Virus record (IMG/VR): IMGVR_UViG_3300044646_001257
Coordinates: 1 to 64,000 of that record
Source of the DNA: a virus
Reading direction: 5' to 3' (one strand)
DNA length: 64,000 nucleotides
Shown here: positions 1 to 64,000 of the stretch, piece by piece
Numbering within the stretch: the first letter of the stretch is position 1
Layout of the letters: each line of letters opens with the position of its first letter
Program-made: the position numbers and the translations under genes
The notes under the pieces: generated by a model
Databases searched by the model: none
Told to the model about the DNA's origin: nothing
What the model saw: the letters and a program-made list of their open reading frames with translations, nothing else

Positions 1-1483
1 TTTGTATAAACAATAAACCAGTAGAGTCACCAACACTAGTCATTGTTCCTCCAGATAATCTAATTGGATATACTGCACCGGCTCCTGTTGAAGAACCATT
101 ATTTATAGTTAATTTTTGTGATGGACTTGTTGTACCTATACCAACATTACCATCGGCTGCAATTCTGAATCGTTCGGATGAATTTGTGTAGATAGTAAAG
201 AAATTACTAGCACCAACACCATATAAATAATGTTGATTTCCAGCACTTCCAATTTCAAAATTACCATTTGAATTTCTAATGCGTAAATATCTATCAGATG
301 TATTATTTGCACCAATTGTTACGGATACTCCAGTTCCAGATGTATTTAATCCAACACCACCTGTCACATCCAATGAAAATACAGGACTTGTTGTACCTAT
401 ACCAACATTACCTGCTCCTGTTACAACCAATGAAGTTGCGGATGTACCACCTACTTCAAAATAATCTGAAGTATCTACAACTTTTAGATCCCAATTTCTT
501 ACACCATTATCAGTTAATCTTAATGTAGAATTACCTGATGTGGCCAATACTCTAATTATTGGGCTAGACCCAGCTACTTCTAATAATTGACTTGGACTTG
601 TTGTACCTATACCTACGTTACCGACTGATGTAATTCTAAATTTTTCTGTCAGTGTTGAATTATCTGATCCGCCTGTAAATGTTCCCACTATAAAAGCACC
701 TGCAGCGGTACCTCCATTTTCATTTAATGCTCTTAAAACCACGCTTGGTCTAGAAGTTCCTGATCCGCCAAATGTATTTGCTCCTGAACCGGCGCCACTC
801 CATAATTGAAATGCAATTTCTGCGTAGTCATTTGTTGTAGATGTTTTATTTAATTTTAAATTTAAAGTTTGTGGACTTGTTGTTGATTGTATATCCGTTA
901 AATAATTAGGACTTGTTGTACCTATACCAACATTACCACCATTTTCTATAGTAAAGATATCAGCCGCATCAGTATTATTAGTAATTCTTAAACTATTAGA
1001 ATTTGAACCCAGTTTAATATAAGAATTGGATGCACCACTTGAATATCTACCAATTTCTAATTTTGCATTATTATCATCTAATATACGAATACCGCCTGCT
1101 ACACTTAACTTTCCATAAGTTCCCGTAGGACTTGTTGTACCTATACCAACATTACCATTGTTGTCAATACGAACTCTTTCACTACCAACTGTAACAAACT
1201 TTATAGTATTTGTTAATCCACCTGAACCAGTTGATCCAAACACTTGCATTGCCGCACTATTATCACTTGGACCATATGTTGCTGCGGTTAATACTGAAAA
1301 ATAATTAGAACTATACACAGAACCAACTACATCCAATTTATAAACAGGACTTGTTGTGCCTATACCAACCGATCCTTGTACATACAATCTAGAAGCAGTT
1401 AAACTGCCACTGAAACCACTAGCTTTAATAAAAGTTGTAGCTATAATTGATCCTGTAATTCGAGCACCTTGTAATATTGCCAT
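1..1483 (-). CDS. Tail fibre protein with GIGTTSP repeats (3' end beyond window)
   Basis: The minus frame is open from an ATG at 1483 to the left edge, giving about 494 residues of the N-terminal part; the C-terminus lies outside the window. It starts MAILQGARITGS and carries six in-frame copies of a VGIGTTSP-type motif, 70 to 105 residues apart, followed each time by a short stretch such as YKLDV or a serine-rich segment. This motif is common in fibre and spike proteins that end in an S74-type chaperone domain, where it marks the start of repeated beta-structured modules. It lies directly downstream of the collagen-like fibre gene, 9 bases after its stop, so the two are probably co-transcribed and form parts of the adsorption apparatus. 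The function as a fibre is inferred from repeats and position; receptor specificity cannot be read. Confidence 0.75.
   Translation of the reverse strand, partial: MAILQGARITGSIIATTFIKASGFSGSLTASRLYVQGSVGIGTTSPVYKLDVVGSVYSSNYFSVLTAATYGPSDNSAAMQVFGSTGSGGLTNTIKFVTVGSERVRIDNNGNVGIGTTSPTGTYGKLSVAGGIRILDDNNAKLEIGRYSSGASNSYIKLGSNSNSLRITNNTDAADIFTIENGGNVGIGTTSPNYLTDIQSTTSPQTLNLKLNKTSTTNDYAEIAFQLWSGAGSGANTFGGSGTSRPSVVLRALNENGGTAAGAFIVGTFTGGSDNSTLTEKFRITSVGNVGIGTTSPSQLLEVAGSSPIIRVLATSGNSTLRLTDNGVRNWDLKVVDTSDYFEVGGTSATSLVVTGAGNVGIGTTSPVFSLDVTGGVGLNTSGTGVSVTIGANNTSDRYLRIRNSNGNFEIGSAGNQHYLYGVGASNFFTIYTNSSERFRIAADGNVGIGTTSPSQKLTINNGSSTGAGAVYPIRLSGGTMTSVGDSTGLLFIQ
122..1366 (-). repeat. Six in-frame GIGTTSP coding repeats
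   Basis: Near-identical 21-base copies coding GIGTTSP (minus strand) lie at 122-142, 383-403, 593-613, 908-928, 1127-1147 and 1346-1366. Spacings are 261, 210, 315, 219 and 219 bases, all multiples of three, so all copies share one reading frame. They are the conserved starts of repeated fibre modules rather than a mobile repeat. Confidence 0.85.
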
Positions 1484-1492
1484 ATAATATAA

Positions 1493-4400
1493 TTATTTAT
1501 TTATCAATCGATTTATTGTTATTTGTTGTTCATCAACTATCTGCTTCAATTCTTTAACACCCTGTATCAATACAGCTGTCAATTTACTATAATTTATACC
1601 AGATATATTACCCAACTCATCATAACTAACAAATTCAGGATATATCTTCACAACCTCTTCAGCTATCAAACCAATACTAAATTCATTGTTGTTCTTATAC
1701 CTAAATGTCACCGGATTCAATAACACAATCTTGTCCAATTGCGGCGGCAATAAAGGCATAATATCCGTTTTAGTATTTTCACTAGACGTTTCTATCAATG
1801 TAGTAGCACTAACAGTTCCAACAACTGTTAATGTAGTACCATCCACACTTAAAAAATTAACACTCTGTAACGTAGTAAGACCAGTAGTTTTTACCAAATA
1901 ATTAGGCTGATCAGTAAAACTACCACCACTAATTCCACTGGTACCACTAGGAGCACTAATACCACTAGTGCCACTCGTACCACTGCTACCACTAGTTCCA
2001 CTTATACCACTACTTCCACTACTAGCACTAGCACCTCCACCAGCACTTACACCACTTGTTCCACTTGTACCAACAGTACCACTACTACCACTCGTTCCGC
2101 TTGTGCCACTCGTACCACTGCTACCACTTGTTCCACTGGTTCCATTTCGACCACTTGTGCCACTGCTACCACTTGTTCCGCTCGTTCCACTTGTGCCACT
2201 TGTTCCGTTTGTTCCACTTGTTCCGTTTTGACCGCTACTACCACTTGTGCCGCTCGTTCCACTACTACCACTTGTACCACTACTACCACTTGTGGCACTA
2301 TTACCGCTGCTACCACTATCACGACTAAATCCGCTTGTACCACTACTTCCACTTGTACCACTGGTTCCGCTTGTACCACTTGTACCACTGGTTCCATTTC
2401 GACCACTCGTACCACTTGTACCACTTGTACCACTGCTACCACTACTACCACTACTACCACTGGTTCCGCTTGTGCCACTAGTACCGCTTGTTCCGTTTTG
2501 ACCGCTGCTACCACTTGTTCCACTTGTACCGCTACTACCACTTGTACCACTACTACCACTTGTGGCACTATTACCGCTGCTACCACTATCACGACTAAAT
2601 CCGCTTGTACCACTGCTACCACTAGTACCACTTGTTCCGCTTGTTCCGCTTGTGCCACTTGTACCACTGGTTCCATTTCTACCACTGCTACCACTAATAC
2701 CACTGCTACCACTGCTACCACTAGTTCCACTTGTTCCGCTAGTGCCACTCGTTCCATTTGTTCCGCTTGTTCCGTTTTGACCACTGCTACCACTTGTTCC
2801 ACTTGTACCGCTACTACCACTTGTACCACTACTACCACTTGTGGCACTATTACCACTGCTACCACTATCACGACTAAATCCGCTTGTACCACTGCTACCA
2901 CTAGTACCACTGGTACCACTTGTTCCGCTTGTTCCACTGGTGCCATTTGATCCGCTTATACCACTTGTACCACTAGTACCATTAGTACCACTGCTACCAC
3001 TTGATCCACTTGTTCCACTTGTGCCACTAGTACCATTTGTACCATTTGACCCACTTATACCACTTGTTCCACTCGTTCCACTGGTACCATTTGATCCACT
3101 CGTACCACTAGTGCCACTGGTACCACTGCTCCCACTTGATCCACTTGTTCCGCTTGTGCCACTAGTACCATTTGACCCACTTGATCCACTTGTACCACTT
3201 GATCCACTTGACCCACTTGATCCACTTGACCCACTTGACCCACTTGATCCACTTGATCCACTTACACCAGACGATCCGCTACTACCACTAGTACCGCTTG
3301 TGCCACTAGTACCATTTGACCCACTTATACCACTTGTGCCACTTGATCCATTACTGCCGCTTGTTCCACTTGTTCCGCTTGTGCCACTAGTACCACTTGA
3401 TCCGCTTGTACCACTTGTGCCACTGCTACCACTGGTACCATTAGATCCACTTGTACCGCTTGTGCCACTAGTACCATTTGTACCACTTGTACCGTTAGAT
3501 CCACTTGATCCGCTAGTACCAGACGATCCGCTACTACCACTTGTACCGTTTGATCCGCTTATACCACTTGTGCCACTTGTACCACTGGTGCCGTTTGTTC
3601 CACTGCTACCACTTATACCAGACGATCCGCTACTACCACTTGTACCGTTGGATCCACTTGTGCCACTTGTACCGTTAGATCCGCTTGTACCGTTAGATCC
3701 GCTTGTACCACTTGATCCACTTGATCCGCTTGTGCCACTTGATCCACTTGATCCACTTGACCCACTGGTGCCGTTCGATCCGCTTGTACCACTTGTGCCA
3801 CTTGATCCACTTGACCCACTTATACCAGACGATCCGCTACTACCACTAGTACCGCTTGTACCACTAGTACCACTAGTACCACTAGTACCACTTGTACCGT
3901 TAGATCCACTTGTGCCACTAGTACCACTGCTTCCACTTGTGCCACTGCTTCCATTTGATCCACTTGTACCACTACTACCACTTGTACCACTTGTACCACT
4001 ACTGCCACTTGTACCGTTGGATCCACTTGTGCCACTAGTACCACTGCTTCCACTTGATCCACTTGATTCACTTACGCCACTGGTGCCGCTTGTTCCATTT
4101 GTACCACTGCTGCCACTTATACCAGAAGATCCACTACTACCACTTGTGCCACTTGTGCCATTAGATCCACTTGTACCGCTTGATCCATTTGACCCACTTG
4201 TACCGCTTGATCCACTTGACCCACTTGTACCATTTGATCCACTTGACCCACTTGTACCACTTGTGCCGCTTGTACCACTTGTGCCATTAGATCCACTTGT
4301 TCCACTAGTACCGCTTGTGCCATTAGATCCGCTCGTACCACTAGTACCACTAGTGCCGCTTGTGCCGCTTGTGCCATTTGATCCACTAGTACCACTTGAT

Positions 4401-7400
4401 CCACTACTACCACTTGTACCGCTTGTGCCACTAGTACCGCTTGTACCACTTGTGCCACTAGTACCGCTTGTACCACTTGTGCCGTTTGATCCGCTTGTAC
4501 CACTTGTGCCGTTTGATCCGCTTGTTCCACTTATACCAGATGATCCACTAGTACCACTTGTGCCACTAGTACCACTTGTGCCACTAGTACCACTAGTACC
4601 GCTTGTTCCACTACTACCGCTTGTACCGTTTGACCCACTTGTTCCACTTGTACCATTAGATCCGCTTGTTCCAGATGATCCACTTGTTCCACTAGTACCA
4701 CTTGTTCCACTACTACCAGATGTACCACTTGTACCGTTAGTACCGTTAGTACCATTAGTACCATTTGATCCGCTTGTGCCATTTGATCCACTACTACCAC
4801 TTGTTCCACTACTACCGCTTGTGCCACTCGTTCCACTACTACCACTTATACCAGAAGATCCACTGCTACCACTTGTACCGCTTGTGCCATTAGATCCACT
4901 TGTTCCAGATGATCCACTACTACCGCTTGTGCCACTACTACCGCTTGTACCATTAGATCCACTTGTACCACTTGTGCCACTTGTGCCACTGGTACCATTT
5001 GATCCACTACTACCGCTTGTACCATTAGATCCGCTTGTACCAGATGATCCACTACTACCGCTTGATCCGCTTGTACCAGATGATCCACTTGATCCACTTA
5101 ATCCACTTGAACCACTTGAACCACTAGTACCGTTTGTACCGCTTGTACCACTAGTACCGTTTGATCCACTAGTACCACTACTGCCACTTGATCCGCTTGA
5201 ACCACTTGAACCACTTGATCCACTTGATCCACTTGTACCGCTAGTACCACTTGATCCGCTTGTACCACTTGTGCCACTGCTACCACTGGTACCGTTAGAT
5301 CCGCTAGTACCACTTGTTCCATTAGATCCACTTGTACCGGATGATCCACTTGATCCGCTAGTACCAGACGATCCACTTGATCCGCTAGTACCGGACGATC
5401 CACTTGTTCCATTCGTTCCATTGGATCCGCTGGTACCAGATGATCCACTTGATCCGCTAGTACCAGATGATCCACTTGAACCGCTTAATCCACTTGATCC
5501 ACTTGATCCACTCGATCCACTAGTACCGCTTGTACCACTAGTACCGCTTGTACCACTAGTACCACTTGTGCCATTAGATCCACTTGTGCCGTTTGATCCG
5601 CTAGTACCACTTGTGCCATTTGATCCACTTGTTCCACTACTACCACTTGTACCACTTGTTCCACTACTACCACTTGTACCGCTTGTACCACTCGTTCCAC
5701 TTGTACCATTTGATCCACTTGTGCCATTTGTGCCGTTAGATCCGCTTGTACCATTTGATCCACTAGTACCACTTGATCCACTTGATCCACTTGTGCCGCT
5801 AGTACCACTTGTGCCGCTAGTACCACTTGTGCCGCTAGTACCACTTGTGCCGTTTGTGCCATTAGATCCACTTGTTCCGCTACTGCCAGACGATCCGCTA
5901 GTACCAGATGAACCACTTGAACCACTTAACCCACTTGAACCACTTGAACCACTTGATCCGCTAGTACCGCTTGTACCACTTGTTCCGCTAGTACCACTGG
6001 TACCATTTGTACCACTGGTACCATTTGTTCCATTAGATCCACTTGATCCACTTGACCCACTTGACCCACTTGACCCACTTGATCCACTTGTACCACTGGT
6101 ACCACTTGTACCGCTAGTGCCGCTTGTACCACTAGTGCCATTTGTACCATTAGTGCCGTTTGTACCATTTGATCCACTTGACCCACTTGATCCACTTGAT
6201 CCACTAGTACCGCTTGTACCGCTTGTACCACTTGTACCACTTGTTCCGCTTGTACCACTAGTACCGCTTGTACCACTTGTGCCGCTTGTACCACTGGTGC
6301 CATTTGTCCCATTACTACCGGATGATCCACTATTACCAGATGATCCACTTGTACCGCTTGTACCACTTGTACCACTTGTTCCACTAGTACCACTTGTGCC
6401 ACTGGTGCCATTTGTGCCGCTTGTGCCGTTTGAACCACTGCTTCCACTTATACCAGATGTGCCACTTGTGCCACTAGATCCGCTCGATCCACTTGACCCA
6501 CTGGTACCACTCGTACCACTAGTACCACTGGTGCCACTAGATCCGCTTGTACCACTTGTACCACTTGATCCACTTGTACCACTTGATCCGCTGCTACCAC
6601 TTGTACCACTTGATCCATTTGTACCACTTGTGCCACTAGATCCGCTTGTACCACTGGTGCCACTGCTACCACTAGTACCGTTTGTGCCACTTGTACCACT
6701 GGTACCACTTGTACCACTAGTACCACTTGTTCCGCTACTACCACTTGTTCCGCTGCTTCCACTGGTGCCTGATCTACCGCTTGATCCTCTTGTGCCACTT
6801 GTGCCGGTTGTACCGCTTGTAGTACTTGTACCACTTGATCCGCTTGATCCATCTAATAAACCACTACTACCGCTTGTACCACTGCTTCCATTTTCTCCAC
6901 TAGTTCCACTGGTTCCTATATCGCCACTTTGACCGCTACTACCACCCTCACCATTTGTACCGCTTGTGCCTTGACTACCACTGGTACCTGAAGATGTGCT
7001 TGTACCGCTTGTGCCGCTTGTATTGCTTGTTCCGCTTGATCCAGCTGATCCTTTTTCTCCGCTACTACCACTACTACCACTGGTGCCTGTGCCTGAAGTA
7101 CCACTGGTGCTGATATTACCGCTTACACCTATGATGTATCCGCATGCATCAAACGAAAAAGTTATGGTTGCGGTATTATCATTATTGAGTACTATTGTTT
7201 CTGGTATTAATTGATTGAAATTCTCGTCGTATGTTTGAATTAATACTAGATCTGAGTTTAAATTATGATCAAATACCCAAGTTTTTGATTTTTGATCGCA
7301 TGGTATTTGTTTAGTAGCAACATTGTTGAAAAACTGAGAACTGGTTCGACAATAAATAATTTTACGTAATTCGTCGATTATTTTAAGAAACAGCTCTGTG

Positions 7401-7501
7401 GTAGGATCTTTAAAAGTCGCTGTTAATTTTTTATAATCATACAGAGCATTATCCAATTTTATTGGAGAAACCTCGCATGGATCTTTCTTTAATGTTGACA
7501 T
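1493..7501 (-). CDS. Giant collagen-like tail fibre with S74-type C-terminal domain
   Basis: This 2002-residue protein has three parts. Residues 1-130 are an ordinary globular head (likely the virion-attachment end). Residues about 130-1860 are an almost unbroken Gly-X-Ser triplet array, with X mostly Thr, Ser or Asn, and Ile, Val, Leu or Phe at rare sites; this is a collagen-type periodicity but almost without proline. The last 130 residues resemble the Peptidase_S74 intramolecular chaperone of phage fibres and endosialidases: a Ser-Glu-Asn-Thr-Lys start of the SDxxLK type, then GLIAEEV, then a C-terminal helix suited to a trimeric coiled coil. In that family the chaperone trimerises the shaft and usually cuts itself off at the serine. 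The gene follows the tail terminator gene and precedes a second fibre gene. The ATG at 7501 sits 4 bases after an ATATTTATA motif. The Ser/Thr density makes it a plausible substrate for the glycosyltransferases at 36316-40469. Confidence 0.85.
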   Translation of the reverse strand: MSTLKKDPCEVSPIKLDNALYDYKKLTATFKDPTTELFLKIIDELRKIIYCRTSSQFFNNVATKQIPCDQKSKTWVFDHNLNSDLVLIQTYDENFNQLIPETIVLNNDNTATITFSFDACGYIIGVSGNISTSGTSGTGTSGSSGSSGEKGSAGSSGTSNTSGTSGTSTSSGTSGSQGTSGTNGEGGSSGQSGDIGTSGTSGENGSSGTSGSSGLLDGSSGSSGTSTTSGTTGTSGTRGSSGRSGTSGSSGTSGSSGTSGTSGTSGTSGTSGTNGTSGSSGTSGTSGSSGTSGTNGSSGTSGSSGSSGTSGSSGTSGTSGSSGTSGTSGTSGTSGSSGSSGSSGTSGTSGISGSSGSNGTSGTNGTSGTSGTSGTSGTSGTSGTSGSSGNSGSSGSNGTNGTSGTSGTSGTSGTSGTSGTSGTSGTSGTSGTSGSSGSSGSSGSNGTNGTNGTNGTSGTSGTSGTSGTSGTSGSSGSSGSSGSSGSSGSNGTNGTSGTNGTSGTSGTSGTSGTSGSSGSSGSSGLSGSSGSSGTSGSSGSSGTSGSNGTNGTSGTSGTSGTSGTSGTSGTSGSSGSSGTSGSNGTSGSNGTNGTSGSNGTSGTSGTSGTSGSSGTSGTSGSSGTSGSNGTSGTSGSNGTSGSNGTSGTSGTSGTSGTSGTSGSSGSSGSSGLSGSSGSSGTSGSSGSSGTSGSNGTNGTSGSSGTSGSSGSSGTSGSSGSSGTSGSNGTSGTSGSNGTSGSSGTSGTSGSSGTSGTSGSSGSSGSSGSSGSSGSSGTSGSNGTSGTSGTNGTSGSSGSSGLSGSSGSSGTSGSSGSSGSSGTSGSNGTSGSSGSNGTSGTSGTSGTSGSNGTSGSSGTSGSSGSSGTSGSNGTSGTSGSSGSSGISGSSGTSGTSGSSGTSGSSGSNGTSGSNGTNGTNGTNGTSGTSGSSGTSGTSGTSGSSGTSGSNGTSGTSGSNGTSGSSGTSGTSGTSGTSGTSGTSGTSGSSGISGTSGSNGTSGTSGSNGTSGTSGTSGTSGTSGTSGTSGTSGSSGSSGTSGSNGTSGTSGTSGTSGTSGSNGTSGTSGTSGSNGTSGTSGTSGTSGSSGSNGTSGSSGSSGTSGSNGSSGTSGSNGTSGTSGSSGSSGISGSSGTNGTSGTSGVSESSGSSGSSGTSGTSGSNGTSGSSGTSGTSGSSGTSGSNGSSGTSGSSGTSGTSGSNGTSGTSGTSGTSGTSGTSGSSGSSGISGSSGSSGTSGTSGSNGTSGSSGSSGSSGTSGSSGSSGTSGSNGTSGSNGTSGTSGSNGTSGSSGSSGISGSSGTNGTSGTSGTSGISGSNGTSGSSGSSGTSGSSGSNGTSGTNGTSGTSGTSGSNGTSGSSGTSGTSGSSGTSGTSGTSGTSGSNGSSGTSGISGSNGTSGTSGTSGSSGSSGVSGSSGSSGSSGSSGSSGSSGSSGTSGSSGSNGTSGTSGTSGSSGSSGTSGTSGTSGSNGTSGTSGTSGISGSNGTNGTSGTSGTSGSSGSSGTNGTSGTSGISGSNGTSGTSGTSGTSGTSGSSGTSGFSRDSGSSGNSATSGSSGTSGSSGTSGTSGSSGQNGTSGTNGTSGTSGTSGTSGSSGSSGISGSSGRNGTSGTSGTSGTSGTSGTSGSSGTSGFSRDSGSSGNSATSGSSGTSGSSGTSGTSGSSGQNGTSGTSGTSGTSGSSGSSGSSGTSGTSGTSGRNGTSGTSGTSGTSGTSGSSGTSGFSRDSGSSGNSATSGSSGTSGSSGTSGTSGSSGQNGTSGTNGTSGTSGTSGTSGSSGTSGRNGTSGTSGSSGTSGTSGTSGSSGTVGTSGTSGVSAGGGASASSGSSGISGTSGSSGTSGTSGISAPSGTSGISGGSFTDQPNYLVKTTGLTTLQSVNFLSVDGTTLTVVGTVSATTLIETSSENTKTDIMPLLPPQLDKIVLLNPVTFRYKNNNEFSIGLIAEEVVKIYPEFVSYDELGNISGINYSKLTAVLIQGVKELKQIVDEQQITINRLINK
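1930..7110 (-). repeat. Gly-Thr/Ser-Ser triplet repeat array (about 5.2 kb)
   Basis: The DNA is a degenerate 9-base repeat (coding Gly-X-Ser triplets) for over 5 kb. Codons for Ser, Thr and Gly vary between copies, so it is not a pure microsatellite, yet short blocks recur exactly. Such an array is expected to recombine and vary in length and to be hard to assemble from short reads. Confidence 0.9.
2230..2950 (-). repeat. Three long direct repeats inside the fibre shaft
   Basis: A distinctive block coding GFSRDSGSSGNSATSG occurs three times, with its marker acgactaaat at 2321, 2591 and 2870, so the units are 270 and 279 bases long (90 and 93 codons). Flanking blocks coding SSGQNGTSGT repeat with the same period. 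This indicates recent in-frame segmental duplication of the shaft. Confidence 0.8.
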
Positions 7502-7505
7502 TTCT

Positions 7506-7514
7506 TATAAATAT
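7506..7514 (-). promoter_or_regulatory. Putative late promoter motif ATATTTATA
   Basis: Read on the minus strand, ATATTTATA ends 4 bases before the ATG of the collagen-like fibre gene. The same 9-mer, or a one-base variant, precedes many other genes here in the same orientation. A one-base variant (ATATTTATG) lies further upstream at 7553-7561. Confidence 0.55.
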
Positions 7515-7570
7515 AACGATACGGTTAAGTAACACCGTGTAAGTGTTAAAAACATAAATATTAATTATAT

Positions 7571-8959
7571 TTAATTAAATAGAGAAATTGGTATTCTTCT
7601 CCACTGTCCTGCGCTGTATATATAAAAATAATTACCGTCGTAGCTTACCCAACCATCTTCACCATAATCTGATGATTGATATGGTACTTGATGATAGAAT
7701 TTGTCAGGAAATCTTTGAAATACTCTAAAAGCGGTATTTATTGGTCTTTTATTTGCAGTTGTGTAAATAGGATTGCCATTGCAATCGTATCCACTGATAT
7801 AGGTTTGACTATTATAGTCATAATCAAATGTAGCAATTTCTCTTTTTAACCACCCCGCTGGATATTGATAAACATAGATATATTTAGAATCATATGCTAA
7901 CCAACCATTTTCTCCATAATCGGTGATAGATTTTGGAGCTGGATGAAATGGTGTTTTGGTAACACCTTCAAAACTGGGTTGTATTTTATTATATCCGTCT
8001 AAATTTGTTACTTTATTTACGTTTAGTGCCATTGTACCTTGACCTGTTACATCTGTGTAATCCAATGGACTATCTTTTAAATTGTTGCTATTCTTAATAA
8101 TATTGTTTGAAATGTTTTCCATTTCACCTGCACTAGCAATTGCATTTTCTTGCAACATTACTTTTCTTACTGTAAATAGCTTTTGAGTGGTATTTTTTAC
8201 CCCGTCTAAATTTGTTATGTAATTTTCATTTAACAAATATGCATTGACATTTATATCAAATGATGTTTTGATATTACGATCTTCACCTTCATTGATTTCT
8301 TGTTCGATGCTATAACTGTCTATTCTGGCTCTGAACTTAAATCTTTCTGCGTCTCCCCAGTAATCTTTAGCTGCATAATTGATTTGTTCCAACAGCTTAT
8401 TGTTTTGATCTACATAATCAGTCCAAATGATACATTCGTATGTAATATTTACTTGAACTGGTAAACTTACACTGTAAATTTGTTTGGTTGGCTTGCTTGC
8501 AAACGCACCTTTGTTCATCAAATCAAATCTGTCATATTTGTTTTTCTCGCTATAATTCATTATGGTTTCATAACTCAAATAACGATTAAATGTTGCAAGA
8601 TCTTTGTTATTTTCTACACTTTTTCTACGAATCATAACAGCTGGCAACAATATTTTGCCTTGATTGTCTCTGATATGACCAAACTTTTTCATAGCAAACC
8701 ATCTTTCTGGATTGCCATATATAATTGGCACCTTGACAACTTCACCATTATCGTTTACTTGTAGTCTTAAAGTACTATCTAATGTGTTGATAATAGCTGT
8801 ATCAACGTCCAATAACGTTACAGTAAAATTCTTTTGTTTATCTGTATCACGACGAGTTGCGTTGGCTCTATTATAGAACTTTTTAACATCTGATTGCGCA
8901 GATGCGTTTTCAATAGGATTTGGTGGCGGATTTGTATTAGTATTTGGACCCCAAGACAT
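7571..8959 (-). CDS. 15: Tail terminator / sheath-stabiliser, gp15-like, with C-terminal GW repeats
   Basis: The central part (about residues 45-270) resembles T4 gp15, the protein that caps the tail tube and sheath: a segment like VKVPIIYGNPERWFAMKK aligns with the T4 'RVPITYASKEHFMMK' region, followed by a pattern of beta strands and the phrase ITYECIIWTDY. The gene follows gp14-like and gp13-like genes with only 3-base gaps, the T4 order 13-14-15. At 462 residues it is much longer than T4 gp15 (about 272). The extra C-terminus has two copies of a small module (about residues 345-385 and 428-461) with the pattern YGEnGWxxYDxxYxYxY...W, also present once in the baseplate protein at 56542-58209. 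The role as terminator is inferred from similarity and synteny. Confidence 0.7.
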   Translation of the reverse strand: MSWGPNTNTNPPPNPIENASAQSDVKKFYNRANATRRDTDKQKNFTVTLLDVDTAIINTLDSTLRLQVNDNGEVVKVPIIYGNPERWFAMKKFGHIRDNQGKILLPAVMIRRKSVENNKDLATFNRYLSYETIMNYSEKNKYDRFDLMNKGAFASKPTKQIYSVSLPVQVNITYECIIWTDYVDQNNKLLEQINYAAKDYWGDAERFKFRARIDSYSIEQEINEGEDRNIKTSFDINVNAYLLNENYITNLDGVKNTTQKLFTVRKVMLQENAIASAGEMENISNNIIKNSNNLKDSPLDYTDVTGQGTMALNVNKVTNLDGYNKIQPSFEGVTKTPFHPAPKSITDYGENGWLAYDSKYIYVYQYPAGWLKREIATFDYDYNSQTYISGYDCNGNPIYTTANKRPINTAFRVFQRFPDKFYHQVPYQSSDYGEDGWVSYDGNYFYIYSAGQWRRIPISLFN

Positions 8960-8962
8960 AAA

Positions 8963-9532
8963 TTATGTTTGTCTTTCTACTAGGTTAATTTTGCTTAGTC
9001 TTGTGTAATGAGTATTAACAATCAAACTCCAAGACTTATCAGGATGACCACCCAAGAATTGTTCTTGAACTACGTTATCAATTTCATAATAACGTTCATT
9101 GTAAAGCACCAAATCGCCAATTTCTGGGAAATAGTTCGTGGTAATACAATCACGTTCTCTAAATCTGTAAACAATATCTTGTTTTCTATCAGGTCCATAT
9201 CCTTGATTTTCTGTGTTAATGTCTTCACGTTGCACCAAACAACTCAAGTCTATACCAGAGTAAAAAACCTTACCCTTGTCACTACTGCTTTCACCGTAGA
9301 TATTGGTATTGGTTTCATAAGCTGCAATTTTAAATACTTGTACAACGCATTCGATTATATCACCGATTAATTCAGAATTAACACTTCCCAAAAAATTTAT
9401 ATCTCTTGGAGAAAAGTATCTACCGGGAGAATAATTATTGTTATAAATACCCACATCTTTACGTGTAGATGTCCAGTATTGCTTAAAAGCTGGATTTTGT
9501 TTAGGGTATTGTGGTGATACAGGTGCTGCCAT
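8963..9532 (-). CDS. 14: Neck protein, gp14-like
   Basis: This 189-residue protein has the features of T4 gp14 neck proteins: a segment around GKVFYSGIDLSCLVQRED corresponds to the T4 'ECYYVPRE' region, and a later stretch (EIGDLVLYNERYYEIDNV) corresponds to 'EGDLIYFPMDNSLFEI'. It is shorter than T4 gp14 (256 residues). It lies between the gp13-like and gp15-like genes with 3-base gaps, the order seen in T4, so all three are almost certainly one operon. In T4, gp13 and gp14 form the head-completion neck through which the tail attaches. Similarity is distant; gene order raises the confidence. Confidence 0.7.
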   Translation of the reverse strand: MAAPVSPQYPKQNPAFKQYWTSTRKDVGIYNNNYSPGRYFSPRDINFLGSVNSELIGDIIECVVQVFKIAAYETNTNIYGESSSDKGKVFYSGIDLSCLVQREDINTENQGYGPDRKQDIVYRFRERDCITTNYFPEIGDLVLYNERYYEIDNVVQEQFLGGHPDKSWSLIVNTHYTRLSKINLVERQT

Positions 9533-9535
9533 AAA

Positions 9536-10765
9536 TTATCCTATATAAATGTGTAGTGGTACTCTGGAAAGCATCTTATTCATTTCTTCGCTTTCCTTAC
9601 CTTTATTTTCCAATTGATTGACTCGCAAGGTTTTTTCCAACATATCTCTCAATTTATCAAGCAATGTGTCTTTTTCCTCCTTGGCTTCAGAACGTAACTC
9701 CGCACCGTCAAGAGTTACTTCGCCACCTGGAATTGGTACTGTACTATATTTTTGTAATATACGTCCCAATGTTTCTTTGCACAAAGCCAAGAAATATTTC
9801 TTGATCCACTGTTTGCCTGGTTGATTTATCTTACAATATGTACAGTATTCGTATGGTATATCACTTGGATCGCTAATGTATTCATAACGAGATCCACTAT
9901 AAAAGTTGGTAATATCACGTTCACTTTCAACTATATAATCTATATAAACTTTGAAATTGTCGGTTGGAATTGGAAATATTCTCAACTTATTATTACCTAG
10001 AATTTCAAAACTATATGCGCTTTTACGAACCATATCATTAAACTCAATAGCTTGTACACGTTCCAAGTCTTCAAAGATCGGAGTCATTAAGAATTGTGTA
10101 GCAGGACTGTATGCGCTAAATCCCATTTCTGTTAGTACGTTACTATAACTCATACCAGTCATACTAAACGGATCATAAATACGAGCAATTGCTGGCGGTC
10201 TTTGGTGAAATACACGTTTAACTTCGATACGAGAGCCTGTCAAGTGTTCAATATCTTTACCAATCAATTGATTTAAGTCATAAACTTGTTGTGTGCTGCT
10301 TGGATTAACACTGCCACTGACAGTAATATAATTGCGTTTAACTTCATATTCGCCACCAACAAGTGCTTCTGCACCATATTGTTTGCTCAATTGAATTATA
10401 AAAGGCAATCCTGTACTTTTTACTCCTAGACCTGTTAAATTTTTGTATTGGTTTTGTGGTAATCCTTGTAAATTTACCATATTATTAACGATGTTGAATT
10501 CGTTAACTACACGGTTATATTCCAATACAGATTCTTCAAAACAGGCATAAAAATTAACATCGATCATTTCAATATCGACAATAGGATAACCCAAACGTTT
10601 TGCTGCCCACATAGCACTACTACTACAATCATTTTCAAAAGTAGTTTCGCCAGATCCTGTGTTACAACTTTCGCTTAAGTAATAACCAAATGGCACAGTG
10701 TTTTGAGTAACACTACTACCACTCCCAGGCCATCTTACCCTATCTTGATCTAAATTAGCACTCAT
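9536..10765 (-). CDS. 13: Neck protein, gp13-like
   Basis: The 409-residue protein includes AAKRLGYPIVDIEMID near residue 53, the counterpart of T4 gp13 'LRKLGKPVIDINVDD', followed by an acidic helix (ACFEESVLEYNRV) as in that family. The C-terminal third is charged and helical, ending in PLHIYIG. It is the first gene of the 13-14-15 operon. It is longer than T4 gp13 (309 residues) because of an insert in the middle (about residues 100-200). The ATG at 10765 lies 4 bases after an exact ATATTTATA, with no obvious Shine-Dalgarno sequence between. Confidence 0.7.
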   Translation of the reverse strand: MSANLDQDRVRWPGSGSSVTQNTVPFGYYLSESCNTGSGETTFENDCSSSAMWAAKRLGYPIVDIEMIDVNFYACFEESVLEYNRVVNEFNIVNNMVNLQGLPQNQYKNLTGLGVKSTGLPFIIQLSKQYGAEALVGGEYEVKRNYITVSGSVNPSSTQQVYDLNQLIGKDIEHLTGSRIEVKRVFHQRPPAIARIYDPFSMTGMSYSNVLTEMGFSAYSPATQFLMTPIFEDLERVQAIEFNDMVRKSAYSFEILGNNKLRIFPIPTDNFKVYIDYIVESERDITNFYSGSRYEYISDPSDIPYEYCTYCKINQPGKQWIKKYFLALCKETLGRILQKYSTVPIPGGEVTLDGAELRSEAKEEKDTLLDKLRDMLEKTLRVNQLENKGKESEEMNKMLSRVPLHIYIG

Positions 10766-10769
10766 TAAT

Positions 10770-10778
10770 TATAAATAT
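10770..10778 (-). promoter_or_regulatory. Putative late promoter motif ATATTTATA
   Basis: An exact minus-strand ATATTTATA ends 4 bases before the start of the gp13-like gene and would drive the 13-14-15 operon. Confidence 0.55.
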
Positions 10779-10822
10779 CTAAACAACAAAAATATACAGT
10801 TTATAATTTGTTAATTCACATA

Positions 10823-12142
10823 TCATATTTTTTCATCCGTTTTATCAGCTGTACCTTTCAATTTACTTGATATTTTATTTAAATAATTCTTGATTTTATC
10901 TTTATAGATCTGTTTAGCAGTAATATTGTTTGGCTCTGTTGGTGCGCGATCACCCCAATGAATTTTTTGTGTAAAATACTTATCTCCAAATCTTTTCCTC
11001 AATTCCTTGGTTCTTATTACGAATGTATCTTCTGGTCCCTTATTTTGTATTATACCCAAGGCAAATGCGTCTTTTAATCTAAATCCCTTCATCTTTAATC
11101 CGGCGATTACACCCACGGGTTTACCTGTATCAGGATCAATTGGTCGATCACTATCGTCTAAAAATCTCAAATCGGTTCTATCTGCATCAATTACTTTATA
11201 ACCACGATAATATTCTGGTAATTCATCAAATATTGCGGAAATATTACCACCAGCCTTCAAATATTTTTCACATTCTATATTGTTTTGTAAAGTTTCTTTT
11301 CTTGAAAAAGTCATATGTGGTTTTGAAGGATCTTCAAGACTTTGCATTGCCCATTTAAACACGGCTGTATAGTCATAAAATTTAACATCTGGATTTGCAG
11401 ATTTCCAACTTTCCAATTTTTTATGAAAATCAAGATCGCTCGTACCGTTTAATCTAACCGATAACTTTAAATTGTATTTAGCAGCCACTTTTTTCAAAAA
11501 CTCCATTTCAATTTGCAATCTTTCAATGAAGTCTTCAGGACGCATTGGATTCAATATTCTACCACGTTTACCTTCGGGTCCGGGTCTACCTTTGCCATAA
11601 AATCTATCTATAATTTTTGGATCTGTAGGAATATTTTTCATCTCATCAGATGTCAATTTGTCACCAAACAACCAACGAGTTTTTCTAGCTCTTGCTGCTA
11701 ATTTTGCTTTTAGATATGCAGGGTTACCAGCAAAATTCAAACAACCAGCGTTACATTCCGGACTTTTCTTTGGACACACTTCGTGACCTGATGAATCAGA
11801 GGGAGCCAAATATAAAATTGCAGTCAAATATCCTTTGTCATCTAAGAAAGACTTCAGTGTTTTTGGATCGTTTAATACACTCAACAGTTTTAATCTTCCT
11901 TGAGTGTCTCGGGCAATATTCTTCATTAATTCGGCCAACTCAAAACTAATAGGCTCCTTTTTGTTCGCTTCAGTCAAACATATCTTTAAATTGTTATCGG
12001 TATCATTTATAGCTTCATATAGAGATTGATTTACGCAATTTTTACATTCACATACAAACGTATCTAGTGGGATAATACTGTCATCAGGTAACCCAAGTGT
12101 TTCGTACATTTTAACTTCTGTTAATAAATCAATAAATTTCAT
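10823..12142 (-). CDS. GP88-like protein with capsid-targeting-like N-terminus
   Basis: The 439-residue protein has a central region like the phage 'gene product 88' family: GYLTAILYLAPS, a cysteine cluster (C in HEVCPKKSPECNAGCLNFAG), then an Ala/Arg-rich helix (KLAARARKTRWLF) before a helical domain. No enzymatic role is established for that family. Two further cysteines near residue 30 (FVCECKNC) could bind a metal. The N-terminus MKFIDLLTEVKMYE matches the short leader found on several proteins in this window and contains LTE, a consensus prohead-protease cut site, so it may be packaged in the head. It overlaps the preceding cupin-like gene by 4 bases (ATGA), indicating translational coupling. 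Confidence 0.6.
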   Translation of the reverse strand: MKFIDLLTEVKMYETLGLPDDSIIPLDTFVCECKNCVNQSLYEAINDTDNNLKICLTEANKKEPISFELAELMKNIARDTQGRLKLLSVLNDPKTLKSFLDDKGYLTAILYLAPSDSSGHEVCPKKSPECNAGCLNFAGNPAYLKAKLAARARKTRWLFGDKLTSDEMKNIPTDPKIIDRFYGKGRPGPEGKRGRILNPMRPEDFIERLQIEMEFLKKVAAKYNLKLSVRLNGTSDLDFHKKLESWKSANPDVKFYDYTAVFKWAMQSLEDPSKPHMTFSRKETLQNNIECEKYLKAGGNISAIFDELPEYYRGYKVIDADRTDLRFLDDSDRPIDPDTGKPVGVIAGLKMKGFRLKDAFALGIIQNKGPEDTFVIRTKELRKRFGDKYFTQKIHWGDRAPTEPNNITAKQIYKDKIKNYLNKISSKLKGTADKTDEKI

Positions 12143-12405
12143 ATGTGTTTTGTTATTCTTACTTTTAGATTACCTGTGCCTTTTATTACACGGTGGTATG
12201 TTTCTTTAGGTATAAATATTGTTTCTTTAAGTAATTGTGGTAAATTATTATCTAATTGAAAGTGCCAATTGTTATTTTCTATAACTTCAACGGTTCTGTC
12301 TTCACGATCTATATGCCATTCCAGTTCGTGAGTAGCTACATCGGAACTAAATTCTCTTATATACTGACTGTTACCCAGTGGGTTTTCTATAAACGGTAGA
12401 CTCAT
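12139..12405 (-). CDS. Small cupin-like protein
   Basis: This 88-residue protein has the pattern of small phage cupin-like proteins: HELEWHIDREDRTVEVI with two histidines, an aromatic strand (NNWHFQLDNNLP), and FIPKETYHRVIKG near the C-terminus, where the last histidine would complete a metal site. It is a single small beta-barrel by inference. It sits in a tight operon: its ATG shares a base with the stop of the gene before, and its stop overlaps the ATG of the GP88-like gene. The biochemical role is unknown. Confidence 0.55.
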   Translation of the reverse strand: MSLPFIENPLGNSQYIREFSSDVATHELEWHIDREDRTVEVIENNNWHFQLDNNLPQLLKETIFIPKETYHRVIKGTGNLKVRITKHI

Positions 12406-13013
12406 TACCAGTATTTACCTTTACCTTTATTACCCAACGATTTCATTCTATGACTTCTGCAACTCCAATATCCAGCCGTTGTTCTATCTTTCTTTTGACT
12501 ACATCTGTGTCTAGCTGCAAAACTCTTACGACGAGCCTTGCTACTAGCTCTGCTTCTCATATTTGGATCTCCAAATGTTACTTTTTTAACTTTGCCATTC
12601 TTAGATTTAACATATACAGCATATTTTTTAGGACCGCCGGGTGTTCTAAATGGTCTACTTAAATTAACAGTGCGTCCTCTATGCTTAAGTTCCATCAATA
12701 AATCTTCTTCGTCTTCGATAGGCGCATCCAAATACACTTCTCTACCTTCAAATATAGCCTTTTTACCCAAATCACTTTCAACCAATTCAGCGTCAGCGTC
12801 ACACAATTCTATTAAATTTTGAAAATACAAAGTACGAACTTCTTCGATTAAATCAAAATAAGACTCACTATAGGTTCTAAAAATGTTTTCGCTAAGTGGA
12901 ATTTTATTGTCAATATGATAACGTAAATAAGAACTCATCACTGGTTCTATGTTCTTAGGATGTGCCATCGGACACAACGAATCGTTCTCTATTAAGTCAT
13001 TAAGTTTGATCAT
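12405..13013 (-). CDS. Phage protein with GDPN/ARHRC basic C-terminal domain
   Basis: This 202-residue protein ends in a basic domain (about residues 110-195) with FGDPNMRSRASSKARRKSF, then AARHRC and YWSCRSH. I recognise this block from proteins of many T4-like and other myophages, where its function is unknown; the two Cys and several His residues suggest metal binding. The middle is acidic (ELCDADAELVESDLGKK). The N-terminus MIKLNDLIENDS belongs to the capsid-targeting-like set in this window, with LIE as a possible cut site. It heads the 13013-10823 operon and is divergent from the plus-strand island that starts at 13059. Confidence 0.65.
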   Translation of the reverse strand: MIKLNDLIENDSLCPMAHPKNIEPVMSSYLRYHIDNKIPLSENIFRTYSESYFDLIEEVRTLYFQNLIELCDADAELVESDLGKKAIFEGREVYLDAPIEDEEDLLMELKHRGRTVNLSRPFRTPGGPKKYAVYVKSKNGKVKKVTFGDPNMRSRASSKARRKSFAARHRCSQKKDRTTAGYWSCRSHRMKSLGNKGKGKYW

Positions 13014-13016
13014 ATT

Positions 13017-13025
13017 GATAAATAT
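13017..13025 (-). promoter_or_regulatory. Putative late promoter motif, minus strand (ATATTTATC)
   Basis: A one-base variant of the ATATTTATA motif ends 3 bases before the ATG at 13013. It lies back to back with the plus-strand copy at 13046-13054 in a 45-base divergent gap. Confidence 0.5.
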
Positions 13026-13045
13026 TAGTTTTATTATAAAAAATA

Positions 13046-13054
13046 ATATTTATA
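13046..13054 (+). promoter_or_regulatory. Putative late promoter motif, plus strand (ATATTTATA)
   Basis: An exact copy in plus orientation ends 4 bases before the ATG at 13059. It shows that the motif orientation follows the gene and not the genome strand. Confidence 0.55.
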
Positions 13055-13058
13055 TTAT

Positions 13059-14024
13059 ATGAACTTTAAAAAACAACTGTTTTACACCATCGTAATTTTA
13101 ATACTAACCGGTTGTATTTCGTCTGAAGTTAGACCGGCGAAGCAAGTTACAACTGCACAAGACGCTGTTGCTAAACAAGAAGCCAAAGTAGATAATACGA
13201 TGGTAGAGTTGGAAAAAGTAGAAAAAGGCAAACGTGTACAAGCATCGTCTTTGTCTATAGGTATTCAACACTCTTTAAGTCAAGTAACAAACCCGTCAGT
13301 ACAAGTAGATACTGCTAAATCACTCAATGAACGTGTAATTTCTATAGTTGGATCACCACACATAGATGAAATTAAACGTATAAAAGCTACCGTTGATTTA
13401 TTAAACAGTCAAGTTGCTGAGGAAAGAAAAAAGGGTGATCAATTACTATCACAACGTGACGAAATCATAAACAAATTGCAAAAAGAAAAGTCTGCTTTGA
13501 AAGAAAAGTATGACGATGAATTATGGCAAATGACTGATAAAGCAAAAGAAATTGCAAAAGAAGCTGATCAAAGCAAGGCTACTTTGGATGCTATGAGTGG
13601 TATGTTTGGTCTTAATGCTGTATTTTGGGGTTTAAAAAAGTTCTTTGTTAGTGCAATGACCGCAATTATCATATTTGTTGTGGTATTTGTTATATTAAGA
13701 ATATTAGCAACAGTACATCCAGCAGCTGGTGCAGCATTTAGTATATTTAATATGATTGGTTCTGGATTACTAAGTTTGGTAAAAGCATTAACTCCACATG
13801 CATTTGAATTGGCTAACTTCGCTTCAAAAGACAAAGTTGATGAATTCAAGTCTCCACTTGTTAAAATAGTTGATGTAATTCAAGAACTAAAAGAAAAACA
13901 AAAAGAATCTCCTGATAGAGTATATCCATTGACTGAAGTATTGAAAAGATTTGATAAAGAAATGGATAGTTCCGAAAAAGAATTGATTGATGATATTCTA
14001 AAAGAACAAAAGTGGATTAAATAA
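13059..14024 (+). CDS. Lipoprotein with coiled coil and membrane segment
   Basis: Residues 1-19 form a lipoprotein signal peptide with the lipobox LTGC (Cys19). Residues 20-190 are charged, helical and likely periplasmic coiled coil (KKGDQLLSQRDEIINKLQKEK). Residues about 196-218 are a strong membrane segment and 222-245 a second, weaker one; a charged tail of about 75 residues follows. An outer-membrane lipid anchor, a periplasmic rod and an inner-membrane segment is the topology of unimolecular spanins, though this protein is longer and its C-terminal tail is unusual. It is the first gene of the plus-strand island and is followed by a mini-MscS-like protein and an ankyrin-cyclase, so an envelope sensor or effector role is an alternative. 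I do not recognise a named family. Confidence 0.65.
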   Translation: MNFKKQLFYTIVILILTGCISSEVRPAKQVTTAQDAVAKQEAKVDNTMVELEKVEKGKRVQASSLSIGIQHSLSQVTNPSVQVDTAKSLNERVISIVGSPHIDEIKRIKATVDLLNSQVAEERKKGDQLLSQRDEIINKLQKEKSALKEKYDDELWQMTDKAKEIAKEADQSKATLDAMSGMFGLNAVFWGLKKFFVSAMTAIIIFVVVFVILRILATVHPAAGAAFSIFNMIGSGLLSLVKALTPHAFELANFASKDKVDEFKSPLVKIVDVIQELKEKQKESPDRVYPLTEVLKRFDKEMDSSEKELIDDILKEQKWIK

Positions 14025-14028
14025 ATTA

Positions 14029-14037
14029 ATATTTATA
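14029..14037 (+). promoter_or_regulatory. Putative late promoter motif ATATTTATA
   Basis: An exact plus-strand copy lies just after the lipoprotein stop, with an overlapping variant at 14035-14043. The next ATG is 32 bases further on, so this copy leaves a leader. Confidence 0.45.
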
Positions 14038-14069
14038 TTTATTATATAATTGTTTTGGATTGTTAACAA

Positions 14070-14477
14070 ATGTTATGTGTTAATAAACTAAAGACGATTA
14101 TGGATACAAATACAGCACACGTAATATCTCAACAGGTACTAGAATCAACCGCACAAGATATGACAGGCAAATATGTCTGGATGTTCGTAGCGGGATTAGT
14201 AATTCTAATGTTTAAATCAAGCATTGAAAAACTTGCCGCGGCACTGTTTATGTTTATTGGGTCCGATTACAAAGAAGATGATGTTGTATATATTGATGGC
14301 AAACCCGGCAGAATTGTTCGTGTGGGACTTACAAAAACTGTATTTTTCATATATGACGTAGTAGATGGTAAGGTTGTAGGCGGAAGTAAATTAGTTATCC
14401 AAAATGAAAGACTAGCTGGTCTAAACATAGAAAAACCACTACCTCAATTGGATTTAAGCCGTTTCAAAAAAGACTAA
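14070..14477 (+). CDS. Mini-MscS-like membrane protein
   Basis: The 135-residue protein has one membrane segment (about residues 35-50), an amphipathic helix (51-64) and then a beta domain (68-112) that reads like the MscS mechanosensitive-channel beta domain: GSDYKEDDVVYIDGKPGRI, VRVGLTKTVFF, then KLVIQNERL where MscS has its V-I-P-N motif. The remaining MscS transmembrane helices and the large C-terminal vestibule are missing, so it is a minimal pore-helix plus beta-domain protein. The start could be the ATG at 14100 (MDTNTAHV), which would remove 10 residues. It lies between the lipoprotein and the ankyrin-cyclase on the same strand with 15 to 45 base gaps. A channel or membrane-tethering function is inference from the fold pattern. 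Confidence 0.65.
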   Translation: MLCVNKLKTIMDTNTAHVISQQVLESTAQDMTGKYVWMFVAGLVILMFKSSIEKLAAALFMFIGSDYKEDDVVYIDGKPGRIVRVGLTKTVFFIYDVVDGKVVGGSKLVIQNERLAGLNIEKPLPQLDLSRFKKD

Positions 14478-14492
14478 TTTACTAATTAAACT

Positions 14493-16268
14493 ATGGCTAT
14501 TAACATTTTTACCCACATCAAACGTGGGTTATACGATAACGTCTACAACTGTATCGAAAAAGAAAAAGTAGATGTCAATCAAAGAGACGATGATACAGGC
14601 AATCCACCATTGGTTGTTGCTGTAGAAGAAAATCAAGTGGAAATCGTAAAACTACTGTTAAATCACGGTGCAGATCCCAACTGTAAAGATTGGACCAGTA
14701 AAAATACAGCACTGGATGTAGCTGAACAAAAAGGTTTTAAAAATATCGCAGAAATACTACAACAAAGAGGTGCAAAATACAGTAGCGGTAGTAGTTTCCA
14801 TTTAGCCGCAAAAAATGGTGATATCGTTTCTATTGAAGAAATGTTAGACAAGGGATTTGATATCAATGAAGTTGACGCTGGCAAAGGTTGGACCGCACTA
14901 CATTATGCAGTAAATTACGGACAAAAACACTTGGTTGAATATCTAATTGTAAGAGGAGCTGATGTTAACAAGAAAGATTTCTTGGGTAAAAATAATCCTA
15001 TTGACGTACTATCCAATACCAATAGAGGTGACATTGTTAAGTTATTGAATAAGTACGGTGCTAAATCCGCAGGAGGTGTTAGTATTCATTTCTGCGCAGA
15101 AACAGGAGATTTTGAAGGTGTACAATCGTTCTTTGATAAAGATGGTAAAATCAATGGCAGAGATGAAAAGAATGGATGGATGCCACTACATTATGCCGTT
15201 AACGCTAACGATGTTGATATGGTGGAATTTTTGGTACATTTGGGTGCGAATGTTAACGGTGCAGATTTCAAAGGTGAAATTGCTCCGTTGGATTTGGCAT
15301 TTAAGACGGGTAATGTAGAAATGCAAACATATCTGCAATCCAAAGGTGCTCAAAGAAAAAAGAAACACGATATTGGTGGTGGTGGAAAAGATGTAAACAT
15401 ATACATCACAGATGAAGTTAAAAAGCAAATTGCATTGTTTGTTGAAAAACGTAATCGTGAAGAAGCTGCAATAAAGAAACACGAAGAAGAACAAGCATCA
15501 AAAGAACCAAAGAAAAAAGATGCACCAGCTAAGAAAATTAACTGGAAAGATTTCTTGAAACTTAAAGATATTCCAGTGGTAGAAAAGAAAGAAGAAAAGA
15601 AGGTAGAAGTTGTTAAACCCGTCAAACAAGTTGTCAAGAAAGTTGAACAAGTTGATGTAGAAGTCAAATCTGGTAGATTGCAATTGGACGTAGAACAAGA
15701 AGGTTATATATTCTTTATGGATATTGTTGCTTATAGTAAGAAAACAACAGATGAACAAAAGAAGGCTTGTAAAGATTTGGGTGCATTGGTTAAGTCTACA
15801 ATGCAATACAAAACAGCTAATGCGCTTGAAAAGTTAATTATATTACCTACTGGTGACGGTATGGTATTGGGATTCTTTACTTATTTGGAAGATGCAATGA
15901 ATTGTGCAGTTACTATAGCTAAAGCAGTAAAGGATAGACCGGATTTACAAATGAGAATGGGTGTACATTGTGGACCTGTAATACCAATGGAAGATATTAA
16001 TGGCAATCTCAATATCAGTGGTGATGGTATCAACTATGCTCAAAGAGTAATGGATGCAGGTGAAAGCAATCATTTGTTGGTTAGTTCAGCAGTAATGTTA
16101 AAATATGATAGACCACCATATGTATTAGTAAATGACTTGGGGGATGTGGTTGTAAAACACGGTGTAGTTATGCATTTGTATAGTTTACACGGTAGTGATT
16201 TTGGTAACAAATCATTTCCATCTAGTAGAGTAAAGAAAGCAGAACCAACAACAAATAAACCAGTATGA
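14493..16268 (+). CDS. Ankyrin repeats fused to a class III nucleotidyl cyclase
   Basis: Residues 1-290 are about eight ankyrin repeats (for example GWTALHYAVNYGQKHLVEYL and GADVN). Residues 290-400 are a Lys/Glu-rich linker. Residues 403-565 are a class III cyclase catalytic domain: FFMDIVAYS with metal-ligand Asp410, LPTGDG with the second metal Asp455, MRMGVHCGPV, and GDGINYAQR with the transition-state Asn514 and Arg518. The base-specifying positions are atypical: Leu451 where adenylyl cyclases have Lys and Asn507 where they have Asp, so the substrate nucleotide is not predictable and a pyrimidine or relaxed specificity is possible. All four catalytic residues are present, so it should be active. 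Cyclase domains of this class are also the signal makers of the Pycsar antiphage system. The product would act on a partner; neighbours include a channel-like protein. The stop overlaps the next ATG (ATGA). Confidence 0.85.
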   Translation: MAINIFTHIKRGLYDNVYNCIEKEKVDVNQRDDDTGNPPLVVAVEENQVEIVKLLLNHGADPNCKDWTSKNTALDVAEQKGFKNIAEILQQRGAKYSSGSSFHLAAKNGDIVSIEEMLDKGFDINEVDAGKGWTALHYAVNYGQKHLVEYLIVRGADVNKKDFLGKNNPIDVLSNTNRGDIVKLLNKYGAKSAGGVSIHFCAETGDFEGVQSFFDKDGKINGRDEKNGWMPLHYAVNANDVDMVEFLVHLGANVNGADFKGEIAPLDLAFKTGNVEMQTYLQSKGAQRKKKHDIGGGGKDVNIYITDEVKKQIALFVEKRNREEAAIKKHEEEQASKEPKKKDAPAKKINWKDFLKLKDIPVVEKKEEKKVEVVKPVKQVVKKVEQVDVEVKSGRLQLDVEQEGYIFFMDIVAYSKKTTDEQKKACKDLGALVKSTMQYKTANALEKLIILPTGDGMVLGFFTYLEDAMNCAVTIAKAVKDRPDLQMRMGVHCGPVIPMEDINGNLNISGDGINYAQRVMDAGESNHLLVSSAVMLKYDRPPYVLVNDLGDVVVKHGVVMHLYSLHGSDFGNKSFPSSRVKKAEPTTNKPV

Positions 16269-16477
16269 GAACAATGCCTTTAGTAAGACAATATCATCCA
16301 AGTATTGTTAATACAGACTTGGATGTATACAAAATAAAGGATAGAGTTATGGCAGCTCCTATAAATAATCACCCTGATCCATTTCAAGTAATAGATAGAC
16401 TTGGTATCAATAAGATTAATGCTACCAAAATTAGAACTGTAGTATATAATTCCAAAGGTCTTTTTTATATAATATAA
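16265..16477 (+). CDS. Small uncharacterised protein coupled to the cyclase gene
   Basis: This 70-residue protein begins inside the cyclase stop codon (ATGA overlap), typical of translational coupling. It contains MAAPINNHPDPFQVIDRLGI and a C-terminal strand TVVYNSKGLFYII. No domain is recognised and there is no membrane segment. The tight coupling is the main argument that it is real; it may be a partner or regulator of the cyclase. Confidence 0.5.
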   Translation: MRTMPLVRQYHPSIVNTDLDVYKIKDRVMAAPINNHPDPFQVIDRLGINKINATKIRTVVYNSKGLFYII

Positions 16478-16480
16478 ATC

Positions 16481-16508
16481 TTGACAGTTAGAGTTATATG
16501 GTTATACT
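16481..16508 (+). promoter_or_regulatory. Sigma70-type promoter before mom-like gene
   Basis: TTGACA at 16481-16486, a 16-base spacer and TATACT at 16503-16508. The -35 box is perfect and the -10 box has one mismatch. The ATG follows after only 6 bases, so transcription would start at or next to the start codon and give a leaderless mRNA. This probably lets host polymerase transcribe the gene early. Confidence 0.7.
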
Positions 16509-16514
16509 GAAATA

Positions 16515-17288
16515 ATGTCGGAGTATTTTGACCCCACATTAATTTACATCAAAAGCATCAATAAGAATGTTGCAAAAACTCTTATTGAAAAGAATCATTA
16601 TACACACAAGTGGTCTCTTTGTACTGTAGCTTATGGAGTATACTATAAAGAATATGTAGAGAGTACATTCTTTGGTGGTTTTAACGAACGATTAATAGGT
16701 GTATTAGTATATGGAAACGCCGTGGGTAGAAATGCTAGTACCAGTATCTCTTCACTACTTACTAATAACAATGTGTTAGAATTAACACGACTGTGGATTG
16801 CAGATGGTTATGGTAAAAATATAGAAAGTTATTGTATAGCTGAAAGCTTTAGATTATTAAATACTGAATATCCCCACATCAAATGTATTCTCAGTTATGC
16901 GGATAGTGAAGCTGGACACGCAGGCACAATCTATCAAGCAACTGGCTTTCTATATCAAGGCGATAACTATGTAGATATCGCTATAATGCCTAACTATAGT
17001 GTTAGTTTAGTTGGTCCTCCTAACTATGATTGGATACACAGCAGAAGTGTATATTCAAGATGGAAAACACACAGCGTAGATAAACTAAAAGAACGTATTG
17101 GTAGAACATTCTGGCGCAAACGAGAAAGTGGTAAACATCGTTATATCAAGTTTATCAGTAACAAAATAGAAAATAAAAAGTTGACTAAATCTCTTAAACA
17201 TAAAGTTCTACCTTACCCCAAAGATACTTCGTTCAAAGAAGAAGTACAAGAAATCGTTGTAACATCTACCAACGAATTTTTCGAATAA
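16515..17288 (+). CDS. Mom-like DNA adenine-modification protein (GNAT fold)
   Basis: The 257-residue protein matches the family of phage Mu Mom: LIEKNHYTHKW near the start, GVLVYGNAVGR, LELTRLWIADGYGKN, then SYADSEAGHAGTIYQATGF followed by LYQG. These are the blocks of the Mom GNAT-like core. Mu Mom converts adenines in phage DNA to an N6-acetamido derivative that blocks many restriction enzymes. The basic C-terminus (about residues 185-240) could contact DNA. It has its own strong sigma70-type promoter, fitting early expression before replication. Its neighbours are a small membrane protein and the ankyrin-cyclase. Base preference and chemistry are inferred from the family only. Confidence 0.8.
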   Translation: MSEYFDPTLIYIKSINKNVAKTLIEKNHYTHKWSLCTVAYGVYYKEYVESTFFGGFNERLIGVLVYGNAVGRNASTSISSLLTNNNVLELTRLWIADGYGKNIESYCIAESFRLLNTEYPHIKCILSYADSEAGHAGTIYQATGFLYQGDNYVDIAIMPNYSVSLVGPPNYDWIHSRSVYSRWKTHSVDKLKERIGRTFWRKRESGKHRYIKFISNKIENKKLTKSLKHKVLPYPKDTSFKEEVQEIVVTSTNEFFE

Positions 17289-17292
17289 AAAT

Positions 17293-17541
17293 ATGAAAGA
17301 CTATATTACATTAAAGGATGTAAAATCCAGATACAAAGAAGATTTATTATTCGTAAAAACAAACCCGAAACTGTTTATTATTAATTTATTTACGCAAAAT
17401 AAACAATTTAGACATTGGGAATATATGTGGATCAAAGTAATAATTGGACTTATAAGATTATACTTTGTAAGTTTTATATGTAGATGTAAATTTTGGATTG
17501 TTTGTATTTTAAGTGGACATTTTCCTTGGGAAATAAAATAA
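17293..17541 (+). CDS. Small membrane protein
   Basis: The 82-residue protein has a charged N-terminal third (LKDVKSRYKEDLLF) and a hydrophobic, aromatic C-terminal half (about residues 44-74) that can form one or two membrane spans, with two cysteines near IVCILSG. It starts 4 bases after the mom-like gene and so shares its transcript, and it ends 2 bases from the convergent GIY-YIG gene. No family is recognised. Small size and position would fit a membrane effector, holin-like or superinfection-exclusion protein, but nothing in the sequence decides this. Confidence 0.5.
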   Translation: MKDYITLKDVKSRYKEDLLFVKTNPKLFIINLFTQNKQFRHWEYMWIKVIIGLIRLYFVSFICRCKFWIVCILSGHFPWEIK

Positions 17542-17543
17542 AA

Positions 17544-18287
17544 CTAATATTTTCTTTTATGTAATTTGATCGTGGTTAATGATACTCCATACTTCTCACT
17601 TAATGCATTGTTAGTAAAACTACCACTCTTTAAATCATCAACAAATTCATTCTTTCTAAGCGCAAAATTTCTCTTTTGTTCACTAATCTTACGTTTCATT
17701 TCATCACTCATAGCACCACGCTTTTTGCCTTTTAATCCATTATCATAACTGTAATTAATATTACGATTAGCCAATTTGTCATTTCTCTCCTTGTACTTAA
17801 GTGTACCACTGTCAATACCATACTTGTCAACAAACCACTCCAAAGTATAACGTCCTACAGCACGATCACGTTGCCTTTCTTTAGCCTCATCACTATGCTT
17901 TTTACCGTGCATAGGATTTTTAGCTCCTAGATTAATATCAGATAGTAACTGACGAGTTTCTTCTTTATCAGGATTATGTGTAAAATTATCGCCTCCACTT
18001 GCGGTTGGGGTAATATTATAACCTATATCACGCATATAGGGTTTAAACATATCTAAATAAAATTGTTCTCGTTTAAACAATTCACATTCTATTACATTTT
18101 CTAATATAATAAATTCAAAACTGTTTTCCCCGTAAAAATCCCAAGCGTGTTGTAATTTAGGATTCTTATGTTTATTCTTTTTTAAATCATTTTTATGTTC
18201 CCACCAACGACGATCAATATCTTTAGCAGAACCAATATAAAACTTGCCATTCTTAACATTTGTAATTTTGTATATACCACTTTTCAT
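17544..18287 (-). CDS. GIY-YIG homing-type endonuclease
   Basis: The N-terminus MKSGIYKITNVKNGKFYIGS holds the GIY...YIG motif, with Arg26/Arg27 and a following HKNDL region, and Glu near residue 90 as the expected metal ligand of the nuclease. The middle has a NUMOD3-type DNA-binding motif (GAKNPMHGKKHSDEAKE) and a second copy-like stretch (KRGAMSDEMKRKISEQKR). The C-terminus (NNALSEKYGVSLTTIKLHK) looks like a small helix-turn-helix. It resembles T4 Seg and other free-standing homing endonucleases, which spread next to conserved genes; here it lies just downstream of the major capsid gene, beyond that gene's terminator. It has its own sigma70-type promoter. Confidence 0.88.
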   Translation of the reverse strand: MKSGIYKITNVKNGKFYIGSAKDIDRRWWEHKNDLKKNKHKNPKLQHAWDFYGENSFEFIILENVIECELFKREQFYLDMFKPYMRDIGYNITPTASGGDNFTHNPDKEETRQLLSDINLGAKNPMHGKKHSDEAKERQRDRAVGRYTLEWFVDKYGIDSGTLKYKERNDKLANRNINYSYDNGLKGKKRGAMSDEMKRKISEQKRNFALRKNEFVDDLKSGSFTNNALSEKYGVSLTTIKLHKRKY

Positions 18288-18295
18288 ATAATATA

Positions 18296-18324
18296 AGTAT
18301 ATACAAGTTCTATGGTAATGTCAA
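18296..18324 (-). promoter_or_regulatory. Sigma70-type promoter for the GIY-YIG gene
   Basis: On the minus strand: TTGACA (18319-18324), a 17-base spacer and TATACT (18296-18301), then 8 bases to the ATG at 18287. It has the same boxes as the promoter of the mom-like gene and would again give an almost leaderless transcript. Confidence 0.7.
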
Positions 18325-18345
18325 TTATTTTTTATTAGTGCAAGA

Positions 18346-18373
18346 AAAAACCCCAACTTTCGTTGGGGTTTTT
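18346..18373 (-). terminator. Intrinsic terminator after major capsid gene
   Basis: A 12-base-pair perfect stem (18346-18357 with 18362-18373) with a 4-base loop, GC core CCCCAAC/GTTGGGG, flanked by A and T runs, so it can work in both directions. It lies 25 bases after the stop of the major capsid gene. Confidence 0.9.
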
Positions 18374-18397
18374 GAGTTATTTTATTTCTACTAAGTA

Positions 18398-20224
18398 TTA
18401 TACGGTATCGAGATCGCCGATAATAACTTTTCCATAGAACTCTGGGCGCACTACCTTCTTAGCGTAGCGGGTCATTACGCCTCTACGTGGAGTGAAGTTC
18501 ACTGGATCATAGACCAATGGAGTTTGGATTAGTGGGATATATGGAGCATATACAGCACCGGTTTCTAGGAAGTTGTTTCCACGGAAACCAACCAATACTA
18601 CGTTATCGGTCATGTATGGGTTCTTGTAAACTTGGAAGCGAGAAGCAAAGCTACCAACGCGGCTTACGCCCATTGCGAACTTAGCTTGATCACCATCAGT
18701 GTTTACTACATATCCTGGGATTGATTCTAGGATAGTTGCAACGTCTGGACTTACGACCAAGAAGTTTGCACCACCACGTAGGGTCAATTTTTGGATTGTG
18801 TTAGATACCTTTTGGATCTTGTTTCCAAGAGTTTGGAACCAAGTGCTCTTTACGTAAGCAGTACGGTTTGGTGAACTGTTTGCATTACGTGTGAAGATTG
18901 CTTCACCAGTAGTTGCATTCAATCCCTTGCTGAATTCAACACCGATTTGGGCGGACCAAGCTTCGGTTGTTATGCCTTGAACGGCTTCGTTCAACATGTC
19001 TAGGATTTCAAGATCGATTTCCATAGATACATATTCACTCAATAGAGCAGTAAGTTCTGCTTCTGCGTCGATGGAGTGATATGCGTTCAAGTCTTGAGCC
19101 AATTCTGGGGTCCAGACTGCTTTCAACTTACGGGTCTTAGCAACGATTGGTTCGCTGTTTAGTACCAAGTTTACTTCTGGGATACTGATATCAGTATCGA
19201 TGCTTTGTGTAGGAACGTTACCAGCGGTACCGGAACCTTCACCTGGGGTCTTACCAGCTTCGAAGTCACCACGTAGGTTATCGGTAGGTTGTAGACTATA
19301 GATCAACTTAACGTTGCTTGCTGCACCACCGAATGCGCTATTAGAAGCGGATACGATATATACGGATTGATAGAATGGATTGCTCAAACTACCAGTGTTA
19401 ATTGCTTTTGAATAGGTGTTCAATACCAAACCATTGCTTCTTAGAGAAGTTGGTGCAACTGAACCTGAAATCAAGTTGAATGAACGTACTGCGTTCAAGT
19501 CAACGTTGTACATATATCCTTGACCAGCAACACCAGTGGTGTTGTCGTCGTGGTTCAAGATAACCTTGAACAACTTCTTAGCTACGACAGATGCGCTTAA
19601 TTCAGCAGCAAATTGAACGTCGTTCCAAGAAGCGGTTTGGATGGTGTTACCAGTTGCGGTTGCAGTTGCACTCTTAGCTAGGGTAATAGCAGAGCTACTT
19701 ACTGGACGAACTGAATAAGCAAAAGCACCTTGACCGTATAGACCACGTACTGCGTCATCAGTTGAACCCAACTTCTTACCTGTACCACCAAACAAACTGT
19801 CGTTCAATTGCTTACCTGCACGGGTAGTTACGGAACTACCGTTGTTCAAGTTACGCAAATCACTACCAGGAGCGGTTGTACCATACTTGAAGTCTAGATA
19901 GAAAATTAGACCAGATGGTAGATTCATTGGTTGTACGCTGACGAATTCCTTAGCGGCGATTTCAGCGAATACACGACGTACCAATGGTAGAGCTACACCA
20001 GCCCATTGTTCTGAACTGGTAGAGGTACCGGTGGTGGTTGCTTCGTCAAGCAATTGTTTTGCTTGGTTTTCCAATAGGATTGACATATGTGCTTTTTCAA
20101 CACCTTGGCAACCTTCTAGGAGGCCTGTCTTTTCCCACTTGGATTGTAGTCCACGTGTTTCAGCCATCAATTTGGCTTGTGGATTCATATTTCCTGTCAA
20201 TAGACTTTTTACATCCATACTCAT
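18398..20224 (-). CDS. 23: Major capsid protein, gp23-like
   Basis: The 608-residue protein has the hallmark T4 gp23 block: VALPLVRRVFAEIAAKEFVS (about residues 77-96) followed by VQPMNLPSGLIFYLDFKYG. The N-terminal 61 residues correspond to the gp23 propeptide; LLDEA at 58-62 matches the prohead-protease consensus Leu-x-Glu, so cutting after Glu61 would give mature protein starting ATTTG. The fold is HK97-like and the protein builds the hexamers of the head. It follows the scaffold gene by 52 bases and has a strong terminator after it, suiting high expression. At 608 residues it is longer than T4 gp23 (521), with extra Ser/Ala-rich segments in the middle. Confidence 0.95.
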   Translation of the reverse strand: MSMDVKSLLTGNMNPQAKLMAETRGLQSKWEKTGLLEGCQGVEKAHMSILLENQAKQLLDEATTTGTSTSSEQWAGVALPLVRRVFAEIAAKEFVSVQPMNLPSGLIFYLDFKYGTTAPGSDLRNLNNGSSVTTRAGKQLNDSLFGGTGKKLGSTDDAVRGLYGQGAFAYSVRPVSSSAITLAKSATATATGNTIQTASWNDVQFAAELSASVVAKKLFKVILNHDDNTTGVAGQGYMYNVDLNAVRSFNLISGSVAPTSLRSNGLVLNTYSKAINTGSLSNPFYQSVYIVSASNSAFGGAASNVKLIYSLQPTDNLRGDFEAGKTPGEGSGTAGNVPTQSIDTDISIPEVNLVLNSEPIVAKTRKLKAVWTPELAQDLNAYHSIDAEAELTALLSEYVSMEIDLEILDMLNEAVQGITTEAWSAQIGVEFSKGLNATTGEAIFTRNANSSPNRTAYVKSTWFQTLGNKIQKVSNTIQKLTLRGGANFLVVSPDVATILESIPGYVVNTDGDQAKFAMGVSRVGSFASRFQVYKNPYMTDNVVLVGFRGNNFLETGAVYAPYIPLIQTPLVYDPVNFTPRRGVMTRYAKKVVRPEFYGKVIIGDLDTV

Positions 20225-20276
20225 ATTTTTGTTTCTTTCTATATTAATTACTGTTAGGTTTTTACTCGCAAACTAA

Positions 20277-21353
20277 TTACTTCTTGATTCCTGCGAGTTT
20301 TTGGAATCTTGAAGCCATTACTTCAGCTTGAGGTTCTACAATGGTAGAATCAGGCTTTGTACTGGATACTGGTTTGCTTGCCAAACCTTCGGTGATAGTT
20401 TGAGCAGTTGTATTGGTCTTTTTCTTGACAACTGATGCACCGGAATTAAGTGATTCGGCTAAAACTGTATATGCCAACTTGACTTCACGAATATTCTTGG
20501 TCAAGTCGAAAGTGTTGATGATCTTCAACTTTTGATCTTCGGTAAGAGCTTTACCTTTGAACAATTTGTTGGTGTAGAGCAACTTAGCATTCAATAGATT
20601 TGTTTCAGATAGAACACTCTTCAAATACTTTACAGTCTTGATGTGTTCGCTCAATTGAGACTTTAGTTGTTCGTTTTCTTCGTTGATAGCTACTAGAGCT
20701 TCTGCCATTTCTTCAGCGGATACTTCTTCTGAGTATTCACCTTCTGAAGGAGATGGAACTTGAGCTGGGGCTGGAGCTGGTACTTCAGCAGCTGGAGCGG
20801 CTGGAGCAACAGGAGCTTCTGGAGCTGGAGCAGGTGCTGGTGCAGCTGCTGGATCTTCGCCTTCTAGTTCTGCTAGAAGTTCGTCTAGATTAATTTCTTC
20901 TTCCATTGAATCATCAGATTCACCGGCATCGTCGGAATCTCCTTCGGATACTACTTCACCTTCTAGTTCTGCTAGAATTTCGTCTAGTTCTTCACTAGTT
21001 ACTTCAGCACCTTCTTCAACGGCAGCTTCTTCTTCAAGCTTTACGTCGAATTCTTGCTTACCTGCTGGAGTTGTGTTTTTATTTGAAGCTGGTGATGGTT
21101 TGGTTGGGTGTTGTTTTGTAGCAACATTGCTGTCATCCTTACCAATGTTAGAAGATGCAAGTTTTTCTTCAATCTTGCCTTCTTCACCTTCTGGTGCTTC
21201 GGTTTCTTCTGCCATTTCTTCCTTGAGTTTATCTGCAAACATTTCTTTCATACTGTTTGCAAAACTTTCTTCGAGGAAGGTCTTTGCATTTGCCAATGCT
21301 GTTTCACGTACAGCCTTTGCATCCGCAATGCTTTCTTTTAATAGATCGCTCAT
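20277..21353 (-). CDS. 22: Prohead core scaffold protein, gp22-like
   Basis: I place the start at 21353 (MSDLLKESIADAK), since upstream codons are in the AT-rich intergenic region. The protein is highly charged and helical, with Glu-rich blocks and a Pro/Ala-rich stretch (about residues 170-195), and ends ASRFQKLAGIKK, the typical gp22 C-terminus. T4 gp22 is the major internal scaffold and is chopped by the prohead protease during maturation; several Leu-x-Glu and Ile-x-Glu sites are present. It lies directly before the capsid gene, as in T4. An AAAGG about 13 bases before the ATG may serve as ribosome-binding site, and the nearest ATATTTATT-type motif is about 100 bases upstream. Confidence 0.88.
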   Translation of the reverse strand: MSDLLKESIADAKAVRETALANAKTFLEESFANSMKEMFADKLKEEMAEETEAPEGEEGKIEEKLASSNIGKDDSNVATKQHPTKPSPASNKNTTPAGKQEFDVKLEEEAAVEEGAEVTSEELDEILAELEGEVVSEGDSDDAGESDDSMEEEINLDELLAELEGEDPAAAPAPAPAPEAPVAPAAPAAEVPAPAPAQVPSPSEGEYSEEVSAEEMAEALVAINEENEQLKSQLSEHIKTVKYLKSVLSETNLLNAKLLYTNKLFKGKALTEDQKLKIINTFDLTKNIREVKLAYTVLAESLNSGASVVKKKTNTTAQTITEGLASKPVSSTKPDSTIVEPQAEVMASRFQKLAGIKK

Positions 21354-21454
21354 AATTATATTTCTGCCTTTCTTATTGTTATTTGTTGGTGAAGCTATTG
21401 AAGAACTCCAAAGAAGATAAATGTATGTGACATCAAAGAATGATGTATTTGAAT

Positions 21455-21463
21455 AATAAATAT
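21455..21463 (-). promoter_or_regulatory. Putative late promoter motif before scaffold gene (ATATTTATT)
   Basis: A one-base variant on the minus strand in the 155-base divergent gap, 101 bases before the scaffold start. It probably drives the scaffold-capsid transcript. Confidence 0.4.
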
Positions 21464-21494
21464 AATTTAAAATTGAAACAAATGAAAATATTTT

Positions 21495-21503
21495 ATATTT
21501 ATT
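21495..21503 (+). promoter_or_regulatory. Putative late promoter motif, plus strand (ATATTTATT)
   Basis: A one-base variant ending 5 bases before the ATG at 21509. It is divergent from the copy at 21455-21463. Confidence 0.5.
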
Positions 21504-21508
21504 GATAT

Positions 21509-22102
21509 ATGCCTGCAAAAAGCGAAAAACAAGCCAGACTATTTAGATTGGTAAGAGCACTACAAAAAGGTGGAATCAAATCAAAAGAAGTTTCACCACA
21601 AGTTCGTAAGATGGCACGTACCATCAAACCAAGTAGTGTAAAACACTTTGTTAAATTGAAAGAAATATTGAAAAGTCTTAATGAAGCAGAATATTCATTA
21701 AGTGATTTTGATATCATTAAAGGCAAATCATTTAACCAAGTGCTAAAAGAAAATGAAGGTATTGCGTTTACTAAAAAAGAAATGTTAACTTTTCAAAGTA
21801 AACAAGCGGGATTTAGTGGATTTGGAAAAACAAATTTTATTCCTAACCCACCAGAAAATACAAAAATAGAAACTGAAATATTTAGTAATGGTAGTACCAA
21901 GAAATATGTGTTTAAAAAGCTCATAGATCAAAAAAATGAAAATTTAATTGTATATGCTTGTTTTATTCAAAGATCTTATCCTGATAAACCAGACAAAGAA
22001 ATATTCAGTATGTTAAGTACTGCTTTGGATAAGAATAAAGATTCTGAACAAACAAAAACCCTATCTGACTTTATAGATAGAATTAACTCTTATGGCCTAT
22101 AA
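21509..22102 (+). CDS. Protein with N-terminal DUF3008-like domain
   Basis: Residues 1-48 (MPAKSEKQARLFRLVRALQK, then SPQVRKMARTIKPSSVKHF) match the small DUF3008-type domain found in phage and bacterial proteins, whose function is unknown. The remaining 150 residues are not recognised; they include a KKYVFKKLID strand and a helical C-terminus. The gene is one of two plus-strand genes set between the scaffold and protease genes on the other strand, so it looks like a later insertion into the head cluster. Its ATG is 5 bases after an ATATTTATT motif, and its end overlaps the next gene by 11 bases. Confidence 0.7.
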   Translation: MPAKSEKQARLFRLVRALQKGGIKSKEVSPQVRKMARTIKPSSVKHFVKLKEILKSLNEAEYSLSDFDIIKGKSFNQVLKENEGIAFTKKEMLTFQSKQAGFSGFGKTNFIPNPPENTKIETEIFSNGSTKKYVFKKLIDQKNENLIVYACFIQRSYPDKPDKEIFSMLSTALDKNKDSEQTKTLSDFIDRINSYGL

Positions 22103-22550
22103 TTTCAATCCAAATCTAGCTAAACATATGAATTCCACAAAAGACAATTATAAGTTTATAAAAAGAACTGGGGACGAAACTCCATATTCCAACCCAGATG
22201 TGCGTTCTATGAATAATAGCTACAACAATTATAAGTCTCCAAAATTAATTAACTTTATAAACAATGATAATTTTGAAGAAGAAAAAATGTTTAAGTTAGA
22301 AGATATAGATAATCCAAACGGATGGGATTTTACGGAAATTGATATATTGGGTGAAATGAATTTTCGTATAGATGATGAATACAGAATGTTTTCTGAAATA
22401 GAAGTTCCATCTTTAGATATGGTCAACGAGAAAAGAAAAACCTTCGTCTATAAAACAGACGAAGGTTATGTGATAGAAGCAAATAGAAGATACGTTTTTG
22501 AATCGTTCGATAAAATGTTGGAATTTATTGATTCGATACCGATGAGTTAA
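22092..22550 (+). CDS. Uncharacterised acidic protein
   Basis: The 152-residue protein is Asn/Asp/Glu-rich with no recognised domain. The second half (WDFTEIDILGEMNFRIDDEY onward) is acidic and predicted beta/alpha; the end reads YVIEANRRYVFESFDKMLEF. It overlaps the previous gene by 11 bases at its start (ATG at 22128 is an alternative) and the convergent gene by 26 bases at its end. An 11-bp hairpin that can terminate the opposite strand is embedded in its codons at 22439-22467. Confidence 0.6.
   Translation: MAYNFNPNLAKHMNSTKDNYKFIKRTGDETPYSNPDVRSMNNSYNNYKSPKLINFINNDNFEEEKMFKLEDIDNPNGWDFTEIDILGEMNFRIDDEYRMFSEIEVPSLDMVNEKRKTFVYKTDEGYVIEANRRYVFESFDKMLEFIDSIPMS
22439..22467 (-). terminator. 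Intrinsic terminator for minus strand inside a plus-strand gene
   Basis: A perfect 11-bp stem (22439-22449 with 22457-22467) and a 7-base loop; read on the minus strand it is followed by TTTCTTTTC. It lies about 58 bases beyond the stop of the minus-strand gene 22525-22956 and within the coding region of the convergent gene. Confidence 0.7.
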
Positions 22551-22956
22551 TAGTGCCTTCTTGTGGTTTTGGATCAGTGTGTACTTGGTCGGCAATTTCA
22601 AAATAACGTTCCAATCTCATACCAACTTGTTCATACAACATTTCAAGTTGTTTTTCAATTTCTTTCATTTTGTTGGCTTCTTCATACATTTTGGCAGCGT
22701 CTCTTTTGATTTCTTTCATATCACGTTCAACCATTTTGGCTTGCATCCAGTCGCCACATTCTTTAATTGCGTAGCGTTCTGCTAGATTAACAGCCTCCAT
22801 AATTTTTTGTGCAGTTTCATATACACAATCGGCTTTTAATCCCTTGCGATATTCATTATAGGATCTAATAGCACCAACCATTTTTGACTTTTCTTCTTTG
22901 GTAAGTGGACTATAAGCTACTTCAGTGGAATTTTCTAGTAAATGTTTTAATTTCAT
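22525..22956 (-). CDS. Helical head-region protein with capsid-targeting-like N-terminus
   Basis: The 143-residue protein begins MKLKHLLENSTE, a member of the capsid-targeting-like set with LLE as a possible protease cut site. The rest is helical and highly charged (MKEIKRDAAKMYEEANKMKE and EIEKQLEMLYEQVG), probably a coiled coil. It lies directly after the prohead protease gene; its ATATTTATA motif overlaps the protease stop region. By position and composition it could be an internal head or core protein. No family is recognised. Confidence 0.65.
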   Translation of the reverse strand: MKLKHLLENSTEVAYSPLTKEEKSKMVGAIRSYNEYRKGLKADCVYETAQKIMEAVNLAERYAIKECGDWMQAKMVERDMKEIKRDAAKMYEEANKMKEIEKQLEMLYEQVGMRLERYFEIADQVHTDPKPQEGTINSSVSNQ

Positions 22957-22960
22957 ACTT

Positions 22961-22969
22961 TATAAATAT
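22961..22969 (-). promoter_or_regulatory. Putative late promoter motif ATATTTATA
   Basis: An exact minus-strand copy ending 4 bases before the ATG at 22956, reaching the last base of the protease gene. Confidence 0.55.
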
Positions 22970-23571
22970 TATAATTCTGATAGAATGTTGTGAATAATTC
23001 TTTCTACATTACCGTATGGGTTGACAATTGTTCTTTGTTCTACACTTTCATTGATTTTGCCTTGAGGATACATAAAGGCACCTTGTGTACTAGGATTGCT
23101 TACAAAGTCAAATGCGATCAAATCAAAATCGTCTTGTACAATGTCGGCACCTTCTCTCATATCTTTTTTAACACTGCCTAATCCTCTGCTGCTAATACCT
23201 AATAAAATTCCAGATTGCAATAAATCTCTAAGAATATTACCACTTGGTGTGGGCAGTATTTCAACTGTTCCAACCAAATCTTTGTCTTCCCAACCCATAT
23301 CAACAATGTTGTGACTAACGTTCTTTAAGTTAACCACGCTGCTTTCTGGATGATCCAACTCACCCATAGCACGACGTTGTTTTACGAAGTTTTGCATATA
23401 CTTTTCAGCTTCACGCTTTAGTACATCTTCTGGGTACACTCTTCCATTTTGATTCTTTGCATCCGCACGTTGTAATACGCCGGTTACGTATAGTTTTCCA
23501 TCTTTAAGAGATTCATTTAAAGATGTCTTTTTAAATTCAAATGGTAATATGTCTATCAATACTTGTTTCAT
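22969..23571 (-). CDS. 21: Prohead protease, gp21-like (S80 family)
   Basis: The start at 23571 (MKQVLIDILPFEF) avoids overlap with the gene before; a longer reading to 23634 is possible. The 200-residue protein shows the S80 serine protease blocks: NGRVYPEDVLKREAEKYM, GELDHPES with the catalytic His74, and LLGISSRGLG with the catalytic serine near residue 127-128, followed by FDLIAFDFVSNPS. T4 gp21 digests the scaffold and trims capsid and internal proteins after Leu/Ile-x-Glu during head maturation. It lies between head genes, as expected. It is the enzyme predicted to process the capsid-targeting-like leaders found elsewhere in this window. Confidence 0.92.
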   Translation of the reverse strand: MKQVLIDILPFEFKKTSLNESLKDGKLYVTGVLQRADAKNQNGRVYPEDVLKREAEKYMQNFVKQRRAMGELDHPESSVVNLKNVSHNIVDMGWEDKDLVGTVEILPTPSGNILRDLLQSGILLGISSRGLGSVKKDMREGADIVQDDFDLIAFDFVSNPSTQGAFMYPQGKINESVEQRTIVNPYGNVERIIHNILSEL

Positions 23572-23578
23572 ATATGTG

Positions 23579-24583
23579 TTAAGCTTTAGGTTGTGTTGTT
23601 CCTGGTTGTTTTGATTGATCTGGTTGATTTGCAACAGTTGCGTCTTGCTTATCTGCGGTTATTGTGTTTTGTGGAACAACATTTTGTTGACTTTGAGGGT
23701 CAACCAATGCTTTTGATTTAGCAACTTGATATTGATCTTTTGGTTTCAAATTATCAGCATTACCTAAAATTTTAAGTTTAAATCCTGGCTTGATGAAAAA
23801 TTTAGCTACTTTTTGTTTATTTTCTTCACGACCAATTATTATAATAACGTATCTGTCGTAGTAATAATCAATAGCAACACCAGTTACATTTATAGTATAA
23901 TCTGTCTCAGGTTGTTTATATCCTTTACTGGCTCTAACTACGATTTTCTTACCTAAAATTTTGTCTTGGATTGTTTTTTGTAGATTGTTCTTTAATGCCT
24001 CGGTTGAACCTTTTAACTTGGTATCAAATGCTGTAAAATCAGGCAATACATCATATGTTTTTAAATCTACAGATGGTGAAGGTTCGGCTTGCTTTGGTTG
24101 TTGAGTTGGAGGTTGAGCAGGTGACGGTTGTGGAACAGAAGCTTTCTGACCTTCTTGTTCATATTTTAAACCATTAAAACCTTCAGTAAATGGTAAACTT
24201 CCTTGTTTATAACCAATCAAATTTGGATCTAAATTTGGATCATTATGTTGAACCAATCCATTTTTATCTGTATATGTATCTCCCAATTCAATTGATTGAG
24301 CAGGAGTACTATATGCTGGTTCACTATACATTTGATTTTCCAACTTATAATTAGGACTTCTTTTAATTGGCTTAGCTAATTTATATCCCAATTGTGTGTA
24401 TGTATCTGGTCTTGCTCCTCTTTTGGAAAAAGCAAATGGAGTTCTTGCAGCGTCACCACCAACAGCAACTGGACCAGAAGCAACAGGTGCGGTACCTGTT
24501 GTACTAGCTTCATTTTTAACCTTTAGGTTGGTTAAAATCTTTTTAATCTTTTGTTTAAGATTTTGCTTCATTTTTGACATCAA
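23579..24583 (-). CDS. Uncharacterised head-region protein, Pro/Gln-rich
   Basis: The 334-residue protein has a basic N-terminus (KMKQNLKQKIKKIL), then NEASTTGTAPVASGPVAVGG and a segment ending TPFAFSKRG that I have seen in proteins beside the protease in other T4-like phages. A Pro/Gln-rich linker (about residues 150-172) precedes a small beta domain (about 205-275, with DYTINVTGVAIDYYYDRYVI), and the end is Gln-rich and disordered. It overlaps the preceding gene by 29 bases and ends 7 bases before the protease start. Role unknown; probably head assembly. Confidence 0.6.
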   Translation of the reverse strand: MMSKMKQNLKQKIKKILTNLKVKNEASTTGTAPVASGPVAVGGDAARTPFAFSKRGARPDTYTQLGYKLAKPIKRSPNYKLENQMYSEPAYSTPAQSIELGDTYTDKNGLVQHNDPNLDPNLIGYKQGSLPFTEGFNGLKYEQEGQKASVPQPSPAQPPTQQPKQAEPSPSVDLKTYDVLPDFTAFDTKLKGSTEALKNNLQKTIQDKILGKKIVVRASKGYKQPETDYTINVTGVAIDYYYDRYVIIIIGREENKQKVAKFFIKPGFKLKILGNADNLKPKDQYQVAKSKALVDPQSQQNVVPQNTITADKQDATVANQPDQSKQPGTTQPKA

Positions 24584-25433
24584 TCTTTTTAATTTCTTCT
24601 ATCAATTCGTATACATTTAACAATGAAGTCAATTGATTTTCTTTAATTACGCCAACACAAGATTTTGTTGAAAACTGACTAATAACTTCATTTATTTTAA
24701 TTTTAACCACTTCAGAGGTAACATTCTTCACTTGATCTTTTAATACTCCACTTATTCTCTTGTACTCTTCGTTGACGTATTTTGTAAATTTACTGGAGTT
24801 GGAAACATTAGTAATATATTCTTTTAGAAGTTTCTTTTGATCTGGCAAAAGATTGTTGTATTTGGTATTGAAGTTTTCAATCAAGAATTTATAGGCCAAC
24901 AATCTAACTTCAGCACTTTGATTTCCATAAACATCCATCATTTCTTGTTCTGACTTCTTTTCTTTTGTTAAGCTCTCAACAATATATTCTCTTGATTCTA
25001 ACAATTCAGATACATCAAACTTGACTTCACTTTTATCTTGATCTTCAAATAATTTGTATATAGAGGCGTATAACTTATAATTTGGAATTTTATTTTTCAA
25101 AAATTCGTCTATATTATACTTCTCTTTTATTTCTTTAATTATGTTGTACTTTTGCTTGTTCAATTCGCGTTCATCTAGTTTGGAACGTGTTTGCAAAACA
25201 ACATTCAAAAGACGTTCAGCGGAAGAAGCATCTTTGCTTTTTTGTTGTAGGATGAAATTGTAAAGTTGCACTTCTTTTCCTAGTTCTTTGCTTTCGTGAA
25301 AATACTTGAACATCAGATTTTTGGTAAATGATTCATCTCTCCCCGCTAGAATGTCGGCTGTTATTTGTCTAGTGAGTAGTTCAAACAATATTCCAGCATT
25401 CTTGAATTTCGAATGTTTTGCTTTCTTGTGCAT
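24555..25433 (-). CDS. Conserved head-region protein, helical
   Basis: The 292-residue protein starts MHKKAKHSKFKNAGILFELL and continues TRQITADILAGRDES. This opening is characteristic of a conserved but uncharacterised protein encoded next to the portal gene in many marine T4-like phages. It is largely helical and lysine/glutamate-rich. It follows the portal gene (57 bases) with an ATATTTATA motif in the gap, 16 bases before the ATG. A role in head or portal assembly is inferred only from its constant neighbourhood. Confidence 0.65.
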   Translation of the reverse strand: MHKKAKHSKFKNAGILFELLTRQITADILAGRDESFTKNLMFKYFHESKELGKEVQLYNFILQQKSKDASSAERLLNVVLQTRSKLDERELNKQKYNIIKEIKEKYNIDEFLKNKIPNYKLYASIYKLFEDQDKSEVKFDVSELLESREYIVESLTKEKKSEQEMMDVYGNQSAEVRLLAYKFLIENFNTKYNNLLPDQKKLLKEYITNVSNSSKFTKYVNEEYKRISGVLKDQVKNVTSEVVKIKINEVISQFSTKSCVGVIKENQLTSLLNVYELIEEIKKIDVKNEAKS

Positions 25434-25449
25434 ATTATTTATTATTATT

Positions 25450-25458
25450 TATAAATAT
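25450..25458 (-). promoter_or_regulatory. Putative late promoter motif ATATTTATA
   Basis: An exact minus-strand copy 16 bases before the ATG at 25433. The same stretch also contains the T4-type TATAAATA on the minus strand, so here the two motifs cannot be separated. Confidence 0.45.
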
Positions 25459-25489
25459 AATCAATGTGGTTAAATATGTAGGAATTATA

Positions 25490-27391
25490 CTATTCTTTTA
25501 TATTTTGTTCATCCATAAAAGATTTTTTACTTCCCTCTCGTAATATTTCTTTTTCTTGGTCTAAAGTTTTTAGTACATCGGTCAATCCTTTAATAGATTC
25601 TAGTGATAGCGGAGACTTGTTTTTATACTTGTGCGTCACAGACAAATCACTACGTCTATTGTTTTCTAATGTACCCAATGGATCTTCGCCAAATCGATAA
25701 TCACGTGCATCTTTTCTACCAGTTTGATCACGTTCTGCTAATTTTGGGGGTGTTGATTTTTCCCCACCAGTTTCACCACCTTTTGGTTCGCCTCCACCTG
25801 GCGGTTCTCCGCCTGGCTCACCGCCAGCTGGCTCGGCGCCGCCTGGTTCACCACCTGGCCCACCACCGGATCCACCGGCTCCTTCTTTATCGTCCTTGTT
25901 TAAGAATGATAATGCTGGATCATTGCCTTCTTCTTCGATTTGTTTAAATCTATATGTACCTTTAGCATCATCGATAAGTTGTTTTTGCAACTCAATCATA
26001 TCTTGATCTGATAAACCAAAAATATTTTCATAGATCCACTTCTTAGAAAATACTTTTTGTTCTTGCATATCTTTGGAGAGTTCGACTTTGCTTTTATATA
26101 CGTCGATCTTTTCTTTTTCAAAGATAGTAGATGGATTGGTCAATTCCAATGTAAAATCGACCAACGATTCATCTCTATATCCTTGTGAATATAAATGAAT
26201 AACCGCAATCTTATTTAACTCACTTACAATAATACGTTGAATACGTTGAACAGTTCTAGCAAAACGTATATCTTCAGCTGCCAATGTAGCTTTACCGCTT
26301 AGACTTTCATCATAACCTAAAAATGCTTTGGGAATCTTAAGCGCTGCCATCATTTTGTTACGCAGATATTCAATATCATCAGTACCTGTCCATTCTAGAC
26401 CAGACAAGTTTTCGATACTTGTACCACTATCACTACCACGAACTGGCAAGAAAAAGTCTTCTACCATGTTCTGCAAATTGAATCTTAAATTGTAGTCGCC
26501 TGTTTGTTGATCCAAATATGGTACTTTTTTCATTTGATCCATAATGCGTTGCATATGGTTATCAACTTCATTTGGAGGAATATTACCGATGTCAACCTTG
26601 AAAATACGTTTTTCAGGAGCACGCATAATACGATGAATTAACATTGCGTCTTCCATCAAACTCAATTGTTTCCATACGCGACGAGCACCTTCTAAAGAAC
26701 TTTTTCCGTATGGCAAAAAGTTACTATCACTCAACAAACGAAAATGTGCAATTTGATAATTTTCCAGATCTTCTAGTTTATTACCATATGGAAGGTTGAC
26801 TTGGAACTTAACAAAATTCTTATTTGATAAATGTGCGTTTTCTACACGGGTTACATAATAAGTGCTCAATGGTTCTACCAAATAAACACCATATTCAGGG
26901 CTAATATGTAAACGTAGATAAAAATCTCCGTATTTGACCATACAACGAGTCCAACTCCAAAGATTGAATTCGATGTTTAAAATGTCATAAAACAAATTGT
27001 GTAGAATTTGCTTGATTTCATCGTTGGATGATTTGATATGAATTACTTCACCCATTTCATTTCTAGTTGTACATTCATCTGCATAGATATCCAATGCAGA
27101 TGCTAGAATTGGATCCATATCCATTGTATCATAATCACGAAATAGTTCTACACGACTACTTTGATATGATAAATTGAAATCTCTTGTGTATTGATTATAT
27201 GAAGTGGTGCGTAATCTATTAAAACGATCTCTTAAACTATTACGATCTGTAGCATACTGAATTTCGTCAGTATCAATTACTTTTAATTTTTTACCACCGA
27301 TATTACGAACAATTACATCATTTGAAAACAAACGTTTCAAACGTGCAAATAATGAACGATTGCGTAATTCTTGAAAAGATTTATCTGCCAT
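25490..27391 (-). CDS. 20: Portal vertex protein, gp20-like
   Basis: The 633-residue protein carries the T4 gp20 signature: DPILASALDIYADECTTRNE, WKQLSLMEDAMLIHRIMRAP followed by EKRIFKVDIGNIPPNE, and EYLRNKMMAALKIPKAFLGY. Portal proteins form the dodecameric ring at one vertex through which DNA is packaged. Residues about 515-565 are a Gly/Pro/Glu-rich low-complexity tract (GGGPGGEPGGAEPAGGEPGG), an unusual addition. It lies directly after the large terminase gene (21-base gap), giving the order 17-20-21 in the minus direction. Confidence 0.93.
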   Translation of the reverse strand: MADKSFQELRNRSLFARLKRLFSNDVIVRNIGGKKLKVIDTDEIQYATDRNSLRDRFNRLRTTSYNQYTRDFNLSYQSSRVELFRDYDTMDMDPILASALDIYADECTTRNEMGEVIHIKSSNDEIKQILHNLFYDILNIEFNLWSWTRCMVKYGDFYLRLHISPEYGVYLVEPLSTYYVTRVENAHLSNKNFVKFQVNLPYGNKLEDLENYQIAHFRLLSDSNFLPYGKSSLEGARRVWKQLSLMEDAMLIHRIMRAPEKRIFKVDIGNIPPNEVDNHMQRIMDQMKKVPYLDQQTGDYNLRFNLQNMVEDFFLPVRGSDSGTSIENLSGLEWTGTDDIEYLRNKMMAALKIPKAFLGYDESLSGKATLAAEDIRFARTVQRIQRIIVSELNKIAVIHLYSQGYRDESLVDFTLELTNPSTIFEKEKIDVYKSKVELSKDMQEQKVFSKKWIYENIFGLSDQDMIELQKQLIDDAKGTYRFKQIEEEGNDPALSFLNKDDKEGAGGSGGGPGGEPGGAEPAGGEPGGEPPGGGEPKGGETGGEKSTPPKLAERDQTGRKDARDYRFGEDPLGTLENNRRSDLSVTHKYKNKSPLSLESIKGLTDVLKTLDQEKEILREGSKKSFMDEQNIKE

Positions 27392-27412
27392 ATTATTCTA
27401 GTATATAAGTAT

Positions 27413-29002
27413 TTACAACAACCAAGTTAAACTTTCTTTTTTGTCATTTACAGTAAATTCCATCGTCTTTTGATGATCAGGTACAGTGCTTACTTGTTTT
27501 GGCACAGTTATTTGACTTGTTACTTTTGATATTTTAGAAACCATTGCTTTATTATAAGCTATTTGTTCGTTTCTAAGTTTTAAAGCTGTTTCACGAATCC
27601 ACAATCCAATGCCTAGTGACATAACTAAATCATCATTATATCCCTTCATAGCCTCAGCTTTAGCTCCATTCCATATAAACACATTCAATTCCTCATAAAG
27701 TCTTTTAGACTTGATTATAACACCTTTTTCTCTAAAAAAGTTTTCTAGTTTACTAATGATTAATGGTCTATTTTTACTAGTGGTTGTAAATCCGGCCACT
27801 AATTTTTTGTCCGCCGAATTTAATTTATTAGTATATGTTTTTTCCACATCTATAACAGTTAAATCAGCTGCACTATAAAATGTATTTTGATAATCTCTAT
27901 CTATAATTTGTTGAAGTGTAGCCCAACCCACGTTATTGTTTTCCACGACTAATAACGCATTATTATATTCAGTTGCAACACTTACCAACAAGTTTCCATA
28001 ATCCTTGGTAGTTAATTGTCCTTTATATTCCGCAACTTGTTCCAATGTTTCTATGTCAAAGATATGAAATGCGCTATAATCTGCTCCATCTCCTCTCGCA
28101 CAGTCGGCCGTTAATATGTAATTTTTACTATAATTTGGATAATCCCATATCCAAAAATCTTGATTATTACCACGTTTTTCAATTGGATCTTTAATATAAG
28201 TTTGTTTATAAAACTCTAAAATATCAATACTCACAACTTGATTACCAGATGTACTAAAATCACAATCACATTCTTGCGCTGCACCTTTTACACCTGACAA
28301 TTCTGTTTGTTTATCTCTCCAAGCTTGATCTCTTTCTGGATGTAGATGCCATGGTAATCGTATTGTTTTAAAGTTGTTCTTACCTTCTTCAGCTTCTACC
28401 CACGTTTTATGAAAGAAATTACCAACACCATTTGGCGTACTTAATATAATAGCTCTACCACCAGTAGACAGTGTATATTGTGATGACAACCAAATTTCTT
28501 CAATACCGTCAATAAATGCAGCTTCGTCAATGATTAGTAAAGATAGTGCGGATGATCGACCAGCGGTACCAGCAGATGATACTGCTTTGATTTGCGATCC
28601 ATTTTTTAGACGTAATGAAAGACGATTGTCTTCTACACAGGGAACTTTTAACCAAGACGGCAAGTTATCATTAGCAAATCTAACTTTGGTAACGATTTCT
28701 TTTGCGGTTTCTTGAGTAATACTAATACAAAGAATATTCTTATCGTTATGGAATGTCATTAACCACAAACTATAAGCTGCTGTAAGAGTACTAATACCCA
28801 TCTGACGACTTTTTAATACAATATTAAGACTATTATCTACGAAGTCTGATAGAGTTGTCTCTTGAAAAGGAAACAATTCAAAGTTACAAGTACCACGAAT
28901 AGGATGTTGGATCTTAACATACTTTTTCATAAAGTATATTGGATCCTCAATACACTTCTTATACTCTTGCTTTATTATTTCTCTTAGATTTGGCTGACTC
29001 AT
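27413..29002 (-). CDS. 17: Large terminase (packaging ATPase-nuclease), gp17-like
   Basis: The 529-residue protein has an N-terminal ATPase with Walker A-type SRQMGIST (residues 65-72), Walker B LLIIDE (155-160) and coupling motif STPNG (188-192), then a C-terminal RNase H-like nuclease with Asp300 in ADCARGDGADYS, Glu354 in LVVENNNVGW and Asp457/458 in GYNDD. It moves DNA into the prohead and cuts concatemers. The Walker A has Ile where T4 has the usual Lys, a deviation that recurs among terminases. It lacks the N-terminal extension of T4 gp17 (610 residues). Its start overlaps the preceding zinc-finger gene by 44 bases, and the portal gene follows. Confidence 0.95.
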   Translation of the reverse strand: MSQPNLREIIKQEYKKCIEDPIYFMKKYVKIQHPIRGTCNFELFPFQETTLSDFVDNSLNIVLKSRQMGISTLTAAYSLWLMTFHNDKNILCISITQETAKEIVTKVRFANDNLPSWLKVPCVEDNRLSLRLKNGSQIKAVSSAGTAGRSSALSLLIIDEAAFIDGIEEIWLSSQYTLSTGGRAIILSTPNGVGNFFHKTWVEAEEGKNNFKTIRLPWHLHPERDQAWRDKQTELSGVKGAAQECDCDFSTSGNQVVSIDILEFYKQTYIKDPIEKRGNNQDFWIWDYPNYSKNYILTADCARGDGADYSAFHIFDIETLEQVAEYKGQLTTKDYGNLLVSVATEYNNALLVVENNNVGWATLQQIIDRDYQNTFYSAADLTVIDVEKTYTNKLNSADKKLVAGFTTTSKNRPLIISKLENFFREKGVIIKSKRLYEELNVFIWNGAKAEAMKGYNDDLVMSLGIGLWIRETALKLRNEQIAYNKAMVSKISKVTSQITVPKQVSTVPDHQKTMEFTVNDKKESLTWLL

Positions 29003-29606
29003 ACTTTTCTTCGTAATCTTTTATCTTAGCGTTTAGTTCTTCTAAACGTTTATAGAGTAGTTCTAAATCTTTATTTAGATCCTCTAGTATTTTATTATAA
29101 TCTTGAATGCCTTCCCATCTTTCAAATGAACCATCTTCTTCTAAGAATTCAACTGGTTTTCCTTGATTTTCTTCGCAGAACTTTTTACTTTCTTCAAACT
29201 TTTTCTTATAATCTTCCAAAATACTACGTTCATTTTTTAAATCCTGAAGTTCGTTATATACGTCGAACATTCCGATTAATTTAAGATTTGTTTGGAAATC
29301 AATAAAACAATCGTAGCAATATCCTGTTTTGGGCCAAACACGATCATCTAAATAATTGCCCCAACGAACATCCATCTTACAACATTTACAACGTTGTTCA
29401 TTGATAATCGTAGCGCGTTTTTGAACTCTACGTTTACTACCATTTTTCCAAACCCATTTACGTCCTTGACCATCCTCCCACTCTTCACCTTCTTTACGGG
29501 TTGAATTTTCCAAATTAGAATCATATCCTACTTGGACGAATGGACGAACGCCATCAACATAATCTTTAACAATATCAAGATTGCTTTTACCTAATGCTCT
29601 TTTCAT
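28959..29606 (-). CDS. Zinc-finger coiled-coil protein overlapping the terminase
   Basis: The 215-residue protein has a basic N-terminal part with WEDGQGRKWVWKNGSKRRVQ, a cysteine cluster (RCKCCKMDV, residues 73-76, paired with CYDC at 97-100) that looks like a zinc finger, and a long coiled coil (about 115-205). Its 3' end overlaps the large terminase start by 44 bases. Position directly before gene 17 and the coiled-coil build are those expected for the small terminase subunit (T4 gp16), but the zinc finger is not typical and I see no clear sequence match. It may be the DNA-recognition partner of the terminase; this is inference from context. Confidence 0.6.
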   Translation of the reverse strand: MKRALGKSNLDIVKDYVDGVRPFVQVGYDSNLENSTRKEGEEWEDGQGRKWVWKNGSKRRVQKRATIINEQRCKCCKMDVRWGNYLDDRVWPKTGYCYDCFIDFQTNLKLIGMFDVYNELQDLKNERSILEDYKKKFEESKKFCEENQGKPVEFLEEDGSFERWEGIQDYNKILEDLNKDLELLYKRLEELNAKIKDYEEKYESAKSKRNNKARV

Positions 29607-29624
29607 AACAAATATGTATTTATT

Positions 29625-30659
29625 TTATTTCTTAAACTTACTTTCCAAACCTTTTATAATAAAACTTCCTGTAATTTTGAAAGGATTGTTATAAATATTT
29701 GGATCTCTAACCACGATTCCTTCATGTTTATCTAAGTCACCAATCTCACTAGTAGCATTCTTTAATACTTCATCTCCTAATTTGATAGTGGTTAAATAAA
29801 CAATGGTATCATTTATAATCTTTTGAACGTCTTGACCGGCAAAATCTTGCGTAATATTTTTGCTGTTTGAAGCATTAATAAATTGTTCACGGGTGATAAG
29901 TGGAAGATCGATTTTTACATTTTTTAACCAGTCTTTTAATGACTTGGTTTCAGCAACTTCTGTAGGATATAATGTTACTGGTTCTCTCAATACTTTGGCC
30001 AAATTTGGATCCGATTTAAATGATGTACCAACGCTGCCTAGTACTTTGAATCCATACTTCATTGCAACCTTATTTAATTTATTGATGTAGGACTGCATTG
30101 CCGCTTTATCATACGGTATTTCAACAGCAACACGGGATTTTACACTACCATCCTTACCAAATGTCTTTGGTTTGATCTCTTTTAAGCCATGAATTGCTAA
30201 AAAGTTTCCAATATCACCATAACCAACTACGTTTGTTGTACCTTCTACATATTCAATATTAAACAATATATTTGGATTGTTCAACAAGCCCAACTTTTTT
30301 AATTCGGATTTGGTACTTGGAATCGCTTCATCGAAAATATTGATTACTTTAGTTCCAATATTAATAAATCCATGACCTGGTTCAAATCTATTTGGCAAAT
30401 CTTCGGGTCTCATGCCCTTAATATCAAGTGGTTTTGCTGATCCACGATCCATTACAAATTGGCTGTTTATCATACGGATACTTGCATTAACACCGTCAAT
30501 CTTTACACTACCGGCGCCTTGCTTCAGAGACTTTACTGCTTTCGCAAATACACCTACCAATTTAGCGCCAGTATTTACAAAATCAAATGGATGTGCCATA
30601 TGTCCACCTGCGCCGCCTTCTTGTATTACCTCACTTAAAATGTTATTTAGTCTTATCAT
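29625..30659 (-). CDS. DNA/RNA ligase-type nucleotidyltransferase with capsid-targeting-like N-terminus
   Basis: The motifs of the covalent nucleotidyltransferase superfamily are visible: motif I KIDG at residues 53-56 (Lys53 as AMP acceptor, in GSVKIDGVNASIR), motif III-like NIEYVEG at 134-140, motif IV EGIVVRD at 313-319 and a motif V lysine near 328 or 336 (PFKITGSFIIKG). No OB-fold domain follows, so it is a bare catalytic core of 344 residues. It may join or cap nucleic acid ends. The N-terminus MIRLNNILSEVIQEGG belongs to the capsid-targeting-like set with LSE as a candidate cut site, so the enzyme may be packaged and injected. It overlaps the flavodoxin-like gene by 17 bases in a four-gene operon. 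Confidence 0.7.
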   Translation of the reverse strand: MIRLNNILSEVIQEGGAGGHMAHPFDFVNTGAKLVGVFAKAVKSLKQGAGSVKIDGVNASIRMINSQFVMDRGSAKPLDIKGMRPEDLPNRFEPGHGFINIGTKVINIFDEAIPSTKSELKKLGLLNNPNILFNIEYVEGTTNVVGYGDIGNFLAIHGLKEIKPKTFGKDGSVKSRVAVEIPYDKAAMQSYINKLNKVAMKYGFKVLGSVGTSFKSDPNLAKVLREPVTLYPTEVAETKSLKDWLKNVKIDLPLITREQFINASNSKNITQDFAGQDVQKIINDTIVYLTTIKLGDEVLKNATSEIGDLDKHEGIVVRDPNIYNNPFKITGSFIIKGLESKFKK

Positions 30660-31416
30660 ATGGTTTTAAAAATGTTTTATCAAATACAGTAATTGCTTTT
30701 TTGTAAGAACTCTTAGTTTCGTCTAAACTATTATTAGTAAATTGCCAATTCCAAAATAATTGGTCTGGTGTTTTGAATCCAAAAAACTGAAGTACTTCTT
30801 TTTGTGTTTGTGTAACATCTTTGCCATTCCAATTTTGTCCAGTTGCAATGAATCCTGAATCAATATTTTTAACAATATTACTTTCTCCCAACGTAGAATG
30901 TCTGTTTTCAATCCAAGTCAATCTTTCGATCAATTTTTGATAAAAACCATTGGCTTGACCCCATCTCACACTAGCAAAAAATAAAACGGTATCACTTTCA
31001 AATAGCTCTTTACTTACTTTCCATAATTCATCGTTCTTATTATTAATACTAGCCCAACAACGATGTTCTCCTGTTGGGTTTTTTTCTTTATCTTTTAAAG
31101 ATGAATCTTTTGTACCACAATGATTTCCCCATTTTGACGATACATTGCCCTCACACGGAACTATATTTAATTTGGTAGTATCTATCAATGATACTTTTTC
31201 TTTACCTAATAATTCTTGCATTTTAATTGCTAATTGTGTACTCTTAGCAATATCGTCTTTGTGACCACTCCATCTATTACTGGTAGTTAACAATAGTACT
31301 TTGTTCTTGGTACGTAAATAATCTATAGTCTTCTTGTATTTACGAGCATAAAGATCCATATCTTGCTCGCTTTGAGGAAGTTTGGCTTCTAATAATAAAT
31401 CGTTTAAACTAATCAT
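30643..31416 (-). CDS. Flavodoxin/FMN-reductase-like protein with capsid-targeting-like N-terminus
   Basis: I place the start at 31416 (MISLNDLLLEAK), which preserves a leader shared with neighbours; a longer reading to 31479 enters the gap before it. After residue 35 the protein looks like the NADPH-dependent FMN reductase/flavodoxin fold: KVLLLTTSNRWSGHKDDIA as the phosphate loop, VSLIDTTKL and PCEG, then FESDTVLFFASVRWGQANGF and KLIERLTWIEN. LLE|A in the leader is a perfect prohead-protease site. A redox or NAD-related function is inferred from fold only. It is in one operon with the ligase-like gene. Confidence 0.6.
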   Translation of the reverse strand: MISLNDLLLEAKLPQSEQDMDLYARKYKKTIDYLRTKNKVLLLTTSNRWSGHKDDIAKSTQLAIKMQELLGKEKVSLIDTTKLNIVPCEGNVSSKWGNHCGTKDSSLKDKEKNPTGEHRCWASINNKNDELWKVSKELFESDTVLFFASVRWGQANGFYQKLIERLTWIENRHSTLGESNIVKNIDSGFIATGQNWNGKDVTQTQKEVLQFFGFKTPDQLFWNWQFTNNSLDETKSSYKKAITVFDKTFLKPYDKTK

Positions 31417-31435
31417 TTTGATAATTGGTATAAAA

Positions 31436-31957
31436 TTATTTGTTTGTTTTTTTAACGCAGTTGGGATATTTTTTACCAAACAATGTTTTCATACCTTTTT
31501 GCGTATATCCCTTCCAACATTTCTCTTCTATATTATTTTCAACCACTCCATATCCAGAACCATATGGAGATGATTTACCAGATTCTGGATTGGATGTTTC
31601 TTTATTTAATTTTATTGTTTTTGCTTTTGAGGCCTCTTTACGTTGTATAGCATAGTCTAAAGCACTTTTCAATCTGCTTTTAACATTTGGATCTTTAGCA
31701 TTTTGATAAGCTGCTCTAACTCTCTGATGTATAAGATTTATAATTTGAGATTGTCTTTTGTGACTTTTTGATTTAAAACCACTACTAGCTAGTGTATCTT
31801 TAATGTCTTGGGATGTTTTAAATTTTACTCTAACCGTATCCTTCGGATTTTCATCGGTATATAATCGTCTATCAGATCCTTTTGGCTTTTTACCAGTTCC
31901 AACTTTTGGATCAGACTCAGATAAAACTTCATTTAAAATGTCAGTTAAACTAATCAT
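31436..31957 (-). CDS. Small basic protein with capsid-targeting-like N-terminus and CWKGY motif
   Basis: The 173-residue protein begins MISLTDILNEVLSESD, with LNE and LSE as candidate protease sites. Residues 40-115 are basic and helical and could bind DNA. The C-terminus CWKGYTQKGMKTLFGKKYPN followed by CV is a short motif that recurs at the ends of many phage structural proteins; its function is not known. The start overlaps the preceding small gene by 4 bases. An internal head protein is the likeliest role given the leader and basic character. Confidence 0.6.
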   Translation of the reverse strand: MISLTDILNEVLSESDPKVGTGKKPKGSDRRLYTDENPKDTVRVKFKTSQDIKDTLASSGFKSKSHKRQSQIINLIHQRVRAAYQNAKDPNVKSRLKSALDYAIQRKEASKAKTIKLNKETSNPESGKSSPYGSGYGVVENNIEEKCWKGYTQKGMKTLFGKKYPNCVKKTNK

Positions 31958-32244
31958 TTTGCTAACTCGTCTAGTTTATTTTGCATTGTCATACCACGAA
32001 TGACTTCAGGTGTGCCGCCATTGTCTCTATTAAAATAACGTTTATAATTGCTTAGTGCAACGTCTAATCTAGCCTTATCAATTGGTTCTTTTGATAAAAT
32101 ATCCTTTACCATTTTTAAGTTATTAACTACCAAAACATTTGTGTCATCGATTACCTTGTCAATTAACTTTAAAAGAGATGGATCTACGGCGTTTTTAACT
32201 TGTGGGTTAGTTAAATCCTCAACGATTCGTGTTAATAGTATCAT
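31954..32244 (-). CDS. Small helical protein with capsid-targeting-like N-terminus
   Basis: Starting at 32244 (MILLTRIVEDLTNP) gives a 96-residue helical protein; the longer reading to 32265 begins inside the promoter-like motif. IVE|D in the leader is a possible prohead-protease site, though weaker than in its neighbours. The body (LLKLIDKVIDDTNVLVVNN and DKARLDVALSNYKRYF) has no recognised domain. It is the first gene of the four-gene operon 32244-29625, behind a terminator and an ATATTTATA motif 3 bases before its ATG. Confidence 0.55.
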   Translation of the reverse strand: MILLTRIVEDLTNPQVKNAVDPSLLKLIDKVIDDTNVLVVNNLKMVKDILSKEPIDKARLDVALSNYKRYFNRDNGGTPEVIRGMTMQNKLDELAK

Positions 32245-32247
32245 AAA

Positions 32248-32256
32248 TATAAATAT
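32248..32256 (-). promoter_or_regulatory. Putative late promoter motif ATATTTATA
   Basis: An exact minus-strand copy ending 3 bases before the ATG at 32244, just downstream of the sheath terminator. This fits the start of a new transcript. Confidence 0.55.
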
Positions 32257-32271
32257 ACAGATCAAACAAAA

Positions 32272-32297
32272 AACCCCGCTTATTTCTAAGCGGGGTT
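32272..32297 (-). terminator. Intrinsic terminator after sheath gene
   Basis: A perfect 11-bp stem (32272-32282 with 32287-32297), a 4-base loop and a GC-rich core CCCCGCTTA/TAAGCGGGG; the minus-strand transcript then reads TTTTGTTTG. It lies 25 bases after the sheath stop. The loop bases are the same as in the terminator after the major capsid gene. Confidence 0.9.
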
Positions 32298-32321
32298 CTG
32301 TTTAATTTTCTTTATCCTAGA

Positions 32322-35300
32322 TTAGGCAGAAAATTGAGCGCCCGTTGGGAGTATATTAAAATCGAGTATAATAAACTCAGCGGTTCTAGTTGGTTGGATA
32401 TAGATTTGTCCGTAGAGGATGTTACGATCAATCAAGTCAGGAGTATTGTTTTCAGCATCCATCTTGACTTGGAATGCGTAGATACCGTTACGTTGTTGTA
32501 CTGATTCCAAGTATGGTGTTACGATACTCAAGAATCGGTTACGTGTAGAAGCAACATTTTGTTCAAACACCAAGTAGTTGCTTGAACTTGCGATAAACTT
32601 CTTCAAGTTGATCAACAAGCGGCGAACATTGATGCGATCCAAAGCGCTTGGAGCAATTTGTAGAGTCTTTTGACCCCATACACAAATGCCTTGGCCTGGG
32701 AATGCTGCGATTGGATTTACACGACCTTCATATAGTTCATCACGTTCACTGTGAGTTACTCTGTCGAGTACTTGTACAGCGGTTGGAATACCACCACGGT
32801 TTAGACCGGCTGGAGCATACCATTCAGCAGCAGCATTATCGTTAGCAGCATAAACTGCTGGTAACACTACTGAAGGTGGAACACTAATAATCTTGTTGGT
32901 ATTAGTATCTAGGATCTTAACCCAAGGATAATAAGTACCTACATAGTTACTATCAATTGTAGCTACAGTGTTAATTGCGGCATCAATCAATCCTACAGTT
33001 TGGTTACTTGCTGGGAACACTACGTTATCCATAATGTAGAAACAGTCTTGACGAGTTTCGCACATATCGATTACTAGTTCAGTTACGTAACTGTGTTGTT
33101 CACGGAAGATACCTGGAGTTACGATCAAGTTGATATCAAATTCATCTGGATTACCGATTGCAGCAATTGCTTGCTTATAAGCGATACTACCTGGACTATT
33201 GATATTTGTACAATCTAGACCTTGTGTATTACCAGCGGTAATGTCACTGCCTACATTGATTGGAATTGCTGGCCATTGACCTTCAAATCCACCTTGGAAA
33301 CCTACGATAAACTTACGTAGTTTAACGTATGTAGATTCATTTACAGCATCATATGTACTTGGGATACTACCACTCAATGTTGGTGATAGTAGTGAACCAG
33401 TACTTACATATGTACCTTGAGCATAGAATTTACTGTTTGTAGTACCCCAAACTTTATCTTCTAGATCGAAGTCAATGTTTGTACCATTGCTATCTGAAGC
33501 ACCATAATATGGTAGTGGCTTGAAGTATTGTTTAGTGTTATTTTCTACACCAACACCAAATGAAGATGTTGGATATAGTGCTTGGATTTCAGTATCAGTT
33601 CCTGGAACACTACCGAATACTGTACCAGATGGATACTTACCAGGTCCGAGACCATAGATACTTGCTTTACTGTATTGTACAGCAGGTACATAGTTGCTTG
33701 CGGTACTATCAATTGGAGTACTATATGATTCAAATCCGTATGGTACGCAACTTACTGGGTAAGAAACGTCACTGGCTTCGATTCTGATATACTTACTCAA
33801 ATTATTGAAATCGCCAAATTGAATTAACTTACCAGCATAAGTGATATATGCGTATCTGTTACCAATTCTACGAGCAACATAATTTGCGGATTCTGGATCC
33901 AAATTCAAGTTTTGGAAGATTTCCAAATACTTTGGCTTCTTATCAGTATCGCTATAAGCACGTACTGCTAGTGTGAAACTACCCCATTCACTACCTGGAA
34001 CTGTTCCTGCCAACTTAACATTACTAATTTCAATCTTGAACTTAGTGTTGCTCAATGTACCGTCACTCAAAGTGTGAACCTTGAACAACTGGAACTTGGT
34101 TGGAAAAGCAGCTACATCGGCGCTACCTTTAAATGGAGCAATCTTTTGACTGTAGATCCAAGGAGTAGAAGCATTGGTGATACTGAATTGACTATCACCG
34201 TTATTCAAATCAGTGCTATATTGATCAACAAACTTTAGAGGTTCGCCAACAATTGAACTTCCTGATAGGTTACTTGTACCAACTTGTAGTCTCCAACCAT
34301 AAGCGCTGGTCTTTTCAGCTACGAACTTCTTGATGCTATCTTCGAATAGTACGTAGTTGTAAGCAGCTTCAACTTTTTGACCAGCAATTTGTTTGTTAGG
34401 ATTACCAACAGTTGGGTCTACGCCAAATACATCTTTGATGTAATTATTGTCGTTTTCATTCAAACTGAAGTCGTAGTAACCGTATGTACCAGCACTTGTA
34501 CCACCGGCTGGATTTGTGTAACTATACTTCAATGCCAAGTTGTAAACATTTTCATTAGGATTAATTACACCCTTGTATGGGAATGTGCTACTTGTTAGTT
34601 GAGTCAATGTTGAGGTATTGAAACCAAATACTTGATAATCACTGGTGAATTGTGATGAAGCATTTTGGGTGTTTGCCAATACTGACAAGATCATCTTTTG
34701 ACGACCTGTTAATACTGGATTACATTGATCTGCGCTTGGATTATCTTGATTTGTGAATCCGCCATTATATTTACCAAAGGAACCACTTACCACACCTCTT
34801 ACTTGTAGACCAGCTACACAAGTTCCAACACCACGTAGTGAATGGAAACTACCACTTTCAAGTGTCAATGGTGTGCCTGCTTGAACATTGAAGTTGGTTA
34901 GGTTATAAGCGATAGTACTATTGAAATAAGATGAACTTACTAGATCAACGGTTGTTGTACTTTCGTCGAATGCGGTAGCTACAGCGGTTTCATTATCAAT
35001 ATTTGTACCTTGTAAACTTGATGTTAACAAGAAGAATGAAGTTCCAACTGGTTTTGCATTGCCGTTTGCCAATGTACTGGTTGTAAACTTACGTACTAAT
35101 ATTCCTGATGAAACTGTACCAATGTCTACTACTTTACCAGCATACAAGATGCTACCACTCAATGATCCAACTCCATCAACGTCTGTTGCGGTAACAGTAC
35201 TAGTTGCTGCAGCAGATCCAAACTTAACGTTTAATGATCCACTAATAATCATTCTGGAGATATCAATGCGTTGTACCAATTGAATCGAAGAACTTAATCC

Positions 35301-36236
35301 AGCACCACTCAAACTTGCAGTTGCAAATGAGAAGGATGAATTTGCGTCATAATTGGCAAAAACCAAACCAAATGTATTTGGTGCGGTAAATGAGGCGGTT
35401 AAGTAACTATTATTTGAACTATCAAATGTTAGTTTGTACTTACTTGAACCACCGCCACCGACAGTAACGCTACCGCTTATACGTGATTTTTCAAAATCAA
35501 ATGCGGCTAAAGCGTGATCTACTGAAGATCCTGCTTTTGCAACTTTACCGTTTCTAGCTACAACTGAGCTACTAAATAGTTCATAGTGTCTAGTAGAAGT
35601 TACTTTGAATACTTTACCCAAACTGGATGAAGTTGACAAAGAAGCAGATAGTGCATTTACACCTGTCAAACTACCCAAACTTGCTAAGAAAGAAGCAATT
35701 TCTGATGTAGTTACTCTAGAAAATGTAGCTGAACCGGTTATTGTACTTCCAGTTGAACCCTTGATTTCAGCTGATCCTGTAATGTTGATTGCGGAACTGC
35801 TTTGTTGATACTTAACGTTTGATACATAGTTAGTAGTATCAATGTACATAAATGAAGCTGTTGTGATAGCACCTTTATCAGCATTTCTGTTCCAGATACC
35901 TGGTTGAGCATATACAATCAATGGATTCTTCTGCCAGTAACCAGTAAGACCACCTACACGAACTACGGTAACGATGCCTTGTTGTAGTAGATATTCTTTG
36001 GCGGTGTATGGTCCATAATACACACCGTCAGCGACACCAAATCTTGTTTCCAAGTCGGCTACGTCGGTTATTGTATTTGGAAAAAACGCTGGTCCATCAG
36101 CGAATGGAGCTACTATTGCTCCTCCAATGTTTGCTACTCCTTGAGCCAGACCGGAGAGGTCGTTTTCACGTGTGAATACACCTGGGCTTACTATATTTTG
36201 TGTTGGGGCGAATCTACCGCCTTCTTGTATTGGCAT
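32322..36236 (-). CDS. 18: Tail sheath protein, gp18-like, double the usual length
   Basis: The N-terminus (IVSPGVFTRENDLSGLAQ, then GGAIVAPFADGPAFFPN) and the C-terminal 350 residues (GICVWGQKTLQIAPSALDRI, VRRLLINLKKFI, LYGQIYIQPTRTAEFIILDF) are those of contractile-tail sheath proteins. T4 gp18 has 659 residues; this protein has 1304. The extra 600 or so residues lie in the middle (about 150-780), are Ser/Thr/Gly/Ala-rich and beta-like, and probably form domains on the outer surface of the tail. Unlike most genes here it has a clear Shine-Dalgarno AAAGGA before the ATG and an ATATTTATA motif 33 bases upstream. A strong terminator follows. Confidence 0.93.
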   Translation of the reverse strand: MPIQEGGRFAPTQNIVSPGVFTRENDLSGLAQGVANIGGAIVAPFADGPAFFPNTITDVADLETRFGVADGVYYGPYTAKEYLLQQGIVTVVRVGGLTGYWQKNPLIVYAQPGIWNRNADKGAITTASFMYIDTTNYVSNVKYQQSSSAINITGSAEIKGSTGSTITGSATFSRVTTSEIASFLASLGSLTGVNALSASLSTSSSLGKVFKVTSTRHYELFSSSVVARNGKVAKAGSSVDHALAAFDFEKSRISGSVTVGGGGSSKYKLTFDSSNNSYLTASFTAPNTFGLVFANYDANSSFSFATASLSGAGLSSSIQLVQRIDISRMIISGSLNVKFGSAAATSTVTATDVDGVGSLSGSILYAGKVVDIGTVSSGILVRKFTTSTLANGNAKPVGTSFFLLTSSLQGTNIDNETAVATAFDESTTTVDLVSSSYFNSTIAYNLTNFNVQAGTPLTLESGSFHSLRGVGTCVAGLQVRGVVSGSFGKYNGGFTNQDNPSADQCNPVLTGRQKMILSVLANTQNASSQFTSDYQVFGFNTSTLTQLTSSTFPYKGVINPNENVYNLALKYSYTNPAGGTSAGTYGYYDFSLNENDNNYIKDVFGVDPTVGNPNKQIAGQKVEAAYNYVLFEDSIKKFVAEKTSAYGWRLQVGTSNLSGSSIVGEPLKFVDQYSTDLNNGDSQFSITNASTPWIYSQKIAPFKGSADVAAFPTKFQLFKVHTLSDGTLSNTKFKIEISNVKLAGTVPGSEWGSFTLAVRAYSDTDKKPKYLEIFQNLNLDPESANYVARRIGNRYAYITYAGKLIQFGDFNNLSKYIRIEASDVSYPVSCVPYGFESYSTPIDSTASNYVPAVQYSKASIYGLGPGKYPSGTVFGSVPGTDTEIQALYPTSSFGVGVENNTKQYFKPLPYYGASDSNGTNIDFDLEDKVWGTTNSKFYAQGTYVSTGSLLSPTLSGSIPSTYDAVNESTYVKLRKFIVGFQGGFEGQWPAIPINVGSDITAGNTQGLDCTNINSPGSIAYKQAIAAIGNPDEFDINLIVTPGIFREQHSYVTELVIDMCETRQDCFYIMDNVVFPASNQTVGLIDAAINTVATIDSNYVGTYYPWVKILDTNTNKIISVPPSVVLPAVYAANDNAAAEWYAPAGLNRGGIPTAVQVLDRVTHSERDELYEGRVNPIAAFPGQGICVWGQKTLQIAPSALDRINVRRLLINLKKFIASSSNYLVFEQNVASTRNRFLSIVTPYLESVQQRNGIYAFQVKMDAENNTPDLIDRNILYGQIYIQPTRTAEFIILDFNILPTGAQFSA

Positions 36237-36269
36237 AATATTAATATCCTTTCGAAGTTATATTTAAAA

Positions 36270-36278
36270 TATAAATAT
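36270..36278 (-). promoter_or_regulatory. Putative late promoter motif ATATTTATA before sheath
   Basis: An exact minus-strand copy 33 bases before the sheath ATG; the leader contains AAAGGA about 12 bases before the start. This is one of the few cases with a normal leader. Confidence 0.55.
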
Positions 36279-36315
36279 AACCGAAAAATCGAAGAACTAA
36301 CTATTTATTATAACT

Positions 36316-38460
36316 TTAAATTTTTTGTTCTATTAATAGTTGATCTATGGTATCCATAACCATTTTTGGAGTTATTTGTTTGGTACATTCAAACTCTTCT
36401 CTCTTATCAGATTTTGGACACCACTTCCAATTTCCCTTGTCAAATAGCGAATCATTCCAACATCCTGTACACACCGAGTGGTTTTGTACTCTATAAGGAG
36501 TATCAAATTCAGTATATGGATATGAGAACCCGCTAATTAATACTACTGGTTTTTTAACTGCCCAAGCTAACCAAGACAATCCTGATGGTAAACCTATAAA
36601 AAACTCACTGTGATATATTTGATTCATACGATCAACCAGTGGTTTATCTCCTGTAAAATCTAAAGCATTGGATGGCATACTATTCATATAATCCGATCCA
36701 TTTCCGAATGTTTTGTGTTTATCTATGCATATTACTTCAAATCCCTTTGATTTTATATATTCAACAACACGTTCCCATCCGCCTTTATTGTTCCAATATT
36801 TGGCTTGACACGTACTTTGTGTTGCAATTGTGACGTATCTCTTTTTTAGAGGTCTTTCTTTGATTTCAAAGTCAAGCAATGGTAATTCTGGTTCATATGG
36901 TAACCCTAAATAGTCACTTGCTATTTTTTGTAGAGGTTGTTTTCTGGGATCTGTTTTGCATCTATCATTGTTAGATCCATTTTCGTCTACATAATATCCC
37001 AGTTTATAAGTTGCAAATGCATCTGAAATAGGTTTGTTATTGTGAACAAACTTAATTGAAGGGTATTTGTTTTCAAAAATATTTTTCAAAGGTAACTTGA
37101 CATAAAGATCACATTCGTGTTTTTTTCTAAACTGTTCAATTATAGGCATCCAAGCCAATTGATCGCCTAAAGAGTAACTTTCATATTCAATTACTACTTT
37201 CTTATTCTTTAAATTTAACTTATATGTTTCGACCAATTCATTAGTCTTATTATCTTTAATGTGAATTTCATAGGGAATGTAATATGTAAAATTACAACTT
37301 CCCCACCAATTATGTTTTAAATCAGTTTCATATTTAATACTATTATCGTCACCATTATAGAATGTTATGTGGAAACTTTGATCTACGTCTACTGGGTTAT
37401 CCACTTCAATCTTGGCATTATCATTGAATGAATATTTAAATACCGCATTTGTTTTAATACTCTTTTCATTCTTTTTAAGATTTTCATAAACATCGATGTG
37501 TTTAATAGCAAACAATCGTTCAGTATATTGATCATATAAATCGATTAACTGGTCTACTCGGTTGGAATAGGAATTTTCCTTAGCACACTCCAAAGCTTTG
37601 GTTTGATATCGACTATAATCAGATGTGATTTGTTGTATTGCGGATTTTATTTGTTCTACATTTCGTTCAACAACAACCATACCTTTATATGATTTTTCCT
37701 CAAACGTACCTACCACAGGTAAACCACAACTCATTGCTTCTAAAAGCGTTAGATTTGGATGTCCTGCTTCCAATTCAGATGGGTGTATGAATATAGAATG
37801 GTCATTATATAAATCGATCAACGATTCTTCATTTAAATCAAATACTTTTGTCAATTTATCATACTGATTTAATTCTTCATCTAATATATCAAAGAACTTT
37901 TTATTATTAGATGGTCCAGCAATAGTAATTGGATATCCTAATTCTTTAGCCACTTTAATCGCATATGTGAATCCTTTTCTATCATATGATTGATTATTGG
38001 CATAACCATTATTTGCAACACACAACAGTTTATTTACTGGAATTTTGTTATTTTTATGTTTAAACACATCGGTATTTACCGCGTGGGAAAAATAACGTAA
38101 TTTTTTACTTCCGAAATAATCAACCAAATATTTGGCAGGACAAGTGGATATTACACTATTTTCAATTGCTTGTAAATTCTCTTTATATACAGATGAATCT
38201 TTGCCATACAAATAAGCGTGATGATCGTGTAAACTAAAGATATAAGGTATGCCTCTTTTATGACATTCATTTGCCAGATTTGCTACGTGTATATGTACGA
38301 TTATATCGTCTGAATATTTAATTTCATTCAAATACTTTATCTGACATTCTAATCCCTTTTTGTTTAACAGTTGATGATAATCCCAAATGATTTTTTCAAC
38401 TGCACCCCATCCATTAGGCGGAATAGGCAATAACCCTAAATTAACTTGTATAATTTTCAT
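36316..38460 (-). CDS. Two-domain glycosyltransferase: GT4 plus autotransporter-heptosyltransferase-like
   Basis: The N-terminal half (about 1-330) is a GT-B glycosyltransferase of the GT4 type: PPNGWGAVEKIIWDYHQLL as the acceptor loop and HPSELEAGHPNLTLLEAMSC as the donor-binding E-x7-E motif. The C-terminal half (about 435-710) resembles the autotransporter O-heptosyltransferases: SLGDQLAWMPIIEQF, STCQAKYWNNKGGW, GLPSGLSWLAWAVKKPVVL, and a cysteine finger (CTGCWND, WCPK, FECTK) typical of that family. Those enzymes put heptose on Ser residues of adhesin repeats. The gene overlaps the next glycosyltransferase gene by 4 bases. A role in modifying phage virion proteins or host surface sugars is inferred; the substrate is unknown. 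Confidence 0.8.
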   Translation of the reverse strand: MKIIQVNLGLLPIPPNGWGAVEKIIWDYHQLLNKKGLECQIKYLNEIKYSDDIIVHIHVANLANECHKRGIPYIFSLHDHHAYLYGKDSSVYKENLQAIENSVISTCPAKYLVDYFGSKKLRYFSHAVNTDVFKHKNNKIPVNKLLCVANNGYANNQSYDRKGFTYAIKVAKELGYPITIAGPSNNKKFFDILDEELNQYDKLTKVFDLNEESLIDLYNDHSIFIHPSELEAGHPNLTLLEAMSCGLPVVGTFEEKSYKGMVVVERNVEQIKSAIQQITSDYSRYQTKALECAKENSYSNRVDQLIDLYDQYTERLFAIKHIDVYENLKKNEKSIKTNAVFKYSFNDNAKIEVDNPVDVDQSFHITFYNGDDNSIKYETDLKHNWWGSCNFTYYIPYEIHIKDNKTNELVETYKLNLKNKKVVIEYESYSLGDQLAWMPIIEQFRKKHECDLYVKLPLKNIFENKYPSIKFVHNNKPISDAFATYKLGYYVDENGSNNDRCKTDPRKQPLQKIASDYLGLPYEPELPLLDFEIKERPLKKRYVTIATQSTCQAKYWNNKGGWERVVEYIKSKGFEVICIDKHKTFGNGSDYMNSMPSNALDFTGDKPLVDRMNQIYHSEFFIGLPSGLSWLAWAVKKPVVLISGFSYPYTEFDTPYRVQNHSVCTGCWNDSLFDKGNWKWCPKSDKREEFECTKQITPKMVMDTIDQLLIEQKI

Positions 38461-40469
38461 TGTGTAATATCAATAGAACCGTTAATATCTATGTCTTCCA
38501 ATCTTCTAAATGACTTTTTATAACTTCTCAATAAAATTTTATTTTGATCATATAGATTATTTTCAATTTCATAGAAATTATTGTTTTCAAACTCGTTTGC
38601 TAAATAAAAACAAACCTTTTCTGATACCGTGTAAGAATAATTGTTAACTACCTCTCCGTTCTTTTTTATTATTATCTCATTTATACGACCATCTAATTTA
38701 TTATTGATGTATGTTAATACTCCAAACTTATTTATATTCTTCATCCTCAGAACCGATAGATATTCTACCATTGAGAATAAATTATTTTTACTATTGCTTA
38801 AATAAGATTCTTCGTTGTTTGTATAATCTATATGAAGATCGCTCTTATTAGATATTAGTTTATTATAATAGAATTGTTCCAATCCATTTGATATATTTTT
38901 CTTGGTAACAAATTCCATATATTCTTCTGGCGTATAGTAATCAAAATTATCCAAGAAAAATTGAGTATTAATTCCGTGAAATACTGTTTTGAATGTGTCA
39001 CCTTCTAAGGCCTTATCATAAAAGAAAAATGCTTTCTTATTAATTAGAATTTCATCTACATCGTATAACTTTGAAAAATCTGATTCTGAAATGACCATAT
39101 CATAATTGAAGCAAATTGCATTTTTGTATCCGATTTTATTTGCCAATGATATGCCATTGTAATAGTTTAATAATACAGCAAGACCGTGATAATTATCACA
39201 ATCGGAAGGTGGAAAAAATAAATTGATCTTGGTATTATCTGTGTTGTATGTCCATCTATTATAGAAATTATGTTTTAAAATTGGATTGTTTGAGTCATAT
39301 ACATAATGATCAGCCGCTTTTTGCAAATCAACACTAGCAGGATAATGAGATGACAACAACACTTTATAACCAGCTTTTTTAGCTTGATTAATTGATTCCA
39401 AAGTTGTGTCTTCTACAGCTTTAAAATTGGGATGTGTTGATATGATAACCACCGTGTTTTTATTTGCAGTTTTCTTTATATTAACAATCTCTATTTCAGA
39501 ATCTGAAATCATCCCCAATTGATTCTTTATGAGTTTAACATTACGATTAAAATTGGTTTCGTCTAGATACTTGATATTTTCAAATACCTTGTATCTATCA
39601 AGGTAAACAGGCAAATTGTACAATAGAGATGGTATATTATAAGATATAGCCTCTTTAATTACAATAGGTGCTGTCTCTTTATCAGTTGCGTGACCTCTGC
39701 TAGTGAACAAAAACAAATCCATACAACTGTAGAAGTTTTCTACATCTTTGCGTTCACCCCAAACTTTTACATTACTCGGTAAATTATCCAACAGAGGTTG
39801 CCAATAATTTTTGAAGTTATCAGCCATATTACCCAGACAATGAAATTGAATATGTTCTTTTTCCATTGCACGAGCATATTCTATAAATTCTTTTTGGTTT
39901 TTTCTAGGAGTAAACAATCCAACGTGTAATACGTGTTTTTTACTTTCATCCAATCCCAAAAATTTCAATCCTTCAGATCTATCTTTTCTACACTTCACAG
40001 AAATTGGATATTCAATAACTGTAGTATTTATGCCTAAAGATTCGACGTTTTGTTTCTGATAATTACTTACGAATGTAAATTTATCTGGAAAAACACGCTT
40101 TCTTCTTGGATCAAAACTACTATCGTGCGAAGTTTCCACAATTAGATATTCTCGGTCTTTATTATAGAGTTTAGTAGCCAAGTTAACATCCATAAAGTAT
40201 TCTGGCATTTCCTCCAAATGAATAATGTCAGGTTTTATATTGTCAACTAACTTTAGTAACTCAAATTTATTTGATGATAATGTGTAAAACCTCTTACCGC
40301 AAATTTTCTGAAGCTGCTTTCTTTGAACAACTAAAACTCCACCAGTAATATCATCATATTCTACACAATATATTTCATAATCATTAATTAACGATTGTAT
40401 TTTTTTCAATAAAAATTGAGGTAGTCCTCCAGTAGAAAGATGTGGAGCTATAAACAATATTTTTTTCAT
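38457..40469 (-). CDS. Two-domain glycosyltransferase (GT4 N-terminus)
   Basis: Residues about 1-320 are a GT-B, GT4-type domain: ILFIAPHLSTGGLPQFLLKK, VLHVGLFTPRKNQKEFIE, and HATDKETAPIVIKEAISYN as the donor-binding region. The C-terminal part (about 345-600) is a second domain that starts NTVVIISTHPNFKAVEDTTL and looks like a GT-A-type fold with an Asp-containing NYDMVIS stretch; I cannot name its family. At 670 residues it is long for a phage enzyme. It lies between the heptosyltransferase-like gene and an FkbM-type methyltransferase with 3-4 base spacing, forming a sugar-modification operon. Confidence 0.72.
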   Translation of the reverse strand: MKKILFIAPHLSTGGLPQFLLKKIQSLINDYEIYCVEYDDITGGVLVVQRKQLQKICGKRFYTLSSNKFELLKLVDNIKPDIIHLEEMPEYFMDVNLATKLYNKDREYLIVETSHDSSFDPRRKRVFPDKFTFVSNYQKQNVESLGINTTVIEYPISVKCRKDRSEGLKFLGLDESKKHVLHVGLFTPRKNQKEFIEYARAMEKEHIQFHCLGNMADNFKNYWQPLLDNLPSNVKVWGERKDVENFYSCMDLFLFTSRGHATDKETAPIVIKEAISYNIPSLLYNLPVYLDRYKVFENIKYLDETNFNRNVKLIKNQLGMISDSEIEIVNIKKTANKNTVVIISTHPNFKAVEDTTLESINQAKKAGYKVLLSSHYPASVDLQKAADHYVYDSNNPILKHNFYNRWTYNTDNTKINLFFPPSDCDNYHGLAVLLNYYNGISLANKIGYKNAICFNYDMVISESDFSKLYDVDEILINKKAFFFYDKALEGDTFKTVFHGINTQFFLDNFDYYTPEEYMEFVTKKNISNGLEQFYYNKLISNKSDLHIDYTNNEESYLSNSKNNLFSMVEYLSVLRMKNINKFGVLTYINNKLDGRINEIIIKKNGEVVNNYSYTVSEKVCFYLANEFENNNFYEIENNLYDQNKILLRSYKKSFRRLEDIDINGSIDITQ

Positions 40470-40472
40470 AAT

Positions 40473-41432
40473 TTACTTATTTAAGTATACGGTGTTCATA
40501 TGTGATAGATTATGATCCAAGGCATTATCTTTGTGACTTAACTTGTATCCTAAATTCTTAAATCTATCAATTATTTTAAGTAGATTTACGCCGTCATTGC
40601 AATGAAATTCAAAGAATATACTTCTAACATTTTTGAAGAAATTGTCACTTGTATTTTCAAAAAACTCATATTCAGCTCCTTCTATATCAATTTTTAAATA
40701 AGTTGGCAATTCCAAATTATTATCTATTACAAACTTTTCTAAATTAATAGCATCAACTTCAAATTCACCTTCGTTTCTAATTCTGGAAGCAACTGTAGAT
40801 TCTGTGGTACCAAATCTTACTTTTTTAAATTCACTTGAAATCGCATTATTAAACACTTTTGTGTTTTTACCATATCTGTTCAAATTATCGTTAAGATACT
40901 GTGAGAGTTCTGGATGTGGTTCAAATGCATATATTTGTTTGATATCAAAATTAGAACACGCAATAGAAAACGCACCAATATTAGCTCCCAGATCATAAAC
41001 AACATCTCCATCTTTGATATTAAAATTTGATGTAAAATAATCATCGTAGAAAAATGTATGGTAAGATGGATAGGTTGTATCACCTTGTTTAGATTTTAAA
41101 TCCAAACATCTAAATTTTTTAGTACCGTGATAATTTTTACTGAATAATAATGTATTGTCTACATCGTGTATTTCTATGCAAATGCCAGGATGATTTTTAT
41201 TTAAAATTTCTTTTATATAAAAAATGTTATAATTATAGGTCCACATATCATGCCCCACTGTACAGTGGTGATACATAATATGTGAAATAAGATTGGAATC
41301 TAAACTTCGTATTGTTATTATAAACTCATAATTAACCGATGAATCATTGATGGTTTTAAACACACCTTCATCCGTAATAATAATTGTTAATTTTCCAAAC
41401 TTTTCCAAATAGATATCGTCGATAATAGGCAT
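40473..41432 (-). CDS. FkbM-family SAM-dependent methyltransferase
   Basis: Residues about 130-300 contain the FkbM pattern: VVYDLGANIGAFSIACSNF as the SAM-binding loop, IYAFEPHPELSQYLNDNL as the acidic strand, and LPTYLKIDIEGAEYEFF. FkbM enzymes O-methylate hydroxyls of sugars and other small molecules. The N-terminal 130 residues are a beta-rich extension of unknown role. The gene is in the glycosyltransferase operon, so methylation of the added glycan is the likeliest job. It starts 1 base after the gp47/46-like gene ends. Confidence 0.8.
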   Translation of the reverse strand: MPIIDDIYLEKFGKLTIIITDEGVFKTINDSSVNYEFIITIRSLDSNLISHIMYHHCTVGHDMWTYNYNIFYIKEILNKNHPGICIEIHDVDNTLLFSKNYHGTKKFRCLDLKSKQGDTTYPSYHTFFYDDYFTSNFNIKDGDVVYDLGANIGAFSIACSNFDIKQIYAFEPHPELSQYLNDNLNRYGKNTKVFNNAISSEFKKVRFGTTESTVASRIRNEGEFEVDAINLEKFVIDNNLELPTYLKIDIEGAEYEFFENTSDNFFKNVRSIFFEFHCNDGVNLLKIIDRFKNLGYKLSHKDNALDHNLSHMNTVYLNK

Positions 41433-41433
41433 A

Positions 41434-44400
41434 TTAAATATATACTACCTTACTAAAGCCATTCTCTTTTTTTATTTCCACTTGGTTATCAACCATATCA
41501 CGCATTTGATCCAAATGACTGATCACCCAGATAAAATCAAATTGATGTTTCAAATAATTAAACAAAGCTCCCATTTGACCCAAATGATCACTATCAGCAC
41601 AACCAAATCCTTCATCAATACAAATAATATTTGGTCTTGGTAGATTACTAATATTAATCAACGAAACTCTGATAGCAAGTCCACTTACGAATTTTTCCAT
41701 TCCACTTGCCATTTCAAGTGGCCAACGTTTGTCTTCGTAAACGATATTGGTCATAATGTTTTTTCCATCAGTTTGAAGAGTAACTGTAAAATCTACTAAC
41801 TGTTGAAGAATATTATTAACTTCCTTTTCAATCTCAGGAAGAGTCTTGGTTATAATTTCATATGGAATTCCATCACGGCTAACTACATTTGTATAATGTT
41901 TGTAAGCTTCATAACTCGACTCTAATTCTTTTACCTTTTGCAATTGTTCAGTAACAGTTTTATACTGAACTTCTAACTTTCCTTTTTCAGTTAATGAGGA
42001 AAAAAGCTTGGAATTAATAGATTTAATATTAACGTCGATAGATTTAATCAAATCTTTCTGAGTGTTGATGTCAGACATCAACTTGTTATTATTCTCAATA
42101 ATATCTTTATTTGTATAAAAAGTTGAAATGTTATCTGTTACAGTCTTAAGTTTGGTTTGAATCTTAATAAGATCATTTTCCAACTTAAGAATGGTATTTG
42201 AAATAACACTCTTGCTTTTTTCAAAAGCAACTTTATCGTTATTTACTTTTTGACAACGTTTGAATTTTGTTTCAATGTCGCCATAACTCTCCAAAGATGA
42301 CTTTATTGTATTATACTCATCTACAATAACCTTGCTTTTGATTTTATCATTCTCCAATTCAGCTTTGACTTTTATTGCATCTTTTACGAATACATTGTTT
42401 ACGCAATATGAACAGTTAGGATCATATTTGTGATCTTCCAACTTTTTCAATTTGTCCATTTTATTTTTCACAACAAGCTTAAGATTATTTAATTCATTGG
42501 TCTTGTTATCAAAATTTTGTTTGGCAACTTTATAAAGATCATAATCACGATCAATATTTTCGCAGTCTGATATGGATGAAGACAGATTGGTAATATTTGT
42601 TTCTACATCAATTAGTTTATCTTTTTGAAGTTTAATATTAAGATTGGTTTCATTAATCTGACCTTCAAGTTCAATTTTGTTACTTTCCAATTTAACAATA
42701 TCAAAATCAAAACTTACAGTCTTAGTAATTTTATTGGATAATTCTAATAAGAGATTGTTATAAGAATCCTTTAACAATTCTTGATTTTTTACTTCTTCGT
42801 TAAACTCTTGAATCTTGGAATTAGTATAGTCTATACTGCCAGATACAGTTTCCAACTCTTGAATAAGTTGATCTTTACTTATATTCTTTAATAAAGTATT
42901 TGTTTCTTTAAACTTATCATTTGCGATAGTATATAATTGATCAAATACATCCAATCCCATAAACTGACACAATAAATCTTTTCTCTCAGTCTGTCCAAGA
43001 TCAATAAAAGACCCAGCTTTACTGTTTTGTACACTTAAAACAGTAAGAATAAAATCTTCATATGTACCAACGTAGTCGCGAATAATATCGTTTGTGCTTC
43101 TACGAGCTTCTCCGTTCAATGGAACTTCTTTGTCATTTTCTTTTTTGTAGAATTTGACTTCAACTTTGACATTGCCTTTCTTGTCTGCTTTACCTTCACG
43201 CTCAATAAAATAATCAACTCCATTTACCTCAAAATTAAACTTACAACGAAAGCTCATTTTTTGAGTATTAAGCACGTGTGATGCTTTGTAACCCTTACTG
43301 AACTTATCAAAAACACAGAATGCAAGCGCATCCATAATGCTTGATTTACCACTAGCATTTGGTGCAAAAAGTCCGATAGTGCCGTTTAGTTTAGCAAAAT
43401 CTATTATATTGCCTTCGCCATAACTAAACATATTGTCGAATTCAAATTTCTTTGGTTTCCAACGAATATTCTTTGGAGCTTTATCTTTTGGTATTTCTTT
43501 ATTAATGGTCTTATTTAGATCCTTGACCATTTCTATTAGATTCTTATCTACATTTTTTGATAACAATGTGTCTTCTACCAATTTGTTTTGGTAGTCAACA
43601 TCAAAAATGTTATGTACATCAAACACTTTTCCAGAGTTCAAAATTGTATCTTTTGATACATCGTCGGCACGAACATAGGTGGTTTCGATTAACGTAGATT
43701 TGGTTTTGATGTCATTTAAAATCTCCTTTACTTGTGAAGGAATGGACTCACGACAGATAACACGTAGTGTGGATTTCTTTGGGATGTTAGAAATATCCGT
43801 AATCAACTGACCCTTGTCAACTTCCACCGTATAATACCCATATTCATTTACTAGTTCGTAGTGTTTGAATAATTTACGTTTCAAGTCCCACATAATGAAA
43901 CCGTGGCCTTTAAGCTCCTCACCGTGGTTTTGTTGAATCATCGATCCCGCATATACAACAACTGGCAAAGATTCATTGTCATCATATTCTTGTAGAATTT
44001 GATGTTTGTGAATATCACCAAGCATAGCAATGTGATGTCCATCAAAAGTTTCATTGGTTACAGATCGGCTACTAACAGTGTACCCAACATCAGTAACAGC
44101 ATTATATACTGGTCCGTGAAACAAAGCAATGTGATGGTCTGTTTCATCACGATATTTCGATGGGATATTTTCGTACTTAATGTATTTTTCAGGGACATCC
44201 CAATCAAAAACACTAAAGTTATTAAACAAAATATTTTCATATCTATAAACATCTGTATTTCTGAGATAAAATAGATTAGGGTGATTCAAAGCATCCACAA
44301 TTGGTGTAATACAATCTAATCTAGATTTATTAGCCAATGTAGCATCGTGATTGCCAGCCGTTAAAATAACAGGAACTCTATCTGCGCAATTTTTTAGAAA

Positions 44401-44625
44401 ATCACTTCCAATTTTAACACATTCAGGACTTAAATCGGATTTATTATGAAACAAATCACCGGCTATAACCAAGATAGCATCCAGTGTTTTTGCTTTATCA
44501 AGGGCTTTATAAAGCTTTTCAAAAACCAAAGTATATTCGTCATGACGTTTTGTTAAACGAATATGAATATCCGCAATATGCACCACCGAATTAATTTTTT
44601 TATCTGTATTTTTTAATACAATCAT
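41434..44625 (-). CDS. 47-46: Fused gp47-gp46 (SbcD-SbcC / Mre11-Rad50) recombination protein
   Basis: The N-terminal 340 residues are an Mre11/SbcD nuclease with HIADIHI (Asp19, His21), AGDLFHN (Asp57), TAGNHD (Asn92, His93) and GDIHKH (203-208). The rest is Rad50/SbcC: Walker A APNASGKS (421-428), long coiled coils, a zinc hook CSYC (738-741), an ABC signature near residue 975 (ASGMEKFVSGLA) and Walker B ICIDEGFG near 1000. In T4 these are two genes, 47 and 46; here one 1063-residue chain carries both, with no stop or frameshift at the joint (about 345-395). The complex resects DNA ends for recombination-dependent replication. It overlaps the primase gene by 4 bases. Confidence 0.93.
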   Translation of the reverse strand: MIVLKNTDKKINSVVHIADIHIRLTKRHDEYTLVFEKLYKALDKAKTLDAILVIAGDLFHNKSDLSPECVKIGSDFLKNCADRVPVILTAGNHDATLANKSRLDCITPIVDALNHPNLFYLRNTDVYRYENILFNNFSVFDWDVPEKYIKYENIPSKYRDETDHHIALFHGPVYNAVTDVGYTVSSRSVTNETFDGHHIAMLGDIHKHQILQEYDDNESLPVVVYAGSMIQQNHGEELKGHGFIMWDLKRKLFKHYELVNEYGYYTVEVDKGQLITDISNIPKKSTLRVICRESIPSQVKEILNDIKTKSTLIETTYVRADDVSKDTILNSGKVFDVHNIFDVDYQNKLVEDTLLSKNVDKNLIEMVKDLNKTINKEIPKDKAPKNIRWKPKKFEFDNMFSYGEGNIIDFAKLNGTIGLFAPNASGKSSIMDALAFCVFDKFSKGYKASHVLNTQKMSFRCKFNFEVNGVDYFIEREGKADKKGNVKVEVKFYKKENDKEVPLNGEARRSTNDIIRDYVGTYEDFILTVLSVQNSKAGSFIDLGQTERKDLLCQFMGLDVFDQLYTIANDKFKETNTLLKNISKDQLIQELETVSGSIDYTNSKIQEFNEEVKNQELLKDSYNNLLLELSNKITKTVSFDFDIVKLESNKIELEGQINETNLNIKLQKDKLIDVETNITNLSSSISDCENIDRDYDLYKVAKQNFDNKTNELNNLKLVVKNKMDKLKKLEDHKYDPNCSYCVNNVFVKDAIKVKAELENDKIKSKVIVDEYNTIKSSLESYGDIETKFKRCQKVNNDKVAFEKSKSVISNTILKLENDLIKIQTKLKTVTDNISTFYTNKDIIENNNKLMSDINTQKDLIKSIDVNIKSINSKLFSSLTEKGKLEVQYKTVTEQLQKVKELESSYEAYKHYTNVVSRDGIPYEIITKTLPEIEKEVNNILQQLVDFTVTLQTDGKNIMTNIVYEDKRWPLEMASGMEKFVSGLAIRVSLINISNLPRPNIICIDEGFGCADSDHLGQMGALFNYLKHQFDFIWVISHLDQMRDMVDNQVEIKKENGFSKVVYI

Positions 44626-45533
44626 AATTTAACTGTTAATTTTAACTTATACAACAAGCTTTCATCCATTCTAACACAACTATCTATGGTTTGCCAAGTT
44701 TTTTTATGACCCAATTCATTTGGATCTTTGCCGTCAAGTCTTACCAAATATGTAGTTATATCATTTGCAATTAAAAATTCACAAATTTTCAAACTTGATG
44801 CCAATGCATCGTTGTCCAACAAAACATTTACTCTGGGTGGTTTGTTTTCTACCAATTTTAGTTTGAGTGATTTAGATAAAGTTTTGCCAAACAAAGGAAT
44901 AACATTATACTTTACAGACATAGCATCAAACACACCTTCTACCAAAGTTACTGGTTGATTAAAATCTGTATATAGTTCAAATCCTATAATATCTTTGCTA
45001 CCATCACACAATCTATATTTAAGATATCCGTCGTAAAACGATCTACCACAGTAAAAGTTGAGCTTTCCTTGACAATCATATGACGGCACAATGATTCTAT
45101 TGATAAAATTTCCACTGGTACAATACCCAATGTTATATCTAACTATATCTAAAGTAGATATATTACGGTTTAAACAGTAACTCAATGCGTGTTTATACTC
45201 AATATCATTATTTGGTTTACACAAAGGTTTAAACTCTTCAGGCAAACTTAATATCTTTTTTTCTTCTTTTACTACAACATTGGTTCGTTTGGGTCCATCT
45301 TTACACAGAATGTCATAATATTCTTTAGGAGCCTTTATCTTTTTTAATAGACTATGAAAACTTTTGCCACTAAACCCACATACCCAACATTGGTAAAATC
45401 CAGTTTTTGTATTGATGTTTAACTTACGTTTGTGATGACTGCAACTGGGACAAAAAACAAGAATTTCTTCACCGCCTTTTTGGATGTGAATTTTTTGCTT
45501 AAATAATCTTGATAATGTGTCAACTACAGTCAT
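44622..45533 (-). CDS. DNA primase (CHC2 zinc finger plus TOPRIM)
   Basis: The 303-residue protein has a zinc finger (CPSCSHH at residues 28-34 and CWVCGFSG at 49-56) and a TOPRIM domain with Glu199 and Asp203 in LVEGVFDAMS and Asp240/Asp242 in VLLDNDA. This is the plan of phage primases, comparable to T4 gp61 and bacterial DnaG, shortened and without a helicase-binding domain that I can see. It makes RNA primers for lagging-strand synthesis. It lies between the RuvC-like and gp47/46-like genes, in the recombination block. Confidence 0.88.
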   Translation of the reverse strand: MTVVDTLSRLFKQKIHIQKGGEEILVFCPSCSHHKRKLNINTKTGFYQCWVCGFSGKSFHSLLKKIKAPKEYYDILCKDGPKRTNVVVKEEKKILSLPEEFKPLCKPNNDIEYKHALSYCLNRNISTLDIVRYNIGYCTSGNFINRIIVPSYDCQGKLNFYCGRSFYDGYLKYRLCDGSKDIIGFELYTDFNQPVTLVEGVFDAMSVKYNVIPLFGKTLSKSLKLKLVENKPPRVNVLLDNDALASSLKICEFLIANDITTYLVRLDGKDPNELGHKKTWQTIDSCVRMDESLLYKLKLTVKL

Positions 45534-45562
45534 TTAGATTAGTATAACACCTAAATTTGAAA

Positions 45563-46075
45563 TCACAACTTTTTATATAATGAGCAGACTATACCATCGT
45601 ACATATCACCGTTTCTTTCGTCCCAATTACCTTTTTTATTAAGAACCGCAAACTTAACTACATCTGGACAAAGTGATTCTAATTCTGATTTTACAAAATC
45701 TTTGGATTTTACACCTTTAATTCTACATTTGCCAAACAACTGTTTGCGCATAGTGTTAACTGATAATAACTCTACCTTGACCTTGAAGTGTTCTTCAATA
45801 ATATATGCAAAGACAGCATTATGTCTGGCTAATGTAATGATGACTTGTTGACTGGTAAATCCACCCGCAAATCCGCTTAAAGCGGCTTCTAAGTTAATAG
45901 TAGCGACATCTTTGATTAAAGGATTTTTTTCCAATTCTGATATAACAAAAAAGGTTTTTTCTTTAGTAGTTTCGAGTTTTTTTGTGTCAATATAACCAGC
46001 GTCCAAGACTTTTCCGTCTCTACTAAACGCCCAACCTGTAACTGATGTGGATGAATCTAAACCTAATATAACCAT
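45563..46075 (-). CDS. RuvC-like Holliday junction resolvase
   Basis: The 170-residue protein has the RuvC/RNase H-like acidic set: Asp7 in MVILGLDSSTSVTGWAF, Glu63 in INLEAALSG, and Asp157/Asp160 near the C-terminus (NGDMYDGIVCSLY). It should cut Holliday junctions formed during recombination-dependent replication and clear branches before packaging. T4 uses a different enzyme, endonuclease VII (gp49), for this, so a RuvC-type resolvase is a notable replacement. It precedes the primase gene by 29 bases. Confidence 0.82.
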   Translation of the reverse strand: MVILGLDSSTSVTGWAFSRDGKVLDAGYIDTKKLETTKEKTFFVISELEKNPLIKDVATINLEAALSGFAGGFTSQQVIITLARHNAVFAYIIEEHFKVKVELLSVNTMRKQLFGKCRIKGVKSKDFVKSELESLCPDVVKFAVLNKKGNWDERNGDMYDGIVCSLYKKL

Positions 46076-46087
46076 TTAAAATACATA

Positions 46088-46396
46088 TCAACGAAAATAT
46101 CGTTTCGTATTAAATCCTGGCAAAGTGTCGGAGTAATTCAACGCTTCTGTATTAAAATTTGCTTCTTGATTGTCGATTGATGTAAGAAATCCTGGATTAA
46201 CTGTATATTTGCGAGATTTTTGTGAATAACCCATTTCTCCTTGTAGTCCATCTAACATAGTACCTCCAGGTATAAATCTTGTAGCTTTATATGCATTAAA
46301 CGCACCGCCAGCTTTTTGTTTGGCTAGAAATCTAGCTTCTAAGCTTGTCTTTAATGATTCACGGTCTATTACTTTTGCGTCTGGTGATGTTGCCAT
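46088..46396 (-). CDS. Uncharacterised small protein
   Basis: The 102-residue protein has a charged helix (DRESLKTSLEARFLAKQK) followed by a Gly/Asn-rich half (FIPGGTMLDGLQGEMGYSQK). No domain or membrane segment is recognised. It lies between the FG-GAP tail protein and the RuvC-like gene, and its upstream ATATTTATT motif could drive it together with the resolvase, primase and recombinase. Confidence 0.55.
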   Translation of the reverse strand: MATSPDAKVIDRESLKTSLEARFLAKQKAGGAFNAYKATRFIPGGTMLDGLQGEMGYSQKSRKYTVNPGFLTSIDNQEANFNTEALNYSDTLPGFNTKRYFR

Positions 46397-46414
46397 ATGT
46401 TTGTTCTATTTTAT

Positions 46415-46423
46415 AATAAATAT
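46415..46423 (-). promoter_or_regulatory. Putative late promoter motif (ATATTTATT)
   Basis: A one-base variant on the minus strand, 18 bases before the ATG at 46396 and directly after the stop of the FG-GAP protein gene. Confidence 0.45.
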
Positions 46424-46425
46424 AA

Positions 46426-49002
46426 TTAAGTGTCCCATTTAACAGAAATATTTATTGGAATTTCCCCAGTATTTTTAATTGGTTGTGCCAATTTAGCAAC
46501 CGCAACCAAATCACATCCACTATACAATCCCACAGTTGTTATGTACGGTGCCAAATAAGATCCAGTTGGATCTATAGAAGAACTATATTGATACTTGAAA
46601 AAGTCTTGTTTTACGTAATTTTTAATTGACTTGCCTGTTTGATTATCTAAAAATCTAATAATGTCGTCGTAATTATTACGATTGCTTAGTGTATTCAAAA
46701 AAGACTTGTAGTTTGTGAAATTCAACTTATTGATGAAATATTTCCACATCATTTTACCATCGTAAATGTCTACTTTTCCATCGTTATCAACGTCTAGATT
46801 TTTCTCAGCCAATATGTTTTTCAATTCAGGAGTTAACAAATTGGTATTATAGTTTAAATATGATGATGTATAAAATCCAAAAATATTTTGTTCAACGTCA
46901 TTTGAAATCATATTTAAATACCATTTTTCAGAACCTGGTGACACATTTTTGTAGTTTATATATCTTAAAATTATATCCAAATTTTCAAAGTTAAAATTGC
47001 TCTTATTAATTACACAATAATTTATAAGCGATGAAGTTGTAGCAGTTGGATTCGTTGATATATTAAACTCTCCTGGCAATATAGTACACACATATTGTTT
47101 TTCGTAAGTGGTTATGAGTGTCTTATAATCCATATACAACGATGAATAATCTGGATCTATAGGATCTCTTGTCAACAAATTCAAAACGCTACCTGTATTG
47201 TTAATTACCAAACTATTATTGTTATAAAATATATTGCCTACAGGATAATTTGTTTTCAAATCTAAGCTGTCATAAATATAAGCTTTACCAACGATGTCTG
47301 AATATGAATCAGATTCCATTTGTAGTGCAATTTTTGTAACGACACTGCCACTTCCATATACTGTATCCTCTATTTGAAAATATACAACATCGGATGTTTC
47401 AGTGCAATTTTCTGGGCTGAATGAAGATGTATTTACATAACTAGGATCATCATAACTTCCAGACTCAGTTATTAAAGGAACACTTAAATACAAATCTTCA
47501 TTTAGTGGAATAGGAGACCCCACCACTAAATTAGGATCTGATAAAGCAACGGAGTATCCAAAAGCACTAAATGGTTTATTGTACTCTTTTCTTTTAGCAA
47601 TTGGATCTGTAGTAATTTGAGTTACGATTGAATTACTTACATTATAATACAAACATTGTCCACAATAACTTGATTCACCGTAATCATTTACATCATAAAA
47701 CTTATCATAGTATTTGATTGAGCTAGATATATAAAGAGAACTGAATGGAAAATATGGTTTGGGAGATCCAATCAATACTTTATTATTGTGTGTAGAAACT
47801 GAATAACCCATCATATTATCTTTGAAGGTTATTTCATCACCATAAATCTTTTTAATAAACAAATATTGATTTGATCCTGTTGGACACAAACCATTTTCGT
47901 AAATATAAGTTGCACCTCTTTGTCTTAAAACATTAGATCCTGAATATTCGTAGTATAAAAGATCATTTGGTGATCCTATTGCTAATACGTTTTTATGTAA
48001 AGATACAGAATATCCGAATCTGTTATTTTTCTGTGCAGCAGATAAACTTCCTGAAGGATATAAATCAAATTCAAATCCTTCCAACTTTAAGTATTCAGAT
48101 CCTGTTATGTTTTGAAACCTTTGTGAAATTCTCCATCCACCTGATCCAGATGTGAATAAAAACACTTTACTAGCTGACACTTGATTACATCCGACCACCA
48201 ATTTATCTTCAGCATATTTGTCTATACAAACACTAAATCCAAATGAAGATTGATATGGATCAGATACAACACTGCTGCTTAGTTTTTGTACCAAATTATA
48301 ACTGTTGTTTACATTCTTAAAAACATAAACACATCCTCGGCCGTTATTATAACCTGGAGCACCAACCGCTAAATAATTATTTGATATACTGACTGATTTA
48401 CCAAACTGTATATTGCTTGACGATGTTAAATAAGCGATAGGCGTTGAACTTATTTCGTATGTACTTGTAGATTCTTTTGTATATTCTGTGGATTTTGACT
48501 GGATGCTTCCACTTTCATATACATAGTTGGGATCTATTTCGTATATGTTTACTTGGTTTTGAGTAAAAAAGTTTCTGTTGTCTATACTCTGTGTAAAAGA
48601 AACATCGCTTGCTGCTAGAAAATAATCACATACATCAAGTGCTTCGCCGTATTTGCTTTGATAAACAAACTTTGTGGAGTTTTCAATTGTTAAATAACTA
48701 CAAGATGCATCTGTATTTGGCAAACTACCACTATTAGCAATTAAAGAACTTGTATTAACTGTACTGCTACTTTGTTCGGTGTAATATGGTGTTAGTAAAT
48801 TTTCATTTTCATTAAACAAAGTTTTTATTACTTCATAATTTGATTGAAACTGATTTTTACGAATCAAAAATATTTGTCCTCTACGAGAAAATCCTTCCGC
48901 ATATTGCCAATTTTTAGTTGGTGGATTTCCTATTGCTATTATGTTACCATTCGTAGCAACAGAGGTACCATATCTTTCGTTATATATGTTAATTAAACTC
49001 AT
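46426..49002 (-). CDS. Tail protein with FG-GAP beta-propeller and EF-hand-like loop
   Basis: The 858-residue protein contains repeated FG-GAP units of an integrin-type beta-propeller: YGTSVATNGNIIAIGNPP at the start, FGKSVSISNNYLAVGAPG, FGFSVCIDKYAEDKLVVG, FGYSVSLHKNVLAIGSPN, MGYSVSTHNNKVLIGSPK and FGYSVALSDPNLVVGSP. A calcium-loop motif DVDNDGKVDIYDG lies near residue 745. The last 40 residues (YITTVGLYSGCDLVAVAKLA) are shared with the C-terminus of the protein at 49739-50857. It sits in the tail/baseplate cluster and could be an adhesin-like component; integrin-type propellers bind protein or glycan ligands. Function is inferred. Confidence 0.75.
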   Translation of the reverse strand: MSLINIYNERYGTSVATNGNIIAIGNPPTKNWQYAEGFSRRGQIFLIRKNQFQSNYEVIKTLFNENENLLTPYYTEQSSSTVNTSSLIANSGSLPNTDASCSYLTIENSTKFVYQSKYGEALDVCDYFLAASDVSFTQSIDNRNFFTQNQVNIYEIDPNYVYESGSIQSKSTEYTKESTSTYEISSTPIAYLTSSSNIQFGKSVSISNNYLAVGAPGYNNGRGCVYVFKNVNNSYNLVQKLSSSVVSDPYQSSFGFSVCIDKYAEDKLVVGCNQVSASKVFLFTSGSGGWRISQRFQNITGSEYLKLEGFEFDLYPSGSLSAAQKNNRFGYSVSLHKNVLAIGSPNDLLYYEYSGSNVLRQRGATYIYENGLCPTGSNQYLFIKKIYGDEITFKDNMMGYSVSTHNNKVLIGSPKPYFPFSSLYISSSIKYYDKFYDVNDYGESSYCGQCLYYNVSNSIVTQITTDPIAKRKEYNKPFSAFGYSVALSDPNLVVGSPIPLNEDLYLSVPLITESGSYDDPSYVNTSSFSPENCTETSDVVYFQIEDTVYGSGSVVTKIALQMESDSYSDIVGKAYIYDSLDLKTNYPVGNIFYNNNSLVINNTGSVLNLLTRDPIDPDYSSLYMDYKTLITTYEKQYVCTILPGEFNISTNPTATTSSLINYCVINKSNFNFENLDIILRYINYKNVSPGSEKWYLNMISNDVEQNIFGFYTSSYLNYNTNLLTPELKNILAEKNLDVDNDGKVDIYDGKMMWKYFINKLNFTNYKSFLNTLSNRNNYDDIIRFLDNQTGKSIKNYVKQDFFKYQYSSSIDPTGSYLAPYITTVGLYSGCDLVAVAKLAQPIKNTGEIPINISVKWDT

Positions 49003-49003
49003 A

Positions 49004-49702
49004 CTATGTATTCAATAAATAATAACCCAAACCATAAGTACCACGGTTTTCTACAGTATCTTTACTCCCAGTCGTAAATTCATAACTATTAATGTAATAA
49101 GTACCGCCTAGTATTAAGTTGTGATTTCCGTCATCTTCTATATTTGAAACTATATCGCCGGATTGATTGTATATTACCACAGAATTTCTTTTTATGCCAT
49201 CGCCTGTCTGAGAAACAGACAATTTATATAAAGAAAAATCATTTGTCAAATCTAGTTTAGTTCTTTGATTGTCGTAATCATCAAATCCAAAGATATTATA
49301 ACTGTTATTATAGTCGTTATAATACATCTTATCTACGGTATTATAAACCTGACCTTTATACGTACCATTAACATTTACAGGATTGACAACAGGATTCCAT
49401 TTAGCATTTGAAGATGGATAGAAAACAGAACTGGAATTTACATATTTACCCACTGAAAAATCTATCTGGGAAGCTTCTTCAAATTGAGTCATCGCTAAAT
49501 ATATATCATCAAAATAAACACCTTCACAACTTCCAGATTTATTATTGTCACAAGAAAAATAGGATAGTTGTATTGGAAATACACTATCATCTGTGTCGTC
49601 TGTACCAGATAAAAGATTATTTAAAACGTTATTAAACGTCTTTTCTTTAGAAACAGTAAATCTAGTAACTAATACGTCTTGAGTTTTAAAAAATTTGATC
49701 AT
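49004..49702 (-). CDS. Uncharacterised tail/baseplate protein
   Basis: The 232-residue protein is Asn/Tyr/Ser/Asp-rich and beta-like (SYNIFGFDDYDNQRTKLDL, VVIYNQSGDIVSNIEDDG), the composition of the neighbouring structural proteins. A CDNNKSGSC stretch near residue 52 is the only cysteine pair. It lies 1 base from the FG-GAP gene and follows a CTATTTATA motif. No family is recognised; a structural tail role is inferred from context. Confidence 0.6.
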   Translation of the reverse strand: MIKFFKTQDVLVTRFTVSKEKTFNNVLNNLLSGTDDTDDSVFPIQLSYFSCDNNKSGSCEGVYFDDIYLAMTQFEEASQIDFSVGKYVNSSSVFYPSSNAKWNPVVNPVNVNGTYKGQVYNTVDKMYYNDYNNSYNIFGFDDYDNQRTKLDLTNDFSLYKLSVSQTGDGIKRNSVVIYNQSGDIVSNIEDDGNHNLILGGTYYINSYEFTTGSKDTVENRGTYGLGYYLLNT

Positions 49703-49707
49703 TCTAT

Positions 49708-49716
49708 TATAAATAG
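49708..49716 (-). promoter_or_regulatory. Putative late promoter motif (CTATTTATA)
   Basis: A one-base variant of the motif on the minus strand ending 5 bases before the ATG at 49702. Confidence 0.45.
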
Positions 49717-49738
49717 AATAAAAACAAACTATTATAGA

Positions 49739-50857
49739 TTAGAAATCTATTCTCACCTTAATTAGTAACTCATTATCAAATGATTTCATCGTTGGTTGAC
49801 TAATTTTACCAATTGCTAACAGTTCATTATTATCATTATACAAACCAACTGAAGTAATATAGGTTCGTGGATTATTAATTAAATCTTGATAGATAATAGT
49901 TCCTTTAGTCAAGCCATCTTTACCATCTGAAACAAAAGTTGGATTGTTACTATAGTTAAACTCTTTGTTCTTCACACGAACGAAATAATTTGTAGATGGC
50001 ACAAATTCAGACTTTCTCACGCCCATCGTTAAATTAGATCTTCTGATTGCGTTATAAAAATCTCTGGTCCATACTTTCCAATATCCACTTCGATTTGTAG
50101 AAGTTACACTATTGGAATAGTTAGCGCGATTCAAAATCTGTTGTCCTGCGGTAATACCCACGTATTTATCTAGATTTATAGCATTAAACACTATAACTCC
50201 ATTTGATGGATAAACCAATCCTATTCCGGCATATACTGGAGATCCATTCTTTAAATAAGGAGTAGCAATACCATTTACAATTGATCCAGAGATCAAATTG
50301 TATGAGTTCTGTTGTTTATTCACTACTTGAGAATCATCAATAAAGGTAAATTTCTTAGGTGCGATTGAGCCACTAAATGTAATTTGTATTTGGCCTGGGT
50401 CAATTTGATCCTTGAATTTATCAGCGGCATAGCTAATTACATAAATTGCTTGGCTTTCAACAGTTTTATCGACGCTTCCAGATGCGAAGGTAAACAAATT
50501 GTCGCCTGGTTGTAAAAGTGTGTTTTTGTATTGAGAGTAAATGACCTTAGTTTCATTGGTCAATACAGGAGTTGAGTAAGTCGTAACGTCAAAACGAGAA
50601 CTTCCACTATTAGCATAGTCACCATATGCAACATCAAAGTATAAGTCTCCGCCAGAATAAATATCTAAATAATACTGACCGTTTCTTACATCGTATGGAC
50701 TGGAGCCAGTGAGTTGATTAGCTTGACCAGTAACACCTGATTGTGTCACAAACGTAGATTGACTAACAAATAAACTACCAGTTCCGAATAAACCAGAAGA
50801 TACTTGATTAATTCTACCTACTACGATGTCATCGTTATTAAATTTACTAAATATCAT
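49739..50857 (-). CDS. Baseplate/tail structural protein
   Basis: The 372-residue protein is beta-rich with many Ser, Gly and Tyr residues (SSGLFGTGSLFVSQSTFVTQ at the start). The last 45 residues (TYITSVGLYNDNNELLAIGK, then ISQP and a strand) match the end of the FG-GAP protein and are typical of the C-terminus of baseplate-associated proteins in T4-like marine phages. It is 2 bases from the gene before. The exact T4 counterpart is unclear. Confidence 0.6.
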   Translation of the reverse strand: MIFSKFNNDDIVVGRINQVSSGLFGTGSLFVSQSTFVTQSGVTGQANQLTGSSPYDVRNGQYYLDIYSGGDLYFDVAYGDYANSGSSRFDVTTYSTPVLTNETKVIYSQYKNTLLQPGDNLFTFASGSVDKTVESQAIYVISYAADKFKDQIDPGQIQITFSGSIAPKKFTFIDDSQVVNKQQNSYNLISGSIVNGIATPYLKNGSPVYAGIGLVYPSNGVIVFNAINLDKYVGITAGQQILNRANYSNSVTSTNRSGYWKVWTRDFYNAIRRSNLTMGVRKSEFVPSTNYFVRVKNKEFNYSNNPTFVSDGKDGLTKGTIIYQDLINNPRTYITSVGLYNDNNELLAIGKISQPTMKSFDNELLIKVRIDF

Positions 50858-50859
50858 AA

Positions 50860-51501
50860 TTATGTTGTTGTTGGAACTTTAACTGTCACTGTAATTGATG
50901 TATTACCGCCACTTTCATTTCCAATAATTGTAATATTAGTGGTTGTTAGTTTAGACAAACCAGCGTTTGGTACAAATCTGAATTTATTACCAACAACTAC
51001 TTGTGATGTTTGTGAAGTTAGATCTCCTGAGAAAGTAGGAATTGTGGCACTTGTTGAATTTAAACTATTTGTTTCGGTCACAATCAAAGTTCCAACGTTC
51101 TTATTGGCCAAAATGGCTGTATATCCAAGTGTAACATTATAAGTTGGATTTGTACTTGGACTAATTAAACTTTCCCCAGTATAGTCTCTTGGAACAGTGA
51201 TTTCTGAGATATTCAAGATAATAGTAGGTACAGATGTTACACCATCGTTTAGAGTTACCAACTTATACTTCATTGACTGTGATTCATCAGTAATAGGTTC
51301 TTGAATTGGAGTGTTACGAATTGCAATGTCGTAATATGCACTGCCTAGTGGATGATTTGGATTGAATTGAGTATAGTCAATTTCATCATCCGCCAAAGCA
51401 AAGGCTGTGATATTCAAACCGCCTGTTTTTGCGAGTATTTCTCTTCCCTTTTTAGTCAATACAGCATTCACTGTAAGAATGTTGTTATTTAAATATGCCA
51501 T
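50860..51501 (-). CDS. Baseplate/tail structural protein
   Basis: The 213-residue protein starts MAYLNNNILTVNAVLTKKGR, then EILAKTGGLNITAFALADDE; this opening (a 'TKKGRE' helix followed by 'FALADDEIDY') is common to tail-associated proteins encoded in myophage baseplate clusters. The C-terminal half is a Thr/Ser-rich beta domain, possibly immunoglobulin-like (NVGTLIVTETNSLNSTSATI). It is 2 bases from the downstream structural gene. The role is inferred from context. Confidence 0.6.
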   Translation of the reverse strand: MAYLNNNILTVNAVLTKKGREILAKTGGLNITAFALADDEIDYTQFNPNHPLGSAYYDIAIRNTPIQEPITDESQSMKYKLVTLNDGVTSVPTIILNISEITVPRDYTGESLISPSTNPTYNVTLGYTAILANKNVGTLIVTETNSLNSTSATIPTFSGDLTSQTSQVVVGNKFRFVPNAGLSKLTTTNITIIGNESGGNTSITVTVKVPTTT

Positions 51502-51547
51502 ATATAATAATTATTGATAAGTTTTAAATTTTACTCAAAAATATGAA

Positions 51548-54500
51548 TTATAAATTCATTATGTATCTTTCCAAACTTGCGCTGGTCTGTAAAGAAGCTG
51601 TTAGTGGTAGTTGTGTAAACAATGAATCTGGACTTCCTATAGAACCAGTTGTATCACCATAAGCAGGTGCATTGTTGGTTTCTATATTCAAACTTAAAAA
51701 TCCAGGTACTGTTATAACTGGTTCACTTCCGTTTGTAATACCGCTTCTGTCTACGGTAGTATTTTTATCATTTTTACCCTTTGTATAAGTATAATATGTG
51801 ATATTACCGCCATTATTTAATTTTAGTCCGTTTACCAGTTGTGTTTTAGAACCGCTCAAGGCTTGATACTGTGTTCTACTACCGACAAATGAGAACTTAC
51901 TCAAGTGTCTATTGGAATATCCACTATTAAAAGCAGCGCCTTTATAGTAATTTTTTAAGTATTTACTTCCCGTGACAGACCCAGATCCAATAACTTGAAC
52001 TTCATTGAACGAAGAGGTAAATGTTACCACAAATCCAGTGTTATTAACAGATTGATAATAATCTTTTTTGCCTACATTAACTGTATCACGTACATTATAT
52101 CCATTTGAATCAACATATACGTACTTTCCATATTTTGCGTAAATAAAATCACGACTATCTATTACGTCTTTTATTTCAAGACGGGAATAATTATAAGTAT
52201 TTTGATCTTGGGTAATATCGTTAACACGTGAACTGGTTATTATAGTAAAGCTAGATGTATTGTTTGTGTTTAACAAGGAAGATGTAAATGATGCTTTATT
52301 GTTAAAGTATAAATCAAATTCGTTGTTTGTTACAAATTCTACATCTCTGTAGTTAAATTTTTTACGTTCAAATAAACTTGGTTCCAATAGAACACCTGTT
52401 AATAAATTAGATCTTGCTGGTTTTAACTTACTTACGACATCAAATATTGAAAAGTCGATATAAAATTTGTACGTACTGTAAAATTCTTGAGGGTATATGT
52501 ATTTCTCATTTATTTTACCAAACTCACGTTGTAATGTGTCCAACCCAACATAATTTTGTTTAGTTAAGTTTTCTGGCTCACCAATGATATCAGCTATACC
52601 ATCCAACCCTATGAAATTCTCTATTTTTTGATTTAAATAATTATATGGACTTATGAAAAATCCAGAGAGTATTGAATCATCACCCAAACTATCTTGAATT
52701 CTGGTGGAATAATCATAAGGGGTAAGATTAGATAAAGCGGTCTCTGTTATTTTATTTATCTTGCTATTAATCTTGTAGTTAGGGCCGAAGTTGTTAGTAT
52801 TAACGGTTTGTTTTACGTTAATCTTATCAAATTGATATGGAAATTCATCTATCAATACATTTGAACAAGTTGGATAACTAAAATACTTTTCTTTTTGTCC
52901 AAAATTATATGCATTGAATTGGGTTTGATAATAAATGTTTTGATTATCTACTGTTTTACTAATAGAACTAGGTGAATATAAATTCACAGGAGTATCAAAA
53001 CTCCACAAATAAAACAAATTGGAATAAACATTTTCTTTATCTGGAATTGATATTGAATCCAAGTTATATGAATGTTCATCAAAATATTGATTATCAAGTG
53101 GATCTCTTAAAACTTTTATTTTATCTAGATTTCCTATAAATGATACAGATGATGAATAATTGCCAATATAATAACTTCCCGAAGAAAAGTTTTTATTTAC
53201 AGTATGACTTATAACTTTACGTTTTGTTGCTGAAAAGTTTTTGGTACTTCCATCATATTGATTTGTAGACAAACTATAAATATATGGAATCAATTCTTTG
53301 GTCGAGTTAACGTAGTATGATGAAGTTAGTGTTGTTTTCTGTGAAGCTAATGTTACAAAATCTCCGTCATCTTCTATTACAAAGTCACCATCATCTTCTA
53401 TAATAAACGGTGTAACTTGATTTGTAATCTTGCTTGAACTTACATTTAATTTGTCAAAATCTCCTGGCACAGGCTCACGCTTTAACATCACTGTAAAAAT
53501 TTCCCCGTTTAATAGAGGTAACTCATTTAATGTTAAACTTGAAGTTGTATTTCCCAATTCGTATGGGTGAATTTCAAATACCAACTGACCTGAATTAACT
53601 TGCTTTGATTTTTTAATGTATAAATCCCAATCAGATTTTTTATTTCTGTATTTGGACATCAATTTGATCTTATCTCCAAAGTCATAGTTTGTAGATTTGA
53701 ATCTAAAAGAAAATTCAATTGTAGATATACCATTAAATCGGGAAGTATATTCAGTGCTACTAGTAAAAGTATTGATATTAGATCCCGAAGCATAATAACT
53801 ACTGGTTGTGTAAACAAAGTCACTGCTTGTATGTTCAAAATTCAAGAAATTGTTTTCCTTGAAATCAGTCATATAGATTATGTCATCGTAAACAAAGTAA
53901 TTATCACGGTTTGAAAAAGCATCCGCACTTCCATATTCTCTGGTAGTTATTATTCCAGCTGGAATTCCAAACATAGTTCGGATCATTTCAAATGAATTTA
54001 CAGTTCCTTTGGATTTATAAACAGAAGAAATGTTATTGGCAAATCTGTTTAATATAGATTTCGCATAATCAAAATAAGAAGAAGAACTATACCCAGCAAT
54101 ATCTTGATTATTAAAATATAATTGATTCAAATCACTTTGAGTAAACTTATCAATATCAATATTCCAACTAAAACTATTGAGTAGTTCGTCTATGTAATTT
54201 TTTGGGTAATAATTTGAATCGTTATTTGAAATTGGATATGACTTAGGAAACTTCTTTATAAACACCAAGATGTTATCAAAAAAATGTCCCACCATTGCTG
54301 TAAATTTAATATAATCAGCGGAATCGGAATCTTCCTTTACATATGCCGGAAGTTGATACACCAAGCTATTATAGTTGTCTGAATCATATACAATAGCTTC
54401 TTCAATTTTATCATCTATACTAGATGAGTTAAAAAACAAATAAGACTCATATTCATCAAATGTATCCAACAAAGCAATTTGTTGAGCAGTTTTTTGGCTA

Positions 54501-56062
54501 ACTAGCTCTCCATATGAAGAAGAAATTATACCACTTGTATTTAAAGATGATGTAATCGTAGACTTTTTAACATAGTCAAGTTGATTATAATCTTTAATCT
54601 TATTCTTAGCTATTTTAGTGCGTAGTTCGGCAGAAGAATAATTGATGAAATTATTAAAATCTGTATAATCGATGTATAAATCATTATACTTTTCTTTCAA
54701 TCTTATTTTGGATTTATCTAGTGTGAAAGAATCGTTGCCATCATATTTTTCTGTAGAAGGACTGACTTTAGATATTTGTACATCAAAGTTTATGTCATTT
54801 AAAAATACCTTTCTTGATATCTTTGAAGAAAACAAGTTAACTTTAAAATAAAGAGGAGCAATTGAAATATTTGATATCCAACAAGTGGTTTTTACATTAT
54901 ATTGTAAAGGTAAAGGCGCATCTAGTTTTACTTGTACATTGACCGCACCATCAGTTGGATTTAAATAATTTGTATGAGTTAAAATCTTGATCAAATTGCC
55001 ATTATCAAAATTTAAAGCATTTTTATAAAGACCGTAGTATTTGATTCGGTAATTTTCTAACAATTTAGTTACATTGGGCAATATCCAATCTGTATAAATT
55101 GTTTGTTCAAATAAACCAAGTATGTTTTGTAGATCAATATCATTTATAGAACTCTTTTGTAATATTCTATCTTGAGATACCTTTAATGTGATAATTCTAA
55201 ATGACTCCAATACTTCAGCTTCTGTAAACTCTGTATTGTTGTAAGTGTAAATAAAATTGTTGATTTGTTCTTGAACACCTGTAAATTTGTTTGTTTGTAA
55301 AATTGTTGAATCTGTATCACCGTTCAACTTAATAATACTATTATATCCAACATATGTTGAATTAACAAACTCTTGTAGTTCTGCTTCACTTTTTAGACCC
55401 AACTTCAAACAGATGTCTGTGTAGTTGTATTTGTCTTTGTTAGATAGAAAATCTTTTTCAATTGGATTATTATTAATGATTGCAGTTAAGTCTTGATAAA
55501 TTCTCAACAACAAATATTTTTTATCCGCAAATGTTGAAATTTTAATCGCGTCTAATCTAGATGTTTCATTCTTATTTACATCAAATGCGTAAGATAAACG
55601 TATCTCAGTTCTACTAGGAGATATTTCTTTTATAACCAATCTATTTGTTGGATTACCGGCTATATTTCTAACTGGGTTATACAACAAATAATATAAACCA
55701 GGACCAACTCCATTTGCATTTAAGTCGAATTGTGGATGTAATAGAATATCGTTTTTGTACGATACCACATTCGTAAATGGATTTGCAAATCTATATGATC
55801 TTAATACGTTATTAATGTCTCTGTAACTACCTTGCAATACAGAATATGTTACAGATGGAACTACTCTGTTGAAATTTATAAGTTGTTGGTTATTATTATA
55901 CAGTGTAAATTCAAACAAATCATCATCGGATTCGCCGTAAAATATATCCTCACTGATTAGTTGTTGTTCGTATAAAGCCTGTAAATCAGTGGAAAAATAA
56001 GATGCACTTGTAAGACCCTTATTTAAATCGTTATCATTTATTGTTAAATAGTCGTAAGGCAT
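51548..56062 (-). CDS. Giant baseplate wedge-type protein with lectin-like insert
   Basis: At 1504 residues this is the largest baseplate-region protein. Near residues 670-710 it has FDYAKSILNRFANNISSVYK followed by KGTVNSFEMIRTMFGIPAGI, a block I associate with tail protein I / wedge proteins that join baseplate parts; by size and position it could be the counterpart of T4 gp7. Residues about 750-900 (GISTIEFSFRFKSTNYDFGD, LVFEIHPYELG) look like a concanavalin/laminin-G-type lectin domain, an addition that may bind sugars. A 9-codon duplication (IEDDGDFV twice) follows. It is 1 base from the next structural gene. The gp7 equivalence is a guess from position. Confidence 0.65.
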   Translation of the reverse strand: MPYDYLTINDNDLNKGLTSASYFSTDLQALYEQQLISEDIFYGESDDDLFEFTLYNNNQQLINFNRVVPSVTYSVLQGSYRDINNVLRSYRFANPFTNVVSYKNDILLHPQFDLNANGVGPGLYYLLYNPVRNIAGNPTNRLVIKEISPSRTEIRLSYAFDVNKNETSRLDAIKISTFADKKYLLLRIYQDLTAIINNNPIEKDFLSNKDKYNYTDICLKLGLKSEAELQEFVNSTYVGYNSIIKLNGDTDSTILQTNKFTGVQEQINNFIYTYNNTEFTEAEVLESFRIITLKVSQDRILQKSSINDIDLQNILGLFEQTIYTDWILPNVTKLLENYRIKYYGLYKNALNFDNGNLIKILTHTNYLNPTDGAVNVQVKLDAPLPLQYNVKTTCWISNISIAPLYFKVNLFSSKISRKVFLNDINFDVQISKVSPSTEKYDGNDSFTLDKSKIRLKEKYNDLYIDYTDFNNFINYSSAELRTKIAKNKIKDYNQLDYVKKSTITSSLNTSGIISSSYGELVSQKTAQQIALLDTFDEYESYLFFNSSSIDDKIEEAIVYDSDNYNSLVYQLPAYVKEDSDSADYIKFTAMVGHFFDNILVFIKKFPKSYPISNNDSNYYPKNYIDELLNSFSWNIDIDKFTQSDLNQLYFNNQDIAGYSSSSYFDYAKSILNRFANNISSVYKSKGTVNSFEMIRTMFGIPAGIITTREYGSADAFSNRDNYFVYDDIIYMTDFKENNFLNFEHTSSDFVYTTSSYYASGSNINTFTSSTEYTSRFNGISTIEFSFRFKSTNYDFGDKIKLMSKYRNKKSDWDLYIKKSKQVNSGQLVFEIHPYELGNTTSSLTLNELPLLNGEIFTVMLKREPVPGDFDKLNVSSSKITNQVTPFIIEDDGDFVIEDDGDFVTLASQKTTLTSSYYVNSTKELIPYIYSLSTNQYDGSTKNFSATKRKVISHTVNKNFSSGSYYIGNYSSSVSFIGNLDKIKVLRDPLDNQYFDEHSYNLDSISIPDKENVYSNLFYLWSFDTPVNLYSPSSISKTVDNQNIYYQTQFNAYNFGQKEKYFSYPTCSNVLIDEFPYQFDKINVKQTVNTNNFGPNYKINSKINKITETALSNLTPYDYSTRIQDSLGDDSILSGFFISPYNYLNQKIENFIGLDGIADIIGEPENLTKQNYVGLDTLQREFGKINEKYIYPQEFYSTYKFYIDFSIFDVVSKLKPARSNLLTGVLLEPSLFERKKFNYRDVEFVTNNEFDLYFNNKASFTSSLLNTNNTSSFTIITSSRVNDITQDQNTYNYSRLEIKDVIDSRDFIYAKYGKYVYVDSNGYNVRDTVNVGKKDYYQSVNNTGFVVTFTSSFNEVQVIGSGSVTGSKYLKNYYKGAAFNSGYSNRHLSKFSFVGSRTQYQALSGSKTQLVNGLKLNNGGNITYYTYTKGKNDKNTTVDRSGITNGSEPVITVPGFLSLNIETNNAPAYGDTTGSIGSPDSLFTQLPLTASLQTSASLERYIMNL

Positions 56063-56063
56063 A

Positions 56064-56540
56064 TCAAGAAGTTAATGGTAAAAATGGGTAATCATCATCG
56101 AAATCCGAAGCAACTTTTCCTTGTCCCAATTGGATTCGTAAACCAATAATTTGGTTTTTCATAGCTGCAATAACTTGTTTATCGTCATTGTTTTCGTATT
56201 TTTCTACTAATTCATTTACCGTTTGATTTAAAATTCTGTTCTCGACCAGCACGTTATTATATTGTGTTATAACATCTGTTAAATTTCTCTTTTCTTCGAC
56301 CGCAGTTGTTTGTAATTCAGTAAAATCCGATTGTGAAGTATCAACGATTTTGTTTTCATTATATAAAAAACTTTTTATTGGTACTTTTATATAGTTGTAT
56401 TTACCTTCAAGCGACTGTGATATGTTATAAACCAATTGATCATTTCCAAAATCATCAAAATTGTTTTGGAAAGTACCAAAGTCTTTAAATGTTTGTACAT
56501 CACTTAAAGATACATTATATACTAATGGTATATTTGCCAT
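56064..56540 (-). CDS. Small coiled-coil baseplate protein
   Basis: The 158-residue protein has an N-terminal beta part (IPLVYNVSLSDVQTF) and a coiled coil (about 75-140, including TAVEEKRNLTDVITQYNNVL and ILNQTVNELVEKYEN), then an acidic tail. It sits in an operon with 1-base spacing between two structural genes. A trimeric connector in the baseplate is plausible. No family is recognised. Confidence 0.6.
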   Translation of the reverse strand: MANIPLVYNVSLSDVQTFKDFGTFQNNFDDFGNDQLVYNISQSLEGKYNYIKVPIKSFLYNENKIVDTSQSDFTELQTTAVEEKRNLTDVITQYNNVLVENRILNQTVNELVEKYENNDDKQVIAAMKNQIIGLRIQLGQGKVASDFDDDYPFLPLTS

Positions 56541-56541
56541 A

Positions 56542-58209
56542 CTAACGCGTTATTTTAAATATTTTTCCGGTATCAACGATGTCAACTGTCCCATCTTTGT
56601 ACTCTACCTTAATAAATACTGTTAAATATCGTTCTTGAGGCAATCCATTTGTATTTAATTTAAAATAATTACCATACGTAGCATCGCAACTTAACTTGGT
56701 ATAGTTATCGAAATTAATCAAAACTTCCTCAGACTCAGCATCTTTAACCATATAATATGAAGATGTTGGCAGATACTTAGGAGTAACCATAGCTGGTTGT
56801 TGATATGATTTATTAAATGTTTTAAGAGGATATTTATCTCTGGCGAACACAAATATTTTAGCAACACTACCAGCTTTATATGTACTATTTAACTGTTGCA
56901 ATGTAACCAAGTTTTGTATGGAAGAAGATACTGGTTTTAAACTACCTGTATTAAATACAGTATCATCCCAACCCATATCAATATATGGACTGTAAATTGT
57001 ATTGGTATCCTTGCTGAAAAATTGTAACAACCCGTTGGTTGGTTGAAGAGGAGGTGTACTTATTTCAAATGAAGTCAATAACATTAGTCCGTTATTTGGA
57101 ACACACCCACACAACCAAGAACGAACGATAGTAGTGATGTCCATCGATATATCACTTTGTTGTCCGTAACTAAATGATTGACTGCAAATTAATCCGTTAT
57201 TTACCAACGAAGGAAAAGCCACGGAATTACAAATCCACTTTGGTTTGTTTGTATATGATGCTGGTACTTTGTAATACCAAGTTCCGCCTTGATTTTGAAA
57301 ACTAGCACTGGAATATGATGCGGTTAATAAATAATTTACTTGTTGATAACTATTTGTTATTTTACTGCCGTACCACAAATTGCTTCCTGAGTAAGCTCTA
57401 TTGTTCCAAGTAGCTCCCAATTGAGAACCATCATCGGCATATCTACCATTTCCATTTTCCCAACTCTGACTTATAGGATAAGCATAAATGGAGTAGTTTA
57501 GTGGTAGATTTCTCATACCACAGGCTTTTAAATTCAACGTAAATTTTAATTTTGAACTACTAATTTCATTTTTAGAAATTGATTGACTTAATGTGGTTAA
57601 GTCAAACTTGATCATAGTTCTACTAAACTCTGGATAATTAAGATATGTGGCTGTTGATGGACGAGTAAAAGATCCACTATATTGTCCTTTAAAATATCCA
57701 GCGAAATTTACCACATCAACATAATAAGATACACTTGAGGTATTTGTGTTAATAATTGATTTAAAACTTGAACTGGAGAAACTACCACTGAAAGATCTGC
57801 TTACACAGTTTGATCCTGTAATACTTCCTACAAATCTGCCAGATGCGGATATAGCTGATCCAGAAATATAAAGAGATTTTCTAGGAGCAGTAGTAACATT
57901 TGATAATCTGCCTGTGAAATTAGCAATAAATGACGTATTTGGTATTACAGATGAAGTAAGACTATATGCATACCATTTACTACCAGAGTAGATAAATAGT
58001 GAAGATGTAGTATAAGCTAACCATCCATTATTGCCATATGAAGAGGCAGTAAGAGGAGGCGTGTGCCAATTTGGATCTGTATAAACCGTTGTTTTGCCTG
58101 AGTTAGAGGCGTATATCTCTAACACTTCGTCCAACCCAAAATTTTTGTTTTGGTATTTGTCAGAATTGTTAATATAAGTGTCTTGAGATGGATAAATAAA
58201 AATATGCAT
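56542..58209 (-). CDS. Baseplate protein with DNRLRE-like domain and GW module
   Basis: The N-terminus (FIYPSQDTYINNSDKYQNKN, then FGLDEVLEIYASNSG) resembles the DNRLRE-type beta-sandwich found in surface proteins. It is interrupted at about residues 55-80 by a copy of the module YGNNGWLAYTTSSLFIYSGS-W that also occurs twice in the gp15-like protein. The rest is beta-sandwich (SRTMIKFDLTTLSQS, WENGNGRYADDGSQLGATWN, DITTIVRSWLCG), the continuation of a DNRLRE-like fold. It lies between the gp6-like gene and the small coiled-coil gene with 1-base gaps. It probably decorates the baseplate. Confidence 0.65.
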   Translation of the reverse strand: MHIFIYPSQDTYINNSDKYQNKNFGLDEVLEIYASNSGKTTVYTDPNWHTPPLTASSYGNNGWLAYTTSSLFIYSGSKWYAYSLTSSVIPNTSFIANFTGRLSNVTTAPRKSLYISGSAISASGRFVGSITGSNCVSRSFSGSFSSSSFKSIINTNTSSVSYYVDVVNFAGYFKGQYSGSFTRPSTATYLNYPEFSRTMIKFDLTTLSQSISKNEISSSKLKFTLNLKACGMRNLPLNYSIYAYPISQSWENGNGRYADDGSQLGATWNNRAYSGSNLWYGSKITNSYQQVNYLLTASYSSASFQNQGGTWYYKVPASYTNKPKWICNSVAFPSLVNNGLICSQSFSYGQQSDISMDITTIVRSWLCGCVPNNGLMLLTSFEISTPPLQPTNGLLQFFSKDTNTIYSPYIDMGWDDTVFNTGSLKPVSSSIQNLVTLQQLNSTYKAGSVAKIFVFARDKYPLKTFNKSYQQPAMVTPKYLPTSSYYMVKDAESEEVLINFDNYTKLSCDATYGNYFKLNTNGLPQERYLTVFIKVEYKDGTVDIVDTGKIFKITR

Positions 58210-58210
58210 A

Positions 58211-60196
58211 TTATACTACCAATCCTTTAATGTCATTGTCTGGATATTTTATTTCAAATACAGATGGGTCTTTTGATGGATAAAGAATATTGTTTTGTGT
58301 AGCAATACTTACATTATATGCTACGGGAGAATAATCACCATCATCAATTGTCAAATTCTTGATCTTCAATTCAATAACAGATTGAACGCCTTCGTTTTTC
58401 ATTATTTCAAAGTTAAGTTGACTGAGATTTATTGGTTGATTAAAACTCATATTATCAATGCTCAAAAAGCTTTTAACGGATTGAATACAATTATTTAAAA
58501 CATCTCGTTTATTGAAACCATTGAAAACAGTAATCTTAAACTCCAATCCCAAATTAATAATATATCCGTCTATAATGTTAATTTTATCTGTTAATATTTT
58601 GAAATTATTCAGATAACTTATTAAGTTCTGTAATGTAGCAGGATTTAGTTTGGTTAAATTTTTATTAACATCATATCCCAACAAATAAAGATTGTTGGTA
58701 AATGGATTACTTGCTTCTAAAAACTTTCTTCTATCCAATGGATTTAGTGGATTTAGATCCAATGTTTCATTTCCATTTTCATTCACTATACCTTTAATTA
58801 GTTGGTTATATTGAATGCGTCTATTTGAATTGCTTTCAACATATGCTTTAGAGATATTGCCTAAATACGTTGGCAACGAATACACTCTGAGTAAAATGTC
58901 CTCCGATGTAACCATTCTGTTTTGAGCAGAAAAATTCAATATTGCACTTTGACGTATTTCTTCATCTGTTTCAGCATTGTTACCACCTGTAGATGACTGT
59001 GGATTATTTACTCTCAATGAGTTTTTTATGTTATTTAATAAAATAACTTCACTGTCAGTCAAACTAGTGACATCATTTAAATAATCGGTACTAGCAATCT
59101 TATTTATTTCGTCGGAATTTACATTTGAATCCAAACCACCACCTACAACATAAGTAACTGTTAATGTTGTGTTTGATGGAGATACACCATAAGAATTTGC
59201 TTTCAATACGTTTGTTCCATCCAAAGATATATTGAGATTTTTTAAATTGGATAGAGCTACACCAACATTGGTTGGATTTGGTATAATAACAGTATTTTCG
59301 TAATTTTCTGTATTTGCTCCAAATTGGATGTAAGTGAAGTTATTTTGATCTATTGTTGTTATAAATCTGCGTTCAGTTCTTAAATACTTTAAAATCTTAG
59401 GTGTTTCATTTCTATATGGTGACAGTGTTTGATTATTAAGCGGAACGTTATCAACCAAAATAGGAATGGTATCTTGCGCCAAGTATTGGGTTTCATAATA
59501 GTTAATACCATTTGAATCAACCACACTTATTATTTTGACAACATTTGTTTCATCCAACTTAATTTTTAAGAAAGATTGCGGGTCACCAATACTAAAAGTC
59601 TTTGATGTAATTCTGCCTGAATAACACTGCGCTGTTTTCTTTATCAAATAAAACAATGGAGCACCTGTATTGTCACGATTGTAAACACTTATTTCTCTTG
59701 GTGAGAATAGTGTGTCTTGACTAAAATCTACACTTTCTTCAACGATAAATGATACACCAGATACACTGGATAGTTGTGTATATGGTTTCAAAATCAAACA
59801 ATATCTTTCGTCTGGTATATATTCGCCATTAACTCCTGATGTACGAGTTGCTGGTAATAATTGAAATAATTCTACGTATGTAGACGATACTGAAGACACT
59901 TTTGGTTTATAACCCAAAAATTGTGCTTGATTTATAATGTTCTTACGTTCACCCGCAAATTGAATAAAACTTTCTTTGAATTGATAATCAGTGTAGTAAG
60001 ATAGTACATCACCAACAAAGCTAGCTTGTTCAATAAAAATTTGTCCTGGCGAACTTTCACTGAAGTCCTTGTAACTTTGTGGGTAATACTGTTTGGTAAA
60101 ATCGATCAGTTGTTGCTTTAACGAAGTAAAATCACGATTTAAATACAAAACGTCTTTTGTATTAGCTTTGAATGTTTTGTTAATTAGTTGTTGCAT
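58211..60196 (-). CDS. 6: Baseplate wedge protein, gp6-like
   Basis: The 661-residue protein matches T4 gp6/J-like wedge proteins: NRDFTSLKQQLIDFTKQYYP, SPGQIFIEQASFVGDVLSYY followed by TDYQFKESF, then the long middle domain and RMVTSEDILLRVYSLPTYLG. gp6 forms the ring that holds the baseplate together and triggers sheath contraction. It directly follows the gp25-like gene with a 1-base overlap, the order found in many contractile systems. The internal TGGNNAETDEEIRQSAIL segment is typical of J-like proteins. Confidence 0.9.
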   Translation of the reverse strand: MQQLINKTFKANTKDVLYLNRDFTSLKQQLIDFTKQYYPQSYKDFSESSPGQIFIEQASFVGDVLSYYTDYQFKESFIQFAGERKNIINQAQFLGYKPKVSSVSSTYVELFQLLPATRTSGVNGEYIPDERYCLILKPYTQLSSVSGVSFIVEESVDFSQDTLFSPREISVYNRDNTGAPLFYLIKKTAQCYSGRITSKTFSIGDPQSFLKIKLDETNVVKIISVVDSNGINYYETQYLAQDTIPILVDNVPLNNQTLSPYRNETPKILKYLRTERRFITTIDQNNFTYIQFGANTENYENTVIIPNPTNVGVALSNLKNLNISLDGTNVLKANSYGVSPSNTTLTVTYVVGGGLDSNVNSDEINKIASTDYLNDVTSLTDSEVILLNNIKNSLRVNNPQSSTGGNNAETDEEIRQSAILNFSAQNRMVTSEDILLRVYSLPTYLGNISKAYVESNSNRRIQYNQLIKGIVNENGNETLDLNPLNPLDRRKFLEASNPFTNNLYLLGYDVNKNLTKLNPATLQNLISYLNNFKILTDKINIIDGYIINLGLEFKITVFNGFNKRDVLNNCIQSVKSFLSIDNMSFNQPINLSQLNFEIMKNEGVQSVIELKIKNLTIDDGDYSPVAYNVSIATQNNILYPSKDPSVFEIKYPDNDIKGLVV

Positions 60197-60597
60197 TATA
60201 TATTATTGTTTGTGATAATTACTTCGGTTGTAGACTTCAGTTCTTTATAACTAAAGGCTACTTTTATAAATATTTTATTGTAATCATTATTTACAACATC
60301 ATTTTCTACTAATTGAACTTTAACATCTTCTACTATTACCCCATTCATAAATCTATTTACGTCATTTTGAATAAGATTTACCAACATAGGCAACATTTCT
60401 TGTAATTCATTCTGTTCAAACAATACTTTATATAAAGAAGACCCAAACGCATTGTTAAATCTACGTTCGCCAGGTCGTGTTAATAAAAGATTCTTTATAT
60501 TACTCGAAACTTGGGAAATAGTATCCACATTGGTTTCAAAATAACCATTTTGACCCAATCTGAAAGGTATTTTAAGTCCTAGTGCTTTTTTAGACAT
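60196..60597 (-). CDS. 25: Baseplate wedge protein, gp25-like
   Basis: The 133-residue protein has the GPW/gp25 family pattern: DTISQVSSNIKNLLLTRPGE, RRFNNAFGSSLYKVLFEQ, then a helix and C-terminal strand. gp25 attaches the wedge to the sheath and starts sheath assembly. It overlaps the gp6-like gene by 1 base. Length matches the family (T4 gp25: 132). An intragenic ATATTTATA at 60265-60273 lies 68 bases before the gp6-like start. Confidence 0.9.
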   Translation of the reverse strand: MSKKALGLKIPFRLGQNGYFETNVDTISQVSSNIKNLLLTRPGERRFNNAFGSSLYKVLFEQNELQEMLPMLVNLIQNDVNRFMNGVIVEDVKVQLVENDVVNNDYNKIFIKVAFSYKELKSTTEVIITNNNI

Positions 60598-60599
60598 AA

Positions 60600-61073
60600 T
60601 TAAATCTTAGATTTCTTCTTCTCTATAGCACTCATCAACTTAGAATAATCTCTGGTCATAGCTGAATATACAGATTTAACTGGTTCAGGAGCATTCTCGG
60701 GAGCTTTTGTTTCTGTAATTACTTGAGAGGAAGTTGATCCATACCCACCCATCATACTAACCATACCACCTTCTTGTGGTACTCCTCCTGTAGTCTGATT
60801 TAATATGTCATTCAACATTGGATTGTTTGTATATTTAACATATTTCTTCGTAGGCTTAGTTTCAACTTCTGCTACTGATTCATTCATAGATTCAAGTTCA
60901 TTCAAAATTTTAGCTTCTAGATCAGAATCTGCAGATTTTGTCTTTTTTTGAGGCTTTGATGAATTATTCGCAAATATTTCTGATAATTGACTTTTCAACT
61001 CAGTCTTTAATACGTTGCGAACTTCTTGTTGTACTGTTTTTTTAATAAACTCTTTAAGCACTTCTATTTTCAT
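60600..61073 (-). CDS. Small baseplate-region protein
   Basis: The 157-residue protein has a helical N-terminus (FIKKTVQQEVRNVLKTELKS), a disordered charged middle and a Gly/Met-rich patch (GGMVSMMGGYG). Similar small proteins of unknown function occur beside the gp25 gene in other marine T4-like phages, in my recollection. It is 2 bases from the gp25-like gene. The short start region lacks a clear ribosome-binding site; TATATATATAAACAAT precedes the ATG. Confidence 0.55.
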   Translation of the reverse strand: MKIEVLKEFIKKTVQQEVRNVLKTELKSQLSEIFANNSSKPQKKTKSADSDLEAKILNELESMNESVAEVETKPTKKYVKYTNNPMLNDILNQTTGGVPQEGGMVSMMGGYGSTSSQVITETKAPENAPEPVKSVYSAMTRDYSKLMSAIEKKKSKI

Positions 61074-61095
61074 ATTGTTTATATATATATAATTA

Positions 61096-62658
61096 TTAAC
61101 CCAGAGGAGATTTAGGTAAATTTAATAAATCTGTTGCGCCTTTTGGATATGATGGTCTTGGTATTTTAATCGTTTTAATACGTGGCGTACTAGGTGGTTT
61201 TGGTATATTTGGCTTAGGCATTCCTTTTTGAACACTAGCTAATTTAGCTGCAGCTGCACCAACAGCTCCTCCAGAAACTGCTCCAATTACAGCACCTTTT
61301 CCGCCTCCAACTATTCCTCCTATTCCAGCTCCCAATCCACCACCGGCTAAAGCTCCTCCTGTTACACCTCCAACGGATAATCCAGCACCAAGTGCAGTAC
61401 CACTTAATCCACCTATTAATGCACCTTTACCACCACCAGCTAATGCACCTACACCGGCTCCAAGAGCACCACCTAACAATCCACCTTTTAATCCTTTAGC
61501 TAATTCAGAAGTAGATTCAACCACGCCTGTTTTAGCATTTACAAATTTAGTATTTCCAGCTATAGATTCAGGGCTATATTTATCAGGAGACCAATCTTTG
61601 CCTAGTCCATCTGGTTTTATTCCTTTAGGATTTAGTTTGTCAAAGACTTTGCCAGCTATACCACCCGCAACCAATCCGGCACCAGCTCCAATCAATGCAC
61701 CTTTTCCTCCGCCTGCTAATGCACCTATACCGGCTCCTAAAGCACCTCCTCCAATTGCACCTTTAACCCCAGATGATAAATTACTAAGTACGCCACCGGC
61801 AGATTCTTGAGCGCCGCCAATTACACCTTGTGCCTGACCAGTCGCACCTTCTAATGCACCTTGAGCTTGACCAGCTGCTCCCTGTACTTGACCAGCTGCA
61901 CCTTCTAATGCACCTTGTGCCTGGCCGGCCGCACCTTGAACTTGTGATGTTAACCCTCCAGCTGCACTTTGTACTTGAGATGTCGCATTGCTTGTTACGT
62001 CTTGGGCTTTTGAAGCTGCTTGTTGCGCTGCATTTGCATCTAACCCTTTTACTTCTTGGGTAGGAAGTTTTATATTTGGATTATCTACTACGGGAGCTTT
62101 ATTTGCTACACCATTAATTGTTTGTGTAGGTGGTCCTACTAAAGCGGGATCTGGATCGGTAAATGCATCTTGTCGTTCCACTTTAATTCCCTTGCCAGAA
62201 ATACCAACTTGATCAGCTAAAGTTTGTAACAAAGATTCTCTTAGTTGTTTAAAAGCATTATTGAAAGCTTCACCTGGAGTCTTTCCAATACCACGTGTAG
62301 TCTTAAAATCGGATGCTATAATAGATTTCAGTGTTTTTCCACTAGATGTTTGTCTTGGAACTTTAACGTCTCCACTTAAAGTAACATTTGCTAAGTAATT
62401 TCCGGTTAATTCATCACGTTTCGATGTTGAAAATTTCCCACTTAAACTAAAATTCCATTCATTAGGAAAATTTGCGTCTGGAGACAAATTTTTTACAGAA
62501 ATACTTGGGGTTGTCGCACCATCTTCCACTATTGCATTTGGTTTTACGAGATCAACTTTTGAATAGAATGAGTTTATAGCTCTTCTATATTCATTCGCAT
62601 TAAAAATGCTACCATTCCAAGGTACAGTTTCTTCATAGGATATATAATAATCACTCAT
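61096..62658 (-). CDS. Tail-region protein with glycine-zipper repeats
   Basis: The 520-residue protein has a globular N-terminus (about 1-180), an Ala/Gln-rich repeated segment (SAAGGLTSQVQGAAGQAQGA, several AGQ-AQGALEGA units, about 215-285), then three or four glycine-zipper blocks built on GALAGGGKGALIG (about 295-335, 385-425, 430-470) and a Pro-rich tail. Glycine zippers pack membrane helices, so this part could insert into a bilayer and form a channel during DNA ejection. Its position in the baseplate cluster would fit a tail-tip or ejected protein. No named family is recognised. Confidence 0.6.
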   Translation of the reverse strand: MSDYYISYEETVPWNGSIFNANEYRRAINSFYSKVDLVKPNAIVEDGATTPSISVKNLSPDANFPNEWNFSLSGKFSTSKRDELTGNYLANVTLSGDVKVPRQTSSGKTLKSIIASDFKTTRGIGKTPGEAFNNAFKQLRESLLQTLADQVGISGKGIKVERQDAFTDPDPALVGPPTQTINGVANKAPVVDNPNIKLPTQEVKGLDANAAQQAASKAQDVTSNATSQVQSAAGGLTSQVQGAAGQAQGALEGAAGQVQGAAGQAQGALEGATGQAQGVIGGAQESAGGVLSNLSSGVKGAIGGGALGAGIGALAGGGKGALIGAGAGLVAGGIAGKVFDKLNPKGIKPDGLGKDWSPDKYSPESIAGNTKFVNAKTGVVESTSELAKGLKGGLLGGALGAGVGALAGGGKGALIGGLSGTALGAGLSVGGVTGGALAGGGLGAGIGGIVGGGKGAVIGAVSGGAVGAAAAKLASVQKGMPKPNIPKPPSTPRIKTIKIPRPSYPKGATDLLNLPKSPLG

Positions 62659-62660
62659 AA

Positions 62661-64000
62661 TTAATCCTCAAATTCAAATTCAACTTGTACTGGACCTTCA
62701 CGGCGATTTCTACCTTTGAAATCACCCACAACTCCAGTTCCTGTAACCGTATTAATTTCTACTGGATCTTTACATTCACCACCACTTCCAGGTGGTTTGA
62801 CTCCATTACTACCAGGCGCATATCCGCCACCTGTAACAAATACTCTTCTACTTAGTGTTTTGTGTAGATTATCTCTCAACAGTTTAAGCTTGATTTGTTG
62901 TACTGGTATTTGCGTTTGATCTGGATTAGCATCCTTTGTATTTTCAGGCGTTGCATCTCCTGATCTAGGATGTGTATGTGGATGTGGGTGTACGTGGTGA
63001 TGCCAGTGTACGTGGTCTAATAACCAATTACACAAATCGTACATCCAATCTACAGTTGTTTGACCTAGTAATACTGGTTCATTTGTTTCGCCATATTGAC
63101 CCAAAAATATTTGTGGTGCATTTATACAAGCGGTATTATTTGTAGTTATAACTACATTATCATTAGCATCTACTGTGTATTCACTGTCAGTGGTCACAGC
63201 ATAACGTTTTTTACTAAAGTGTAGTGTTTCTGCAAATCTACTACTCAATACCAATCTATCGGTATTTATTACGATTTGATCGCCATTTAAAGTTGGTAAT
63301 ACAAATGGAGTGGAATTTTTCGGATTGAATCTTACTTGTTCTTCAGTTGGTTCTCCGTTTGACGTTTTGCCAAATATACTTTTATAAACTGTAGTTTTCC
63401 AATCGCTTTCTGTTTTTCCACTTGTTATTTGTATTGTACTGCCATCATTGTTAATATCTTCATCTATTTGTCCACCAAAATTTTTCTCAGATGGAGTTAT
63501 TTTTGGAATAGGTGGTAACTTGGGATGTAATTGTTGTGGTTCGTCTAAAGAGATATTTCTCTGTCTATTTCTAATAGTAATCTTTGGATTTCCATATCCA
63601 CCACCACTAGATTCTTTTAATAAATTGCTGTTTAATGTATAGGATGGATATGATCCTTTATCATTAAGTCTATTATTATCATAAGCACTAAAACGAATTG
63701 ATTGACCAAATCTACTTTCTATTGCTGTATCTCCTTCGTTTTTTCTAATCAGTCTTATAAATGGATTGGAAATGAAATATTCCCCAACATACCCAATGTT
63801 ATTGTATTTTGAATAAATTGGAGCTGATGTATAAGTAGCTCTATTTCCGTCAAAGTAAAAAGGCACAGCAGGCTTTCCATTTTCACTATATACTGTTTCT
63901 ACAGTGTAATCTATATTGGTTGGAAAGTTGAATTTATTTAAAGGTTTGCTGTAATAGTAGTTATTGCCTACTTTTTGAACCAATACAAGTTCATTGACCA
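62661..64000 (-). CDS. Baseplate hub/spike-type protein (5' end beyond window)
   Basis: The frame is open through the right edge: codons before the TTG at 63983 read VNELVL and continue, so the N-terminus is outside the window. The C-terminal half has a beta-helix-like stretch (LNGDQIVINTDRLVLSSRF, ITTNNTACINAPQIFLGQ, PVLLGQTTVDWMYDLCNW) seen in baseplate hub and spike proteins, followed by a striking His cluster HVHWHHHVHPHPHTHP (9 His in 16 residues, coded at about 62970-63016) that could bind metal. A role as hub or spike component (T4 gp5-like position) is inferred. It is 2 bases from the downstream gene. Confidence 0.6.
   Translation of the reverse strand, partial: VNELVLVQKVGNNYYYSKPLNKFNFPTNIDYTVETVYSENGKPAVPFYFDGNRATYTSAPIYSKYNNIGYVGEYFISNPFIRLIRKNEGDTAIESRFGQSIRFSAYDNNRLNDKGSYPSYTLNSNLLKESSGGGYGNPKITIRNRQRNISLDEPQQLHPKLPPIPKITPSEKNFGGQIDEDINNDGSTIQITSGKTESDWKTTVYKSIFGKTSNGEPTEEQVRFNPKNSTPFVLPTLNGDQIVINTDRLVLSSRFAETLHFSKKRYAVTTDSEYTVDANDNVVITTNNTACINAPQIFLGQYGETNEPVLLGQTTVDWMYDLCNWLLDHVHWHHHVHPHPHTHPRSGDATPENTKDANPDQTQIPVQQIKLKLLRDNLHKTLSRRVFVTGGGYAPGSNGVKPPGSGGECKDPVEINTVTGTGVVGDFKGRNRREGPVQVEFEFED

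Follow-up and report, generated by a model that had tools for sequence, protein, structure and literature searches.

A cassette whose core consists of three genes, encoding a mini-MscS-like membrane protein, an ankyrin-class III cyclase and a 70-aa protein, is flanked by a lipoprotein gene of the backbone and a Mom-type gene in the phage genome analysed here. These three genes are tentatively read as a mobile unit of phages that would produce a cyclic nucleotide and couple it to an inner-membrane protein, an account regarded as plausible, if short of probable. The cassette is a hint that second-messenger signalling at the cell envelope may, in some phages, be phage-encoded. The window (the whole stretch of 64,000 nucleotides that was analysed, from a 79,214-bp record) contains six plus-strand ORFs at 13059-17541, flanked by minus-strand genes, as an earlier note on this DNA had described. 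The Mom gene and the gene of the 82-aa protein are outside the cassette. The features of the island are listed from 5' to 3'.

13046-13054, plus strand: ATATTTATA promoter-like motif, ending 4 nt 5' of the lipoprotein start codon
13059-14024, plus strand: lipoprotein, 321 aa, backbone gene adjoining the cassette, with a helical-looking middle, a hydrophobic segment at residues 195-213 and a long C-terminal tail
14029-14037, plus strand: another ATATTTATA copy, 32 nt ahead of the start at 14070 and 62 nt ahead of an internal ATG at 14100
14070-14477, plus strand: mini-MscS-like membrane protein, 135 aa, first cassette gene, with one hydrophobic helix and a beta domain
14493-16268, plus strand: ankyrin-cyclase, 591 aa, with ankyrin repeats (about 1-290), a linker and a class III nucleotidyl cyclase domain (about 395-570)
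16265-16477, plus strand: 70-aa protein, with a 4-nt overlap between its start codon and the cyclase stop
16481-16508, plus strand: promoter-like site of the Mom gene, TTGACA-16-TATACT, outside the cassette
16515-17288, plus strand: Mom-type DNA modification protein, 257 aa, neighbouring backbone gene outside the cassette
17293-17541, plus strand: variable 82-aa protein with one hydrophobic segment, outside the cassette

The minus-strand genes around the island include those of a tail fibre, a head-tail adaptor, the major head protein, the portal and the tail sheath. The island is not the sole plus-strand stretch of the window since two further plus-strand ORFs are found at 21509-22550. The GC skew (0.233) and the AT skew (0.161) at 14001-16000 are the most positive of the window, in which no tRNA gene or Rfam feature was detected. 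Homologues of the lipoprotein, the mini-MscS and the ankyrin-cyclase, about 59-100% identical, occur in dozens of viral contigs, and the phage carrying the cassette is known from metagenomes only.

The six genes had been taken for a single signalling and envelope module. A six-gene module is ruled out because the Mom and lipoprotein genes also occur in loci without the cassette, the Mom gene having its own promoter-like site; what stands of the proposal is a cyclase tied to a small membrane protein in an envelope-related setting. Indeed, the lipoprotein gene lacks an adjoining mini-MscS in 16 of the 60 loci with room downstream (the scan listed 17, but L130 carries the mini-MscS), including L116, L134, L139, L118, L124, L126, L132 and L140. 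The first three of these, which are related contigs, are empty sites where lipoprotein and Mom genes are found without the cassette, thus bracketing it. They also keep a promoter-like site of a similar kind for Mom, and this gene would form a separate transcription unit. Its assignment as a Mom-like modifier was right, with 152.9 bits against PF25680 (cut-off 27.1) and profile positions 2-202 of 202 covered. For the 82-aa gene, tblastn retrieved near-identical contigs only, yet a copy is readable in L136.

The cassette genes themselves are tightly associated. All 59 loci in which the ankyrin-cyclase has a complete start have a mini-MscS gene no more than 1.5 kb upstream of it, and the 70-aa gene directly follows the cyclase in 56 of 66. 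Another scan, for the mini-MscS, gave 70 loci, and every one of the 62 whose downstream flank reaches 1.5 kb carries a cyclase, this being the ankyrin-cyclase in 60 and only a second, unrelated membrane cyclase in two. These co-occurrences are not independent events, because the scans overlap (60 of the 70 mini-MscS contigs are shared with the cyclase scan by contig-name comparison, and just three new ones have room downstream) and because the loci come from few related phage groups. The search of related phages suggested earlier yielded no cyclase devoid of any island neighbour, a mini-MscS accompanying every phage ankyrin-cyclase whose start is complete and whose flank is long enough. Exchange of the cassette is visible in L058, whose backbone is window-like (gp14-like protein 88%, Mom 89%, MCP 94%) and whose ankyrin-cyclase is 93% like that of L057 and 73% like that of the window.

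The ankyrin-cyclase is, by its sequence, a class III nucleotidyl cyclase that keeps the metal-binding and catalytic residues, and is a predicted enzyme. The proposed fusion is borne out by a profile match of the ankyrin repeats (E=2.6e-38) and by a score of 23.2 bits against Guanylate_cyc PF00211, above the cut-off of 21.9, which places the domain in class III. The matching cyclases in the PDB are 3mr7 (E 5e-5) and 1ybt (E 5.6e-4). Residues D410, D455, N514 and R518 are invariant in 13 aligned sequences; the former two are presumably the two metal-binding Asp and the latter two the catalytic Asn and Arg. The catalytic domain had no match even at E 1 among 50,697 phage records, and a Foldseek comparison of viral structures with the cyclase model gave, among the named matches listed, mostly ankyrin proteins and none named as a cyclase. 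The titles and abstract openings searched mention neither a phage ankyrin-cyclase nor a cyclase/mini-MscS pair, which is weak evidence of absence, most subscription journals being outside the coverage and one query giving the best 10 of 1,020.

The mini-MscS may resemble MscS channels in its helix and beta domain, MscS structures being its top Foldseek matches (places 1-11; best E 0.005, none reaching E 0.001, TM-scores about 0.3) for a low-confidence model (pLDDT 57.7). Unlike these channels, it has just one hydrophobic helix, lacks the other MscS helices and the C-terminal cage, and has no cNMP-binding domain recognised by domain profile search. The likeness proposed earlier is suggested by the Foldseek ranking and fails for the beta-domain profile PF00924, against which the protein scores 16 bits (E=0.013), below the cut-off of 20.2. 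Its profile had no match in the PDB up to E 1. Divergent relatives begin at the residue corresponding to the ATG at 14100. MscS channels include bacterial cyclic-nucleotide-gated (bCNG) ones.

The lipoprotein has, as had been noted, a membrane segment, and its lipobox-like LTGC contains its sole cysteine, Cys19. It gave no match to known phages up to E 0.1 and four weak profile matches to solved structures (E 0.23 or worse). Unimolecular spanins are described as having an N-terminal lipoprotein signal, a C-terminal transmembrane domain and no periplasmic cysteine (PMC6139136). The lipoprotein may have a spanin-like topology, resembling unimolecular spanins such as T1 gp11, as described there, by its N-terminal lipobox, long cysteine-free stretch and transmembrane segment in the C-terminal part. 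It differs from T1 gp11 in having about 80-108 residues after the hydrophobic segments and in looking helical by eye, extended beta being the main conformation described for T1 gp11.

The ATATTTATA motif has 17 copies in the record, seven of which end 3-5 nt ahead of a start codon, and the window has 12 where 3.68 are expected. A reading as a signal of late expression is weak because no exact copy lies within 100 nt upstream of the major head and portal genes.

In the preferred reading, the lipoprotein and the mini-MscS would be expressed alongside a set of virion genes via this common element. The cyclase domain, judging from its residues and the selection on it, would then convert an NTP to a cNMP, and the cyclase would be localised or activated by a protein partner bound to the ankyrin repeats. 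From the co-occurrence of the genes, the output would be at the inner membrane, where the mini-MscS could be effector, anchor or regulator and where envelope permeability or lysis timing might be altered. The cassette probably acts late at this membrane. If this is true, a conserved signal-making cassette with one membrane protein and interchangeable cyclases represents a phage-side signalling system, and its three genes offer a concrete test of whether phages tune lysis or envelope state by a second messenger.

The link between messenger and membrane is genomic only, because the mini-MscS has no recognised cNMP-binding domain and none of 24 phage records (many perhaps fragments) has a PF00027 domain above the cut-off. 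Sub-threshold matches in L137 (E=1.6e-4) and L057 (E=0.015) were not taken as receptors because these small proteins are above the Cupin_2 cut-off and because a comparable ORF can also be read in L126, cyclase-free in the stretch examined. Cupins and cNMP-binding domains have a similar fold.

This lack of a phage-encoded receptor favours an alternative, judged somewhat unlikely, in which the phage cNMP would act on CRP-type or other receptors of the host and shift its transcription, the mini-MscS and the lipoprotein serving separately in osmotic or envelope stability. A full-length homologue of the ankyrin-cyclase (L070), repeats included and 70% identical, is found on a high-GC Verrucomicrobiales MAG contig, so a bacterial circuit could accommodate the phage enzyme. 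This contig, which ends 388 nt past the cyclase gene, has no lipoprotein or mini-MscS gene, and homologues of these two were found in 0 of 387 genomes of the phylum by a search in which no positive control gave a match. Pelagibacter phage HTVC008M and the Methylophilales phages Melnitz also carry class III cyclases, described in opposite-strand islands with curli genes and beside structural genes (PMC9599517). These Kyanoviridae cyclases are like the present one in standing at the end of an opposite-strand island or nearby, and their islands likewise adjoin tail/baseplate genes and contain envelope or secretion genes. Their partners are, in contrast, curli/FecR genes, with no mini-MscS annotated in the two regions compared, and their catalytic domain is akin to that of the second cyclase (38% for HTVC008M) and not to that of the ankyrin-cyclase. 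Against host reprogramming, the mini-MscS is paired with two unrelated cyclases, which is unexpected if the membrane gene is unrelated to them, and the upstream ATATTTATA hints at late expression, when reprogramming would be less useful.

The second cyclase (Guanylate_cyc E=6.6e-27) and the ankyrin-cyclase are about 20% identical where their catalytic regions align. At the Lys/Gly-Asp segment the alignment is shifted for the second cyclase, so its Lys341 and Thr416 were assigned by eye. In L136 (at 10070-11518) and L221 it stands between the mini-MscS and Mom genes, and in L025-L029 and L052 it follows the ankyrin-cyclase. In relatives, a membrane-sensor cyclase thus accompanies the ankyrin-cyclase or takes its place, with an HD-type partner that might degrade the signal. 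In some divergent phages the cassette genes adjoin a holin-family gene: L057/L120/L204 and L123/L203 have the order lipoprotein, mini-MscS, two-TM membrane protein, holin-family protein and ankyrin-cyclase. The L118 homologue of the holin-family protein matches the holin phrog_2359 (E=5.2e-11), and L118, L119, L126 and L147 keep the lipoprotein and the two-TM/holin-family lysis-type genes, the cyclase being absent. No homologue of the holin-family protein was found in the record of the window (11 of the 13 records searched gave no match). An extension of the preferred reading to a complete second-messenger pathway, with the two cyclases as interchangeable or stackable inputs, the HD protein as off-switch, and the mini-MscS and lipoprotein (and the holin in relatives) as output, so that the cyclic nucleotide would time or abort lysis according to host or envelope state, is improbable as a whole. 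The HD protein was not accepted as a proven phosphodiesterase: its match to Npun_R2479_HDIG (E 7.2e-15) is far below the cut-off of the model, it had no convincing relative in the PDB, and only one of the 18 bacterial loci examined (L269) has cyclases alongside. It also matches a phosphohydrolase PHROG at 1.8e-4. For the two-TM and HD proteins, family matches supporting a function are weak or absent.

A role in superinfection exclusion or inter-phage defence, in which the ankyrin repeats would sense a rival phage and the cyclase trigger membrane damage via the mini-MscS with a Pycsar-like logic, is quite improbable. A cyclase with a membrane protein does recall defence architecture, and the cassette is, like accessory genes, swapped among backbones and sometimes absent. 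Pycsar combines PycC with PycTM, a membrane effector (PMC11224242), or with PycTIR, and the ankyrin-cyclase similarly has a class III fold and adjoins a membrane-protein gene. It departs from Pycsar by being carried on a phage backbone, by its weak PADLOC match to PycC (E=0.042 over 30 residues, the remaining PADLOC matches falling on the ankyrin part) and by the lack of a cNMP-binding effector domain above the cut-off in the 24 records. Plain Pycsar is ruled out on the latter two grounds, in agreement with the earlier note, which had found no canonical cNMP-binding effector and concluded that the system is not simply Pycsar. The same mini-MscS/ankyrin-cyclase pair recurring in 59 of 59 loci, undiversified, also speaks against defence. 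Phages are themselves known to destroy host cyclic-nucleotide alarm signals through Acb1 and Apyc1 (PMC9117128).

A further alternative, highly doubtful, is that the cyclase is a decoy without catalysis, or that the protein inhibits host proteins through its ankyrin repeats, its cyclase domain being a vestige. This is suggested by a domain that barely exceeds the Pfam cut-off and by Leu451 and Asn507 replacing the Lys and Asp that are the canonical purine-selecting residues of class III cyclases. Against it stand the invariant metal, Asn and Arg residues, a dN/dS of about 0.05 for the cyclase domain (0.034/0.687, versus L030), which indicates purifying selection, and similar substitutions in bacterial cyclases. 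A broken cyclase is ruled out by the conserved residues and this ratio. The canonical pair is not needed for class III membership, and the base that the cyclase would use cannot be inferred because both positions are non-canonical. At the positions compared for pyrimidine selection, the ankyrin-cyclase has F408, L451 and T453, where EaPycC has F100/R142/Q144 and AnPycC F60/K104/F109 (PMC11224242). The base-selecting positions of L070, and of the 14 cyclases that were aligned from two genomes of its phylum, likewise hold a hydrophobic residue and Asn (the motif alignment leaves out L074 and L086, which the motif filter did not catch), so Leu451 and Asn507 mark a subfamily and not decay. The Verrucomicrobiota cyclases of these genomes (G014 and G167) have no ankyrin match to the repeats of the phage protein and, unlike it, have the cyclase domain at the N-terminus, then a hydrophobic segment and a long C-terminal part that by eye looks tetratricopeptide-like. 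They share with it 36-42% identity and the subfamily motifs, namely an LPTGDGM-like motif, Asn at the second base position and VKHG.

The six plus-strand ORFs described in the earlier note stand at the same coordinates, within a minus-strand structural region where tail fibre, head-tail adaptor, major head protein, portal, and tail sheath genes are recognised. The parent IMG/VR virus record measures 79,214 bp, and its terminase shares 56% identity with the Microcystis phage Mel-JY01 enzyme and 51% with those of Flavobacterium phages. The features are:

13059-14024, plus strand, lipoprotein (LTGC; hydrophobic segment at 195-213)
14070-14477, plus strand, mini-MscS-like membrane protein (one helix and a beta domain)
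14493-16268, plus strand, ankyrin-class III cyclase (ankyrin repeats, E 2.6e-38)
16265-16477, plus strand, 70-aa protein
16515-17288, plus strand, Mom protein (family match)
17293-17541, plus strand, 82-aa protein
7506, 10770, 13046, and 22961, for example, record-wide, ATATTTATA just before start codons

The mini-MscS, ankyrin-cyclase, and 70-aa genes constitute a cassette that is both conserved and mobile and sets a probably active cyclase beside one small membrane protein. Two cyclase-domain scans of IMG/VR, with patterns favouring close relatives, yielded 68 loci (L002-L069); the cyclase domain of the ankyrin-cyclase has no match among 50,697 phage records. The earlier note had proposed searching related phages for co-occurrence of the island genes. 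In 59 of the 68 loci the start of the ankyrin gene is complete and 600 nt or more precede it, and mini-MscS lies at most 1.5 kb upstream in all 59. The lipoprotein gene is found within 2.6 kb upstream in 51 of the 53 cyclase loci with at least 2.5 kb upstream (absent in L045 and L052), and Mom in 36 of the 44 that extend 5.5 kb or more downstream. The 70-aa gene directly follows the ankyrin-cyclase in 56 of 66 loci with at least 300 nt downstream. Eight of the ten others carry instead a set composed of a barrel-like protein, a second, unrelated membrane cyclase, and an HD-type protein. The last two, L065 and L069, have neither; the slot is occupied in L065 by a membrane-anchored PAS-type protein (8613-9212, PAS profile tested) and in L069 by a similar-looking ORF.

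A scan with mini-MscS gave 70 loci, and a cyclase lies within 2.5 kb in all 62 with at least 1.5 kb downstream (60 ankyrin-cyclases, two with the second cyclase only). Among the eight with a shorter downstream part, four show an ankyrin gene and four are too short to tell. By contig names, 60 of the 70 contigs recur in the cyclase scan; three of the ten new ones have room, and all three have a cyclase. The lipoprotein scan returned at least 65 loci, five of them too short. In the 60 with room among the matches listed, mini-MscS is present in 44 and absent in 16, L130 being counted as a carrier (43 and 17 before this correction). One of the 16, L125, lies on a contig bearing mini-MscS and cyclase elsewhere (L045).

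The borders of the cassette are visible in L116, L134, and L139, where Mom directly follows the lipoprotein gene with no cassette between. Empty and occupied junctions, compared by eye, place the cassette between the lipoprotein stop and the Mom promoter. L058 has a window-like backbone, yet its ankyrin-cyclase shares 93% identity with the one on L057 (a 174-kb contig whose flanks differ) and 73% with that of the window. This mismatch indicates that the cassette moves between lineages.

The cyclase domain scores 23.2 bits, barely over the Pfam cut-off of 21.9, and its secondary-structure prediction, of low confidence there, shows the alternation of strands and helices expected for a cyclase. 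The metal positions D410 and D455, together with N514 and R518, are invariant in the 13 sequences aligned, and the sequence suggests a probably catalytically active cyclase. The two positions that usually select the purine base are occupied by Leu451 and Asn507. Such a hydrophobic/Asn pair recurs in L070, a bacterial homologue, and in 14 cyclases of two Verrucomicrobiota genomes (G014 and G167); it thus marks a subfamily and gives no guess at the nucleotide.

L070, from a Verrucomicrobiales MAG (contig of 8,494 bp), is the sole bacterial match of the ankyrin-cyclase in the genome-collection scan. It is 70% identical to the window's protein over the full length; of the 414 residues that the two share, 113 have the same codon. 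The GC content of the L070 gene is 0.61 vs 0.66 upstream. L070 seems chromosomal given its neighbours, which by eye are DNA ligase-, KdsB-, and lipoprotein-like genes. Only four of 387 genomes of its phylum pass E 1e-20 (L070 at 1.9e-121, the next best at 1.5e-48), and L070 is the only match at E 1e-30 in 50 genomes of its family. Weak relatives of the cyclase are present in 34 plasmid records, with at most 32% identity among the matches listed. In the cyclase tree, L070 is placed between two phage groups, the outgroup being far away.

Other genes occupy the same surroundings in relatives. L057/L120/L204 and L123/L203 (two contigs; the L123 ankyrin-cyclase is cut by the contig end) display the order lipoprotein, mini-MscS, two-TM protein, holin-family protein, and ankyrin-cyclase. 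The two-TM protein is sensor-like by eye, with no family match. L118, L119, L126, and L147 carry lipoprotein, two-TM, holin-family, and small XhlA-like (E 0.014, sub-threshold) proteins, with neither cyclase nor mini-MscS. The holin assignment comes from PHROG 2359 (E 5.2e-11, L118 protein); Pfam favours another weak match, YLATT (E 0.0047). The window's own record contains no homologue of this holin type. In L140 (9055-9678) and L145 (8943-9533), PAS-like membrane proteins, judged by likeness to L065, stand directly 3' of the lipoprotein gene. With lysis-type or PAS genes varying beside it, the lipoprotein gene seems to be the constant element next to signalling or lysis genes that change.

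A small, probably secreted EF-hand protein is encoded just 5' of the lipoprotein in L057 (4185-4469; E 1.2e-4, below cut-off) and L126 (7644-7907). Small cupins occur near this region in L210 (1468-1821), L209 (1468-1839), and L126 (12316-12672, by eye), and those of L210 and L209 also match a cNMP-binding profile below cut-off.

The cyclase itself can be exchanged. L136/L221 and L195/L230 have no ankyrin-cyclase; mini-MscS is followed by the barrel-like protein (Pfam OMP_b-brl, E 0.11 only), the second cyclase, and the HD-type protein. This second cyclase is a membrane protein of 482 or 479 aa in which the cyclase domain is clear (E 6.6e-27). Its base-selecting positions, read by eye, are Lys341 and Thr416, a pair that occurs in known adenylyl cyclases. 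Both cyclases are together in L025-L029 and L052, and L045 has the HD protein behind the ankyrin-cyclase and 70-aa genes but lacks the second cyclase. HD-family relatives exist in 34 of the 387 genomes of the L070 phylum (36 matches). Cyclases adjoin the HD-family gene in only one (L269) of the 18 bacterial loci examined among these 36, profiles finding none in the other 17, so the HD-cyclase link is mainly a phage feature. In L269 (2786-7767, bacterial genome G046), class III cyclase genes stand on both sides of the HD-family gene.

Regarding function, the mini-MscS-like membrane protein may be the output of the cyclase's messenger, and the ankyrin part may recruit or sense a partner. The MscS sequence match is sub-threshold (E 0.013). 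With a model of residues 12-135 (pLDDT 57.7), the top 11 Foldseek places are all MscS entries, with TM-scores around 0.3 and none at E 0.001. The strongest rival explanation is that the messenger reprograms the host via host receptors.

The messenger would act late in infection. ATATTTATA has 12 copies in the window vs 3.68 expected, a number reached by 1 of 100 shuffles, and 17 over the 79,214-bp record. Seven of the 17 stop 3-5 nt short of a start codon, against a chance expectation of about 0.02 of 17 (62 genes x 3 offsets / 158,428 strand positions, for 17 copies). The genes concerned are tail fibre, head-tail adaptor, lipoprotein, and four without PHROG match; so the lipoprotein has this element in common with some virion genes. 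ATATTTATA is a putative promoter whose transcripts would have hardly any leader, and it also stands 32 nt before mini-MscS and 33 nt before tail sheath. It is absent within 100 nt upstream of the major head and portal genes, which leaves late expression an inference. Mom is instead preceded by TTGACA-16-TATACT (11/12 positions), a type showing no excess in the region (22 matches vs 24.3 expected).

Phage-encoded class III cyclases are already known from phages HTVC008M and Melnitz (PMC9599517), so what is new here is the ankyrin-cyclase/mini-MscS cassette, whose cyclases are interchangeable. In two Kyanoviridae loci, L282 (2828-4663) and L283 (2810-4861), a class III cyclase is carried by an opposite-strand island near tail/baseplate genes as in the window, but its partners are curli genes.

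Around the island, the match to the GP88-family gene (10823-12142) covers only 7% in many related loci, and a diverged allele is readable in L136 and L139, which indicates recombination at this flank as well. A GIY-YIG/NUMOD3 homing endonuclease gene (17544-18287) adjoins the major capsid gene and is present, diverged, or absent in relatives. Further away, two large ORFs (714 and 670 aa) at 36316-40469 are glycosyltransferase-like by eye.
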